Shown here in pieces: positions 1 through 64,000 of a stretch of 64,000 bases of DNA. Location of the stretch: contig JANFNE010000073.1 in assembly GCA_024867545.1 (NCBI GenBank), forward strand, positions 1 through 64,000. The letters run 5' to 3'. The number at the start of each line of letters is the position of its first letter. Positions within the stretch are counted from its first letter, which is position 1. The notes beneath the pieces were generated by a model. The model saw nothing but the letters and a program-made list of their open reading frames with translations, was not told where the DNA came from and ran no database searches. The translations under genes were made by a program, and so were the position numbers. Source of the DNA: Phytopythium helicoides. Lineage: Eukaryota; Oomycota; Peronosporomycetes; Pythiales; Pythiaceae.

Positions 1-295
1 CGCCCACTGTTTCATCGATCTCAGCGAGAACAGCATGCGCAGCGGCGTTCTACGATCGCGCATAGCGACGGCGCAGGCTGAGCGCGCGAGAGAGCGTCTG
101 GGTGCGCGTCTTGGTGCCGATGTAGTTGGCGACGTCGAGCCATGAGCAGTCTGGAGGCAGGAGCTGAAGCGCCTCGTGCATCAGCCGGTGTTCTTCGTCG
201 GTCCAGGTGGAGCGGCCGGCACGCTGATCCCGGAAGCGGCGCACGGAGGCGTTGTAGTTGTCGAGCAGGAAGCGGCGAAGCGTCGGGTCAATCAT
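1..295 (-). pseudogene. Myb-like protein, copy A (premature stop; runs off window)
   Basis: Start ATG at 295-293 (MIDPTLRRFLL...). It matches the copy at 13425-13823 residue for residue through the Myb-like helix region (W-x-D-E-E-H ... D-C-S-W-L-D-V-A-N-Y-I-G-T-K-T-R-T-Q-T-L-S-R-A-L-S-L-R-R-R-Y). At 50-52 a TAG replaces the TTG leucine of the sister copy, yet the frame stays homologous downstream of that stop to the window edge (NAAAHAV...). This suggests a single-base nonsense change in a formerly longer gene. The Myb-like domain itself is intact, so an 81-residue truncated protein could still be made. The presumed function is sequence-specific DNA binding. About 120 bp of 5' leader is also shared with copy C. 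Confidence 0.7.
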
Positions 296-313
296 GGCGG
301 CTGGAGGACGCAA

Positions 314-1197
314 GACCGATAGATGTGGTGGGAGGTGTGGGCTCGAAGCTGAACGTTGACATGTGAGCTCGGCTCAATCGTCCGCAGGTTGTGTGTGTTG
401 TCCTCCCATCGACGGCCCTCATAGGTGGCGAGTTGCAGTGTGCGCGTCGTCCGGGTCGGGGTCCATGGCCCAGGGTGAGGCTGGGGGCAGTCGGCACGAT
501 CTGTTGCCGCCGCGCTGCTGGAAGTGGCTTCGCTGCAGTGGTAGGAGTAGCACCGGGCAGCCAGACAGGCAGGGCGATGAGCGAGTGAGAGACGCGGGCT
601 CGGAGCTGCAGGCGGCCGAACGCGGTGCTCCTTTGCGAGCCGCGGCGGTCGAAAATGGGCGGAACCGGGGTGGCTCTTCTGCGCAGGGCGGACGAGCGAG
701 CGTGGCGGGCAGCGAATTGTTCTCGCAGGCACGGTTTTGCGGAAGAGAGCCGCTCCAACTGGTGGCCGCGAGAGTGCGCGTGAGCCTATCTGCGACGTGC
801 TATCTTGGAGCTCGCCTATAATAATCCTTCCGTAAAACGCCGGCGATGGATACTCGAGCGCCAACGGCCAACGTGTCGCACAGGACGGCACAGGATTATG
901 GCCACCCGGCCCGCTTCAATGTGTCTTGTGAGGTGGAAGTCGCTGCTTCCACTTGTTCGACCAATCTGCATCGGTCTGGACCCAGAATACATAGAAAACA
1001 ATATAGAAAGCCCTTCTCAAAAGACCAGGAACCGACTGGGTGAGTGTGCGTGCAAATCCGTTTTGCGAGCGTGAAGTGCGGCGAACGCACGAGAGGAGCC
1101 AGTGGTCACTGCATGACTCTATTTGGCTTTACCAAACTAACCGCTCGCGAAGCTGGCGGCAACCATGTAGTCACCAAAGGCACCACTGGGGAACACC
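314..1197. other. Intergenic, divergent promoter region of Myb copies A and B
   Basis: Positions 314 to about 440 align with the 5' leader of Myb copy C (13824-13950). The remainder shows no gene I can support. The long frames here have no domain signature and overlap each other on both strands. Confidence 0.5.
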
Positions 1198-1260
1198 CCA
1201 CCGTGACGCTCCTCTGGTTGCAAGATGCAACTCGCATTGCGACCAATTGGTCTCGGCAGC

Positions 1261-1275
1261 TCATTCCCCAAATTC
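1261..1275 (+). promoter_or_regulatory. Initiator plus flanking-promoter-like element of Myb copy B
   Basis: TCATTCCCCAAATTC closely fits the oomycete Inr-FPR consensus (TCATTYYNCAWTTT) and sits 63 bp before the ATG. The duplicate copy D has TCATTCCCTAAATTC at 14666-14680, 61 bp before its ATG, so the element was duplicated with the gene. Confidence 0.55.
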
Positions 1276-1323
1276 ACGTCTTGAGCTCAAGCCTCGCCTG
1301 CATTAGCGCCTGCCAGCCCTCAT

Positions 1324-2138
1324 GGTCAGTCCAACGCTGCGCCGCCAGCTACTATTAGTGCACTTCGACCCCCCTCCGACCCCGCCGCAGCGCACGCTCC
1401 ACCTGGAGCTACGACGAGGACCAGCGGTTCCATGAGGCTCTGCGACTCTTGCCTCCAGACTGCTCGTGGCTTGACGTCGCCAACTACATTGGCACCAAGA
1501 CGCGCACTCAGACGCTCTCTCGCGCGCTCAGCCTGCAACGCCGCTACTCGAGAGCCGATAGTAACCGACAGCGAACACTGGTGATAGTGGCAGCAAGCGA
1601 ACCAATACCCGCTTTGCTAAGCTCGCGGGCAGTCTACCGGGATTTGCCGGTGATGTTTTCGACAGCCCAGCCTGTTCACGATCATGAACAGTCGCCAACG
1701 GCCGCCTCAATAACAAGCATGGTGATACCCCATGATGTGTGGGCGGCTTAATGGTGCTCCATCCAAGCACCAGGTCCTCTTGTGCTCCAGCATGATCATG
1801 CGATGGGAGGAACTCAAGTTTATCAGACGCCGATCCTCAACACTACCGACGAGACTGACGAGACCGCTATTCTCCACGATACGCACCCCGAGTTATTTGC
1901 CATGTCGAACTCACATCTATCTAATGTGTCCAACGAGTTGGAGAATGAAACAGAAAACCAAAGTCAAGTGTTTCAGGTGGATACGGCTATTGTGCAGGAG
2001 GTTGTCAACGGGGTAGACATGGCCGCTCAAGAGATGGTCAGTGATGAAGCTCGGTGGAATGAGCTTATCAGTCTCATCCCCGACGACATCGAACTCGTCG
2101 ACTTCACTGACGACAAGTGGGAGTCTCTCTCACCATGA
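1324..2138 (+). pseudogene. Myb-like protein, copy B (frameshift and nonsense)
   Basis: Diverged duplicate of the intact copy at 14727-15524. ATG at 1324 gives MVSPTLRRQLL, then six Cs replace five near 1370, which shifts the frame. The Myb core (PPDCSWLDVANYIG...TLSRALSL) is read in the frame beginning at 1449. In that frame CAA has become TAA at 1749-1751, and homology then resumes to a final stop at 2136-2138 (ending W-E-S-L-S-P). There is also a 3-bp insertion near the N-terminus. At least two independent lesions relative to copy D make this a pseudogene. The flanks are duplicated too, from about 1198 to 2290. Confidence 0.85.
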
Positions 2139-2594
2139 AGAATATGGTAACGAATGTATGCATCGAGTGTTGGTTGGCTTTGCTTTTGTATGCTAGATTA
2201 GATTATGCGAAGTGTTTGTTGCTGTCATGATGTCGGGTGAGTTTTACCAAGTTCTTTACCTTGTTACTTTACCTTGTTATTCCGGGTGGTCCGTGTCGCG
2301 ATGCGGCGCACCTTTTTGACTGGACTGGAGTATGGTAGTCCCTGAAGCGGCGTTAGCAGTCGACCCCTACCCCCATTTTGTGAATTATACTAGTAAAATG
2401 ACATTACGTATTGTTTGGATACTAGTATTTGATTTGCTAGTAATCTAGGTACTACTACTCGTCGTGTGGCTCCTCGTCCGCTTAGCAATTGGTTGGAATT
2501 TATCGTCTTCGTGAGAGCGTCGTCGAGAAGGCAATTGAGTTGGCGCAACTGGAGGTAGATAGCTGCGGAAGAGGAATTCGGGAAACCGGAAGCC

Positions 2595-3020
2595 TCATAG
2601 AATCAAGTATATCGCTGCTTGGGGTAGCGACCGCGACTTCGTCCTCGGATTCCGTCTCGTCGTCGTCACGGTCGCTTTCTGTCTCGATCTCCTCGTCATC
2701 AATGTTGGCAGTTGCAGCATCCTCTTCACCATCGATCCAGGGAACTGGAATGGCTGAGCGAAAACGTGATTCGACGACAATTGCGAATAGTAGACGAACT
2801 CACGCACAAAGCGGTAGTATAGCCGTCGCTCTTCATGGTCATCTTCGAAGGGTGCCCTCATCGCCTGCTGAAAGAGACGCTCTTCAGCTGGAGAAAGACG
2901 CAATGCTGTAATTGCAGTCTCGAATTGACGCCATGTGCTGTAGTTGGCTCGCGCATTGCGGGAGTCGTGGAAGCTCTCGAAGATGATAGGTAGAAGGAGA
3001 AAAGAAAAGTGGGCAGGCTA
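2595..3020 (-). other. Unidentified ORF relic
   Basis: On the minus strand a coherent frame reads about ESFHDSRNARANYSTWRQF, then a segment with LRLSPAEERLFQQAM, then LYYRFVREFVYYSQL. It appears to be followed, after a frame change near 2740, by an acidic tail (D-G-E-E-D-A-A ... D-D-E-E-I-E-T-E-S-D). The composition looks coding, but I do not recognise the family. No ATG, splice pair or domain fixes its limits. It may be a decayed gene or part of a transposon. Confidence 0.25.
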
Positions 3021-4065
3021 ACTGGCAGCCAGCGCAACTCCTCCACTCGTGTCCGAAGAATAGAGATATGCTAGCAGACTGGATTCTCTCTGATTAGGCC
3101 AGAAGCTTCGAATGTGACTGGGCTCCCCAAACACATCACTTCAGCACGAGGAAGTGTACAAAAAGGATTGATGAATAACCGAGCACGGTACACTTGTGCC
3201 ATTCGTGGCAAAATGAAGACTGTGTTATGTATGCATTAAGTTGTTGTAAATTGGTGGTTCATAAACACGTAACACAATAACTACTTGACGTAAGTACGCT
3301 GGATTCGCGAGAGCCCCTCATACTCTCGGCTCGTATCTAATCGGAGAGCTCACCCTCAATCCAAATATACGTATGTGTATAAAGTGTACAGTACCAAGCC
3401 ATGCCGTTACAGCTCCGGTTCGAATCTGTCGGTTGTCATTGACGAGTGGAAGCGGTCAAACAGCGCGATCTACGCGAAGGGTTCAACACATAGTGATTAG
3501 ATATGAAAACATCTGATTCTCATCGAATGCCAGTCGTTGTGACGTCAACGGGTAAGTGTGAGAGGCAGCACGATAGTGACGACAATGACTACTTGACATT
3601 ATGGATGAATTGCCATCGATGACTAAACAGCTTTGATAAAGACAAGTTGCTCCATTTGAAACCTGTTAGTATCCCCTGCCAGAAATGACAGCACACACAT
3701 AATATTGTATGGGGCATGCAGTATAATGACCTTGCACCCCAAACAACCTTGAACAATCCATATATTGCGTACAGCTGCAGCAAGGGAAATATATAAGTGC
3801 CAGCAATATGTTTGCCTCGAAAACAGATCGCACTAGCATAAAAGCACATCTATATGTTTGTATGCGTTGCGTTCTGCAACGCAGACAAGGCGCTATGCCA
3901 GCTGTTCGGACCGATTATTTTGAAATATATGTGGTAGACACTGACGTGATTTATGTTATTGACATGTAATTAGACTAGCCAGTATATACCCACTTCAACC
4001 AGCAAGCCCTTTTGCTCTAGTTCGCACAATCGAAAGCGACTCCGTCCTTCATGACAGCTACCCGA

Positions 4066-4089
4066 CCCCCCCCCCCCCCCCCCCCCCCC
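4066..4089. repeat. Poly(C) tract, 24 bp
   Basis: An uninterrupted run of 24 C residues on the + strand. The length is likely to be unreliable in an assembly. No gene overlaps it. Confidence 0.9.
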
Positions 4090-4751
4090 AACCAACAAAA
4101 CAAGCTTCACGACCAAGGCTTTCAAAGAGAAGACAGACTACGTCATATTCACCATCAACAAGCAGCCTGTCCAGTTCTTGACTGTTTTTGGTCTTTGGAA
4201 GGCGACTCGCTGGATACGGAATGTCAATTGGAAGGGGGAGCTCTAATTGTTGCAGTTGGCAACCCCTGATGGGAGAAGTATTCGCTACAAATTCGGAAAG
4301 ACTTGCGATTTTGAGCGGTGCTTGAGTGAACACACGAAAAATTTCGGGGAGCTGGGTTCATGCCAATCGAGCGCCATTGAGTGAAGATAAACGGGGAAAA
4401 CATGTCTGTTGGTGAGACTGCGCTCAATCATTATCTCAAAAAGCAAAAGTGGTACCGAGCCACCATGCTTTCATCCGAATGCGACCCCGAGGGCGAGGAC
4501 GATAAGCAAGACGCAATCCGCTTTATGAACTTCCGGAAGAATCCTTTGCAGATCATGTCCTGGTCCGGTCAGCATTGGTCAGGGCTGAACTGAATTTGAC
4601 CATATTACTCTATCACCCCTCTAAAACGATCCATGTACATCTACAATATAATAATGTGGGTGCACCCGTCACACTTCAGTGTATCCGTATCACTTCAACT
4701 TCAGCATCAACGTGTTCTAGTTGCCCAAACAACCACTACAGCTGCACAAAA

Positions 4752-6157
4752 TCATAATCGCTTATTACTATAGTTGAATATCTGAACTCCTTCCTCATCA
4801 TTCTTGTTGCTTCGCTCAACATCTTCGCTTTCACTGCTGTTGCTATAACCACCTGCTCTTGTATAATCTTCATCCGTCACCCGAGGAATGACTCCTATTC
4901 TATATATTGGACCTAATATATCAGCTTCAAACTCACTTTCACTGCTTTCTTCGTTTTCTTTCATCTCATCGTTATCACCCGATTCATCAGGCAAATTGGT
5001 GGCTACTGGAATGAAAGCCTTATTTCTCAATGGAATAGTACATAAACCATATGAAGAACTCACATTATGATGGCGAGTAGCATAAAGACTAGCGATTCGC
5101 TCGATAACACTCACAAAAATTGGTAGTCTTGGATAAGATTTAGGTATTTTATCGTTCAACTCATTGTTAAATCGTTCGAGCGGATTGTTAGTTCTGCTCA
5201 CAATCCTTTTTGAGATTCCGTTGATATTCCACAACTTAGGGTTAAAAATTTTAGTCCAAGTTCTTCCAAAATATCCTCAAAACTGAGTCCATTTCGTGGT
5301 AGAATAGGCAATTTGACTATCATTGCACTTGCGTTCAATAGTTTCTTGTACCCACTTCACACCTTGATTGGAAATTTTACCTCTAGGAATAGCTGTCAAC
5401 GTCTAGGACTCCGAATCCCATAGCAATTTCGCACTCGGCCTTAGGAATTCTGGATTTTTTTTCATTCGCGACAACCAACAACGTCAACTTTTGGAAAATT
5501 TCATGACTGGCGTGATGCATCGCTGCTTCGAAATCACAATAAATGAATTCAGGATCCATTGAGTCATTTACTTCATTCAATACAAGTCGTAATAAATGAT
5601 ACTTTCTTTTATTTTTTTGGGGTCACAAGCACAAACGCTGCGGGATAGTACCCACTGGTGACTTTGTCGTGAACAGTCAGAACGGCATACTGCTTGATTT
5701 TTGGTGGGACACATCAAAATGTGCCATCCAAAAACACTGATGACTTGCTCTGTCTCAACAATTTCAATAGTACAGGATGCCCCCACCCTAGTAGTCGATG
5801 TCGTTTTCAATCTGCCGCATCATAGTAGCTATAGTGGAATCGATGAAAATTCGAACTTGTTGGATGTCCATCATCATCCAGTATTTGGGATAGGGTTCGC
5901 GTTTGAGCCGACCGTAAAAACTCTCCACCATTTATTTCTGCTCTCACACGATAATCACGACTGCTTACTTGATTTTCTGACACGCATGTGATGGTAGTAT
6001 TGCTTGGTCCTGTGCCATAAAACTCACTGCAAGCTGTTTCCCTTACTCGGGAAACCGGTAGTTGAATGTCAGATGCGAGCTCGTCTACACAAGCTAGTAT
6101 CTGGCTATAGTGATCTAGATGCACAGTAGGCGGGTGCTGTCGCTCCGTCACAGACAC
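4752..6157 (-). pseudogene. MULE-type transposase relic 1
   Basis: Fragments in several minus frames align in order with the second relic at 7170-8363. They are: an N-terminal piece (5807-6157, with R-V-R-A-E-I-N-G-G-E-F-L-R and ILDDDGHPTSSNFHRFHYSY); a broken segment whose frame reads FLDGTF, a stop, then CVPPKIKQYAVL and VTSGYYPAAFVLVTP (about 5620-5740); EFIYCDFEAAMHHA with ECEIAMGFGVLD (5383-5580); and a C-terminal piece with RTNNPLERFNNELN (4752-5234). The D...CDFE arrangement is that of the DDE core of MULE transposases. Multiple frameshifts and stops make it non-functional. I could not define terminal inverted repeats. Confidence 0.75.
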
Positions 6158-7169
6158 AGAAGTACCGCAAGCGTGGGGAACAAAGTTTCCGAAACGTTGA
6201 AGTCACAGCAACCTCTGCACTTGTTAGGCATCCTCTTTGTGGGAAGATAGTGACTACAGCGATATGCTCGCTTCACATTTGATGAATCTCCTCTCGCATT
6301 ATATCTATAGCCGTCTATCCATATTGTTGTAGATCCAATTCGATTCTGTATCTCTGTATCACTTGGTGCTGTTTGCTCGTCGTTGCTTGATTCGTATCTA
6401 AGATCTACGCTTCTGATCTACGATCCACGCTTACAGACGATATTAACCACGCTCCAGGAACGTGCAGACACTCACATTGCACTCTCTCCGCTCCGAACCT
6501 CTACATAGGTCTTGTCTGAGCTGGAATTTTTGCCGGTGGTTCTACGAAATGCTTTACAGGACAAGTTCAGGACTGGACGCATAAATTGGACACGCATTTG
6601 TCGAGTCCAAATGCGAGATCAGTCCAATCATACTTATACCAAAGCCGTATGCCTACGACATGTGACAGAGGCATGAACTTTTCGCCTTGAAGCAAGTGCG
6701 CAGGACTCCAAAAATATCGGCTACATCAAAAAGGCGTCGATCTGTACAGTATTGCAGAGTCAAAACAAATTGCAAACAGTATATTCTGGGAGCAAAAGCC
6801 CTCGATAGCACCCATCACCCTTCGTGGTTTGCGTCGCCGCACCGCGTCGGTTTCGTTCAATAACGGCGGTTGAAGACGTAAACTCACGCCCTCAAGGTAC
6901 GATTCACCTCTCTCCAGTCGACCGAATAGAAGAGCCGCACCGAGGGCGAGCCCGTGATCACCGTTAGTGACAGCGGTGTGAAGAAGGCCGCGAACTCGGA
7001 TGCAAGCGGCGCGCGATCGTGGAAGAAAACGGCCGCTTGCCGAGCAGTTGGTCCAGGGCGTCCCAGCGAGACAAGATGTCGATCTTGGGGCCTGAAACAC
7101 ATCCAGTGTCGTGTTGCCCGACGCGCGCAAGACGGCGGCGGCAATGGGCAACGCCTCCTCGCCCGCGTT
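6158..7169. other. Spacer between the two MULE relics
   Basis: No gene supported. Overlapping frames at 6726-7210 are GC-rich and open on both strands. They resemble each other only as shadows and carry no motif. Confidence 0.35.
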
Positions 7170-8363
7170 TCAGCATGATAAAATCCGGTGACGTTGGCCA
7201 ATGTCAGCATGTGCCGTGGTTAACAGTAAATTTCCAGCAGCTCTTTTCGATTTTTGTGACTTTTTCTGCCTCAAACAACAAGGGCCAAGAAATTGGGATG
7301 GAATTTCGGCCTCAGTAACAATAGGCGGATCATCACGGGCAGGCAAATTTGGGAGCTCTATGGGCACAGGAATTTGAATGTCTGCTCTGTCTGGAATGTC
7401 CTCAACACCATTATCAGCATTGATATCAGTGTACCTGTGTGCATATCTACGTGCAATTCGTTCTATCGTTCCAAAAAATGTCAAAAGATTTGGATGCGGG
7501 GTAGGAAAGGCAGCATTGAGTTCTTTGTTGAATCTTTCCAGGAGGTTATTCGTGCGGGTTACAATGTCATGACAAACTTCTGCAATATTCCACAGCTCAG
7601 GTGTATACTTTTTGATCCATGTCCGCGAAAAATAACCCCAAAATTGTGTCCATTTTGTCTGTGAACGGCGTTTGCATTCAGAAACAATTCTTTCTTGTAC
7701 CCATTATCTCCCTTGCACCGCGATTTTTGATTGAGGTACAGCCGTGAGCAAGTCCAATACTCCAAATGACATGGCTATTTTACATTCACCTTTAGAAATT
7801 CGGTACTTTTTCATTCTGCGTCTGCATGCTTGTTTGAAATGAAATAGACATCCGACTCGATGACCATTAAGAAAGTGATTATCAATTGCTAGGATTAGCC
7901 CACTATCAAAATCACAGTACACGTATTGTGGCTTGATAGTAGAATCTAATGCGTCCATGATGTGGTGGATAGCATGGAAATACATGTCATACGTGTTGGA
8001 AGTGCAAAGCACTAATGCTGCTGGGTAGTACCCTCCTGTGACGTGGTCATATACCTGATATACAACGCACTGTTTGAATTTGTTTGGCACGGACCGAAAG
8101 GCTCCATCAATAAAGAGCGAGAAGTGCTTCTGTTTCAATAGTTTTAGTATTATTAGATGTGCCCAGACAAGTACACGCTCCTGCAAGTGCTTTGTCATGT
8201 CAAAGTACGAGTGGTGAAAAAGGTGGAAGTTGATGGTCGTAGGGTTGCCGTTTGAATCTAGAATGCAGGACAGAGGTGGCATATCCAGTCGCCCATAAAA
8301 GTCGCCACCAAATGCTTCACTCCTAGCTCGGTATATCCTGTTTTTCGCTTGCTGCGCTGTCAA
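7170..8363 (-). pseudogene. MULE-type transposase relic 2
   Basis: The best-preserved frame (7704-8363) shows the MULE core in order: FIDGAFRSVPNKFKQCVV, VTGGYYPAALVLCTSNTYD, YVYCDFDSGLILAI, VGCLFHFKQACRRRMKKY and ECKIAMSFGVLDLLT. The frame is lost near 7740. Continuation is visible in another frame (GDNGYKKELF ... NGHNFGVIF) and then at 7170-7484 (TFFGTIERIARRYAHRYT). It has the same orientation as relic 1 and diverged substantially from it. An intact element would excise and insert DNA, but this copy lacks a continuous reading frame. Confidence 0.8.
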
Positions 8364-9597
8364 TCCACTGTACGAGCCACTGACAACATAAAACTACTCT
8401 CGAATCGCTTCCCATATTTCTATTGGCGTTTTGTATGTGTGAGTTGCGAGTCTGTCAACTTCTTGTTTCATTGGCTCACTCACATCAGTTCTTTTGCTTT
8501 GAAATTCGGAGCACACAATAGCAGACAAGCCACAGGTATGCTCTGTAAAGTTTTGATGTCTTCCTGACGCTAATACATAGTCGTACTGTCTTTTGCAGCC
8601 TTGCTGCTGTCCTTTTCGTTGACGCCGATGACGGCACCGATATGGTATCTTGACTTTTGTTGGTTACCCATGAGAATATGCGTAGCCGTTAATCCAGATT
8701 ACCATTTTGCCAGGGCGTTTTTTATATGGCCTTTAGGCTCCCTTGGCGGGCTTTTGCCAGGTAACGCATCTGCTGCCCACGAATCATTGTCGGAGTTCCG
8801 AAGCACCTCACGGTAATCGTTGTTTCTATCAGTTTCGTAGTCGTAGTCGCGTTCACTAGCCTGGGCATTTGTCAGATCTACACTATCGGTTTGACCTTGC
8901 TCTGTGCGGATTAATTGCAGACTGCTTCCCGTGACCCTGTGCTGCAGGTTCCATGCTTGATGCCAATAAACTCTAGTTGTCCCACTTGGAGGTAGAGTAT
9001 ACCGGTAAGTATCATGAATTGGTCGTTGCAGTGCGTCTCGAGACTGACATTTCGATTCGCGTGATTCATGTATCTCGTCAGACAAGCTATAAAAGCTCCA
9101 ACTGCTCTTGCGCTGAGCAACAACGCGCGGGTGACCACTGCTGTTGTGCTGTGGTCGAGAGCCTTGGCTGTCTCGACCTTCACTGCCAGTTAGATTCGTG
9201 TATGGGAAGCATCCTGCCACACGCAATCTTCTTGAGTTTCGCTGGCTCATCGCCCCCGTGCTCCTGCATGAAACGCCAAATACACACCAAACTTGTCCAT
9301 GAGCGTAACAAGGATGCCACCAGCACGGCCTGGGTTCGCGACAACCAGAGCCCTGACATGCTCCATGGTGGTGGACGCAACAGAGAGGAAGCGCTCAAAC
9401 GCCTTCATTGCCGTCGCGCGCGCGCGCTTGGTGTTGGCGGGCCTCAGGTCGTTCAGATTCATCGTTGTCGGTCAGAGAGGCAGCAGATATGCAAGTGATA
9501 CATGGCGAACCAGTCGTTGGTAGCACGATACATATATCTGGGCTTCGGTCCGACTTGATGCGTCGGAACCGCTCAGTTCCGACTCCAGTCACTATTT
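8364..9597. other. Region with possible recombinase-like fragment
   Basis: Several medium ORFs on both strands without clear identity. The only suggestive one is at 9247-9462 (minus), entered separately. Confidence 0.3.
9247..9462 (-). pseudogene. Possible tyrosine-recombinase (Crypton-like) N-terminal fragment
   Basis: ATG at 9462-9460 opens a 71-residue frame containing NLNDLRPANTKRARATAMKAFERF and, later, LMDKFGVYLAFHAGARG. The first part resembles the SAM-like core-binding helices that precede tyrosine-recombinase catalytic domains in oomycete Crypton-type elements. No catalytic R-H-R-Y region follows in any frame. The assignment rests on general resemblance only. Confidence 0.3.
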
Positions 9598-9605
9598 GCG
9601 TTTTG

Positions 9606-9700
9606 ATTGGACGAAAACATTAATATTTAAGAGTGCTGATTGGTCCAAAAAAGTGGATGAATTTGATTGGTCAAAACATCCTGCTTGACGCGTTTATTGG
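9606..9700. promoter_or_regulatory. Four ATTGG (inverted CCAAT) boxes at about 30-bp spacing
   Basis: ATTGG occurs at 9606, 9639, 9666 and 9696, all in the same orientation, with start-to-start spacings of 33, 27 and 30 bp. The surrounding text is also similar (TTTGATTGG, GCTGATTGGTC, TTTGATTGGTC, TTTATTGGCC). It could be a diverged tandem repeat or a CCAAT-binding-factor array. The nearest solid gene, the kinase at 10685, is about 1 kb downstream. Confidence 0.45.
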
Positions 9701-10532
9701 CCAAGACGAACCATACTAAGATCAAGTTACGTCGGAAAGATGATGTTATTCATCCATACGCTGATATCGCGATCTCACAACGTCAATACCGCGACTTCCG
9801 ACCGTGGTTCACCAGCGTGAGGCTGGTCGCGGCTGACAACTTGTTCTCCAGCTACTACAAAGCACTGTTCACTTGAATTGTCTCCATCAGACGACCTTTT
9901 GCAATCTTTGACCGACATGGGATCATGAGCTGGAGTCTGAACCACTGCCTCCTCTTCTCTCAAAATGGGCGTGCACTGTTCTTCTGAGAGCGCGTTCTCA
10001 TTGTTATCTCTGGTTTCGAGTAGCTGGGGTCGGATGTGGGCAATGAAGCAGCAGATCAAGTTTGCAAAAGAGGAGTTTCTTTGACCAACAAAACGACCAC
10101 AATACAGACCAAATCCCTTCGAGTACGAGCTACTTTTGACCAGACTCGGAATAGACCTGCGAAGAAGAAGCTCACCGCTTGCGGTCGCACCAATTGGAGT
10201 AAACGGAGGTCGCAGCTTAATCCTCTCTCTGCCATTGGATTTCGCTCGTTCCACTCCGTGGATGGCCCAGGAGCTGTTGCAGCAGCCAAATGAGGCGAAC
10301 GAGCGTCTACAGGCTTGAAAAAGTCGCTGGATGCAGACGCAACGAACGTTTGATAGTGTTCGAAACGCGGGCGACAATGGGCTGGCCGAGGATCGCGCGA
10401 GCAGTGGACGCGCGGTTGCTAAACCCTCCACAACAGCATTCGCGCTATAAATGATATCCATTTCCCGCAACAAAGCGCCACTAAAACCCGTAATACCCGC
10501 TACTGATCACTCTCCTGATCACATATCTTCAA

Positions 10533-10556
10533 CATGGCTACATGGCTACATGGCTA
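10533..10556 (+). repeat. CATGGCTA octamer, three tandem copies
   Basis: Three perfect head-to-tail copies of CATGGCTA lie 129 bp upstream of the preferred kinase start codon. The same octamer occurs singly at 54491 and 54512 (5' of the IQ gene) and inverted at 60814 (upstream of HSP70-2). Confidence 0.7.
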
Positions 10557-10684
10557 CACTTGTGCGCCGGCCAGTTCAACACGCACGCGGGTCGCCTCCT
10601 TCGCCTCGCAGTCGCGGAATCGCCACCCACCGCCGCCGCGGTCCTCAGCTCCTGGCTCCCCCCAGGCCCTCGCAGCGCTTTTCC

Positions 10685-13282
10685 ATGCGCCGTCTGCCTC
10701 AGCTCGTCAGTCTCCGAGCTCTCCGACTGCTGCTGGTGGCCAATGAGCTCCTCGCCATCTCCAGCGCATCCACCTCCAGTCCTCAAGAGCTCAGTGAAGT
10801 CGAGGTCATCGCTTTGCATCGCCAGCTCACGTCGGCGCCTGCCAGTGCGTTCGCCAACGTGTCAACGCTCGAGGCGCTGGCCGCCAACATGTCAGTGCGC
10901 ATTGACGAGCGCTACGCGTTCGACGGCTCGCACTCGGACTTTGCGCAGCAGTTCTTCCGCCTGTACCTGTCCATCGGCGGCGACAACAGCCTCGGCGCCG
11001 ACCTGGCGAGCATCTCGGTGCCGGTGGCCGCGCAGGTCCCGAGCGAGGTCGTCTTGTACGTGCAGCAGGACTTCGGGCTCGCCTTCGACTCGCTGCCGGC
11101 GCTGCTGCAGCTCGCCGCCATCTGGGACAGCGGCTTCGTCTCGGCCTCGGCGCTGGGCTTCGTTCGCGTCCGCACGCGCTGCGGACTGCGCATGTCGGAG
11201 CTCGCGCTCTCGCTCGCGGCCTACCAGAGCGCTGGATGCGTCGAGCAGCCGTGCGCCTCGCCCAACGGCGAGCTCTTCTCGCAGTCACTGTACTGCAACG
11301 GCGATCAGATTGCTCGCGTCGCGTTGTGTGCGGCCTCGGACGGCGTGTCGCCCGTGCACGCGCCAATGTGGAGCGACGGTGGCGTGGACGACACGGTGCC
11401 GGTGGCGGAGATGGCCAAGCACCAGTGGACCGACGGCAAGGCGTACACGGTGTTCGCCATTCACTTGTCGGGAGACCCTAACACGTACGGCAAGTGCTCG
11501 CTGCCGTCCATGACCATCCCGTGTGTGCAGGACGACGGGTCGGACCAGTGGTGCTCGCCGGTGCGAGGTCGGTTGGTGGCCGAGTGGTTGGCCCACGAGC
11601 AGCGTCGCCAGCGGTCTCAAACGCAGCAGTCGACGGGGCAAGAGGTGTCGACGATGAACGAAGACGAGTCTTCCAGTTGGAACAGAGCGACGACAATCAT
11701 CGTGGCGTGTGTTGTCGCTGCGTTGGTGCTGGTGGTCGTGATCGCTGCGGTGTTTGTCATTTGGAAGCGAGAGCCACTCAAGCGTCGACGGAAGCGCGCC
11801 ATCCTTGGCGACGAGATGGCAGGTGGCGACTCGTGGAGCGACAGCGGAGACGAACGAGACAACAGCACAGAACCAGAGAGCGGACGGCACCACCGTGTCG
11901 ACTTTGCGCTTGAAGAGCCCTCAACACGCCAGTCGAGGTCGTTTGACATCCGCAACGCAGGGTCCAAGGAGAGTCCGAGGTCGCACAGGTCCCAACTGGC
12001 GGCGCACAAGCTGTCGATTTCGTTCGCGTCGTCGACGTCGATGCCGTTTTCTCCACCTTCATCACCTCCATCGTCACTTCGAGTCATTTCTGTAGCTCCG
12101 CAATTACCGGAGGAGCGCGAAATTCCAGCACAAGACAGCAGCCGGTCGGCTATGACATCAGCACGGACAGTGTCCTCTCTCGAGCCAACACAGCGCTGCG
12201 GCTCGTTGCTGAACTCGGCAGCGTCGATCATGATTACGAGCAACCCAGCACTCTCAGAGTCAGTGCAAGGCCCACTCAGGCCCGATAGCGCGCTCATCAC
12301 GCTGCCAGAAGATCCTCAGGTGCTTGCTCTGCGCGTGGAGCCATCGGACGTCCGGCGACTGAGTCAACTCGCAGTTGGTGCGTACGGAGAGATTTGGCTC
12401 GGTCGACTTCGTGGAGAGCTCGTGGCCATCAAGCGGCTGCGAGACGAGCGCAGGAAACGAATACGAGAGCTCGAGGCTTTTGCGGCCGAGATCCTGCTCA
12501 TGACGCGGCTCGCACACCCAAATGTGCTGGCGATACGAGCGGTTGCTTGGACGTCGTTGCCGTCGCTGAGCCTCGTCATGGAGTTCATGGAGAGAGGGGA
12601 TCTGCATCGCGTACTTCAGAAGGAGGGAGCGTGGCTCACTTGGAGCGTCGCCAAAGCTAAGCTAGCTCGCGATGTGGCGCGAGCGCTCGCGTACTTGCAC
12701 TCGCGAGGAGTTGTGCATCGAGATCTCAAGTCGAAGAATGTGCTAGTAGGAGAGGAGCTGGACGCCAAACTGAGTGATTTCGGCACAAGTCGTCATCGCT
12801 TGCGGCGGTCTGGGGTTATCAGTACCGGGCGAGATGTCAAGTGCAACAACCGAGAGTTTGACGAAGAACACGTTGCTGAAGAAGAGCGTGGGCTAGCGGA
12901 TGAAGAAGGAGATATGACTATGACTGCAGGGGTCGGCACGGCCTACTGGACGGCGCCAGAGGTGTTAGCTGGTGGACGGTACGCGGACAAGGCCGACGTG
13001 TACTCGTTCGGCGTCGTGTTGTCGGAGCTCGACACTTGTGAGCTACCATTTTCGAGCGGACCACTGGATTACTCGCGCTTGGCTGCGTCGATGCGACCGC
13101 TACAGGTGTTGAGTCTGATTTTGGACGGCAAGCTGCGACCTCGGTTCTTGCCGTCGTGTCCCAAGGCGGTTCGCAACCTAGCTGCTGCCTGCCTCCATGC
13201 GGATGTAGAAGCTCGGCCATCAGCTGTGGAGGTGGTCGAGGCGCTGGATGCCTTCATTGACGCACAATCGGGTCGAGCGTGA
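10685..13282 (+). CDS. TKL-type receptor-like protein kinase (single exon)
   Basis: 865 residues from the ATG at 10685. That start is preferred over the in-frame ATG at 10451 because it directly yields a signal peptide (MRRLPQLVSLRALRLLLVANELLA). The ectodomain (about 25-335) has several cysteines and no repeat I recognise. A transmembrane helix follows (about 337-361, TIIVACVVAALVLVVVIAAV), then a basic stop-transfer (KREPLKRRRKR) and a Ser-rich juxtamembrane region. The kinase domain (about 555-860) has glycine loop VGAYGEIWLG, VAIKRL lysine, VVHRDLKSKNVL, DFG and GTAYWTAPEVL, all intact, so it is probably active. An acidic insert (E-F-D-E-E-H-V-A-E-E-E-R-G-L-A-D-E-E-G-D) sits in the activation segment. 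The likely role is plasma-membrane signalling; the ligand is unknown. Confidence 0.9.
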   Translation: MRRLPQLVSLRALRLLLVANELLAISSASTSSPQELSEVEVIALHRQLTSAPASAFANVSTLEALAANMSVRIDERYAFDGSHSDFAQQFFRLYLSIGGDNSLGADLASISVPVAAQVPSEVVLYVQQDFGLAFDSLPALLQLAAIWDSGFVSASALGFVRVRTRCGLRMSELALSLAAYQSAGCVEQPCASPNGELFSQSLYCNGDQIARVALCAASDGVSPVHAPMWSDGGVDDTVPVAEMAKHQWTDGKAYTVFAIHLSGDPNTYGKCSLPSMTIPCVQDDGSDQWCSPVRGRLVAEWLAHEQRRQRSQTQQSTGQEVSTMNEDESSSWNRATTIIVACVVAALVLVVVIAAVFVIWKREPLKRRRKRAILGDEMAGGDSWSDSGDERDNSTEPESGRHHRVDFALEEPSTRQSRSFDIRNAGSKESPRSHRSQLAAHKLSISFASSTSMPFSPPSSPPSSLRVISVAPQLPEEREIPAQDSSRSAMTSARTVSSLEPTQRCGSLLNSAASIMITSNPALSESVQGPLRPDSALITLPEDPQVLALRVEPSDVRRLSQLAVGAYGEIWLGRLRGELVAIKRLRDERRKRIRELEAFAAEILLMTRLAHPNVLAIRAVAWTSLPSLSLVMEFMERGDLHRVLQKEGAWLTWSVAKAKLARDVARALAYLHSRGVVHRDLKSKNVLVGEELDAKLSDFGTSRHRLRRSGVISTGRDVKCNNREFDEEHVAEEERGLADEEGDMTMTAGVGTAYWTAPEVLAGGRYADKADVYSFGVVLSELDTCELPFSSGPLDYSRLAASMRPLQVLSLILDGKLRPRFLPSCPKAVRNLAAACLHADVEARPSAVEVVEALDAFIDAQSGRA

Positions 13283-13424
13283 ATGAGTCAAACGAGTACT
13301 GTTATTAACAGTTGACGGGTTGTTTTTTGTGTTTACAACTTCAACTTGTTTGTTATTACTTCAATTCAAATTGCTTCAACTCTGTACTCAGTCAGATCGC
13401 CAATCGCGAGCATCCAATCGATGG

Positions 13425-13823
13425 TCACGGTGACAGTGGCTCCAAGTCGTCGTCTATGACGCCAAAGAAGTCGGTCATATCACGGAGGAAGCTCAAAAGC
13501 TCCATCGGAAGTGGGTCTTGTGCGACTTCGTCCACTGGTTCACCGTCCCCAGCGACGACAGCATGCGCGGCGGCGTTCAACGATCGCGTGTAGCGGCGAC
13601 GCAGACTGAGCGCGCGAGAGAGCGTCTGGGTGCGCGTCTTGGTACCGATGTAGTTGGCGACGTCGAGCCACGAGCAGTCTGGAGGCAAGACCCACATAGC
13701 CTCATGCATCAGCCAGTGTTCTTCGTCGGTCCAGGTGGAGCGGCTGGCACGCTGAGCGCGGATGCGGCGCACGGGGGCATTGTAGTTGTCGAGCAGGAAG
13801 CGGCGCAGTGTCGGGTCAATCAT
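13425..13823 (-). CDS. Myb-like protein, copy C (intact)
   Basis: 132 residues from the ATG at 13823 (MIDPTLRRFLLDNY). The ORF is open further upstream, but family members consistently begin at M-[IV]-x-x-x-L-R-R. One Myb/SANT-like unit covers about residues 25-75: S-T-W-T-D-E-E-H, then DCSWLDVANYIGTKTRTQ, then LSRALSLRRRY. The second half of the classical SHAQKY signature is replaced by L-S-R-A-L-S-L. The C-terminus DDDLEPLSP matches other family members. It lies divergent to copy D, as A does to B. The predicted role is nuclear DNA binding; the target is unknown. Confidence 0.8.
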   Translation of the reverse strand: MIDPTLRRFLLDNYNAPVRRIRAQRASRSTWTDEEHWLMHEAMWVLPPDCSWLDVANYIGTKTRTQTLSRALSLRRRYTRSLNAAAHAVVAGDGEPVDEVAQDPLPMELLSFLRDMTDFFGVIDDDLEPLSP

Positions 13824-14606
13824 GGCGGCTGGAAGACGCAGAGCCGGTAGAGGCGGTGAGAGGTGTGGGTTTGGAGAGGAATTGACAAGTGAGCTCGGCT
13901 CGATCGTCCGCAGGTGGGTGCTGTCCTCCCATCGACGGCCCTCAATGAGGCAACGCATTCATTTTGGAAAGAAAGCGGTGGCGGGCGCGTGCCTCAAATA
14001 CAACGCCCTTCGCGCCTCCCTCCTTCGTAGGCCCGCTTCAATATGTATCTTTTTTGTCGTGCGTGCCTGTGGGACAAACTATTTTACGGTGAGCGTTCCA
14101 GTTCCAATACGCCGTAAAAGCGATTCTGAAATGCGCAGCCTATTTGTCAAAAGTGGTGGCCGTCTTGGCCACTACTTGCAAATGCACCACAAACACAATC
14201 GAGCCACCACATATGTCATGCCAATTCCCCTTTTGGCTAAATTAGTAAAATAGCCACCACTTCTGTCAAAAGCCCGCCGTTTCAGTCCCGTTGCACGCTC
14301 TGATGGGCTATAGTTTAATCTATATAAAACGAAGGCAATTCCCGTCCTGTGGCATCATCGTCGTGCGAGCCACGAGCAGTCTCGGCGCCGAGAAGATGTG
14401 AAGCGACCACATACAAAAACTAATAGAGTTGTGATCAGAGAAAATCCAGTCTGATACATGTAAGCAGCGATGGGCAAGCAGTCGGCCGCCGTGCCTTAGA
14501 CTAAGGCCCTTAGTCACCCGGTGAGCGGAACACGGGTACAGACAAAAAGCGCCCGTCACGCTGGCGCCTCAGAAGTCAGCCCGGAGAGCTACCCAGAACG
14601 CACAAC
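13824..14606. other. Divergent intergenic region between Myb copies C and D
   Basis: 13824-13950 is the leader shared with copy A. Around 14141-14272 the decamer-like motif GTGGTGGC/GCCACCAC recurs in both orientations, giving an imperfect palindrome near 14152-14176. No gene seen. Confidence 0.4.
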
Positions 14607-14665
14607 CGTGACGTTCCTCTGGTTGTAAGATGCAACTCGCATTGCGACCAATTGGTCTCGGCAGC

Positions 14666-14680
14666 TCATTCCCTAAATTC
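14666..14680 (+). promoter_or_regulatory. Initiator plus flanking-promoter-like element of Myb copy D
   Basis: TCATTCCCTAAATTC, 61 bp before the ATG, matches the oomycete Inr-FPR consensus and the same element in copy B. Confidence 0.55.
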
Positions 14681-14726
14681 ACGTCTTGAGCTCAAGCCTC
14701 GCCTGCATTAGCGCCTGCCAGCCCTC

Positions 14727-15524
14727 ATGGTCAGTCCGACGCTGCGCCACCAGCTACTACTGCACTTCGACCCCCTCCGACCCCGCCGCAGCGCACGCTC
14801 CACCTGGAGCTACGAGGAGGACCAGCGGTTCCATGAGGCTCTGCGGCTCCTGCCTCCAGACTGCTCGTGGCTCGACGTCGCCAACTACATTGGCACCAAG
14901 ACTCGCACTCAGACGCTCTCTCGCGCGCTCAGCCTCCAACGCCGCTACACGAGAGCCGATAGAAACCGGCAGCGAACGCTGGCGATGGTGATATCAAGCG
15001 AGCCAATACCCGCTTTGCTAAGCGCGTGGAGTGGCTACTGGGACTCATCGGCGATGTTTTCGACAGCCCAGCCGCTTCACGATCATGATCAGGCACCAAC
15101 GGCCGCCTCAATAACACGCATGGTGATACCCCATGATGTGTGGGCGGCACAATGGTGCTCCATCCAAGCACCGAGTCCTCTTGAGCTCCAGCTCGACCAC
15201 GCGATGGGAGGAACTCAATTTTATCACACCCCGATCCTCAACACTACCGACGAGACTGACGAGACCGCTATTCTCCACGATGCGCACCCCGAGCTATCTG
15301 CCATGTCGAACTCACATCTATCTAATGCGTCCAATGAGTTGGAGAATGAAACAGACAACCAAGGTCAAGTGTTTCAGGTGGATACGGCTATTGTGCAGGA
15401 GGCTGTCAACGGGATAGACATGCTCGCTCAAGCTCAAGAGATGGTCAGTGATGAAGCTCGGTGGAATGAGCTTATCAGTCTCATCCCCGACGACATCGAA
15501 CTCGTCGACTTTATTGACGACTAG
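14727..15524 (+). CDS. Myb-like protein, copy D (intact)
   Basis: 265 residues from the ATG at 14727 (MVSPTLRHQLLLHFD). The Myb-like domain is near residues 25-75: S-T-W-S-Y-E-E-D-Q-R-F-H-E-A-L, then DCSWLDVANYIGTKTRTQ, then LSRALSLQRRY. A basic linker (R-A-D-R-N-R-Q-R) follows, then a long acidic Ser/Thr-rich C-terminal half that could be an activation region. The end (DDIELVDFIDD) is shorter by a few residues than copy B's frame, because GAC AAG has become GAC TAG. It is the intact counterpart of pseudogene B; homology runs from about 14607 to 15706. Confidence 0.85.
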   Translation: MVSPTLRHQLLLHFDPLRPRRSARSTWSYEEDQRFHEALRLLPPDCSWLDVANYIGTKTRTQTLSRALSLQRRYTRADRNRQRTLAMVISSEPIPALLSAWSGYWDSSAMFSTAQPLHDHDQAPTAASITRMVIPHDVWAAQWCSIQAPSPLELQLDHAMGGTQFYHTPILNTTDETDETAILHDAHPELSAMSNSHLSNASNELENETDNQGQVFQVDTAIVQEAVNGIDMLAQAQEMVSDEARWNELISLIPDDIELVDFIDD

Positions 15525-15706
15525 TGGGAGCCTCCCGCACCATGAAGAATGTGGTATCGGATGTATGCATCGAGTGTTGGTTGGCTTTGCTTTTGTATGC
15601 TAGATTAGATTATGCGAAGTGTTTGCCTGTCGTGGTTGCTGCCATGATGGTTTGAGAGAGCCGGGTGAATTTTACCAAGTTTTTTACCTTGTTATTCCGG
15701 GAGGTT

Positions 15707-16408
15707 GGCTCAGTCCAATTTGATCACTCCTGGTACTGTCAGCTTAACGTCCACGATGTCGCTTATAACTACTTCATGGGGCCGCCAACCTGTCGTTACT
15801 GAATGCTGAGATCCCAAATCACACACACAGTGCTGCAGTAATGAGAGATGCTGCGTATGTGTTCGTAGTATAGCACAGATATTCGAGTTAAAGCGAGGTG
15901 CAGTGGATACCTCAATGTGCTCGCATTTCCAAGCATCGCTATGGATGCGACTGTTGGTTGAGTACCCCTCGGACGAGATGCTTTCTCAGACTGTCGTAGA
16001 ATGCGAAAATAAACCTCGAGAACTTGGTCTGTTGTCGACAAACTCGCACGAGAGAACCAACCACAGAACCAAATTGGCATTTCTTGAAAAGAGGTCCTTC
16101 CAACGCTAGTGTTTATTGCAAGTAGAGTGATATCACTATCCATTGTGCCGTCAAAAGTGTCATTTATTGTTTCCTTGTAAACCTAAGCCGTGAATATTAC
16201 CATCTGAATCATGAAACGGTAGAGTAACTAATGATCTCTCCAGACGACCAAACGCTTGCTTTGACATCATATATGGAGTAGTAGGCGCTGTAGGCACCAA
16301 TTCTACATTGCTACGACGACTCTATATCGATGTGAAGATTGCACATTTGTCTGAATCGAAATGTTGTCCTCTAGACCAATAGGGCCAAGCATGGGAGAGG
16401 CTGGCGTA
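15707..16408. other. Intergenic, no gene seen
   Basis: AT-richer DNA between the copy D duplication end and the outer edge of the Myb palindrome. Short frames only, with no motif. Confidence 0.5.
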
Positions 16409-16834
16409 GCGACCATCTACTATACGGTTCAACCGAACACGTTACACAGAGTGCCGAAACGACACTCGCGTCAATCGACACTGGCGACTCATCAGGCGTA
16501 GTGTGGCGTTATCGTCAGGCGTAGCATGACGACCCAAGAAATTTCTTCGGCAGCCATAGTACTCACCGCATCAATCGTCTAACCAATCATTTGTAACCCT
16601 GTCCATTCCGTTGTCGGACGATGGAAAGGCAAAAATGAGCTGTTGAATCAAGTCAATTCGCTCGATATTTGTCGAGAATCAGATGACAGTTACAGAATAT
16701 AGCGCTCTCGGCACCTTTGAACACGTGAAAGTTCAACCAAAGCAAGCCCCACAACTCTCAAGTACCGTACTTGTAATGTGTACAGCTCAAAATGGGTAGT
16801 CTCGAACTCACCCCAAACGAGCTTGAGGATCTCG

Positions 16835-16857
16835 TCATTCTTTCATTTAGCAATTCG
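16835..16857 (+). promoter_or_regulatory. Initiator-like element of Myb copy E
   Basis: TCATTCTTTCATTTAG overlapping TCATTTAGCAATTCG lies 63-85 bp before the ATG and resembles the oomycete Inr-FPR consensus. The equivalent position in copy F reads TCATTAAGTAATTGG on the minus strand, a weaker match. Confidence 0.45.
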
Positions 16858-16919
16858 TCAGGGTCTGGCACTACCTTCCGGTTCCAACTGGCTTGAGAAC
16901 ACGCAACTCTCGGGAACGC

Positions 16920-17648
16920 ATGATTGGTACAAAGCTGCGTCGCTTCCTTCTGAACCACTACGATGCATCCCAGCCAAATCATGGTAGTTGCTGGAGCAGA
17001 GAAGAAGACAGACTCTTCCATGAAGCACTGCATCTACTTCCTGACGACTGCACATGGGAAGACGTTGCAAGCTACATTGGCAGCAAGACCCGTACACAGA
17101 CATTATCACGTGCACTTAGCCTACACCGACGCTACAAGAGGATCACCCACACGCCTTTACTGGCAGTGAGGGGGCGGGCTATCTTGCCGCAACCCTCTTA
17201 CCACGGTGCCTCGTTTCGTAACTCAGCCATAGTACCAGCAACAGTTTCATCACCGGCGTCAACGCATGGACCTATGTCACCGTTCATTGCGCCGATGATT
17301 GTGACCCCAATCGATCACCCAATACAGTCGGAGTGGAACCTCAATTGTTTCGGACCCGAGGTCGACTTTATGGTGGAAGAAGTTTCAGGATACCAGATCT
17401 CGAGCGTTATGGACAGTGCAGCTTCTCAGAGTGAGCAGTCTGAATTGACCTGCAAGATGATGCCACTTCCGGTTGCTTGCAGCAATGTCAATGGTGAGCT
17501 CGACCAACCAATATATGCGCCGAATACGGTCGACACTGGTGCCATTTTCGAAACTTTTGATGGTGAAGCGTTGCCGCTTGAAGAACTTTGGAGCTACTTG
17601 AGTGGATTCCTCTCCAAACGTCAATTGAATCTGCTTCTTGCTAGGTGA
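16920..17648 (+). CDS. Myb-like protein, copy E (left palindrome arm)
   Basis: 242 residues starting MIGTKLRRFLLNHYD, with the start chosen by family alignment. The Myb-like domain (about 25-76) reads C-W-S-R-E-E-D-R-L-F-H-E-A-L, then DDCTWEDVASYIGSKTRTQ, then LSRALSLHRRYKR. The remainder is acidic and Ser/Thr-rich. A missing G near 17601 relative to copy F shifts the last residues, so E ends ...LWSYLSGFLSKRQLNLLLAR whereas F ends ...LWSYLEWIPLQTSIESASC. Other coding differences from F that I found are one Ala/Val (YAPNT versus YVPNT) and one synonymous GGT/GGC. It is convergent with copy F. Confidence 0.85.
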   Translation: MIGTKLRRFLLNHYDASQPNHGSCWSREEDRLFHEALHLLPDDCTWEDVASYIGSKTRTQTLSRALSLHRRYKRITHTPLLAVRGRAILPQPSYHGASFRNSAIVPATVSSPASTHGPMSPFIAPMIVTPIDHPIQSEWNLNCFGPEVDFMVEEVSGYQISSVMDSAASQSEQSELTCKMMPLPVACSNVNGELDQPIYAPNTVDTGAIFETFDGEALPLEELWSYLSGFLSKRQLNLLLAR

Positions 17649-17676
17649 TTTCTAGCAATTCTTGTAGCAATTGTAA

Positions 17677-17773
17677 TCAATTCGATGTGATTGTGACATC
17701 TGTTGAATTATCTTGAACATCCATTTTCGGATATACTCATCGCTCCAAAACCAACGGGGGAATACATTTGCAG
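17677..17773. other. Palindrome centre, 97-bp spacer
   Basis: Single-copy DNA between the two arms. It separates the stop codons of two convergent, nearly identical genes, so read-through transcripts from either would be antisense to the other. Confidence 0.8.
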
Positions 17774-19020
17774 TTACAATTGCTACAAGAATTGCTAGAA
17801 ATCACCTAGCAAGAAGCAGATTCAATTGACGTTTGGAGAGGAATCCACTCCAAGTAGCTCCAAAGTTCTTCAAGCGGCAACGCTTCGCCATCAAAAGTTT
17901 CGAAAATGGCACCAGTGTCGACCGTATTCGGCACATATATTGGTTGGTCGAGCTCACCATTGACATTGCTGCAAGCAACCGGAAGTGGCATCATCTTGCA
18001 GGTCAATTCAGACTGCTCACTCTGAGAAGCTGCACTGTCCATAACGCTCGAGATCTGGTATCCTGAAACTTCTTCCACCATAAAGTCGACCTCGGGTCCG
18101 AAACAATTGAGGTTCCACTCCGACTGTATTGGGTGATCGATTGGGGTCACAATCATCGGCGCAATGAACGGTGACATAGGTCCATGCGTTGACGCCGGTG
18201 ATGAAACTGTTGCTGGTACTATGGCTGAGTTACGAAACGAGGCACCGTGGTAAGAGGGTTGCGGCAAGATAGCCCGCCCCCTCACTGCCAGTAAAGGCGT
18301 GTGGGTGATCCTCTTGTAGCGTCGGTGTAGGCTAAGTGCACGTGATAATGTCTGTGTACGGGTCTTGCTGCCAATGTAGCTTGCAACGTCTTCCCATGTG
18401 CAGTCGTCAGGAAGTAGATGCAGTGCTTCATGGAAGAGTCTGTCTTCTTCTCTGCTCCAGCAACTACCATGATTTGGCTGGGATGCATCGTAGTGGTTCA
18501 GAAGGAAGCGACGCAGCTTTGTACCAATCATGCGTTCTCGAGAGTTGCGTGTTCTCAAGCCAGTTGGAACCGGAAGGTGTATCCGGAAAGTGGCCAATTA
18601 CTTAATGAGAGAACTGCAGGTGGTGTCAATCGCTAGAAGGTCATTTGGCAAGAGCTCTACGCGCATGTAGCAGTTCTTGAGACCAACGAAGCTTGCTTTG
18701 GTTGATACATTTCATGTTCAAAGGTGCCATACTCTGTAACTGTCGCCTGATTCTCGATAACTCTCGATCAAGTCGGCTTGATTCAACAGCTCTGTTGGTT
18801 TTTCCATCGTCCGACAATGAAATGAGCAGATTACAAATGATTGGTCGGACGACTGATGCGGTGGGTGCGTCGCGCGCCGCTGAAGAAATTGCGTAGGTCG
18901 TCATCCTACACCTGGCTGGTCGCCATACTACGCCTGATGAATCGCCAGTCTCGAATGACGCAAGTGTCGTTTCGACACAAACCCCATTGTGTTTGACTGT
19001 ACCGTAAAGTAGATGATCGC
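17774..19020 (-). repeat. Right arm of the 2.6-kb inverted duplication
   Basis: Reverse complement of 16409-17676. It is near-identical over 17774 to about 18575 and diverged but alignable outward to about 19020. It carries Myb copy F. Confidence 0.9.
17806..18531 (-). CDS. Myb-like protein, copy F (right palindrome arm)
   Basis: 241 residues from the ATG at 18531 (MIGTKLRRFLL). Upstream in-frame codons exist, but the family start is used. It is the same protein as copy E through the Myb-like domain and acidic tail, except one Ala/Val change and a different C-terminus caused by a one-base indel. F's C-terminal reading aligns better with the family than E's does (Y-L-E-W-I against F-F-E-R-I in the gene at 19896-20705). 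It therefore probably retains the ancestral frame. Confidence 0.85.
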   Translation of the reverse strand: MIGTKLRRFLLNHYDASQPNHGSCWSREEDRLFHEALHLLPDDCTWEDVASYIGSKTRTQTLSRALSLHRRYKRITHTPLLAVRGRAILPQPSYHGASFRNSAIVPATVSSPASTHGPMSPFIAPMIVTPIDHPIQSEWNLNCFGPEVDFMVEEVSGYQISSVMDSAASQSEQSELTCKMMPLPVACSNVNGELDQPIYVPNTVDTGAIFETFDGEALPLEELWSYLEWIPLQTSIESASC

Positions 19021-19895
19021 GTTCTCATAGCTTGACCTCTTTCCATAAGCGCAGATGCAGAGTACGCCAGACAGGGGTCGAGTCTTCACCTCAATAGGGA
19101 TCGACTCTGGAGAATGGCAGCTAGAATGGCAGCTCGAATACTGCTGGACTTTTCCATCTCGTGACTATCTGCAGCAAATTTCTTCAGCTCTATGGCGCCT
19201 GCCTGCCAGCACCAACCTTGATTCAAGCGATAATCTCCCTACGCGGTGCTCGTACTAGCTCGCTAGGAGATTGGTTACGTTAGCGTATAGAAGACTACCA
19301 GGTTGTTTCCTCCTACGCCTCGAGTGATTACTCTTCAGCGGCTCCGTCGTCTCCGTCACTTATTACTTCACCGCCATCTCTGCTGTCTCTGTTGCCTCTG
19401 TCGTTTCTGTTGTCTCCGCCGCTTTCTTCTTGCTCGTGCTGTGACTAAATACCCATCGCCTGCTGACTTCTGCCGTCCTTTGTGGGTCTGAGCTCTGCTG
19501 AGAGACTCCAAATGAATTGGCATGGCGCTGTTGACTCTACCTTGCTCCAACTGGTGAAACAGCGCAAAGAATAGCCCAAGATAACAAGCAAAATCGTAGC
19601 TACGATACTACCAACTAGCGAGCGTGCATGATTGATATGCTACATAGAGAACAGAGTTGAAGCTTAGAGTTTGAAGTTGGTGCCTGCAATACGAAAACAG
19701 GCATTCGATATCGCTGGTAAACTTATTGAGTGCTTCTTACATGAACTACTTTGAATTGAGAGAGTGGCATGTACATGATGATATCATAGGTCGTTAACTA
19801 AATGTACGCATGCTTGATAGTTTTACTCACCCAACTTCACATTGGCTGCCCCCCTTCGTGAGCTTTGATATGCTATAGGGGAAAAACTAATCAAT
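19021..19895. other. Intergenic with pyrimidine-rich tract
   Basis: No gene supported. A CTG/TCT/CCG-rich imperfect repeat runs from about 19340 to 19435 and creates a spurious basic/Gln-rich frame on the minus strand. Confidence 0.45.
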
Positions 19896-20705
19896 TCATA
19901 TTGACAGAGGCTCAAGAGTGTTGTAAACGGAATCGATGTCGCTCGAAAATGCACCAATGCGCTCGAAGAAGCCTACAAGCTCATCTGGAGTAAGACCGGC
20001 CAGTTCGCTCCCACGAATTGAATCGGCAACAGTATCCTGGCATACGTAGTCACCATCATGATCAGCGAGTTCGACTAAGTTTGCTTGATCAATAGATCTG
20101 TTTCCGAAATCGGAAACTGTTGTTGGAGGATGTGAGGTTGTGGTGTTTATTGGTGCTTGTCGTCTCAGGAAAGCAGAGATCTCATCAATAACGCATGGAA
20201 TCAAGTAGCTAGGGACTTCTTCCACCAGAATATTGAGCTCAAATGAATGCGCTTCAACTCTGGTCCGCTCAGAAGCCAAATCGCGAACGTGTTGGAGTGA
20301 TGTCACCGACACTGGAATAGAGGCAGAGAAATGCGCTAACGGAGAAGTGGACTCGAAAACTTCCGCGGTGGTCGGTGCTGACCCCAAGTTTGGAGTAAGC
20401 GAAGGAGTCGGTCTGACTAATCCCCCTACTCGGAAGACGTGTCTGCGTATACGGACTCGGCCAATACCAGCATAGCGCCGATGCAAGCTGAGCGCGCGCG
20501 ATAACGTCTGAGTACGTGTCTTGGTGCCGATGAAGTCCGCAACGTCCTGCCACGTGCAATCGTCAGGCAGAACCAGCAGTGCCTCGTGAAATCTCAAGTG
20601 CTCTTGGCGATTCCACTTCAAACGACTGCCGGGAACCAGAGGTCGCAACTCCCGATCATCTGCGAATCGTTCGAGGAGTTCACGTCGCAGTTTTGCGCTG
20701 ATCAT
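19896..20705 (-). CDS. Myb-like protein, copy G
   Basis: 269 residues, ATG at 20705 (MISAKLRRELLERF). The Myb-like unit covers about residues 28-85: KWNRQEHLRFHEALLVLPD, then DCTWQDVADFIGTKTRTQ, then LSRALSLHRRY. The C-terminal half is acidic and ends with ...YNTLEPLSI, the family's C-terminal motif. It is a clearly separate lineage from the duplicated pairs. It is divergent from the bZIP/START gene starting at 21438. Confidence 0.85.
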   Translation of the reverse strand: MISAKLRRELLERFADDRELRPLVPGSRLKWNRQEHLRFHEALLVLPDDCTWQDVADFIGTKTRTQTLSRALSLHRRYAGIGRVRIRRHVFRVGGLVRPTPSLTPNLGSAPTTAEVFESTSPLAHFSASIPVSVTSLQHVRDLASERTRVEAHSFELNILVEEVPSYLIPCVIDEISAFLRRQAPINTTTSHPPTTVSDFGNRSIDQANLVELADHDGDYVCQDTVADSIRGSELAGLTPDELVGFFERIGAFSSDIDSVYNTLEPLSI

Positions 20706-21437
20706 GATGAGTAGTCAGTCCAACAATTGAGCAAGTTGAAAGCTTGTTGGCAGGGCGGAAGTGTGTACGTGGAGGAAAATTCTCGAGTGAGTACTCGGCG
20801 ACAAGCAACACGACGGGAAGAACACGGGGCTGACGAGCAGTCAGAGAGATGGAATGGACGACCGCTACAGTGATAGCTTCAACGTGAATGCGAATCGGCA
20901 GCTTTTCCTGTTGGCACTCCATCATCATTTGTCCATCCCCATCCGGTGTGTGCCGGGTGGTTGTCGCGACGGCAATCACGTTGCTTACGCCTCGGTTGCT
21001 GCGTGCTGCCACTGCTTGGAGCAGGAGGCGCAAGATTGGTGCTGACGCTGCACGCGTCACCTTCTGACCGTTGTTCTCTCCGGCGCATCGAGCGAAGTCG
21101 GTTCCCGTTGATGTGATGCGGTCCGGTGTGCCAGCGAAGTGGCCTGACGCGCTCCATACTTATCCCAAGACATCGCGATCTTGAAAGCGTGTAAACACGT
21201 CAGTACGGCTCGCGTTCTCAAACAGCTCAACTGATATCCCGACGCGAGACTCGCTTCATCTCCATGAGCATTCAAGCAGCTCGAGCGCGAAGTGAGACAC
21301 CGCAAACTCGAGGACGCGACCTGGATGAGTGCGCACCAAGCACCTTGCTGCTGGTGTCGAACATTTTGTTCTTGCAAAGGGATATTTTCCTCTACAAGAG
21401 CAATCTTGCGTCGGTCTCACTTGTCATCGCTGGCGTT
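20706..21437. other. Divergent promoter region between Myb G and bZIP/START gene 1
   Basis: No gene supported. A TCACTTG initiator-like motif lies at about 21417, just before the downstream ATG. Confidence 0.4.
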
Positions 21438-23022
21438 ATGCAGGACTCGACAGGTGCGTCGCCCGCGCTGCTCGTGCCGCTCGACCGCTGACCTCGAGGC
21501 TTTTTCTGCGTGTTTTGAGCCAGTGGCGACGCTGGCAGAGGTGGAGACGCTCACGGACGCCGACATCCGCGCGCTCGAGGCCTATTTGGACGAGGCGGCG
21601 TCGTCTCCGGAGCCCGTCGAGGCCTCGGCTGCTCCTTCCGTCGCTATCGTGGCTTGTGGAGTGGAGAAGACTGCGAAGGGCAAGAAGTCTACGAGGAAAC
21701 ACACGGAGAAGCGGAGACTGCAGCTCGTGGAGAGCGCGAGGAGACACCGAGACCGCAAGAAGGTTGGCTGGCGCATTCAGTGGAGCAGGGCGGACAGCAT
21801 GAACTAATGGAGAACGTGGGCAGAATGAATTCGTAGAGCTGCAGGAGGAGGCCGTGCTGCTCGAGAAGCAGCTAGAAATGCTGCGGCGCCAGCACAAGAC
21901 CCGCGCCAAGTCGTCGGCGATCGCGCAGTGGGAGGAGCGAGCCGCCTATGAGCTGATGAAGCGGCGGAAGGCTGAGGCCACCCACGAACAACTCCGATTT
22001 GCGACGTACAACTACGGGTGCTACATCCGAGGCATGCGCTCCGTGTTCTCGAGCTCACCCATGGTCAACTCGGTAAGCGCTGGCTGGTGTGAAGTCCATG
22101 TTCTCGTTGAATCATTCTGACATGTTTGCCACACTACTGCAGGAGCTCAACATGCAGCATTTGCTGCACTCGATCTCATGTCTCGGGCGCTCAGCAAATG
22201 CGCGTGCCCGTGAATGCCGCTCGGCTTGTACAAACGAGAAGCTGGATCGAGCCATTGAGATCGTTACCCGGGAGACGGCGGGGATCCAGCTGTGCGACTT
22301 GGACGGACGGCATGTCCGATCGCCTAGCATTACAACTCGCCGCATTCGCGCTCGGGAGGACCAGTTCGGCATGACGTGTGTGGCGGTGTATGCCTTGGAG
22401 ACAGTCGACACAGACCGCATCTTCCAGGCTGCGAGCGGTGCCATTTTGGGCTTTGGTGCCGAGTGGCCGGGCCATACGCTGAAAAAGTCGAACGTGCATA
22501 TCGTCGACTCTCCAGCCGAGACCATCCGCTATGGGATATTTGCCACGCGCTATGTAAACGATGCCACTTCTGATGAAGTAGAGCTGGGTGGGAGCATGCT
22601 GTCCTATTACCGAGTCACAAACTCGTACATCATCCTGCTGTGGGACTACGTGGACAAGGACGATTTACATCCGCTCCCACCGAATGCAAGTATTCGCCGA
22701 GATGTCACTGGAGCGTACGTAGTGTAGATCTTTAAGAGCTAGCCCTTCAACAAGTGCTAACGAATATGCCACAAACAGCTTGCTGGTGCGACAGGAAGTG
22801 TGCGAAGATGGTGTCGAGCGCGTGGTGTGCCGCAGTGCCTGTACGAAAATGCACACGTTTCGAACGCCAGCGGCGGCACGTGAAAAGGGCGGCAGGATGT
22901 TTGGCGAGTTAATGGAAGCTGGCGCGAAAGTCTGCGGGTTTGAAGTCTACAATGTCATCAAAGAAGAAGCGTTCGTACTCGAGGAAAAGCTTCGTTCATC
23001 AACGAGTCAGGTTTATGTTTGA
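21438..23022 (+). CDS. bZIP + START-like protein 1 (M96-like family), 5 exons
   Basis: Exons inferred from splice signals and frame: 21438-21453, 21524-21762, 21824-22072, 22143-22714, 22779-23022. Introns are 70, 61, 70 and 64 bp, and the join gives 439 residues. The N-terminus is acidic (LTDADIRALEAYLDE). The basic region/leucine zipper reads HTEKRRLQLVESARRHRDRKK, then FVELQEEAVLLEKQLEML. By my alignment the usually invariant Asn of the basic region is Leu. The C-terminal 270 residues align with the two sister genes (TNEKLDRAIEIVTRETAGI, IVDSPAETIRYGIF, LLVRQEVCEDGVERVV) and match the START-like half of oomycete M96 mating-specific-type proteins. The predicted role is transcriptional regulation, perhaps ligand-modulated. 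Confidence 0.85.
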
Positions 23023-23144
23023 GCTGAACGGAAACACCTTACCATAGTTTGGAAAATATGGATTTGGTATCGAGTCCCACTGAAATTCCGACAGCGCCAA
23101 CGGGGCTTCACTTCGCGAATCAACACTTTTCTTTCACTGCACAG

Positions 23145-23774
23145 CTAAACGTGACGGCGACTTGGCTTTCGGCGACACAGACAAGCAAATCCTAGAAACA
23201 CCGCAGCTGGTGCGACGATGACCACAGTGACGACTGCTAGAGTATTGCGTGATGTCTCGTTTGAAGTACTGGAAGCAATGTCGTTTTTTTCCGCTGATGG
23301 ATTTGTCGAGCGTTCGAGGTCTTCTGAAACCGATGAAGTGGAATTGGTAGTTGGGAGCGGTGATAAAGGCAATTTCTTGCTCTGCACTGGCGTTGTGGAA
23401 GTTGATACAGGAACGGAAACCTTTCCCTCAGATTTATTCCTCGTTGCAATGGGAGCTCTTGTTGAAATAGTCACTCGTCCATCATCGCTGCTGATTGTCT
23501 GTGGGCAACTGCATCGAAGGGGACTGGTGTTGAGCTCCTCAACCCACTGACGCTCACGCTCGAGATCTTGGATATGGGACAATAGTGATTCAACTTGAGC
23601 CTTCAGGATTTGGATGCGTTGATTCATCCATCTTGATCGCCCAACTAAACGCTCGATCGAGCGAACAGATAGCAATTGGTTGGGACCCAAAGGGTCATGA
23701 ATCGGTAAGTGACGCGCGGCGCAAACAACGAATGAGAAGGCGGGGCATACGAAGGCCCAAAGCAGCCACCTCAT
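23145..23774 (-). CDS. Small type I membrane protein with coiled coil
   Basis: 209 residues, ATG at 23774. Order of parts: hydrophobic signal (MRWLLWAFVCPAFSFVVCAA); a helical, heptad-like segment (about 43-80, MNQRIQILKAQVESLLSHIQ); a Ser/Thr-rich stalk (about 95-170) with N-x-S/T sites; a transmembrane helix (about 177-199, LAVVTVVIVAPAAVFLGFAC); and a short basic tail (RRKPSRRHV). Not recognised as a known family. It may be a surface protein. It is convergent with the bZIP/START gene, with 122 bp between stops. Confidence 0.65.
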   Translation of the reverse strand: MRWLLWAFVCPAFSFVVCAARHLPIHDPLGPNQLLSVRSIERLVGRSRWMNQRIQILKAQVESLLSHIQDLERERQWVEELNTSPLRCSCPQTISSDDGRVTISTRAPIATRNKSEGKVSVPVSTSTTPVQSKKLPLSPLPTTNSTSSVSEDLERSTNPSAEKNDIASSTSNETSRNTLAVVTVVIVAPAAVFLGFACLCRRKPSRRHV

Positions 23775-24749
23775 TTCCTACTAGATGGCACAAAGCGAAA
23801 TGACGTGTTACGAAGCAAGCCCAGCAATTTTCCCCGACCTTGAACGAATCTTGGCGCAATTTTTCCGAGACCATGATGGCTGTTGAGGGTCTGGTCTGGA
23901 CATTGATCTACTACGATGTGACGCGTGAATTAAGACTGATGGAAAAGAATTTACCAGCACATCGTAATAAGCTTGCTTTCTGCTTCGAGTTGATCCATGC
24001 AAACGGTGTGTTTCTCGTCTCGCACGACTAAAGTTAGGAGAGGCGTGGGAAGTACCGATCAGACAAGTCCCATCTTTCGTGCCTCTTCTGATGTCACGCA
24101 CCGGTCCGGCGCCACTTTCCAGCTGCACCACCGGAGTAATCGCCGTCTCACAGGATCGCATTTGTCGCACCCGCTCCTTGATGGAGAGTTTTGCCCCAGG
24201 GTGCAGCCTGCAGGATGCGTCGAAAACAAGTTCCATCCGTTGGTTGGGAAGCCCAGCACTAGTCATGTCTCGCTGGCATACCAAGCAGTGTTTCTAACGT
24301 TCAGCGGTGCCAAGTCGGTGTGTGTCGGTCGCACTTGAGGTGGCCTGGCTCTTGGGTACAAACCGCAGCCTGTGTAGCCAAAGCGTAAATATTCACAAAA
24401 CTAGCCTTGAAATACTTCTAATTTATGTGACGCCGAAATCGCAACTTCCTCGCTCCATACTGAATGCAAATCACTTGGGGACGCTCGCGAGGCGCCTCTC
24501 CAGTCGAAATGTCCACTTTGAGCATATTTGTAATTTATCGCCTCCGCCGCGCACGCTAATCAAAAAATCCACGAGCCACGCCCGCCCGCGGCGTCCGCCG
24601 GCTCACTTGGCCTTCAGTCGCCGAGTTCACTCTGCAATTCGCCAGGCAGCGCGCACTCGGCCGCCTCCAGCTCCAGAGCGACCTCCTGGCAGCTCCGCCC
24701 GACTTGCCGGCCGAATTTCCGACTTCCGGCCGATTTTCCGCTCTCCGTC
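23775..24749. other. Intergenic; ambiguous ORFs on both strands
   Basis: Between 23784 and 24300 both strands are open for 60-150 codons. The minus frame includes MELVFDASCRLHPGAKL and the plus frame MAQSEMTCYEASPAIFPDLE. Neither shows a known domain or a convincing splice pair. A small gene is possible, but I cannot choose the strand. 24350-24749 is the upstream region of the next Myb gene, with an initiator-like CTCACTTGG near 24602. Confidence 0.35.
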
Positions 24750-25379
24750 ATGACCATCACGCCTCGAGTGCGCGACGAGCTGCTGGGAGACGCCAGCAAC
24801 GCGAGTCCAGCGTTGCGGGCTGGTGAAAATGCGGCTAGAGCCACCAGGACGCCGGCTAACTCTCGCTGGAGCGAGTGGGAGCACGAGCGCTTCCTCGAGG
24901 CTGTCAACCTCTTCCCTGAGGGTCCCTGGAACCGAATTGCAGAGTACATCGGCTCCAAGAACCGCCGACAGGCCATGTCCCACGCGCAAAAGTACCGCCA
25001 GCGCCTCAAACGGAGGCGGAGGCGCCAGCGCACGCTGGAAGAGCTGCAGTCCAGGCCGTCGGAAGTGGCGTCGACCGTACCAGTGGCGACGACTGCGCCA
25101 GTGCCGGCGGACTCACCAGCCGCGTCTGTCCTTGAGCTCGCTCGCGACGCGACTGAGGCCCAGGTCATCGAGGTCCTAGAGGCAGCGCTCATGGCGGAGC
25201 TCCCGTCTGACTGCAGCGAGTCGAGCCAGGTCGAGAGCGAGGCGAGCCAGGTCGAGCCGAGTCTATCGCCGCTCCCGCCGCTGGACGCCGCCACACTAAG
25301 CGAGTTCCTGGGCTTGCCCGACTACGAGTTCACCGACTTCTCGTCCGTCGAGGACGCGCTCGGATCTCTGGTCCCGTAA
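24750..25379 (+). CDS. SHAQKY-type Myb protein, copy H
   Basis: 209 residues, ATG at 24750 (MTITPRVRDELLGD). Single Myb repeat (about 38-90): SRWSEWEHERFLEAVNLF, then GPWNRIAEYIGSKNRRQ, then the classical AMSHAQKYRQRLKRRRRRQR. The SHAQKY signature and basic tail are intact, so this is a canonical member of the 1R-Myb family seen in plants and oomycetes. The C-terminal half is acidic. It is first of three co-oriented related genes and has the same M-x-x-x-x-R-V-R-D-E-L start as copy I. Confidence 0.9.
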   Translation: MTITPRVRDELLGDASNASPALRAGENAARATRTPANSRWSEWEHERFLEAVNLFPEGPWNRIAEYIGSKNRRQAMSHAQKYRQRLKRRRRRQRTLEELQSRPSEVASTVPVATTAPVPADSPAASVLELARDATEAQVIEVLEAALMAELPSDCSESSQVESEASQVEPSLSPLPPLDAATLSEFLGLPDYEFTDFSSVEDALGSLVP

Positions 25380-26555
25380 CACTGAAGCGCATGAGCGCAC
25401 TACAGCACTTTCAAGATTCAACTAAAGCGTTCACACCAGAAAAAGCGGTGGTGGGCACCTGTGTCGTACAATGTATGAAGCGTTAGAGTCTGCACATACC
25501 ACAAGTAAATACAAAAGCATAAATTGCCCACCACCACCACCAGAAGCAGCCCCTGAGAGCCCTCACTTGTCGTGCCCGCCGGCCAAACCCGCGAGAACAC
25601 GTCTCACATGAGCGCGTCCGTCGTAGGTTCAAATCACGCGCTGACTCTCCCCCCATTCAGTACAGTACCGAACACCTTCCAGCTCTCATCGCCAAGTGGA
25701 AGCGCGTCGCCAAAGATGCCATCTATCGCCGCTAGATGGGAGCCTTCAAGACGGTGACAGGATCTGCAAGCCCAACCGGACTATTCGCTGTCCGCGCGCT
25801 GCCCACGTTGAGCCAGATGGTACACGGTGCACTCACGGTCCGCCCGGTCGAATCCTGAACAGCCGATCCTTCCCTCAACAGCCGACCCTCTCACATCCTG
25901 ATAATCACCTCCATCTACTTCAAGGAGCCTCCTACTCTCATCGAACGGCCACTCCCCGATCGCGTACTGTAGACACGAACCCGGAGGATGCCAATCCACC
26001 AGTTGACACGGCGCGCGTCGGGCACTCGGCCCCTCCTGACTGGCCCCGCCGCCCTCCTTTTCCAGGTGTTTAGATGCACCGCGAGCCGAGCGGGCTACGT
26101 TCTTGCTTGCTTGTCGCTGTGAATGCTCGCATGGCTCGAGAGCTAGTGGCGGCGTGGAGATGGAAGCGCGGTTGCGGTGTCGTGCAGTCGTCGCTGATGG
26201 CAGCGCTCCATACTCTCGCCAAGTAAACACGCGGATCTTCAAGCGGCGCTGGCAAGTCCGCCGTGGCGGCGCGGGCTAGGGCCTCTAGTCGCGCGTGGCT
26301 ACACGAGGCTCGCATAGTCAGATCAAGATCAAGTCATGATACCGTACCACCGGAGACCGATCATCGGCAGACGACCGACGCGCTTTCGCGCCGCCCGACG
26401 GCACACGCAAGTGAACTGGAGCTCCTGGCGTCTCTGATCGCTTGCAGAGGTCATTCAGCAATCTGCCGGCCAGCGAGCACTCCGCCTCGCTCTTTCCGGC
26501 CAACGTTTGACCAGCTAACCTTCCCGACCGACTTCAAGAGCGCCGTGCCCCGAGC
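25380..26555. other. Intergenic between Myb copies H and I
   Basis: No gene supported. Long shadow frames at 25696-26315 lack motifs. Confidence 0.4.
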
Positions 26556-27158
26556 ATGCCCTTCCAGCCCCACGTGCGCGATGAGTTGCAGCGAGGAGTC
26601 CAGGGCAATAGCGTGGCCGCGAACCGCGATGCATCGGCCGCCCCGGTCGTCACGACGGGGAGCAACCAGCGCTGGAGCGACTGGGAGCGCGCGCGCTTCT
26701 TCCAAGCACTCGAGCGGTACCCAAGCGGCCCATGGCAAGACATCGCCGACTACATCGGCTCCAAGACGCGTCGCCAAGTCATGTGCCACGCGCAGAAGCT
26801 GCGCCAGAAGCTCGCGCGTCAGCAGCGCCGCGAGGAGACACTGCTCGCGCTGCAATCGACGCGTGCGCAACCAACGACCGCCACCGCTCCAGCTCCCGCA
26901 CCAGTTCCGAGTATGGAGCAGCAAGTCGCGATCACCATTGAGGCGGAACTCGTGTTGGACACGCTACCTGCGTTGGACGACGAGTCGATGGACGAGTCCA
27001 CGCTCGACCGCCCAATGAGTCCGACTACGCTTGCGCTGTTGAGCGCCGACAACGTCGACGAGTACATGGCGGCGTGGGACCACATGTTCACCGACGTACC
27101 GCTTCCCGCCAACGAGTTCGAGCCTTTGACTGCGAGTTACATGGAGTCTCTCGAGTGA
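26556..27158 (+). CDS. SHAQKY-related Myb protein, copy I
   Basis: 200 residues, ATG at 26556 (MPFQPHVRDELQRG). Myb repeat (about 36-88): QRWSDWERARFFQALERY, then GPWQDIADYIGSKTRRQ, then VMCHAQKLRQKLARQQRR. It is a near-SHAQKY motif with C for S and L for Y/F. A Pro/Ala linker and acidic C-terminus follow, ending F-E-P-L-T...E-S-L-E. It is clearly paralogous to copy H, 1.2 kb upstream on the same strand, and probably arose by tandem duplication. Confidence 0.88.
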   Translation: MPFQPHVRDELQRGVQGNSVAANRDASAAPVVTTGSNQRWSDWERARFFQALERYPSGPWQDIADYIGSKTRRQVMCHAQKLRQKLARQQRREETLLALQSTRAQPTTATAPAPAPVPSMEQQVAITIEAELVLDTLPALDDESMDESTLDRPMSPTTLALLSADNVDEYMAAWDHMFTDVPLPANEFEPLTASYMESLE

Positions 27159-27913
27159 GAGGACCTGCTCGACCCGACCAACTATCCCGACGGAGCCCTG
27201 TACGCTGTAGACCTGCTGTAGAACGGAGAGATGAAGTGGCGGTGGCGCGCGGCCCTGCATATTCCAACTACTATCTAAATCTCAATAAAATACCGCCGTT
27301 GCCACCGGAACGTCTTGGTCATCCTCCTCCTGTCGACCATCGTGGTGGTCGACTCGTCGCCCGGCCCACTGGCGAAATGTTTGCCTCGGCCTTGGAAAAT
27401 GATTGCCACGAGACACGTTTGGCGCCACGAGCCATAAGCAAAGCTCGCTCATCCAATCGTCCAAAGCCAAGCAGGCAATCGACACCTCGAGCCTCGCGAG
27501 CGAGCGCGCAGCATGCACGAGAACGTTCCCAGTCCAATGCCACGCCGGACGCAGCGCCTAGAATTGAAAATGAGTCGGGAATCAAGTCCTTCCAATTACC
27601 TCTACTAATGGATAACCGTTTGCTCGGTCTCTTCAACTTCAGGTCATTTTTTATGTGGTAAACCTCCAGTAATTAATCCATTGGCTGGCGTGAGGCGCTC
27701 GCTCGCCGTAAATACTTCCGCGCGTAGTGAGTTGGCAGCGAAAATCCACCGCCACTGTGCTCGCGCACTCGAGATGGCTACACCTCGTCGCCGCCCGCGT
27801 CCGTCGGCGTCCAGGCTCGCGGGATTCTCTGCCGGCCTCTCAGCTCGCGTCTATGGCTGTCGCTGGCCGCTGGGCAATCGCGAATCCGACACGGCAGCAG
27901 CACGCGAGTGGCC
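27159..27913. other. Intergenic between Myb copies I and J
   Basis: No gene supported. Open frames at 27282-27840 occur on both strands without motifs. Confidence 0.4.
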
Positions 27914-28384
27914 ATGGCCAGCGAGGCAGCAAACGCAGGCGGCGACCAGTGGACCCGGCAGGAGCGAGAGCGGCTCGTGGAGGTGCTCACGCTGTATCCG
28001 CGAGGCCCGTGGGAGCCGATCGTCCAGCACGTGGGCAGCAAGACGCAGCAGCAGATCGCGGCGTTCGTGGCAAGGAGGCTGCGAGTGCTCTCGCGACCCG
28101 CCTTGACAGCGGCGGAGCGGGCCGAAACGGCCAGCAGAGGCCGTTTACAGACAGGAAGCAGCGCCGAGGAAGAGGAACTGCTGATGGCGGAGATGGAGGT
28201 AGCCATCCTCAAGAGCGCACTGCTTTTCGTAACCGCGACCTGCCAAGCGAGCGAGGTCGTGGGCGGCGCGCGGCTGGAATCGAACGACCCGAGCAGCGTC
28301 GCGATGATGACGGAGCTGCTGCTCTCCACCGACGCGCTTTTTGCGGGGATGTCGCTACCGGGAGACGAGTTGGAGCCGCTTTAG
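27914..28384 (+). CDS. Degenerate SHAQKY-family Myb protein, copy J
   Basis: 156 residues from the ATG at 27914 (MASEAANAGG), preferred over an upstream GTG at 27908. The Myb repeat is at the very N-terminus: DQWTRQERERLVEVLTLYP, then GPWEPIVQHVGSKTQQQ, then IAAFVARRLRVLS. The first two helices and G-S-K-T are preserved, but SHAQKY is replaced by AAFVARR. The C-terminus keeps the family ending (G-D-E-L-E-P-L). Third in the H-I-J series. It could have altered DNA specificity or act as a non-binding competitor; that is inference. Confidence 0.8.
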   Translation: MASEAANAGGDQWTRQERERLVEVLTLYPRGPWEPIVQHVGSKTQQQIAAFVARRLRVLSRPALTAAERAETASRGRLQTGSSAEEEELLMAEMEVAILKSALLFVTATCQASEVVGGARLESNDPSSVAMMTELLLSTDALFAGMSLPGDELEPL

Positions 28385-29161
28385 AGGACAGGGTCAGCAT
28401 GCTGTGCGTAGAATTGATGTGTTTAAGCCAATTACAGTGTAAATGAATGCAAAAATGCTTTGACAACAACCGAGAACAGGTGATCGATGGAGCATGCTTC
28501 ACGGAAATAAGCACAAACGACCAGCGAAAGCGTTTCACGGCTGATAATTTGCGACGGCTGGTTTAGTTGGTCGTCGTGGAGGAGCGCCAACCGTCGATGA
28601 GAAACGTCGTACCTTTCGAATACATCTATCCCGCAGGAGAGCTCGAATGATGCGAAGCGTAAAACTCTTTTAGCAAGACAACATTGGTGGCGACCGTTGC
28701 TTTCGCAAAGGAGAAGGTGTTGTAGTCAATTTTGCTGTGAAGCTCATCGCCAAAACTTTGCAGCAATTACCATCGTAACGGCAAGCTAGATAGAATGAGG
28801 CAAGCCTGAAGTAGTAGCAAAGTCTTTCACTTGCACGCTTGCATATCGTTCTCACCATGGACATCATGTTGTGTGCGTTGATTGATGATTTTGCCGGACT
28901 TGGTAACTAGGATCTGAATGGTTCAAGGCTCTGTTTTACTGGAGTGCACGATACGCATTCTTCAACGAGCACAGCTCGGCTGATGCATTGAATACACTCT
29001 CGCCAACTGCTTATCAATTAATTCGTCGGCAGAATGCAACAGTGAATGCTCGCAATGAAGGTGGAATGCTAAATGTGTACGTTAGATAACTATGTGGCTT
29101 CGTGTTTAGAGCACTAGCCTAGTTTGGTGAAGAAGAATCATGCATCTCGGGACCAAAGCAC
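28385..29161. other. Intergenic, no gene seen
   Basis: AT-richer DNA with only short frames. It separates the Myb cluster from the denser gene region. Confidence 0.5.
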
Positions 29162-30223
29162 CTAGTAGGACGCATCCCACGTGTGGAGGTGGTTGCGGAC
29201 ATCTGCAACGTCTTTGATGTCGACGAGGAAGCGCGAGATGGAGTTCAGCTCTCTGTCGCTCATGTCGTCAATGAAAGACGAGCACCCAATCGCGTTGCGC
29301 GGGTGGAACATGTACGACATGGGCGAGTTGTCGATAATGATAGCCTGAGTCAGGTCGCGGTCGAGGAGCGATAGATCCTTGACGTAGTTGCCTTCGTACT
29401 GCACGCAATGCTCGCGGAACAACCGATAACGAATCACGCGCTCGGGGTCGAGCTGATCAAGCAGTGGGTCTGCGTACTTACTCAAACTCGCTGTGTACAC
29501 CACAATTTCATAATGCTTGGCCATATCGATGAGGAACTTCTCGGCACCTGGACGCTTGCAAACGTAAACCTGATGCACCGTGCCGTCAATATCAACAGGG
29601 ATGACGTAGTCCGGGTTTGTTGTTGGCTTGAAGGACGAGTGTACTAGCGTCTCGTCAAGGTCAAGAACAAGGCACTTTTTACCAGTGTCCTCTGGGGCAA
29701 GTGGCGGAATAACACTCTTGCGCAGCTCCACAACGTTGCGAGACGAGCCCACTGCCTTTGTTTTCCCTGGTGCCGACTGACTTTGTTGCTGCAATTGCTG
29801 CTGGTGCTGCTGCTCGCTGATGCCAAGCGCCGACCAAATGTTCGCGAATAGATTCCGGAAGCTGCCTTGTTGACCAGCGACAGAGGCGCTCGAAACCCGA
29901 CGCGTCGATGTTGAGGAGGCACCTCGGCCAAGTGGACGCGGGGGAGCCAATCCAGACTGGTGCTGCTTTCCATTGCGATCGGTTTGGTGCACAATGCTTG
30001 AGAGAGCGCTTGCATTGCTCGTTTGACTCAAATCTGCAAGTGGTTTCTTGGGAGTCGTTTTGTTCTCGGTACTACCTCCGCTGGTGTTTCCGAACTCATC
30101 AGGTCCGTGGCTTGTGTTCTTCCTGGAGAAGACGACAGTCTGAAACAGCCCACTAGTCTTTTGCGCATCGGTCTTGGGAGTCGGGATATTAGAGGACGTC
30201 TTCGGCCGAGGAGCAGGAAGCAT
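29162..30223 (-). CDS. SCP/FCP1-type (HAD) CTD phosphatase-like protein
   Basis: 353 residues, ATG at 30223, single exon. The N-terminal 170 residues are low-complexity, with a Gln-rich stretch (QQHQQQLQQQ). The catalytic domain follows: CLVLDLDETLVHSS at about residue 188 (the DxDx[T/V] nucleophile and acid), then KRPGAEKFLIDMAKHYEIVVYTASL, RYRLFREHCVQYEGNYVKDLSLLDRD, IIIDNSPMSYMFHPRNAI and the terminal DDMSDREL...FLVDI. All HAD motifs are present. The family removes phosphate from Ser/Thr, classically RNA polymerase II CTD Ser5, or acts in a Dullard-like way at membranes. No membrane segment here argues for the SCP type, nuclear or cytosolic. Confidence 0.92.
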   Translation of the reverse strand: MLPAPRPKTSSNIPTPKTDAQKTSGLFQTVVFSRKNTSHGPDEFGNTSGGSTENKTTPKKPLADLSQTSNASALSSIVHQTDRNGKQHQSGLAPPRPLGRGASSTSTRRVSSASVAGQQGSFRNLFANIWSALGISEQQHQQQLQQQSQSAPGKTKAVGSSRNVVELRKSVIPPLAPEDTGKKCLVLDLDETLVHSSFKPTTNPDYVIPVDIDGTVHQVYVCKRPGAEKFLIDMAKHYEIVVYTASLSKYADPLLDQLDPERVIRYRLFREHCVQYEGNYVKDLSLLDRDLTQAIIIDNSPMSYMFHPRNAIGCSSFIDDMSDRELNSISRFLVDIKDVADVRNHLHTWDASY

Positions 30224-30760
30224 CTTACGCTTCGAAAAAGAGGTGGAAAGCGGGTGCCCGGTGCCGAAGAGCTCCTAATGGAGTGGTGGCAGGGGGTAAG
30301 AAGCCCGCGAAGGAGCTAAGAAGCTTAGTGGCTGGAAGCTGTGGCTGTGTAAGTGCCGCGAAATCTCTCAATGCGATTGAATAAAGATGGTTGGCGGCAT
30401 TTTTTTTTTCCTTTCGAGACACAAGACTCGTCGTCTAGGTGAACTGACCGGCTCCGCACAGAGTCTCAGGTCGTGATGCTCACACCTAGTGGCTCTGCGA
30501 TCTCGCCTCTTATCGACGATCTTTCTTGAGAGCAATCAGCTTTGATATCTATTTTTGCTGGCTCGGGATTGGTGACCAAGTTGATGCAGGATGCCGTTCA
30601 TCTCGCTGACCTGTTCATGTCTTGGAGGCGGATCTCTGCCAAGTTGAATCCATCAACGCCATTATTAGAATCTGAGAACAAAAATGGAGCCAAGTGCTAT
30701 GAATACATACATGACCACGATGAGAATCACTTGTTGTGGATCGCGATAACATGCAGTTGG
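30224..30760. other. Intergenic upstream of the phosphatase
   Basis: Contains a 12-T run near 30399-30410 and a pyrimidine/purine-rich leader. No gene seen. Confidence 0.45.
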
Positions 30761-33700
30761 CTAGCTCCACCTTGACTGCAATCTTGGGGAAGAAGGTGTG
30801 GCTCCTCTGGCTTCTCTCTCGAGCTGTCTATACTCGTTGAGCACTCGCAGAGACGCTGTTTTCCTCCTCACGGCTTCAGGGCTCACCACCACGCGCCTCA
30901 TTGGATTGATTGTGCTCCGTGCTGCCTGCTCGTAAACTTGTTTGAGAAGGTTGAGTTGTTTGCCTTTAGCCTCAAGATCATCGAGCAGCGGTCCAAGCGC
31001 TTCTGAAAGCTGAGCAGACGATCCCCGACATTGAGATTCGTCTCCGTCGGAGTCAGCTGTAGGCTCGTTGCGGCTCGTTTCGATCTCTGATACAATCTCT
31101 TTGTAGCTATTAAGCATGTGTTAGACTCGACCACGCTCATCAAAGCGCCAAATTATTTCTTACCGATCATTGAGCTCTTGGAACTCCCTCTCAGCTGATT
31201 CAACTGCTTCCCTCAAGTCCTCCATGATCTGTGCCTAAAGCATTGTTTAGTTTCTTCCTGCCAGAAAGATTCAGGAAATGCATTTGCTGACCTGCATCGG
31301 ACTCATGTAGGGGTTGGCAGGCGGTACTTTGATGGCCTCCGGCTTGTTCTTCTTGAAACTTGAGCTTCCAGACCGAGACCGAGTTGAGCGAGGAGTTGCA
31401 CCTTCGCCACTGCCGCGCAGATACTCTCTTTCTTCTTGAACCGGAGCCGAAGTGCAAACTCTTTTTGAGGCCTCGTTTTCCTGAGGTCTTGATCTTCTGG
31501 AGTGAACGGTCGTTGGGGTCGTGTTGCTGCTTCCGATGAGTGATGGCCTCAAGTACGTTGTATCACACTGTCGAATTGCGTCTTGAGCATTCCCAATTAC
31601 CGAGAATGAGCGACCTGTGGGACCTCCTGCGAGGAACGGAATTTCTCTGTGACCACAATGTCGAGCGTGCTAAGCGTCATATGCGTGTGGCATGGATACA
31701 CAAGCCAAACACTTACTTTCCCATGTTGGCTTCCCGTAATAGCGTCATATTGTCACCGTGCGCTGGCTCTAGGCTTTTGGAGACCTTCACTGTAGCCTTC
31801 ACGCTTTTTGTAACTTTCTTTTTGGCCTTCGATGGACCAGAAGTACTTTCCGATCGAGTCACAGATCGATGTCCACCCGTCGAAGTTCCACCACTAATTC
31901 GTTTCGCCTCTGTATTTCTTCTGGTCGACGTAGTGGTAGCCGAGATAGATGTGATGTTTGCTGTACTTGCTGCTGTTGGACGTGTCAAAGTTGAAACACG
32001 TTGCTGGGCCTGAAGTTTCTTGGTCTTTTTATTCGCTGTATTTGCAGCTTCCGTTGCCTCCCAAACTTTACCCACGAGCTTCTCGTTGAGCTGTGAGAGA
32101 GCCGCCACTGTTTGCTATTGCGTTATTCACCATCGAGCGAATCGTTAGATACAGCCAACGGTACTGCTGGTTTGGTTATAGAACTGACCTCAGATTCTCG
32201 CAGTCGCTCACGGACTTTCTTATGGCCTGCTGTTTCGTTTTCAAGCTCGGTTGAAGTCGACTCCAGGCGAATTTGAGTTTCTTGTAGTTGGTCATGAGTG
32301 CGTTCCAGCTCCAGCTTTAGTCCTTCTATTAATTTTTCACTGTCGCGTTTGATCTTTTCCGTTTCTGCAATACAATGCCGGGCTCGTCAGACGGCCATTT
32401 CAACGACATAGGACCAAAGTTCGCAAAGTACCCATTTCTAGTCGCGAACGCTGCTTTTCGGATATTTGTAGCTGTGTTGTGAGATCGTCGGCTTTCGTTG
32501 AAAAGGTTTGTGCTAAAGCACGAAAGTGTTCAATTTCGCTCGTCATCGACTTTCGACGCTCTTCAGCTTTTGCTAAATCCACCTTTAATTCTTCTCGCTC
32601 AGCACGAATTGCCTCGTATGCTCCTCTCGCCGCTTCCTTTGTCTGCCTTAGCTCGTAGGACGACTTCTTCTCGTTTGCTGTCAACTCGGCTTCTTGCTGT
32701 AAGGACAAACTATCCCAGTTCATTCGGTCGATCATGAAATCAATACAAACAGCTATTCATACCTTGCGTATTTTCACCTTAGCATCTGACAATTCTTGCA
32801 TGAGTGACTCTCGCTCTTCTTCTAGTCGCCGAATCTTGTCTTGCAGAGCCTTGAGCGCGGAAAGTAGCGCTCGACTACCCTGTGCGCCACTGGCTGGACT
32901 AGTATCAGTTCCAGCCGCATAGCTAGTAGTCCCCTTTGATTGAATATAAGCAGCTGGAATTTGACCGGAGAAAAGCTTTTTGTTTACACTTGTTTCTGGA
33001 TATAATTTGTTTGGTGAAGAGGAGGTTGTTTGATGTAACGGCGGGTGTGATAGATATTGTTGGTCTCCAAAAGCAATGGACTTGGACTTGCGAGGATGGG
33101 TATCACTCCAACGAGGTGACGAAGATACAGACTGAAGCGAGGCGTGACGAATTGACTTCTTCGACCCACTCGCACGAGTACTTCCGTTCAAATACTCTGC
33201 AAGGCGCAGTTGCTCAACAGGAGGAGGGACCCCGAGTGACTCAAGCACTGGCATTGCACGAATGTAATCTGGCGCCGGAATAGAATGTACACGATCTGTC
33301 TGGTGTGCCAATTTGTTGAGCGTGCGCTTCAAGTCCTCGAGACTACCTCTTGGCGCCTTTTCGAAAGCGGAAAGTTGTTCATTCTTCTCCTTCAGATTCG
33401 GTCTCGTTGATCCCTTGGGCCTCTTTCTAGCTCTTGGAGGTTGTGACGTCTTCCTCTCGCCGTCGCTGCCATCACTTTCACTCCCACTTACACTTGGAGT
33501 CTTTGGGTGTGACGTGCTGCTTTGTTGATCAGTTTGAGTAGGTCGAAATGGCTCCCAAGGTGACTCAGAGCCTAGGCCAACATCAGTTCTGCCTTTTCCG
33601 CCACTAAATTCTCCGCTCGCTTCGTCGCCCAGATGTCGTCGTGAAGAACTGATTCGATGCTTGAGGGATTTCCTACTTCGCTGCGTCGATCGGCGTCGAC

Positions 33701-33806
33701 GGCTCCTGCGAGGTGAAATGAGGATCCTGCTGTGCGACTGGACCACGAACTCCTGCTCGTTCTCGGATTCAGAGTCATGTGAAGAGCTCGAAGAGCAGAA
33801 CGACAT
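30761..33806 (-). CDS. CEP57: CEP57-like centrosomal coiled-coil protein, 7 exons
   Basis: Inferred exons (minus): 33806-32763, 32696-32432, 32364-32189, 32114-31717, 31646-31292, 31234-31164, 31106-30761. The introns are 57-74 bp and all joins hold frame, giving 884 residues. The N-terminus is Ser/Arg-rich and disordered. At about residue 325 GSRALLSALKALQDKIRRLEEER matches the conserved start of the CEP57 centrosome-localisation coiled coil. The coiled coil continues through exons 2-3. Exon 5 opens with EIPFLAGGPTGRSFSVIGNAQ, corresponding to the MPFVAG...S.AV.AN motif of the microtubule-binding C-terminal domain. Exons 6-7 carry the terminal helical region. Start ATG 33806 is chosen because the upstream frame has only GTG. 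The family organises pericentriolar material and tethers centrosomes and microtubules. Confidence 0.85.
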
Positions 33807-34839
33807 CGCGGCATACACAATGGATGAGCCGTCGCGTGCGTCGCAAAGTTCCTTGTAAGCCAACTGCCACGCCCTTTGGCGGTCCTCGTTCACTTCATCA
33901 TGCACATGTGCCTATGGCTACCCGAAAGTAACGGCTATCGACGCATCTCTTGTGGCATGCATATCAATCTTCCACAGCATGAAAGCACATGTCCACGGGT
34001 GTCGCGAAGCCCGGGTTTACCAAAGCTGGCAAATTTATTAGTGAGAATAGGAAAGCAAACAGACTGCAGGATGCCATGGCCACCTAGCTACAGAGTGCCT
34101 CACAGGCATGACGCTCCTGAGAGAGCAACATCATATGTATTCACTCCAGCTCGATGACGCCGGCCTCGCACTCCTTGCGGCGTCACCCAGGGGCATGCTT
34201 GGCGCCAGATGATGCCGAGGTGCCACGCTCACGAAACACCATCTCCTGAGACGTGTACCATGGCTTGGCTCGAGTACCGCACCCCCGCAACAACGGGCAT
34301 GGAAAACTTCTAGTCGATCGATGACATGGTGCGTCTTTGATCTTGAGGAAGGCATGCGACCAACCTTGAGCCTGCACATAAAGCTTGTGCCGACGCGACA
34401 AATGACAGTATCTGAGCTGTCAAAAGGAGTTGGTCGATGCGATGGCTTCGGCGTGCACACGAATGCCGAGGTCAGAACCGATGAAATGGGGGTCATCATT
34501 GCGAGCACCCATCTGTGGGATGCTTGGCGATCTTGGCGCCGATGTTGAGAAGTAGGGTTTGAGAGAACAGTCAGTTCGTTCAAATCGACAGGAGTGGTCA
34601 CTCATCGACGTTGCTTGCTGATCTGCTCGACACAGATTCGGAGTATGAAATGCAACCAGATGCTCCGGTGATTGCTCCCAGTAGGGCTGCAAGTCGCAAT
34701 CAGTTCCCCACCCATCACATATTCAAATCAACTGTTGATTCCTTGTCACATCCAACACGTACGTGCAGGAACCCACGCACGCTTGCACGTCATTTCCGCT
34801 TTGGTGCGTCGCCAACACGTCAGCCAACACCTTTTTGCC
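33807..34839. other. Divergent intergenic region, CEP57-like and bZIP/START gene 2
   Basis: Minus-strand frames at 34131-34692 are 70-156 codons but mutually overlapping and motif-free. I do not support a gene. It is shared promoter space for two outward-facing genes. Confidence 0.35.
34790..34804 (+). promoter_or_regulatory. Initiator-like element of bZIP/START gene 2
   Basis: TCATTTCCGCTTTGG, 50 bp before the ATG, fits TCATTYYN followed by a T-rich FPR-like half. Confidence 0.45.
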
Positions 34840-36260
34840 ATGGACTCGCTGCTCTTTGACCAGTCGTACGCTACGCTGGACGAGCTTGCGGCCTCGGCTG
34901 CATTCCTGATCGATGACAGCGACTCGTCCGACCTCTCGGTTGCTGGCGGTATCTCCTCGCCACAGCCGTCGAGCTTTGCGCCGCGTCAACTGTTCGCCCC
35001 GGACGCTGATAAAGCTGATCAGAGCGAGCAAGAGAAGAAGGCGAGGCGACGAGCGCAAGTTGCGAGCAGCTCTCGACGGCAGCGCTCGCGTCGAAAGGTG
35101 CGATGCCATGAAAGTAGCTGCTTTGACTCGGTCTCGTCACTGAAAATGTGCAACCGAACGTGAGCCCAGATGGAAGCCACGAGGCTGCGAGACCAGGCTT
35201 CGCTACTTGAAAGCCACCTCGAGCTGCTGCGGTCGAGGCACAAGATGCTGCGTATCAGCAACGAGGCGGCTGAGTGGGAGGAGAAGGCCATCACGCGGCG
35301 GCTGCGCAGGCGCCACGCCGAACAGACCAACGTGGCGCTCAAGGCGTCGGTGTACCAGTATTCTCGCTACCTGTTGGAGTTCCGCTCCGTGTTCTCCAAC
35401 TCCCCGCTTGTGAATCCGGTGCGTAGACCTCGTGATTGCTAGCGTGCCTTTCACTTCTGACACGAGTTTTGTGTGGACTCTAGGAGCTCAATCTTGGCGA
35501 CATCCTGCACTCGTACCTCCACTTGTCGGCTGATCCAGTAGCCCGTGAGCGTGACTACCTTGCGATCTGCACGAATGAGCGACTCGACTTAGCCGCGCAG
35601 ATCTTTGCGCGGGAGACGGCCGGGCTGCCTGTTGTGTCCCCTTCGATCACCACTCGCACAGTTCGCGGAGGCCAAGGTCGATGCTTTGGCGTGACCACAG
35701 TCGCGGCGTTCGCGTTTGAAACGCGAGACGTTGGGCACATCTTTCGCACAGCGTGTAGTGCCATCCTTGACTGTGTGTCCGAGTGGCCACAGCATCGGCT
35801 CGCCAACACTTACGGGCTTGTGGTCGACTCTCCGTCGGGATCAATCCGCTACGGCACCTCCGACACGACCTACCAGAGCCTCGAGAGCGGCGAAAACCTG
35901 GCGCTGCAGGCACGCTCACTGTCGTTCTCTCGGCTCACCGACTCGTGCGGCGTGCTGCTGTTCGACTTTGTGGACGCCGACGACCTGTACCCGATTTCCA
36001 GCGATGCGAGCCTGCGTCGCGACGAGATCGGCGGCATCCTAGTCCGGAGCGAGGTGTGCGAGGACGGCGTGGAGCGCACCGTGGGCCGTCTGGTTTGCTC
36101 CAAGCTGTTCGGCCGCACCCACGCCTCGGAGAGCGGGCAGCTATCCCCCGCGATCGCGCACTTCGCGGAGCTCGCGGCCTCTGCCGCGACCGTGTGCGGC
36201 ACTCGCGTGTTCAACGCGATCCGCTCGGGCTCGGCGGACTGCTGCCACGTGACCGTCTGA
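34840..36260 (+). CDS. bZIP + START-like protein 2 (M96-like family), 3 exons
   Basis: Exons 34840-35097, 35170-35418, 35484-36260; introns 72 and 65 bp; 427 residues. The N-terminus is acidic (DELAASAAFLIDDSDSSD). The basic region KKARRRAQVASSSRRQRSRRK is split from the zipper (SLLESHLELLRSRHKML) by intron 1 exactly at its end. The usually invariant basic-region Asn aligns with Ala. A helical middle domain is encoded by a 249-nt exon (NEAAEWEEKAITRRLRRRHAEQ ... YLLEFRSVFSNSPLVNP). The C-terminal START-like half contains ICTNERLDLAAQIFARETAG, VDSPSGSIRYGT and VRSEVCEDGVERTVGRL. Closest to gene 3 at 40997-42344. Confidence 0.9.
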
Positions 36261-36494
36261 CAGCGTTCAAAGTGCATATCTGCATATCTCCATCAAATGT
36301 AGCAATGACTTCAACATGTGACGTGTGACGCGATTGGCGTCCAACTACTCCGTCTCCCACAGTACTCCCCCTCTCCACCTTCGCGCGACCTCCCCGTCTC
36401 GCAACCTTCGCGCCACCTCCTCCCCCTCGGCGCGCTTCCCTGGCCGCCACGACAGCATACTTCGCCAAGCTCCAAGCCGAGAAAGTGCGTGACG
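36261..36494. other. Promoter region of the P5A ATPase
   Basis: C/T-rich leader (CTCCCCCTCTCC and similar) with no stop in the ATPase frame back to 36318, so a longer N-terminus cannot be excluded by frame alone. Confidence 0.4.
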
Positions 36495-39400
36495 ATGGGC
36501 CGGGCCGACGCGCCGCCGCAATGGACGGGCATGTCGATCCGCCAGCTGTCGCTGCACCGGCGGCGCGTGAACCCGCTGCAGCTCGGCTACGGGCTCGAGC
36601 ACGCGCCGTTCCTGGCGCTGTACGCGTACTCGCTGTACCACTGCTTCCTGACGGTGGGCGAGCCCTACGCGCAGGCCATCCGCGAGCTCGAGGAGTCGGG
36701 CGTGCTCATCCCCGGCAGCTTCGACCAGTTCAATGGCGCGGGCGACGCCGCCGCGCTATCGGGGCTCGCGGCTTCGGCGCTCTCGCAGGGCCTGCAGCGC
36801 GACGAGCTGTCCTCCGCCATCAACTACACGGAGCTGCTGAACCAGGAGGAGGGCCCGCCGCTGCCGAACCCCTTCCTGCCAGCCATCGTCCCGCTGCTCT
36901 TCTTCATGGGCACGTTCGTCTCGCACGGACTCATGCTGCTTTTCCAGGTGTGGTCCGTGCGCGTGCTCGCGTTCATCAAGTACACGCCCGTGCGCCGCCT
37001 TGAGGACGCCACCTTCGTCATGGTCGTGCCGCGATCCTTCAAGGGAAAGAGCAGCATTATCGAGCTGCAGCGCACGCGACACCCGGACGGATCCGTCGCC
37101 GACCCCTTCTTCATGTTCCAGAAGCACAAGTACATTGCGCAGACGGTCGAGGACAGCAACGGTAAGGGCGAGTACGTGCTCTTTGAGAAGCTCAAGGCGC
37201 CCACGACCGAACCCGTCAAGTTCTACGTCGAGTCGCGCGGACTAGAGAACGACGCCGAGGCCGAGGACCAGGTCGAGCTGTACGGCAAGAACGAGTTCAG
37301 CATCCCGCAGCCCAACTTTCTCGACATGTTCAAGCAGCAGCTGCTCGAGCCGCTCACGGTCTTCCAGGTCTTTAGCGTCTGCCTCTACATGCTGGACGAG
37401 TACTGGCAGTACTCTCTGTTCACGCTTGTGATGATCCTCATGTTTGAGGGTGTCACGGTCATGAGCCGACTCAAGAACCTGCAGACGCTGCGTGGAATGG
37501 GCAACAAGGCTGTCGAAGTCTACGTGTACCGCAACAAGGCTTGGAAGAAGGCGAACTCGGACCTGCTGGTGCCCGGCGACATTGTGTCGATCAAGCGCGA
37601 GACCGATGGTGACCACGACAACATGGTCCCTTGTGACTGCCTGCTGCTGGATGGTTCTGCTGTGATGAACGAGGCAACGTTGACGGGCGAGAGTGTTCCT
37701 CAAATGAAGGAGGCGATTGGAGCGAAAATGAGCGAGCAGGACCTGAACGAGTGCCTCGACATGAAGTCGTCGCACAAGGTTCATGTTCTTTTTGGTGGCA
37801 CCACCGTCATGCAGAGCGGTACGACGAACGTTGTCAGCGATGAGACAAAGAGTCACGTTGCCTCTGCGAAGAAGATTCCGCACCCTCCGAACCAAGGTTG
37901 CACGGCGTATGTGCTCCGAACTGGGTTCAGCTCGTCGCAGGGCAAGCTAGTCCGCATGATTGAGTTTTCCAGTGGCAAGGTTACGGGAAGCACTCGTGAC
38001 GCCTTTGGACTGGCTTTCCTGCTGCTGATCTTCGCGCTGCTTTCGTCGGGCTACGTTCTTCACCATGGCATTGCCCAGAAGGGCAAGATCACGTTCGAGC
38101 TGCTTCTGCGCTGCGTCATGATCATCACGAGCGTTATCCCTGCGGAGCTTCCGATGCAGACTGCCATGGCAGTCAACTCGGCGCTGCTTTCGCTTGTGAA
38201 GTTGTCGATTTTCTGCACGGAGCCGTTCCGAATCTCGCTTGCTGGCAAGGTTGACATTTGTCTCTTTGACAAGACTGGTACGCTGACAACGGACCAGCTT
38301 ACTGCCGTGGGTGTCGTGTGTGATGACACTACCGCGTCTCCCGAGTCGAAGGCGAAGGCCCTGCAAGCTTCGAACAACGTGCTGGCTCATGTCCCCATGA
38401 TTGCGTCGAACCTGGATGCTACCCTTGTCCTTGCTGGCTGCCAGTCGCTTGTCCAGATCGACGGAAAGATGGTCGGCGACCCGGTTGAGGAGGCATCTCT
38501 GCGCGCGATTGACTTCACCTACGATGCTGGTTCTCGTCAGTGCCATGTCAAGAAGGACCTTGAGCGCGGAGGCGAGCGCCGCTGGGGTGCTGGCATCAAC
38601 CAGAAGGATGTGTTTGTTCAGATTCTGCACCGCAACCACTTTGCTTCGAAGCTGCAGCGCATGAGCGTTGTGGCCAAGGTCCACCTTGGAGACAAGGGAG
38701 TGCGCACGCGTTCGCTTGTGAAAGGCAGTCCTGAGGCCCTTAGTGCACTTATGCGTCCTGAGACGATCCCCGAGTGGTTCTGGCCGACGTACCAGAGCCT
38801 TGCTCGTCGCGGTATGCGTGTGCTGGCTCTTGCGTACAAGGACATTGGCGCTCGTCTGTCGGAGCATGAGATTGCGCAGCACCCTCGTGGTTGGGCTGAG
38901 AGTGACTTGACGTTCGCCGGATTCGCAGTGTTCCAGTGTCTCGTCCGCAAGGATAGTGGTGAGATCATCAAGAAGCTGAAGGACAGTTCGCACCAGGTTT
39001 CGATGATCACGGGTGATGCGACGCTGACGGCTGTTCATGTGTCGCGCGAAGTTGGCATTATTGATCGCCCGGCACTTATTCTCAGCGAGGATGATAAGTC
39101 GAGTGAGCTGATCTGGACGCGTGCGGAAGACGACAGCTCGTTTGGCGCCTACAAGAGCTCGGACCTGAAGGTGCTTGCCAAGAAGTACGACCTTTGTGTG
39201 AACGGGAAGACGCTGGCGGCTGCGGGTGAAGTGGACGATGTGATTTGGGCCAATATGAACCTCATTCGTGTGTTCGCGCGTATGACCCCGGAGCTGAAGG
39301 AGAAGGTGCTCACGTGCCTCAAGACGCATGGACACTTTACTCTTATGTGCGGTGACGGTGGTAACGACGTCGGCGCGCTGAAGCAGGCTCACGTTGGTGT

Positions 39401-40886
39401 GGCTCTTCTTGGTGGTTTTGGCTCGGCTAATGCCGACAAGAGCATTACGGGTGCGAGCAAGTTCCAGAAGGGTAGCGTCGCCGCTGCGAGCACGCGCGAG
39501 GACCTGATGAAGCTGCATGTGTCTGCTCTGAAGAAGCGACTGACGCAGAAGTCTATCGACTATTCTCATTGCCACGAGAAGAAGGATTTTGTTGAGCTGA
39601 TTTTGGCCGAGGAGAAGAAGCGTGCGACGGAAGAGATCAAGAAGAAGCAGCAGGCCCTTGCCGCCAAGAAGAATCCGTTCGCCAAGAAGATTTTGAGTCC
39701 AGAGGAGCGTGCGGAGATGATGCGCAAGAAGCAGGCTGAGCTTGAGGCTGATGTGCGTGAGCGCGAGGCCCGTGGCGAGTCGTTTGCGCGCATGAAGGCG
39801 ATCGCTGCGTTCGCGAAGCGCGAGGCGGAGGAGAACCGCAAGCTCCAGGCTGAACGCACCGGATCGAAGGGTTTTGCCAACTTTGCCAGCAGCGCTGCGA
39901 TGAACCAGTACATGGACGACTTTGAGGATGGTGAAGTGCCGATGGTCAAGCTTGGTGATGCGTCGATCGCGTCGCCGTTCACTTCGCGTGCGCCGTCTAT
40001 CAAGGGTTGTGTTGACATTATCCGCCAAGGACGTTGTGCGCTGGTTACGACTATGCAGATGTACCAGATTCTGGCTGTCAACTGTCTGATTAGCTCCTAC
40101 TCGCTTTCGGTGCTCTACCTGGACAAGGTCAAGTACGCAAACTCGCAGCTTGTGGCACTTGGTCTGATCGGCACAGTTTCGAGCGTGACGCTCAGCCGCG
40201 CGTCGCCGCTTGCGGACCTGTCGCCTGTTCGCCCGATCACGACGATTTTCCACCCAGCGCTGTTCTTGAGCATTGCTGGCCAGTTTGCGCTTCACTTGTG
40301 GTGCATGATCTACCTCACCAACCTGGCGAAGGAGTACACTCCTGAAGGTGATATCACGCACGCGCGCGCCGGCGAGTTCAAGCCGAACGTCATGAGCACC
40401 GTCATTTTCCTCATCAGCGGTGTGCAAACTGTTAGTGTGTGCGCAGTGAACTACAAGGGTCGCCCGTTCATGAAGTCGATGACTGACAACCCGGGTCTCC
40501 TCTACTCGCTCGGTCTTGCGATTGTTGGCGTCTTCCTGCTGTGCTCGGAGGCGATGCCGCTGTTCAACGAAGTGTTGCAGATCGTGCCGATGCCGGACCC
40601 GCAGTTCACTCGGCTGCTGACGGGTTTCCTGGCGCTCGATGTGCTTGGCGCGTTCGCGTGGGACCAGATCTGCCTGCTCATCTTCGCTCCGAAGATCGTC
40701 ACGGCGTCGCTGAAGTCAATGACGCTGCGGGACATCAAGCAGCTGATGAAGATGGCTGCCGTGTCGCTTTTCGTCATCTACGTCCTGTCGAACATCGACT
40801 ACGAGGAGATCGAGCGCCAGCAGCGCCTGCTCGAGGAGCAGCAGGCCGCCGCGGCTGCCGCTGCCGTGGAAGAGATCAGCAGCTAG
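36495..40886 (+). CDS. ATP13A1: P5A-type ATPase (ATP13A1/Spf1 class), ER transmembrane-helix dislocase
   Basis: 1,463 residues, single exon, ATG at 36495 (MGRADAPPQWTGMSIRQLSLHRR). Visible motifs: actuator-domain TGES at 397; P5-type transmembrane IPAELPMQTAMAVN near 549; phosphorylation site DKTGTLT with D592; MITGDATLTAVHV; and hinge GDGGNDVGALKQAHVGVAL near 953. CTEPFRISLAGKVDICLFDKTGT and VKLGDASIASPFTS are close to ATP13A1 sequences and fix the P5A subtype. The human and yeast proteins are about 1,200 residues. Extra length here includes a SAP-like helix segment (about 1005-1037) and a basic coiled coil (about 1038-1130) before TM7-10. Family role: removes mis-inserted transmembrane helices from the ER membrane. 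Confidence 0.96.
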   Translation: MGRADAPPQWTGMSIRQLSLHRRRVNPLQLGYGLEHAPFLALYAYSLYHCFLTVGEPYAQAIRELEESGVLIPGSFDQFNGAGDAAALSGLAASALSQGLQRDELSSAINYTELLNQEEGPPLPNPFLPAIVPLLFFMGTFVSHGLMLLFQVWSVRVLAFIKYTPVRRLEDATFVMVVPRSFKGKSSIIELQRTRHPDGSVADPFFMFQKHKYIAQTVEDSNGKGEYVLFEKLKAPTTEPVKFYVESRGLENDAEAEDQVELYGKNEFSIPQPNFLDMFKQQLLEPLTVFQVFSVCLYMLDEYWQYSLFTLVMILMFEGVTVMSRLKNLQTLRGMGNKAVEVYVYRNKAWKKANSDLLVPGDIVSIKRETDGDHDNMVPCDCLLLDGSAVMNEATLTGESVPQMKEAIGAKMSEQDLNECLDMKSSHKVHVLFGGTTVMQSGTTNVVSDETKSHVASAKKIPHPPNQGCTAYVLRTGFSSSQGKLVRMIEFSSGKVTGSTRDAFGLAFLLLIFALLSSGYVLHHGIAQKGKITFELLLRCVMIITSVIPAELPMQTAMAVNSALLSLVKLSIFCTEPFRISLAGKVDICLFDKTGTLTTDQLTAVGVVCDDTTASPESKAKALQASNNVLAHVPMIASNLDATLVLAGCQSLVQIDGKMVGDPVEEASLRAIDFTYDAGSRQCHVKKDLERGGERRWGAGINQKDVFVQILHRNHFASKLQRMSVVAKVHLGDKGVRTRSLVKGSPEALSALMRPETIPEWFWPTYQSLARRGMRVLALAYKDIGARLSEHEIAQHPRGWAESDLTFAGFAVFQCLVRKDSGEIIKKLKDSSHQVSMITGDATLTAVHVSREVGIIDRPALILSEDDKSSELIWTRAEDDSSFGAYKSSDLKVLAKKYDLCVNGKTLAAAGEVDDVIWANMNLIRVFARMTPELKEKVLTCLKTHGHFTLMCGDGGNDVGALKQAHVGVALLGGFGSANADKSITGASKFQKGSVAAASTREDLMKLHVSALKKRLTQKSIDYSHCHEKKDFVELILAEEKKRATEEIKKKQQALAAKKNPFAKKILSPEERAEMMRKKQAELEADVREREARGESFARMKAIAAFAKREAEENRKLQAERTGSKGFANFASSAAMNQYMDDFEDGEVPMVKLGDASIASPFTSRAPSIKGCVDIIRQGRCALVTTMQMYQILAVNCLISSYSLSVLYLDKVKYANSQLVALGLIGTVSSVTLSRASPLADLSPVRPITTIFHPALFLSIAGQFALHLWCMIYLTNLAKEYTPEGDITHARAGEFKPNVMSTVIFLISGVQTVSVCAVNYKGRPFMKSMTDNPGLLYSLGLAIVGVFLLCSEAMPLFNEVLQIVPMPDPQFTRLLTGFLALDVLGAFAWDQICLLIFAPKIVTASLKSMTLRDIKQLMKMAAVSLFVIYVLSNIDYEEIERQQRLLEEQQAAAAAAAVEEISS

Positions 40887-40996
40887 AGAGACGCCCGTGG
40901 GTACGGTGCGATGAAGCTTTTGCATTTCATAGACAGTATCACAAACGGGTTTTTCGTGACTTGACCAAATTTCGCATCATGTTTCGACTGTCAGCG

Positions 40997-42344
40997 TCAC
41001 ACTGTGAAGTGACAGCCTTGCATTGTGCCGGAGCGAATCGCATTGTACACGGTTGTTCCGCAGGCGATGGCGCTGCTTGTGGCAAATTTTGCAAAATGCC
41101 CGATTGCTGGCGGGAGTCCGTCATCGCTGCCAGTGATCTCGGCTCGCCCGTACAGCTTGGAGGCTATCAATCGCCCAACCACACGCTCCTCGCCATCCTC
41201 ACACACCTCTCGCCGCACAAGGATGCCACCAACGCGGTCGTGGCGAAGGTTTGCGGTGCTCGGAATCGGATGCAGGTCGTCGTCGTCTACGTAGTCCAAC
41301 AACAGCACGCCGTACGAGTCGGTGAGTCTGGAGAAGGACAGCACGCGTGACCTCAGTGCAAGGTTAGCACCGCTCTCGTCGCTCTGGTAGGTTGTGTCGG
41401 CGATGCCATAGCGAATTGTTCCTGATGGGGAGTCGACGACAAATCCGTATGTGTTCGCGACGTGGTGTCGCGGCCACTCGGACACACAGTCGATGAGACG
41501 ACTGCACGCCATGTCAAATACGTGCTTGAGGTCCAAGGTGTCGAATGAGACGGCGCCAACTACAGTCACGCCGAATTGTTGTCCAAGGGCGTCCTCTAGA
41601 ATTGCGCGCGTCGAGAGCGTCGGTGAAACTACTGGCATGCCTGCAGTCTCCCGCGCAAAGATCTGCGCGGCCAAGTCGAGTCGCTCATTCGTGCAGATCG
41701 CTAGGTAGTTGCGCACGCGAGCCATCGGGTCCGTCGGCAAGCGAATGTATGAGTGTAAGATGTCGCGGAGGTTGAGCTCCTGCGAAAGCACCAAGTCAGT
41801 TGTCCACGATCTCAACAGCTCCAACCCACGACGCCATTCACAAAACACACCGGATTCAACAGCGGGGAGTTGGAGAACACGGAGCGGAACTCCAACAGGT
41901 AGCGAGAATACTGGTACACCGACGCCTTGAGCGCCACGTTGGTCTGCTCAGCGTGGCGCCTGCGCAGCCGCTGTGTGATGGCCTTCTCCTCCCACTCGGC
42001 CGCTTCGCCGTTCAAGCGCAGCTTCTTGTGCCTCAACCTCAGCAGCTCGAGCTGGTTCTCCAAAAGTGACGCCTCCATGCGCAGGTCCACGGCCTCCACC
42101 TACAAAAGCACCTCCCGGCTCAGTCCCGCGCTCGCAGCAGCCCGCCGTCCTGCAGTCCTCGAGCAAGTCGCTACCGCACCTTGCGCTTGGACCGCAGCCG
42201 CCGCGAGCTGCTGGCGGCCTGAGCCCGTCGCCGTGCCATCTTCTTCTCGTCATCTGCGGCCCGCGACTGCTCCGCCGAGCGCTCGCCGTCGCTCAGCAGC
42301 GCCGCGAGCTCGCCCAGCACCTTGTCGGCCGCGCCAAGTTCCAT
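40997..42344 (-). CDS. bZIP + START-like protein 3 (M96-like family), 3 exons
   Basis: Exons (minus) 42344-42180, 42099-41851, 41779-40997; introns 80 and 71 bp; 398 residues. The start ATG at 42344 begins MELGAADKVLGELAALLSD. The basic region reads KKMARRRAQAASSSRRLRSKRK and the zipper SLLENQLELLRLRHKKL. As in gene 2 the expected Asn is Ala. The middle exon is again exactly 249 nt. The START-like half contains ICTNERLDLAAQIFARETAG, VDSPSGTIRYGI and VRREVCEDGEERVVGRL and ends ...GCHFTV, close to gene 2's ...CCHVTV. Its stop lies 110 bp from the stop of the convergent P5A ATPase. Confidence 0.92.
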
Positions 42345-42348
42345 CACG

Positions 42349-42911
42349 AGGCCTCTCTAAAAAGTGGGAGCTCCCACATATCTCACAAACGTGTTCAGTT
42401 CTCAGGGTGGGAATTGTGGCTCTATATATTTTTCTATATATTACGAGAGACGTTGTCGCACAACTGGTTGAGCAAAGTCTCTGAAGCAACTGGTACCTGC
42501 TTCGAATGCAAAACTCCCTCAAGAGCAAAGTCAGTGAGGCTACGCCGATACACATGTTTCTTCCATCCCATCACAGAGAAGTCGCTTTCAACAGTGGCAG
42601 TGTTGGACACGCCGTCGCAATGTCACCACAAAACTGCTGAAGACGCGGATATTGAGTGAGTACCTATCAACGCCCACACACTCTCAATAGTAGCTTTGAT
42701 GTCTGTCTGTGTGTCGACTCCTGCACTTACTGCGTCGTCAGTTCTGTATGAACGTTTCAGTTGCACGAATTCTTGGCCAATTTGGTAGATACAAGTAGCC
42801 AAGTGATGGCGAAGCAGTCATTGCACGAGGAGGTGCTCAGGGTGCTCAAGAACAGATTTCAGGGTGGGAAAGTTGGGATTCTGGCCTAGATTCCCACTTT
42901 TTGAGAGGCCT
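42349..42911. mobile_element. Candidate MITE-like segment with about 20-bp terminal inverted repeats
   Basis: Left end 42349-42369 reads AGGCCTCTCTAAAAAGTGGG(A). Right end 42892-42911 reads TCCCACTTTTTGAGAGGCCT, its reverse complement with one T missing. CAGGGTGGGAA also recurs inside, near both ends. The 563-bp segment encodes nothing. I see no target-site duplication, so a non-transposon inverted repeat remains possible. The left end begins 4 bp upstream of the bZIP/START gene 3 start codon. Confidence 0.45.
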
Positions 42912-43013
42912 GTCGCATCGAGCGCAGCAGAACGGCGCAGTTCAGACGCGCCGATGGCTACAGTGGGAGCGTTCCACCGTTCGATCGGTCCGCCGCCGCT
43001 CCTGCATCCTTCG

Positions 43014-43072
43014 CATACATACATACATACATACATACAGGCAGGTAGACAGGCAGGCAGGCGGACTGACAG
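43014..43072 (+). repeat. Compound microsatellite (CATA)n then (GGCA)n-like
   Basis: Six to seven tandem CATA units (43014-43039) followed by imperfect GGCA/GGTA/GACA units to about 43072. Likely to be polymorphic in length. Confidence 0.85.
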
Positions 43073-43468
43073 ACGCCGTGGAGCTCCGATCGGCGGGCGT
43101 GGGGCCAGCGCGACGACCGCGCGAGGCTTTCGAAGGTGGCGCTGCGCCTGTCTCGCGACTTGACCTCAAAGTGAACCCATATACTACAGTTTATCTCCTT
43201 CAAAGTGCGAGTTCAGTAAGTTCGTTTTTCCATTCAATTTGCAAAGTCCGAGTAAAAGTACAAACTTAGCTCTTAAATGCGCATTCAAAGTTCGCAGTAC
43301 ATTTTTAGAAGCGATCCCAACCGAACCTAGTCGTGCGCGCACCCTCTGCTGCTGCCCCCATGACGCCGCCGCTCCGGCCACTGGCGCCGCCCGCCCGATC
43401 GCGTCAATCCGCGCCGCGCCGCTCGACAGGCTGGCGCGTCACTCGCCACCAGCGTCGCCCGCAGCCAA

Positions 43469-46400
43469 ATGCGCAGACGCGCGCTGCTCGCGGCGGCCGC
43501 CGGCGGCCTCGCGCTCGTCTCAGGCCCAACCGAAGCGCTGCAGTGTCCCGAGACGGCGGACGACGCGCCGAAGGAGCGCACGCTCACCATGGACTGTCGC
43601 GGCGCCTGCGCGGACGCGTTCTCGCCCTGTTTGTTCTACTGGGACGCGAGCGAGTGCCAGGGCAGCCGCAACGAGTCGTCCAGCGAGTGTGTCGTGCCGG
43701 AGGGCGAGGGCTGCGCGTTCGAGTGCTTCTGGCCCTTCAGCGGCGCAGACAACAGCAGCTGGAACCTCATGGTCACCAACAGGTACGAGTACAAGATCGA
43801 CGTGCACGACTGGCACGCGCGCGACCCATTCTTCCGCATCGCCAAGAAGAACGTCACACAGCTCGCCGCCGTCACGGACATTGTGTTCCCACCCAACACG
43901 AAGCTCATGTGCGCATCTACTCACTCTGATAAACATGCCGTGCTGGAAATGCCGCTCTATATGTGATCTGATGCTTGTGTGGTCGTGCTCGAGCAGCTCC
44001 ATCTCGGGCAACGCCATGCCGATCGACATCAAGGCCATCAATTATATCGTGCTAAACCCAGGTGAAGGAGTCAACTTTGAGGTTCCGGGCGACGTGCTGG
44101 CCAACGCAACCGACTGCCACGACATGCGCATCGAGAACATCAACATGAGCCAGCTCACGACTTTCCCCAACCTACCAAACCTGCAGCGGCTGTACGTACA
44201 ACAGCCTCAGAAAATCGGGGTGGAGAGTCGATGGGATTCTAAACTATCCACCCTTGGTGCTGAAATACAGCATACTGTCCAACTCGATGCTCCAAGATGT
44301 TCCTGGTGGCCTCAGCAACATGTCGAACCTCACCACAGTGTATGCGGGAGCAACAATGTTCTGTCACGGCATTGAGAGTGGTTCTGACGTTATCATTGAT
44401 TAACCCGGCAGGGATCTGAGCCAGAACAGCTTCAAGTCAATCGGGCTCAACACCCTTCCTCCAAATGTCAAGGATTTGTGCGTAGCACGTGTGTTCGTAG
44501 GGTTTATCTATTGCTTCGGATCTAAGTTTTTTTTTTCCTGCAGGTGCCTACTCGCGTGCGAGCTAGCCACTGTGCCTGCTGAGATTCTGACCTTGCCTCA
44601 ACTCGTCAAACTGTACGTGATCGTATTGGATGGCTGTGATTCAACTATCGTTCACACGTACGACTCTGGCACCTCTTGTAGTGACCTATCAGGCAACAAA
44701 TTCGCAATCCCAAGTGCTGGTTCGCTTCCTTTGCAGCTTGAAACATTGTACGTGTGTCAGCCGCCGAAATATTTCGTGAAGTTGTGCGCTCATAGTGTTG
44801 CCTTCAGCATTTACTACGACATGTACCAAGCATCACTGCCGCCAGATATCATCGACATGACGTCCCTCAAGAGATTGTATGCTGCTCTATCATGTAATGA
44901 TTGAACTGATTCGCTAATCAATTCTGCTTCGTACTGGCAGAGAGATCGGGTGGAACTCCTTTTCAAGCCCGTCTCAAGTCGAGCCGCTGCCAACTTCATT
45001 GTCACATCTCGGCCTATCGGGCAACTTTCTCCCTGACCTCCCATCCTCCTTTTCTCAGCTCGTCAACTTGGATTCATTGTAAATCAGCTTGAAGCTTAGC
45101 TTGCGAAACAAGACAGAATACCTAACTTTGTCCTCTATTCGTACAGGGACATTTCGGTGAACTCATTTCGAGCCAACGCCCCGACAACGCTGCCTCCCAA
45201 CCTCAAGCTGTTGTGCGTGCTAATTAGTTTTTTGCTTAGAGTCTGTGGATTCGTATATACTCACCTTTTTTTTCTCAGAAATGCGTCATCCAACTCGATC
45301 GAGTCGCTCCCTGACAACCTCCTACCGACTTCGCTTGAATACCTGAATTTGTCGTACAACAACTTTGGGGACAATCTTCCTGTCGGTTTTGAAAACCTCC
45401 AAAGGCTGACGGATTTGTATGTGGCAAGGATTCTGGTTTGGCATTTGGGACACACACCGGCTGATTATGTTGCTGCATCCGTACAGGTATCTAGATGGCA
45501 ACGCGTTCACCACGATACCGAGTGCCATTTTCTCGCTGTCAAGTCTCCAGCGGCTGTCCATATCCAGCAGCTCAGGGCCACCAAAAACAACCCTTTCCAG
45601 CGAACAAGTTGAGTACTTGAACACGCTTGAGAGCTTTATTATCAGCGGTGATGATGCAGAGTCCTTCTTCTCAACGTCGTGCGACAGCCCAGTACAAGTT
45701 CACAACTATAGTGTTTGTATTTCGAGCGCCGCAGACACAGGAACAAGAAGCACATCCGGCGGAAGAAATTACGCATGGTTGTACATCACAGCACCGGTGG
45801 TCGTTGGTGCTATGATCATTGTCAGCATCTTTGTTCTGTACAGAAGAAAACAGCGAGTTCCTGATCCATCCATTAGCATCTTGAGCAACTCGAAAGATAG
45901 ACGACCCATGTTCAGCATTGACTCACACCTGGACCACGATACTGCAATGGGCGACACTCAAGGAACGAGCACCGCCTTTTTCTCCGTGGCCAAGACGCCA
46001 CAATGTGATAATGAAAGCATGACCAGCACTGGAGGTGCCAGCAGTGGCGCCGGTAGCCTGCGGCCAACAGTGGGTCGGTTGACCACCATGGGGTCAAGCA
46101 TGTCGATCTGGGAAGACGAAGAACTCCTCAAGGCACGCATTGATGTTCAGCAGGTTCATGAGATCCAGCTGATTTCGTCCGGCTACTTTGGCGAAGTGTG
46201 GCTTGCGACATACATGGATGATCTCGTCGCGTTGAAGCGGCTAAAGCGCCGGAATGCAGAACGGCGCGATATTTTGCGGTTCATGACAGAGATCAAGGCG
46301 CATGCGAGATTCGATCACCCAAAGATCGTGACTTTCGTTGGCGTCGCGTGGACTATGGAAAGTGACGTTCAATCAGTGATGGAGTATATGGAAGGTGGAG

Positions 46401-47002
46401 ATCTTCGCTCGTACCTGAGCGGTCTAGCGTCAGAAGAAGGCGAAACTCAATCTCATTGGGATCATCACGCGCTAAGCATCGCCACGGACATCGTCGAAGC
46501 GCTCGTTTACTTGCACTCACTTGATCCGGTAGTGTTGCACCGCGATCTCAAATCGCGCAATGTGCTGCTAGACAGTCTGAACCGCGCCAAGATTACAGAT
46601 TTTGGGGTATCAACCGAGTGCCGCGAGTGGTCAAGTGAGTCTGATGAGAACGCAACATCGAGCGCCACGGTCATGACAAGTGGCGTGGGCACTGCTCGCT
46701 GGGCTGCTCCAGAGATGCTCGCGGGCAGCGACCGGTATGGCTCCGGAGTCGACATGTACTCATTCGGCGTGATCCTGAGTGAGCTAGACACACGACGGAT
46801 GCCGTTCGCGGAGCGTGCAGGCGAGCCCGAGAACTACCTGCTGAATCAGATCGCGGCAGGTGAGCTGCGACCTCGGTTATCACCTTCCGCACCTGCTCCA
46901 CTCGTGGCACTCGCCCAACGCTGCCTCTCGTTCGACCCAGCAAATCGTCCGTCAGCCGTCGAGGCTGCCTATCTGCTTCGACGCATGCGGTCCGATGGGT
47001 GA
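43469..47002 (+). CDS. LRR receptor-like TKL kinase, 11 exons
   Basis: Inferred exons 43469-43908, 43997-44191, 44271-44339, 44412-44477, 44544-44612, 44682-44747, 44808-44876, 44941-45078, 45147-45212, 45279-45416, 45487-47002. Introns are 60-88 bp and the join gives 943 residues. Signal peptide (MRRRALLAAAAGGLALVSG), Cys-rich cap (about 24-147), then leucine-rich repeats (LPPNVKDL, LPLQLETL, LPTSLEYLNLSYNNF). TM about 536-558 (ITAPVVVGAMIIVSIFVLY). Kinase about 665-940: SSGYFGEVWLA, VALKRL, VVLHRDLKSRNVLL, DFGVS and GTARWAAPEML, all catalytic residues present. Each small exon encodes one or two LRR units. Likely a surface receptor kinase of the oomycete TKL class. Confidence 0.92.
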
Positions 47003-47204
47003 GCCAAACGTACTGCGAGTCTGTCTGCAAGTCTGAAGCAATGGCCATCAACCACTTCAACCTCATGACCATCGTCATGCCCGTACAAAATTACAAAATA
47101 TGTGTTGCTTTAACCCTGATTTTATAAAGTTCGAACGCTTTAAATCACGTCGGCTATCCCATTGCGCGCGCCGACCACCGCCAGAGCCGCCGCAGCGCAG
47201 CGCC

Positions 47205-48498
47205 ATGAGCGGCGCGGCGGGCGACGACGCGGGCGACGCGTTCCGCAACGCGTTCGTGGCCGACATGTCCAAGGTGCGCGCTCTCCGCTGGTCGTTTTCG
47301 TGGCGGTGGGGGCTCTGGGCGCTCAGCGGTTGCCGAGATATGAGCAGGTGACGGTGCGGCTCGCGAAAGTGCACGACCACCTCAAGTGCCGGCTGTGCGA
47401 CGGCTATCTGCGCGACCCCATGACCATCAAGGAGTGTCTGCACACGTGTGCGTGCCGAGGCGTGTGGCTCGGTGGCTCGGGATCTCTGGGGCTCACGTAG
47501 GCGTTTTTCCGGCGGGCGAGCAGTCTGCAACGGCTGCATCCGCCGCCACTTCTTCCATTACCAGGACCGCAGCAAGTGCCCCACATGCAACATCGGCCTC
47601 ACCGTCAAGCCCTGGGACCTGCTCGTGTGAGTACCTCGAGTTGTGCGGTGCGACGTCGACGATAAGGAACTGACGAGTGGCGCGTGACAGACCGGATCCG
47701 GCGTTGCGAGAGCTCGTCGTGAAGCTCCTGCCCGACTTCCGGCCCGCCGAGGAGGCTGAAGGTGCGACTTGAGCACACCTTCTTGACTTTAGTAAAGCGT
47801 TGGATCGCCAATTCCTCATGCTGTGGCCTTCATCCAGAGGCAGCTTTCTACGCGCGACTGGGCATCAAGCGCAAGCGCTCGGAGACTACGACCAGCAGTG
47901 AGGGATTGACAGCCCCCAGGAGCGTCATTCGTTCTCTTGGACCATCCCCGATGAATTTCATTCGGTTTGTGCTCCGTCCGCAACGCAGGCAAGTTTTGTT
48001 AACCGACCTTGATCCGACATGTCGGATCAACGCCCGATCTGCAAGCCTTCGCTTGCGTTAGACCCGACTTGACGCTCTGACAACGTTGATGCATATCAAA
48101 CGGTACAGCTCGGCTTCGGTGCCCCTCTTCCTCGTCCTACGACCTCTGGAGGACGCCAACATGAAGACCCAAGCGCTTCTCAAGGTTGGTCAATTCTAAA
48201 GGTCGTCGTTGGATATTGAACCGCTAACCACTCTGGCATTTGTACGCGTTGGCAGATCATGTCTATTCGCAAATACCTCGCCAAAAAGCTGCGTCTGCAG
48301 CGTCCCGAAGAAGTCGAGATCTTGTGTCGTGGCGCACCTGTAGGATCAGAGCACACGCTTCAGTTTGTAGAGCGCACGCGGTGGAAGGACAGCGGACATC
48401 GCGAAACACACTCGAAAATGGTGCTTGAGTACCGCCGCGCTCCGGCTGGAGTTGAGGCGCGGCTCTTGTCGTCTTCTGGTCGTCGCGCATCAGCTTAG
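47205..48498 (+). CDS. Polycomb group RING finger (PCGF)-like protein with RAWUL domain, 7 exons
   Basis: Inferred exons 47205-47273, 47348-47447, 47524-47626, 47691-47761, 47838-47964, 48109-48184, 48256-48498; 262 residues. The RING is split over exons 2-3: CRLCDGYLRDPMTIKECLHT, then FCNGCIRRHF, then SKCPTCNIGL (C3HC4 pattern). DPALRELVVKLLPDF follows, as in PCGF/BMI1 proteins. The C-terminus reads LLKIMSIRKYLAKKL, EVEILCRGAPVGSEHTLQFV and RW, the ubiquitin-like RAWUL fold that binds Polycomb partners. Family role: PRC1 component with RING1-type E3 for histone H2A ubiquitylation. Exon 5's end (donor at 47965) and the 144-bp fifth intron are the least certain part. Confidence 0.85.
48009..48030. 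repeat. Perfect 22-bp palindrome inside intron 5 of the PCGF gene
   Basis: Half-site TTGATCCGACA followed directly by its exact reverse complement. It lies in the unusually long fifth intron. Confidence 0.9.
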
Positions 48499-48635
48499 TG
48501 CTTCTGGTGGATTGTTGTCGTCACTACCAAAGTTTGTTTCCGAAGAATCGCGCATTGGAATTACTCCATTTCCCGTGTGCTTGCTTACTACCTAACTACA
48601 ACTTGATACATACTTGACGATCTTTATCTCTTCCT

Positions 48636-50294
48636 TCAGAGGGGCACCGTCGCTTGCGCAGGCATGGGCTGCATGGCACCACTGCCCCGGCCTACTGTCG
48701 ATGACGGAAGTGAGCGTGACGGTGACACGGCCAAAAGCGGGTCCCGTGCAACCACGTGCGGCGACACTCGAGGCAGCGGCCAGTCGACGATAATGTGCCG
48801 GATTGAGTGTTCGTTGCGCGTCTGGAAACGCAGCATGAGCGTGCGAGCAGCCTCGACCGAAATGTCTGGCAGCTTGCGCAGTGCCGCCGTCTCCACCAGC
48901 TCCATGAGCTCATCGAATGTCATGAGCACGCCGAGCTCGGCACGAGCGACAACGACTCTCATAATTCCAGCCTCGTCGCTCGGGTGGAAATATCCTTGCG
49001 TTCCCTTGGCTGCATGGCCACTGGCGGCGCGCTTCTTGACGCGACGGTGCAAAGCAGCGAAGTGAACACCGTAGATCTTGGCTGCTGCTCGAAGACTCAT
49101 TCCCTGTTGCTCCACGGCAGCGATGGCTTTTTCCCAAACCTCGGGCGACACTGTGTGGCTGAGCTTGTACTTGCGCTTCTCCGACGCCGACGACATGGAG
49201 GACGCGGAGGACTGCTGATCATCCGGTGTCTGGACTTTGCTGGAGCTTGCTTCGCCTGCGTGCGTCATTTTCTTGCTCTTGAGCATCCTGGCTGCCACGT
49301 TCAACGGCGGGGCGTCGTGTCCCCACGGCTTCACTGGACCTGCTGGCGCGCGACTGCTGTCACTGCTGTTACTGGTGATGGAGCTACTTGTTTTCGTACC
49401 GGACCTGGAAACTAAGCTGACGACCTCTGGGGCGTCTGTGCGGATGCCGAGCGGTCCCGACGGGGACCAGATCGCTCCGCGGCGCTCGATCAGCGTCGAG
49501 ATGGGCGGCACTGGCTGCGTCGGTCGCTTCGGGTGGGATGGCAGTGCCACTGTCCCGTGCGGTCGGTCCTGCGGCGCGTCGTACATGTCAGCGGCGGCTG
49601 CGCTGCGGTCGGGTTCATCATAGTAGGGTCCACTGGGCACTGCGTAGCGCATCTTGCTGGGCGCCGCGCCTCCGAACTCGTATCCGTATCCGTATCCGTA
49701 TCGCCTGCGTCTGCGAGTGGGTCCGAGCATGGCCATCCCGCTGTAGCCGTCGTCCAGTTCTGCGTCGGCCTCTCGCTCTCCGTCGCTGCTGCTGCCGACG
49801 CTCGAGTTGGTGACGCGGGCGATGACGCTGCCGAGGTCGCCGGCGTCGCGCGGACGCCTCAGCGGCAGCAGCGAGGCGCCGGAGGCCGCAGCGGCCGCGG
49901 CCGCGAGCGCGCTGGCGCCGTCGACAGCGGCCGAGAATCCGTGGCGGCGCTTGAAGTCGAGGATCCAGCGCGTGGGCGGGAAGTCGGCCGGGAGCGCGAG
50001 GCGGCCGCCACGGCTGGCGAGCACGCGCACGACGTAGCGCACGTCGTCCGAGGTGACGCGCTTCTCGTGCGCGAGCTGCTCGCGCAGCACGGCGGCGGCC
50101 TCGCGCTCGTCGTCGGCCGCCAGCAGCGGCGCGTCCGCGGGCGGAGAGCCGTCGCCGTCCGTGGTCGGCGCGCGGGTCGAGGCCGACGAGAGCCGAGACA
50201 GCGGCGGGGAGGACCCGCCCGAGGAGGACGAGGACGCCGACGGGCGGCGCAGCAGCGGCGGCAGCGGCGCGGGGGCCGGCGCCTGGCGCAGCAT
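48636..50294 (-). CDS. CENP-B/psq-type helix-turn-helix protein
   Basis: 552 residues from the ATG at 50294 (MLRQAPAPAPLPPLLRR). The frame stays open to an earlier ATG at 50657, which would add 121 Pro/Arg-rich residues, probably untranslated leader. An N-terminal CENP-B-like helix region covers about 78-120 (RVTSDDVRYVVRVLASRGG ... PTRWILDFKRRHGF). A low-complexity middle includes a Tyr-Gly run (YGYGYGYEF). A psq-type HTH covers about 381-425 (SPEVWEKAIAAVEQQGMSL, then RAAAKIYGVHFAALHRRVKKR), and a helical tail (FDELMELVETAALRKLPDISVE) resembles the second CENP-B-like DNA-binding unit of pogo transposases. No DDE catalytic domain follows, suggesting a domesticated DNA-binding protein. Confidence 0.75.
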   Translation of the reverse strand: MLRQAPAPAPLPPLLRRPSASSSSSGGSSPPLSRLSSASTRAPTTDGDGSPPADAPLLAADDEREAAAVLREQLAHEKRVTSDDVRYVVRVLASRGGRLALPADFPPTRWILDFKRRHGFSAAVDGASALAAAAAAASGASLLPLRRPRDAGDLGSVIARVTNSSVGSSSDGEREADAELDDGYSGMAMLGPTRRRRRYGYGYGYEFGGAAPSKMRYAVPSGPYYDEPDRSAAAADMYDAPQDRPHGTVALPSHPKRPTQPVPPISTLIERRGAIWSPSGPLGIRTDAPEVVSLVSRSGTKTSSSITSNSSDSSRAPAGPVKPWGHDAPPLNVAARMLKSKKMTHAGEASSSKVQTPDDQQSSASSMSSASEKRKYKLSHTVSPEVWEKAIAAVEQQGMSLRAAAKIYGVHFAALHRRVKKRAASGHAAKGTQGYFHPSDEAGIMRVVVARAELGVLMTFDELMELVETAALRKLPDISVEAARTLMLRFQTRNEHSIRHIIVDWPLPRVSPHVVARDPLLAVSPSRSLPSSTVGRGSGAMQPMPAQATVPL

Positions 50295-51577
50295 TTGGCG
50301 GGGGCGGCGGGCGCGGGGGGCGGAGCGCGGCGGCCTTTCTCGCTGGAAGGCGGCGGGCGCGGCCTTCGGAGGTGTTCGGGGTCGGCGAAACAAGGAGAAG
50401 TGAGGGGAGAAACGGGGTTCCGCAGGTGTATGGAAGAAAGACACGCGGGGGAGGGAGGACGCGCGTTTGCGGCGGCAGGGAGGCCGCGGTTTTGAACAGG
50501 GGGAGGGGGGACGTCGCCCCTCCCCAGCCAGTCGGCTGTGGTCGTGGGGACTGTTCCGCGCGGATGCGCCACCACGGACACGGGCATACCCAGCGCAAGT
50601 GGCCGCGACCAAAGACACCGCGGCTTTACGGAGTTGTGGACTGAACATACGCCCCATGGGGGCTTGCGAGAACGAGTGGGGGGCCTGCGGTCGTGCAAAA
50701 GATAGAGACGAAACCGATGGCCGGAGGATCCTGCGCGGCTATTCGTAACCCGCAGCCAGCACTTGGAGAGCGCCTGCGATCACCTTTGGACGCGTGCGCT
50801 ACAAGTAACGCGCGCGATGACTCGGCTTCTGGAACAATCGATGGGGTTCTTTGGGACGACCATCTCCCCGGTCGTCCAGACATAGCCGCACTTGGCGTTT
50901 GTATACCGCGTAGGATCCGACAGACGACCACCTACCGGAGCTTCTATAATTAGCGCCGGTATTTATACAATTTACAAATATGGCAAGTCACGGCGACCAA
51001 TGCGATCCATTTGTCTGCCTTCGCGTGTGAAGCCACGCTCGTGGCGACTTCAACATGGAGCGATCACACAGCTGTTTCATCAACTGCCAGCGCCACGGAA
51101 CACCAAGGAATTCGAGTCAGCCGCGCTGCGGCAGTCGCGAAACAAAGCGAAAAGAAACGCCACCGCCCGAATTAGCATTGCGAAGCAGCGAAAGGCGACG
51201 ATGATACAAAAATCCTGAAACAGGATGCAAAGATTCCAAGGATGTGGTTGGCAACGAGTTACCAGCACACACGAAGCCAGAGCGAGTGGTAATAGCCTTA
51301 CGCAATGATATTTTAGGTTTTCGCGTCTCGACACCGCCGGCAATCACATACCATGCGGGCCATTTCTATCTAGCACCGATCTCCTCTTTCCTATCCTCCG
51401 ACCAGCGACGCCAAGACGCTTGGTGTCCTCTTCAGTCATCCTTCTCTGTCTTTCAGTGTCGCGCGCTCCGCCCTTCAACTAGCGAGTGCAATCCACGCCG
51501 ACGCCTCCCTGCGCGACTCAGTCCAAGACTCGCTCTCCGCGAGACTAGACTCGACTTCACACACCGACGAAGACCGC
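50295..51577. other. Upstream region of the HTH gene and downstream region of HSP70-1
   Basis: No gene supported. The part from about 51468 is the transcribed 3' region of HSP70-1, shared with HSP70-2. Confidence 0.45.
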
Positions 51578-53567
51578 TTAGTCGACCTCCTCGATCTTCG
51601 GGCCCTGGTCCGCACCGCCCGAAGGAGCAGCACCCGCACCAGGCATGTCGCCACCAGGCATGCCGCCAGGAGCGCCGCCAGCAGCAGCGTACATCTTCTG
51701 CAGAATAGGGTTCGCAACACCCTCCAGCTCCTTCTGCTTCGCCTCGTACTCCTCCTTCTCCGAAGACTGGTTCGCGTCCAGCCAGTTGATCGTCTCCGTC
51801 ACCTTGTCGTCAATAGCCTTACGGTCCTCCTCAGAGATCTGGCTCTTCAGCTTCTCGTCGTTCAGCGTGTTGCGGAGGTTGTACGCGTAGTTCTCAAGAC
51901 CGTTCTTCGCGTCGATGCGGACCTTGTTCGCCTCGTCCTCAGCCTTGTACTTCTCCGCCTCCGCAACCATGCGGTCAATGTCCGCCTGCGACAGACGACC
52001 CTTGTCGTTCGTGATCGTGATCTTGTTCTCCTTGCCAGTAGACTTCTCCACAGCAGACACGTTCAGGATACCGTTCGCGTCAATGTCGAACGTCACGTCG
52101 ATCTGAGGCACGCCACGAGGCATCGGCGGAATGCCGTCCAGGTTGAACTTGCCCAGAAGGTTGTTGTCGCGCGTCATCGAACGCTCACCCTCGAACACCT
52201 GGATAAGCACACCAGGCTGGTTGTCCGCGTACGTAGAGAACGTCTGCGACTTCTTCGTGGGAACCGTCGTGTTACGCGGGATCAGCGTCGTCATCACACC
52301 ACCCGCCGTCTCCAGACCAAGCGACAGAGGCGTCACATCCAGCAGAAGCAGGTCCTGCAGCTTCTCCGAAGAGTCGTTGCCGCTCAGGATAGCAGCCTGC
52401 ACCGTCGCGCCGAAGGCCACAGCCTCGTCCGGGTTGATCGACTTGCACGGCTCCTTGCCGTTGAAAAAGTCGGACAGCAGCTGCTGCACCTTCGGGATAC
52501 GCGTCGAGCCACCCACAAGCACAACCTCGTGCACCTGGCTCTTCGACAGCTTCGCGTCGCGGAGCACCTTCTCCACAGGCTCCATCGTCTTGCGGAAGTA
52601 GTCGCCGCACATGTCCTCGAAACGAGCACGCGTGATCGTGGAGTTGAAGTCAATGCCGTCGAACAGAGAGTCGATCTCAATGTACGCCTGCGCAGACGAA
52701 GACAGCGTGCGCTTGGCGCGCTCACAAGCAGTGCGCAGACGACGCAGCGCACGCTGGTTCGTCGTGATGTCCTTGCGGTGCTTGCGCTTGAACTCCTGCG
52801 TGAAGTGCTCCACCAGGCGGTTGTCAAAGTCCTCACCGCCAAGGTGCGTGTCACCAGCCGTAGCCTTCACCTCGAAGATACCCTCCTCAATGCTCAGGAG
52901 CGACACATCGAAGGTACCGCCGCCAAGGTCGAAGATCAGCACGTTGCGCTCGCCGCCCTTCTTGTCCAGACCGTACGCGATAGCGGCGGCCGTCGGCTCG
53001 TTGATGATACGCAGCACGTTCAAGCCGGCAATCGCACCAGCGTCCTTCGTCGCCTGACGCTGCGAGTCGTTGAAGTACGCCGGCACCGTGATCACCGCGT
53101 TCTTCACCTCCTTGCCAATGAACGCCTCCGACACCTCGCGCATCTTGATCAGCACCATCGACGAAATCTCCTCCGGCTGGAACGTCTTCGACTCGCCCTT
53201 GAACTGCACCGTGATCTGCGGCTTGTCGCCCGGACCCGCCGACACCGTGAACGGCCAGTGCTTGATGTCCGCCTGCACGATCGGGTCCGTGAACTTGCGG
53301 CCGATCAGGCGCTTCGCGTCGAACACCGTGTTGTGCGCGTTCATCGCCACCTGGTTCTTGGCGGCGTCACCGATCAGGCGCTCCGAGTCCGTGAACGCCA
53401 CGTACGACGGCGTCGTGCGGTTGCCCTGGTCGTTCGCGATGATCTCCACGCGGTCGTTCTGCCACACGCCCACGCACGAGTACGTCGTGCCGAGGTCGAT
53501 GCCCACCGAGTAGCCAGACACAGCCTGCGCCATCTTCACTTGTTGCTTCTAGTTGCTTGTTGCTTGT
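51468..53567 (-). repeat. HSP70 inverted repeat, copy 1
   Basis: About 2.1 kb matching 61030-63137 in reverse complement. It covers about 34 bp of 5' leader, the whole coding region and about 110 bp of 3' region, with a few synonymous differences. The intervening 7.5 kb contains the IQ/EF-hand gene. Confidence 0.92.
51578..53533 (-). CDS. HSP70: Cytosolic HSP70, copy 1
   Basis: 651 residues, ATG at 53533 ([19 protein letters not shown]); the frame continues upstream only through GTG-AAG. ATPase signatures [26 protein letters not shown] and [13 protein letters not shown] are present. The Gly/Met/Pro-rich tail ends in E-E-V-D, the TPR-cochaperone motif of cytosolic/nuclear HSP70s. Protein sequence is identical to copy 2. 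The ATP-dependent chaperone folds nascent and stress-damaged proteins. Upstream (53534-54090) there are several heat-shock elements, so it is probably heat-inducible. It is transcribed away from copy 2. Confidence 0.98.
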
Positions 53568-53784
53568 TCGCGTTGCTCGAGGCAAATTGCGGAATGGCAG
53601 GCGGCGGCGGTGGATCGCGTTGCCCTTGGATGCAACTTTGCCTCGGACAAAACAAGATGTGCGGAAAGGGCGGCGCAGAGGGAGATTCGACGGGGTGGCA
53701 CCCTCGCAAATCTAAGTTTTGCAAGTCAGTTTGTATAGAGAAGAGAAGGGAAAGGTCCAGCAAGGGAGCCACGACCTCCGGCCT

Positions 53785-53802
53785 CTCCAGAACGTTCGAG
53801 AG
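53785..53802. promoter_or_regulatory. Heat-shock element upstream of HSP70-1
   Basis: Alternating units CTC-ca-GAA-cg-TTC-ga-GAG, with GAA at 53790, TTC at 53795 and GAG at 53800. Perfect two-base spacing, about 250 bp upstream of the HSP70-1 ATG. Confidence 0.75.
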
Positions 53803-53861
53803 GCGGCGGGGCGAGAGGGGACTCGTCGCAGCCAACCAACATTTGGTCGTAACGACTAGTG

Positions 53862-53904
53862 ATTGGCCAAAGGCTCCCAATTTGGCCAATCAGAAGAAGC
53901 CAAT
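53862..53904. promoter_or_regulatory. CCAAT-box cluster
   Basis: ATTGG at 53862 and CCAAT at 53877, 53886 and 53900: four boxes in 43 bp in the divergent region between HSP70-1 and the IQ gene. Confidence 0.55.
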
Positions 53905-54021
53905 CGTGGGCGACAGGGTACCAGGTGGCGGCTAGTCGATGCGGCTGTTGCGATGACGTTTGTAAGCGCGAAACACCAGCCGCGATCTTGAAATCACTTG
54001 AGCTTTGTATGCCGCCAGCTC

Positions 54022-54034
54022 GAATGTTCTCGAA
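54022..54034. promoter_or_regulatory. Perfect three-unit heat-shock element
   Basis: GAA-tg-TTC-tc-GAA, the canonical nGAAnnTTCnnGAAn arrangement bound by trimeric HSF. It lies about 490 bp upstream of HSP70-1 and could also serve the divergent IQ gene. Confidence 0.75.
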
Positions 54035-54064
54035 GAGATTGTCACACTGCATTTTCACCAATCG

Positions 54065-54087
54065 TTCTCGAGTGTTCTCGAAAATTT
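54065..54087. promoter_or_regulatory. Five-unit heat-shock element
   Basis: TTC-tc-GAG-tg-TTC-tc-GAA-aa-TTT with exact two-base spacers. It is one of the longest alternating HSE arrays visible in the window, 31 bp beyond the three-unit HSE. Confidence 0.72.
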
Positions 54088-54609
54088 CAGCCAATCCCAG
54101 ACAGAACACGTGTGGCCCACACCAATTTTGTTTTTGCGGCACCGACCGATGTTTGGATCGCGCGAGCATAGCGCAATGATGCAATGGTTGCTGCTGCAAA
54201 CCAACACTATAGCCTTCGCTACGAGTACAATGCGCAGGAACTACATTGTTAAAGATTGGATAGTGTTGAGGTCTCCATCGACCTGTAAAAAAAATAAAAG
54301 TCTGGTCTAGCCACCACAAACCAAACGGGATGCCGTTCAGTACTCGGAATCGCCACAGGCTTGCTGTCGCGAATGAGGAAAGATCCAAATATTGCACGCA
54401 GCCGCTACGGGAGAACCGTGTTGCAGGTTGCGCATTGCACGGTTTGCGGCGTTCCATCTCGGCTCATCACGAGTCGTGCCGCTTGGATCACATGGCTACA
54501 TTTTCTGCCAACATGGCTACATTTCGTTTCCCGCTTCAACGTCGCGCAACTGCCAAAAATACGCAGACAACACACTCATGAGGGGGGAGCCTCAGCGAGT
54601 GCTGCTCAG

Positions 54610-57600
54610 ATGCTGTCGATTGGCTCGGTTCTTCGCCGTGACGGCGAGCCAGGAGGCGATCAGCAACGCTGCCAGTCTGAGGCTATCAAGCGCTTCCAAT
54701 CCGCGGCGACAACAGCAGCCAAGTTCCCATCAAAGTCCAGGCGGCTCAAGTCCCCAGGACTCCCAGCACTTGAACGGATTTCTAGCAGCAACAATGGGGA
54801 CGAGGTGAATGCCGTGCCGGTTAGACAGGCATCCATCAGGGTCCGAAAGCGTATGCAGACGCTCGACTCCCGCTTTCCTGGTGTTGGTAACGAAACATCA
54901 GCAATTTATGCACGAGTTGACGGCTCCAAGCAGCGATTGACTCCTTTGCCTCAGCGATCCAAACTAAAGCTTCTTGATCACGAGGCAGTAGTTGTGGCTG
55001 AGGAGCAGGCGAGGATATCCAGCACCATGGCGGTACGCTCACTCCGTCGCGACACCAGTACGTGGATGTGGACGCTCACGCTTTGTCGATCAGGTTGCTA
55101 TGCAACGCATGGAAGCGCAGATTCCATTAGCATTCCTCATTCAAAGCCGCCACCTGGATGTCGCCGAACGCGTAGCGCTTCGTGCCATGTGCCAAGTGCT
55201 GCGTCGTCACTACACGCGTGTTTTGCGGGCAGCATTTGCTCGGTGGATACAACGCACGGTCACGCTCCGAGTATTGGAACAACTCGCTCAGCAGGAAGTC
55301 TTGAACCGTCAGGCAGCGCTGGCCCATGCGTGTGCTATCGTCCGGCGAAAAGTAAACTTACGCCTGCTTTCAACCATGCGAGTGTGGAAGCAAGAAACTT
55401 TGCGACTGCGTGCTATTGAGCACAACGCAAACGCAAGGGTGCTTCAGCGGATCTGGCGACGGTATTCCCTACTGACCAGATTCCAGCGATTGGCAGCGTT
55501 ATACCGAGAACGTCATCGATATCAGGCAGCAGCGAAAATTCAATCACTCGTTAGGATGCGTTTTGCTAAAGCTCGATGGCGAGAGCTTGTTCATCAGCGG
55601 CGGGAAATGCTTGCTGCGTCGTGTATTCAAACCTGCTTCAGAAACTATCAAATACGCCGAATAGCCTGGAAACAGAGAAGGATCCGTGCAGCAACTCAGA
55701 TTGAGCGCGTATATCGTGGTTTCACTGGCCGGAAAGTCTCGAAGCGCCGACAGCAACGGTGCCATGAAGCTGTCATGACGGTGATCAATTCCGTATGGAG
55801 ACCAATCGCACTTTTTCGAGTCGTGCGCATACGGCTATCAGTTTTGAGAATTCAGCGCTGGTTTCGAGCTTGCAGGATCTGTTGGCGAATTAATATCTGT
55901 ATGGCTCTATTGCACCGACGGCGGCGATTCCTCCCGGTCTGGAAAATTCAGCAAGCATGGAAACGCTACCGTGAATTTCAGATTCAGCTTGTTGTTGCTG
56001 CTGCAACGACCACTGTCGAGTCTTCATTTGAAAGCGGAGCGACTTCAATTCAGCGAACATTTCGGACCTACATAAGTCACAAGAAGGAGGTTTGCGCTAC
56101 AAGATTGGTCAAGTTGTTTAGGTATTTCTATGCGAAGCGAGTAGTAGCAAGCATACAGATTCCGTGGCTAGAATGCTACACCTCAACAAAGATCACGAGG
56201 TGGCTGAAGGCTACCGGCGCTTTCAGTGTATGGAAAGCCCAGCTGCTTGCCCATTGGCAACATATTGACAATGTTAGAGCTGATCAACGCTCTCCATCAC
56301 GACGACTTCGAGTTCGATTCATCTTTAGCCTGATGGCCACGATGAAAACGTTCGAAGCCGCATTTAATAACAGTCATGCCACGCAGATCCAGCTAAGATG
56401 GCGTTGGCACCGTTTCTTAGCTCTCATTGCGACCTTGAAGGCAGCCACTTGTCTACTTCAGCGCAGTATTCCCCCGCTGTTTCGCCAATTCAAGCAGAGG
56501 AGGAGACGCCAACGAGTGTTGACACGATGGAAACGAGCGCGCTATGTGTGCCTGCGAAACGCATTTGCTCAATGGAAGAGTGAGCACTTGTTTTTAGCAC
56601 ACACTCGCGATCTCGAGCGGGCAAGGAATAAAGTGCAAAAGTCGAAATGGTTCCGACATCTGAAGCTACGCAAGCGAATGCTAGCTAGTTGGCGCGAGTA
56701 TGTTGCCTGTCGTCATATCAAGGCTGATCGACTCGCCTCTGCTAGTGTATGGCACAAGAAAAGACTAGTTGGTAGTACCTTTAGGGCATGGGTATATGAA
56801 GCTATGCCGGTACTTGTACCGCAGAACATGGTAAAGGAGCATGTACTCGTTCTTGAAGCATGGCACAAACTGCAGCTGCACATGAAAAAGCGGCGCCGCT
56901 GGAAAATTGCTATAGCATGGAGGAACCAGCGGATATTACACCGAGCGTGGCCAGCTTGGTGGAATGATTTGGTCGAGTTTAGGGCCGGAACAGCTCGCGC
57001 AGCCCAATTTGCCAGCTCGAAATTGGTGCGCCGAGCGTTCTTGGCTTGGCATAACCGGTGTCAACTTGTTCGCGCTGGTAAGTCAATTTGCTGATTGTCG
57101 TTACTGCGGGATTACTAATACACAATGACCGACTCTAGTGGAAACTTTCCGCGTGCATCATGCATGCAAGCGTGCAACTCAGCAATGGGTGTTTCACATG
57201 TGCACAGTTCTCCAAGCAACAACCTGGGCTTTCGAGACAAAGCGTTTTCGCACTCGACAGTTATGTCTGCAGCACTGGCGCTTGTGGCAGGCATACGTGA
57301 AGAAACGCAGAGCCCATCGAAGGACACTGGCGGAAATGGATAAACACCGTGCTGGTGTCAGAAAGAAGCGGGTGATTAATCGTTGGCGGGAGTTTACCCC
57401 TATTCTTCAGGATATCAAAGTAATTATGTCGATGGCAAGGCACTTCAATGAGTTTCGGATCAAACAGCATGTTTTCCGCCGTGGCTTCGCTGCATTTTGG
57501 GCTATAACTGCAGGAGCTAAGAGAGTTGCGATGGCGATTCGAATCCAGCGTGCATTTCGAATCAAGCGTGCACGCACTAGACTGTTCATACTTCGCACCA

Positions 57601-60600
57601 AAATCCGGTACCAGATCGACTCTCGCGTGAGTCGAGGAAGCGATGTGATGTCGTTTTCGGGCGAAGGTCTGATGGAACGATTGCGTCAAAGCAAAAGAGA
57701 CTCACGAGATATGTGGACATTTGTGTTGTTGTATGTTCCTTGGCAGCCCATTGTCGAGCAGACGCGCCAACTGTTTAGTCGGGTTGCGACCAATTGGACG
57801 TATCTGCGTAAGCAGCGCATGTGTTTTGCCTACGTCGATGCAACAAATGCTGTTGAGCATCGAATTTGTGCTGCGCTTCAAGACCACGAGGACGAAATGG
57901 ATAGTGGTGTCTACAGCCTCATGAGTGTGCTGGGACTAGACACATCACGTCTTCCTGCGATTCTAGGTTTTTGGCTTGGGTCTGGTCATGGAGTTGTCAA
58001 CTCCCCAGTTGTTGGATACTCAGACGGCGGTGCTGGAATCATGAAGCGGCGGCACGAGCGAGTTTGCGGGGATTCATGTCGTAAAAACCTGACGCTTGAT
58101 GTGCAAGGTGCATGCAAAGTGGTGGATGCCATGCAATGGATCGAGAGTCTAATAAACCAGAGTCAAGTAACAACTGCAATCGACCTCCAAGCATATGCTC
58201 GTGGATTTTTAGCTCGAAGGCATTTCAAGCGTTTGCGGGTGCTTCATAAGGAGAAACTAGCTCACAGAATTCGTGAGTGGATTGCCACATTACAGCTCAA
58301 GTGGTATAGGCGCAAAATCAATCGCGCTGCACTTCGAATCCAGCGATTTGTGCGAGGAGTTTACGCTCGACGCATATTTTGGTTGCGATTGCGGGGTTCC
58401 CTCGAAGAGTATCGGACTGCAGCGAAGCGAGTTCAACGAAAGTACCGCCAGCACCTGCTTTTCAAACGTATACGCGAGGCCATGCTTCGCCGTCGTGCCA
58501 CCCCGCAATTTTTTCCAAGTGCCCCACTCTGCGATGAATGCCTCGGTACCGATTCGAAGGCATGGTTAGATGATTCGTCGGTAAAGTTAGTCCTTGCAAG
58601 CATTTCATGTCGAGATTGCCGACAGGCTTTCTGTGAAAGCTGTGCGAGTAAGCTCCATACAGGTGGGAAACGCACGCGGCATCTCTTTCACACGATCGAA
58701 GTGTCAGCGATGAATGATCTAGACTGTGTTGTGTGCTCCACGTGCGAAGTAGCGCGGGCTGTACGTGCGTGCCAGAGCTGTTATCAAAAACCTCCTAACC
58801 CATTGACGCCAGATTCTGCCATCATTGGAAGCGAAATCTTGGCATGTCGAGCTTGCTTTGAGCTTCGCCATTGCAAACCACCTACGCGGATTGTCAGATT
58901 GGAATCGCAACGCTGGATGTGGTGGCAAGCAGATGAGTTCTGTCACCACAAGTGGAGGTTTGTCCGGTCAGGCAAAGATACGGAAACGTTGACAGGAGCA
59001 ACTACCAGCCGATCAGTTATCGCCAAGTACGACTGGATGACATTTAAGCGGCTAGAAGATTGGCGAACAGAGCAACAGACAACCATATGGTCACGGAAAG
59101 CTCGAGAAGACGAGCTCTACGCACTGAGAGCCCAACATGAAGCCATCCTGCGCGACGCATTTGATCGCTACGACAGTGACAAATCGGGAGCGATTGACCG
59201 CAACGAGCTACGACGCATGTTTCGCGAGGAACTTTGCCAGCCATTAAGCGAGTCGCAACTTGAAGACGCATTGCTAGCACTGGACCGCTCAGGTGATGGA
59301 AAAATCGAATTTGACGAGCTGTTAGCGTGGTTTACAGAGGGTTTACTTGACAAAAAACCGGGCGAGAGTGATGAGGGCGGATCGGCGGCATTGCTAAAGG
59401 AAGCCCTGAAAGCCAAACGTAAAATGAGACGATACAAAGAGCGATTGTTAGGAGCACTGCCCGCCTCGCCATTAGAGGTTTTAGGTAGAAAACAGGCACT
59501 CGACGACGCACTGGTGAGGGCTCCACCACCACGCGCCAAAGTTCCAGGTTATGCCAACATCGAGTGCCTCGAGGTGAGTGACTTTGGAGCTAAGCGTCGG
59601 GTGTTCTTCCGCTTCATGCACGAAATATGTGGGCTTGACTGGGTTTTAGAAGACGAAAATGTGATCCCAATCGCGGATGCTATGGATGTGTTCTCTCAAG
59701 TGTTTTTGCCGCGTTGGAATAGTGGACAGCTCACTCATGATTTCTATTACGATGGAGAGTGCTTTGAATTCGAGGGACTTCAGTACGAGCGACGTTGGGA
59801 TGGACTTAAGCAGAAATTCGGATTTCACACGAGGAGAAAGCGAGTAATTGAACAAGCTCCGCCCGACGAGCGTAAAAGTCGTCGTGGTCACAAGAAATCA
59901 GCTCGACGGAGTCTTGTAGAAGGTGGCGCTACCTCGGTGTCCACAGCCACGAGCGAGCAAAAAGAGATTTGGGAGGATACTGTCGAATGGATTGATCCGA
60001 GAAGACGGCAAGAGCTCTGGGAGAGTGCACGAAGTGCTTTTGCGCGTGCCGACCGTGATGCTTCAGGGTCTATTGACAAGCGTGAGTTTCGGCGGCTTCT
60101 GTCGGCTGAACTCTGTGAGCCACTGTCTTCAGCGCAGGCGAAGCGCGCCTTCGACACAATTGACACGGACGGTAGCGGAGCTATCGACTTTGATGAGTTC
60201 TTTGACTGGTATGCAACATTCAAGAGTCAGGATGCACAGGAGTCGCGGCAGAAGGAGCGTCTGCGTGCGTTGCTCAAGACCAAGCGTCGAGCCAAGAAGC
60301 TTGCCGAGACAGCGGTTGAGACCGCGCTCACTAGCGGCGCTGCCGTCAAAGAATCTATCGAGAAGACATTGTTGGAGCAGCAGATTGCTCGGGAGAAGAG
60401 CCGCGGCGCTAGCCCCGAGCTCCTGAAGCTGATGGCGGAAGGCCACGCCAAGCCACTGGCGTTCAAGGCGCTCACACTCCACAACCAGGACGAAGCACGC
60501 GCTCGACAGTGGCTCGAAGAGAAGCGCGCCGAGCAAGATCAAGAGCAGGAGGCCAAGGCAGCCACTGCGCGCGGCAAGCAGCAGCGAAGCAAGCAGGCGC

Positions 60601-60791
60601 AACTCAAGCGGCGCAAGACCATCGCGGCCGCGCGCAACAGGCTCGCGCTGCTGCTCATGACGCGGAGCAAGAAGGACAAGCGCGCACACACGGCGCGGCT
60701 GCAGGATGCTGTGGCAAACCTCGACCACGAGATCCGCATGGTTGAGCGTCAGGCCACGCTGCGCCACGCCAACAAGGGCCAGCGCTTTTGA
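54610..60791 (+). CDS. Giant IQ-motif / Sfi1-like repeat / zinc / EF-hand protein, 3 exons
   Basis: Exons 54610-55032, 55094-57077, 57139-60791; both introns 61 bp; 2,019 residues. After a basic N-terminus, many IQ or IQ-like units occur (IQSLVRMRFAKARWR, IERVYRGFTGRKV, IQRTFRTYI; later IQRAFRIKRAR, LQAYARGFLARRHFKR, IQRFVRGVYARR). They are mixed with W-rich Sfi1-type repeats (AFAQWKSEHLF, MLASWREYV, TFRAWVYEA, AFLAWHNRCQLVR). A Cys/His cluster at about 1266-1320 (CDECLGT ... CRDCRQAFCESCASKLH) resembles a B-box. Two EF-hand pairs follow (about 1475-1530, DRYDSDKSGAIDRNEL and DRSGDGKIEFDEL; about 1768-1825, DRDASGSIDKREF and DTDGSGAIDFDEF). Calmodulin/centrin binding and a basal-body or centrosome role are inferred. 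An earlier in-frame ATG exists at about 54373. Confidence 0.85.
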
Positions 60792-61062
60792 GCGGACACC
60801 ATCCAACCGAGTGTAGCCATGTCAACATGTCAAGCAAAGCGTAGCCATACCGATCACGTACCGGTATCTTTAGTACTGTTTGCGACCGGTCTTCCAGAAC
60901 ATTCGACTGCCTGGGTTCGCATACTCAACCCAAGTGTCGTTGTGGTGTCCCCCCCTCCGTCCTCCATCCTCCGCGATCCAAGCTCCCCTCCACCTCCCAG
61001 TCAGTCACTTAGCAATTTGCAAGCGACCGCAAGCAACAAGCAACTAGAAGCAACAAGTGAAG
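60792..61062. other. Promoter region of HSP70-2
   Basis: Contains the HSE at 60892, an inverted CATGGCTA octamer at 60814, and a pyrimidine-rich leader. Confidence 0.55.
60892..60904. promoter_or_regulatory. Perfect three-unit heat-shock element of HSP70-2
   Basis: TTC-ca-GAA-ca-TTC, 159 bp upstream of the HSP70-2 ATG. This flank is outside the inverted repeat, so the two HSP70 promoters are not copies of each other. Confidence 0.75.
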
Positions 61063-63137
61063 ATGGCGCAGGCTGTGTCTGGCTACTCGGTGGGCATCGA
61101 CCTCGGCACGACGTACTCGTGCGTGGGCGTGTGGCAGAACGACCGCGTGGAGATTATCGCGAACGACCAGGGCAACCGCACGACGCCGTCGTACGTGGCG
61201 TTCACGGACTCGGAGCGCCTGATCGGTGACGCCGCCAAGAACCAGGTGGCGATGAACGCGCACAACACGGTGTTCGACGCGAAGCGCCTGATCGGCCGCA
61301 AGTTCACGGACCCGATCGTGCAGGCGGACATCAAGCACTGGCCGTTCACGGTGTCGGCGGGTCCGGGCGACAAGCCGCAGATCACGGTGCAGTTCAAGGG
61401 CGAGTCGAAGACGTTCCAGCCGGAGGAGATTTCGTCGATGGTGCTGATCAAGATGCGCGAGGTGTCGGAGGCGTTCATTGGCAAGGAGGTGAAGAACGCG
61501 GTGATCACGGTGCCGGCGTACTTCAACGACTCGCAGCGTCAGGCGACGAAGGACGCTGGTGCGATTGCCGGCTTGAACGTGCTGCGTATCATCAACGAGC
61601 CGACGGCCGCCGCTATCGCGTACGGTCTGGACAAGAAGGGCGGCGAGCGCAACGTGCTGATCTTCGACCTTGGCGGCGGTACCTTCGATGTGTCGCTCCT
61701 GAGCATTGAGGAGGGTATCTTCGAGGTGAAGGCTACGGCTGGTGACACGCACCTTGGCGGTGAGGACTTTGACAACCGCCTGGTGGAGCACTTCACGCAG
61801 GAGTTCAAGCGCAAGCACCGCAAGGACATCACGACGAACCAGCGTGCGCTGCGTCGTCTGCGCACTGCTTGTGAGCGCGCCAAGCGCACGCTGTCTTCGT
61901 CTGCGCAGGCGTACATTGAGATCGACTCTCTGTTCGACGGCATTGACTTCAACTCCACGATCACGCGTGCTCGTTTCGAGGACATGTGCGGCGACTACTT
62001 CCGCAAGACGATGGAGCCTGTGGAGAAGGTGCTCCGCGACGCGAAGCTGTCGAAGAGCCAGGTGCACGAGGTTGTGCTTGTGGGTGGCTCGACGCGTATT
62101 CCGAAGGTGCAGCAGCTGCTGTCTGACTTTTTCAACGGCAAGGAGCCGTGCAAGTCGATCAACCCGGACGAGGCTGTGGCCTTCGGCGCGACGGTGCAGG
62201 CTGCTATCCTGAGCGGCAACGACTCTTCGGAGAAGCTGCAGGACCTGCTTCTGCTGGATGTGACGCCTCTGTCGCTTGGTCTGGAGACGGCGGGTGGTGT
62301 GATGACGACGCTGATCCCGCGTAACACGACGGTTCCCACGAAGAAGTCGCAGACGTTCTCTACGTACGCGGACAACCAGCCTGGTGTGCTTATCCAGGTG
62401 TTCGAGGGTGAGCGTTCGATGACGCGCGACAACAACCTTCTGGGCAAGTTCAACCTGGACGGCATTCCGCCGATGCCTCGTGGCGTGCCTCAGATCGACG
62501 TGACGTTCGACATTGACGCGAACGGTATCCTGAACGTGTCTGCTGTGGAGAAGTCTACTGGCAAGGAGAACAAGATCACGATCACGAACGACAAGGGTCG
62601 TCTGTCGCAGGCGGACATTGACCGCATGGTTGCGGAGGCGGAGAAGTACAAGGCTGAGGACGAGGCGAACAAGGTCCGCATCGACGCGAAGAACGGTCTT
62701 GAGAACTACGCGTACAACCTCCGCAACACGCTGAACGACGAGAAGCTGAAGAGCCAGATCTCTGAGGAGGACCGCAAGGCTATTGACGACAAGGTGACGG
62801 AGACGATCAACTGGCTGGACGCGAACCAGTCTTCGGAGAAGGAGGAGTACGAGGCGAAGCAGAAGGAGCTGGAGGGTGTTGCGAACCCTATTCTGCAGAA
62901 GATGTACGCTGCTGCTGGCGGCGCTCCTGGCGGCATGCCTGGTGGCGACATGCCTGGTGCGGGTGCTGCTCCTTCGGGCGGTGCGGACCAGGGCCCGAAG
63001 ATCGAGGAGGTCGACTAAGCGGTTTTCGTCAGTGTGTGAAGTCGAGTCTAGTCTCGCGGAGAGCGAGTCTTGGACTGAGTCGCGCAGGGAGGCGTCGGCG
63101 TGGATTGCACTCGCTAGTTGAAGGGCGGAGCGCGCGA
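61030..63137 (+). repeat. HSP70 inverted repeat, copy 2
   Basis: Reverse complement of 51468-53567. Differences I found by eye within the coding region are synonymous third-position changes (for example ATC/ATT in R-V-E-I-I-A-N and TCC/TCT in L-L-S-D-F). Confidence 0.92.
61063..63018 (+). CDS. HSP70: Cytosolic HSP70, copy 2
   Basis: 651 residues, ATG at 61063. The protein is identical to that of copy 1 (51578-53533), ending PKIEEVD. All HSP70 signatures are intact. Strong codon bias is visible (G/C-ending codons; TTA, CTA and TCA effectively absent), typical of very highly expressed genes. It is the right-hand member of the inverted pair and has its own HSE at 60892. Confidence 0.98.
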
Positions 63138-63843
63138 CAGAGTTTGCGTTGACCTCGATGGTCATCTGCTTGAGTAGGAAAAACTTTTCGTTGTTGCCGT
63201 AGAAGGCGCAACAGCTAAAATACATGACATTCCAGTCACAAGCGTCAAGGTTTGAACTGTTTGGTGGTGCTTTGATTTTGAACTGAGTTTGTGAGTGCGC
63301 TGCCTCAAAGCAAAGAACAGCGGTTGGCTTCCAACATTTTTCATCATAGAGTCGAGGATTTCTGCAATGACCCATGGTTTTGCGCAAGTCCAAGAATCAT
63401 CCCGCTAGATTTGGTTGGCATGAAGGGCTGGAGGGGGTGCTGTGCGCTGTGCGGTGCTGCAGATCTGCGTGACGACACCCGTCACCGATCATTGCGGCCG
63501 TCAAAGCACTTCACAGTGCAGCCAGCATATCGGCAGCCGCAATGGAGGTTTGGCTAGAATTGCTGCCTCTGCGAGAACCGAGTTGTCCAAAGTGAAAGCT
63601 CAGTTTATCATGCGGACTCCCTCATGCCTGCCATCTTCAGACTGCATGGTCCATTGTTCTCTCGACTGCTCCTGCAGCCAGCAGCGCCTCGAATCGACGG
63701 ACACCAGCGCCTTCCAATCTGATTTTCAAGCGCATGGGTTCGCTTTTCTCCCGAAACCGCACTTAGCGGGGGTGGGTCGCCGATGGATTTTCCGCCGCCG
63801 CCTGGATCGAGTCCGCGCACTGCCGCTCGCCGCCCGCCCCGCC
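63019..63843. other. Intergenic between HSP70-2 and syntaxin gene
   Basis: To about 63137 it is HSP70-2 3' region, shared with copy 1. Beyond that no gene is supported. Confidence 0.5.
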
Positions 63844-64000
63844 ATGTCGACGCCCTCGCCGGCGGCCAGCGCCGACCCGTTCTACGTGTTCAAGGAGTGC
63901 GTGGCCTGCGCGCTCGTCTGCGCTCTCTGCTCGCGGTCTCGCGGCCGCTGACCGATCTCTGGCTGCGCAGTGAGCTCGCGAGCAAGGTGTCGGCCGTCAA
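63844..64000 (+). CDS. Syntaxin-6/SYP61-type SNARE, N-terminal part (runs off window)
   Basis: Exon 1 63844-63896 and exon 2 from 63971, with a 74-bp intron (GTGCGT...CAG). The join reads MSTPSPAASADPFYVFKDELASKVSAVK. The DPF-[YF]-V-x-K-[DE]-E motif is characteristic of the N-terminal helical domain of syntaxin-6/10/61 proteins, which act in trans-Golgi and endosome fusion. The coiled-coil SNARE motif and membrane anchor would lie beyond the window. Without removing the intron the frame stops shortly after. Confidence 0.7.

Follow-up and report, generated by a model that had tools for sequence, protein, structure and literature searches.

The window, i.e. the whole stretch of 64,000 nucleotides that was analysed (C72:1-64000), contains two Myb-like genes that lie tail to tail on the arms of a palindrome. 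Self-comparison of the window placed the inverted arms at 16838-17676 and 17774-18613, flanking a centre of 97 bp (17677..17773). The arms paired in two segments, 16838-17600 with 17851-18613 (763 nt, 98%) and 17600-17676 with 17774-17850 (77 nt, 100%). The left gene (16920..17648, + strand) encodes 242 aa and the convergent right gene (17806..18531, - strand) 241 aa, and their stop codons are separated by 157 bp. Each is a single-repeat Myb-like gene that passed the Pfam cut-off for Myb_DNA-binding (PF00249; 27.4 bits each, cut-off 24.4, profile positions 3-37 of 46). Over 16881-17676 the two arms differed at 3 of 796 aligned bases and by one 1-bp indel. A first-pass annotation of this DNA had described a near-perfect Myb palindrome with a 97-bp centre and coding arms differing at a handful of bases, and this description was accurate.

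In Myb proteins of the SHAQKYF class, the Myb repeat ends in the motif of that name. Inspected by eye, the palindrome pair lacks it and reads TLSRALSLHRRY at this position, whereas SHAQKY is present in the ORF at 24750 and THAQKY in Myb genes on C28. A protein-database search returned no relatives of the left protein at E 0.001 among 273 candidates, and no AATAAA or ATTAAA hexamers were found in 17600-17850 when both strands were checked. It had also been proposed that the convergent mRNAs are mutually complementary over their coding length and could form dsRNA. The geometry contradicts this: genes on tail-to-tail inverted arms give the same sense sequence, so that their mRNAs cannot pair along the coding region. 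A hairpin would be expected only from read-through RNA that crosses the centre and continues into the second gene.

Whole-genome searches, which covered 49.06 Mb in 100 contigs, detected the palindrome at two places, in the window and on a second contig, C11 (C11:92876-95489), each matching in both orientations. A protein search of the genome gave 24 matches, among them four close genes, two per contig, with 90-100% identity; the remaining matches reached 43% across three quarters of the sequence, or no more than 64% when restricted to the domain. C11 was collinear with the window over 19.9-64 kb (92.8% identity) and over 14.6-19.8 kb (91.0%). For the window piece at 43-47 kb, the only full-length match elsewhere was on C11 (94%), accompanied by three short ones of 72-73%. 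Because of this collinearity and the sole full-length match, the two contigs may represent two haplotypes or two subgenomes. The comparisons below are based on these two homologous contigs of one assembly.

On C11 the centre has the same orientation as in the window and differs at 4 of 97 bases. The C-termini of the left genes were altered in different ways. In the window, the base at 17599, which is present in the three other copies, is missing from the left gene, so that the final 15 residues of its product no longer match the right copy, and on C11 a stop codon occurs five codons early (C11:94118). Both right genes encode 241 aa. In the adjacent Myb cluster (1-15700 in the window, C11:76500-92200), gene order and gene copies differ between the contigs; in the window, the inverted Myb copies located there are about 85% identical over 159 bp, compared with 93-96% over 770-844 bp on C11.

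The four arms, left and right from each contig, were aligned, and sites were scored as by side (left like left and right like right across contigs), by contig (both arms alike within a contig) or crossed. Within C11 the arms differed from each other at 7 of 797 positions. Between the contigs, the left arms differed at 47/796 and the right arms at 48/797 positions, and 42 of these 47-48 differences were mirrored in both arms. Further 5′ the pattern was reversed: 16300-16872 contained 141 by-side sites, one by-contig site and 69 singleton or mixed sites, vs. 42 by-contig and no by-side sites in 16887-17676. From 16873 onward 11 singleton or mixed sites were counted in the arm, and crossed sites were not found anywhere in the Myb alignment. 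In the AU test, the arm favoured a topology that joins left and right within a contig (delta lnL 117), and the flank one that joins left with left and right with right (delta lnL 240). In each case both alternative topologies were rejected.

The grouping switched between the last by-side site (16872) and the first by-contig site (16887), i.e. 48-33 bp 5′ of the ATG. The left homogenised block accordingly spans 16887..17676 (+ strand) and its mirror on the right 17774..18564 (- strand), where 18564 was taken from the ungapped arm pairing. Since the flanks pair by side and the arms by contig, the four-arm alignment establishes that the inverted duplication, including its 5′ flanks, is older than the split of the contigs and that the arms were homogenised later, separately in each contig. 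Most likely the arms were already alike at the split, because their divergence between contigs (~6%) is comparable to the value for the flanks (4-8%).

Homology between the 5′ flanks extends to about 16409/19020. As had been stated in the first-pass annotation, they carry many substitutions and indels: in the window, left and right were 72.7% identical over 16409-16880 (122 of 447 bases different, 30 gap columns), and on C11 140 of 447 bases differed. The flanks of the two contigs differed at 21/472 (left) and 35/452 (right) positions. Identity along the palindrome thus falls outside the arms, as the earlier description implied, but not in a plain step from near-identity to divergence. Directly upstream of the genes, the left block 16766..16838 (+ strand) and the right block 18613..18673 (- strand) showed no detectable homology to each other (z 1.1, 300 shuffles). 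Further out, 16451-16745 was again about 81% identical to its mirror in the window (53/283 differences) and 79% on C11 (60/283), with z about 18. The outer flanks, 16409..16765 on the left (+ strand) and 18674..19022 on the right (- strand), are older remnants of the inverted duplication. By the same site patterns, the end of the homogenised tract demonstrably coincides in the two contigs and lies near the block without detectable homology.

The first-pass annotation had placed ongoing arm-to-arm conversion near the centre of the palindrome. While the four-arm comparison with C11 supports conversion between the arms, a focus on the centre was not observed. Of the seven positions at which the C11 arms disagree, five are at the inner end (17626-17673), and the longest run free of differences in both contigs is located mid-arm (16917-17517). 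A small cluster of differences on C11, at 17626-17633, indicates that conversion extends unevenly towards the centre. GC-biased conversion was considered and dropped: the by-contig arm sites split 16 vs. 15 between G/C and A/T in the two contigs, a count that displays no asymmetry and, without an outgroup, is uninformative on direction.

Apart from the Myb cluster, self-comparison of the window at E 1e-10 detected just two inverted pairs, and these served as controls; both were added after the Myb result was known. The first consists of two genes which we take to be of HSP70 type from their sequence (51457..53566, - strand, and 61030..63139, + strand), 7.5 kb apart and 99.7% identical. Inside 61030-63139 there were 27 by-contig sites, no by-side site and one crossed site; the nearest by-side sites were at 61029 and 63141, and one by-contig site lay outside. 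Within the contigs these arms differed at 6 and 7 of 2110 positions, between them at 34 (left-left) and 33 (right-right), and the identical block in the window starts 33 bp 5′ of the ATG. On these site patterns, the HSP70-type pair is homogenised separately on each contig. The second control, a diverged inverted pair of 75% identity (35195..36115 and 41145..42074), had 174 by-side sites, one by-contig and one crossed site in 917 columns and is not homogenised; its ORF at 40997 had no Pfam match at E 0.001. The HSP70-type pair being homogenised and the diverged pair not, homogenisation does not depend on proximity of the arms, and it spares a pair in which much homology has been lost.

Further inverted Myb pairs were present on C28 (183-185 and 172-175 kb). 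Their arms were 94% and 87% identical within an arrangement and about 90% between the arrangements, with no clear-cut pattern. In both (L025 1312-3396, i.e. C28:183.3-185.4 kb, and C28:172.5-174.9 kb), inverted SHAQKY-like Myb genes share 450-460 bp at 94-98% identity and differ in their C-terminal parts. The second arrangement is a 90% identical copy, located about 8 kb away in opposite orientation.

To describe the upstream regions, a combined INR+FPR consensus (YCAYTYY, 2 nt, MWTTTNC; element definitions as given in PMC3599244) was scored. A predicted INR+FPR-like initiator matching 13 of 14 positions lies 85 bp 5′ of the left ATG (16835..16850, + strand), and the best match of the right gene (18593..18608, - strand) reached 11 of 14; both scores were the same in the two contigs. 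Among 4000 random 120-bp pieces, 0.8% reached 13/14 and 22% reached 11/14. Seven of the 14 upstream pieces scored reached 13/14. The four HSP70-type copies matched at 13-14 positions and four unrelated window genes at only 10-11, which is unsurprising because the combined motif is estimated, according to the same report, in about 13% of P. infestans promoters. The good initiators of the HSP70-type copies are compatible with an oomycete origin of the DNA. From these motif matches, the left and right Myb genes would have different core promoters.

Repeated arm-to-arm gene conversion likely keeps the coding arms near-identical, a reading to which we assign a probability of about 0.9; its trace ends 33-48 bp 5′ of the ATGs, and the sequence beyond has diverged. 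Taken alone, the identity of the arms within the contigs (99.1-99.6%) would fit arms that are simply young, the palindrome having arisen twice by a recent inverted duplication in each lineage. The left and right flanks are, however, homologous and yet differ at 27-31% of aligned bases, while each flank is 92-96% identical to its own side on the other contig, so both sides predate the split; moreover, the centre is 93/97 identical and in the same orientation in both contigs. Unless the flanks were misassembled, this pattern refutes independent duplications, and we regard them as very improbable. Just as improbable is an artefact of the assembly, in the form of a fold-back chimera or a collapsed copy. 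Fold-back artefacts do yield near-perfect inverted repeats, but they predict identical arms without diverged homologous flanks, and here the flanks carry indels and the structure recurs on two contigs that differ in sequence; on the C11 copy and these flanks the artefact was rejected.

The codons bear on whether strong purifying selection for one protein could have produced the likeness without any conversion. In its favour, the end of the gene encoding the Myb domain (16920-17165) displayed 3 differences in 246 bp when the contigs were compared, and no difference between the arms. Yet of the 22 amino-acid differences that separate the contigs in the first 226 codons, 21 occur in both arms, as do 9 synonymous codon differences, and selection would not put the same synonymous changes in two copies. 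Moreover, the C-terminal part changes fast (dN/dS ~0.6), which leaves selection alone the least probable of the alternatives, with hardly any chance of being correct. Between contigs, dN/dS was ~0.53-0.56 (0.041/0.074 and 0.043/0.081), so that the Myb-like protein evolves fairly fast, and both copies do so in step. Within the Myb domain, 206 bp (16954-17159) were invariant across the four copies, and 17166-17400 differed by 8.5% between contigs. The dS value was 0.037 in the Myb-domain part vs. 0.096-0.107 further on, with the small number of differences in the former (3 in 246 bp) to be kept in mind. A templated form of conversion, in which RNA or cDNA of one gene serves as template for repair of the other and the tract equals the transcribed unit, has more to recommend it but is still unlikely. 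The identical tracts in the window start 33-47 bp before the ATG in both homogenised pairs and downstream of the predicted initiators (at -85 for the left Myb gene, at -58 to -64 for the HSP70-type genes), and all four Myb and HSP70-type genes in the window are uninterrupted reading frames. The same boundary is, however, expected from faster decay of homology in non-coding flanks, the right Myb gene has no good initiator match, and these genes have no known intron that would separate a cDNA from a DNA template.

If arm-to-arm conversion is the correct reading, its agent would probably be ordinary homologous recombination between the arms, proceeding by non-crossover conversion or by mismatch repair of an extruded hairpin, and the loss of homology upstream would block the conversion tract. 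The effect would be a single protein whose two copies evolve together under different promoters, with an INR+FPR initiator predicted for the left gene and none for the right. A more far-reaching version appears doubtful to us, namely that the locus acts as a one-protein, two-promoter device, in which conversion is limited to the transcribed unit, both copies of the fast-changing Myb regulator evolve as one protein, and selection or a heterology barrier protects two distinct core promoters, one with the INR+FPR element and one without. The HSP70-type pair would obey the same rule, its tract stopping shortly 5′ of the ATG and downstream of the predicted initiators, a hint that transcription or transcripts may set the limits of the tract.

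The locus combines palindromic Myb-like genes that change in step with upstream regions that diverge. It offers an unusually clean natural record, with two homologous palindromes, a boundary confined to 15 bp and both a positive and a negative inverted-pair control within 64 kb, and it brings the question of what determines where a conversion tract ends within reach of a test. Gene conversion between the arms of inverted repeats is a known process, and it is the boundaries that are unusually clear here. Among the matches listed from the open-licence literature, titles and abstract openings gave no description of such gene pairs in an oomycete; a review (PMC3966223) names adjacent inverted pairs for which there is evidence of conversion.

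The closest known system, as outlined by Zhao et al. 2007 (PMC1803023), are the inverted-repeat paralogous gene pairs of Caenorhabditis, which are convergent or divergent and structurally conserved between species. The arms within one species often resemble each other more than they resemble those of another species, gene conversion was suggested as one mechanism, and the examples given have spacers of 126 and 414 bp. The Myb palindrome shares the near-perfect inverted repeat, the short spacer and the likeness of arms within a lineage: its arms are paralogous, and they differ less within than between two lineages, these being two contigs of one genome and not two species. In contrast to the Myb tract, which excludes the upstream region, the repeats maintained in Caenorhabditis include intergenic sequence between the genes according to that account. 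Further differences are that the edge of the tract is mapped here, that the duplicated flanks can still be aligned, and that the genes are single-repeat Myb genes of what is likely an oomycete. The palindromes of mammalian sex chromosomes likewise have arms of >99% identity, which gene conversion maintains (PMC8981503). They are described there as large (arms up to >1 Mb, median 37 kb in the simulations of that article) and GC-biased, whereas the Myb arms measure 0.8 kb and display no GC asymmetry, the direction being unreadable without an outgroup. Concerted evolution has been reported for the hsp70 genes of Drosophila (PMC2871787, citing Bettencourt and Feder 2002); gene and lineage differ from the Myb palindrome, and the HSP70-type pair at 51.5-63.1 kb is the closer parallel. 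In Saccharomyces, the recurrent homogenisation of genes in a sporulation family has been given as the cause of an inversion polymorphism (PMC9731477). As reported there, that case shares with the present one a recurrent homogenisation in a gene family that is linked to an inversion, but involves a 24-kb region found in two orientations, unlike the 97-bp centre of the Myb palindrome, which has kept the same orientation in both contigs.
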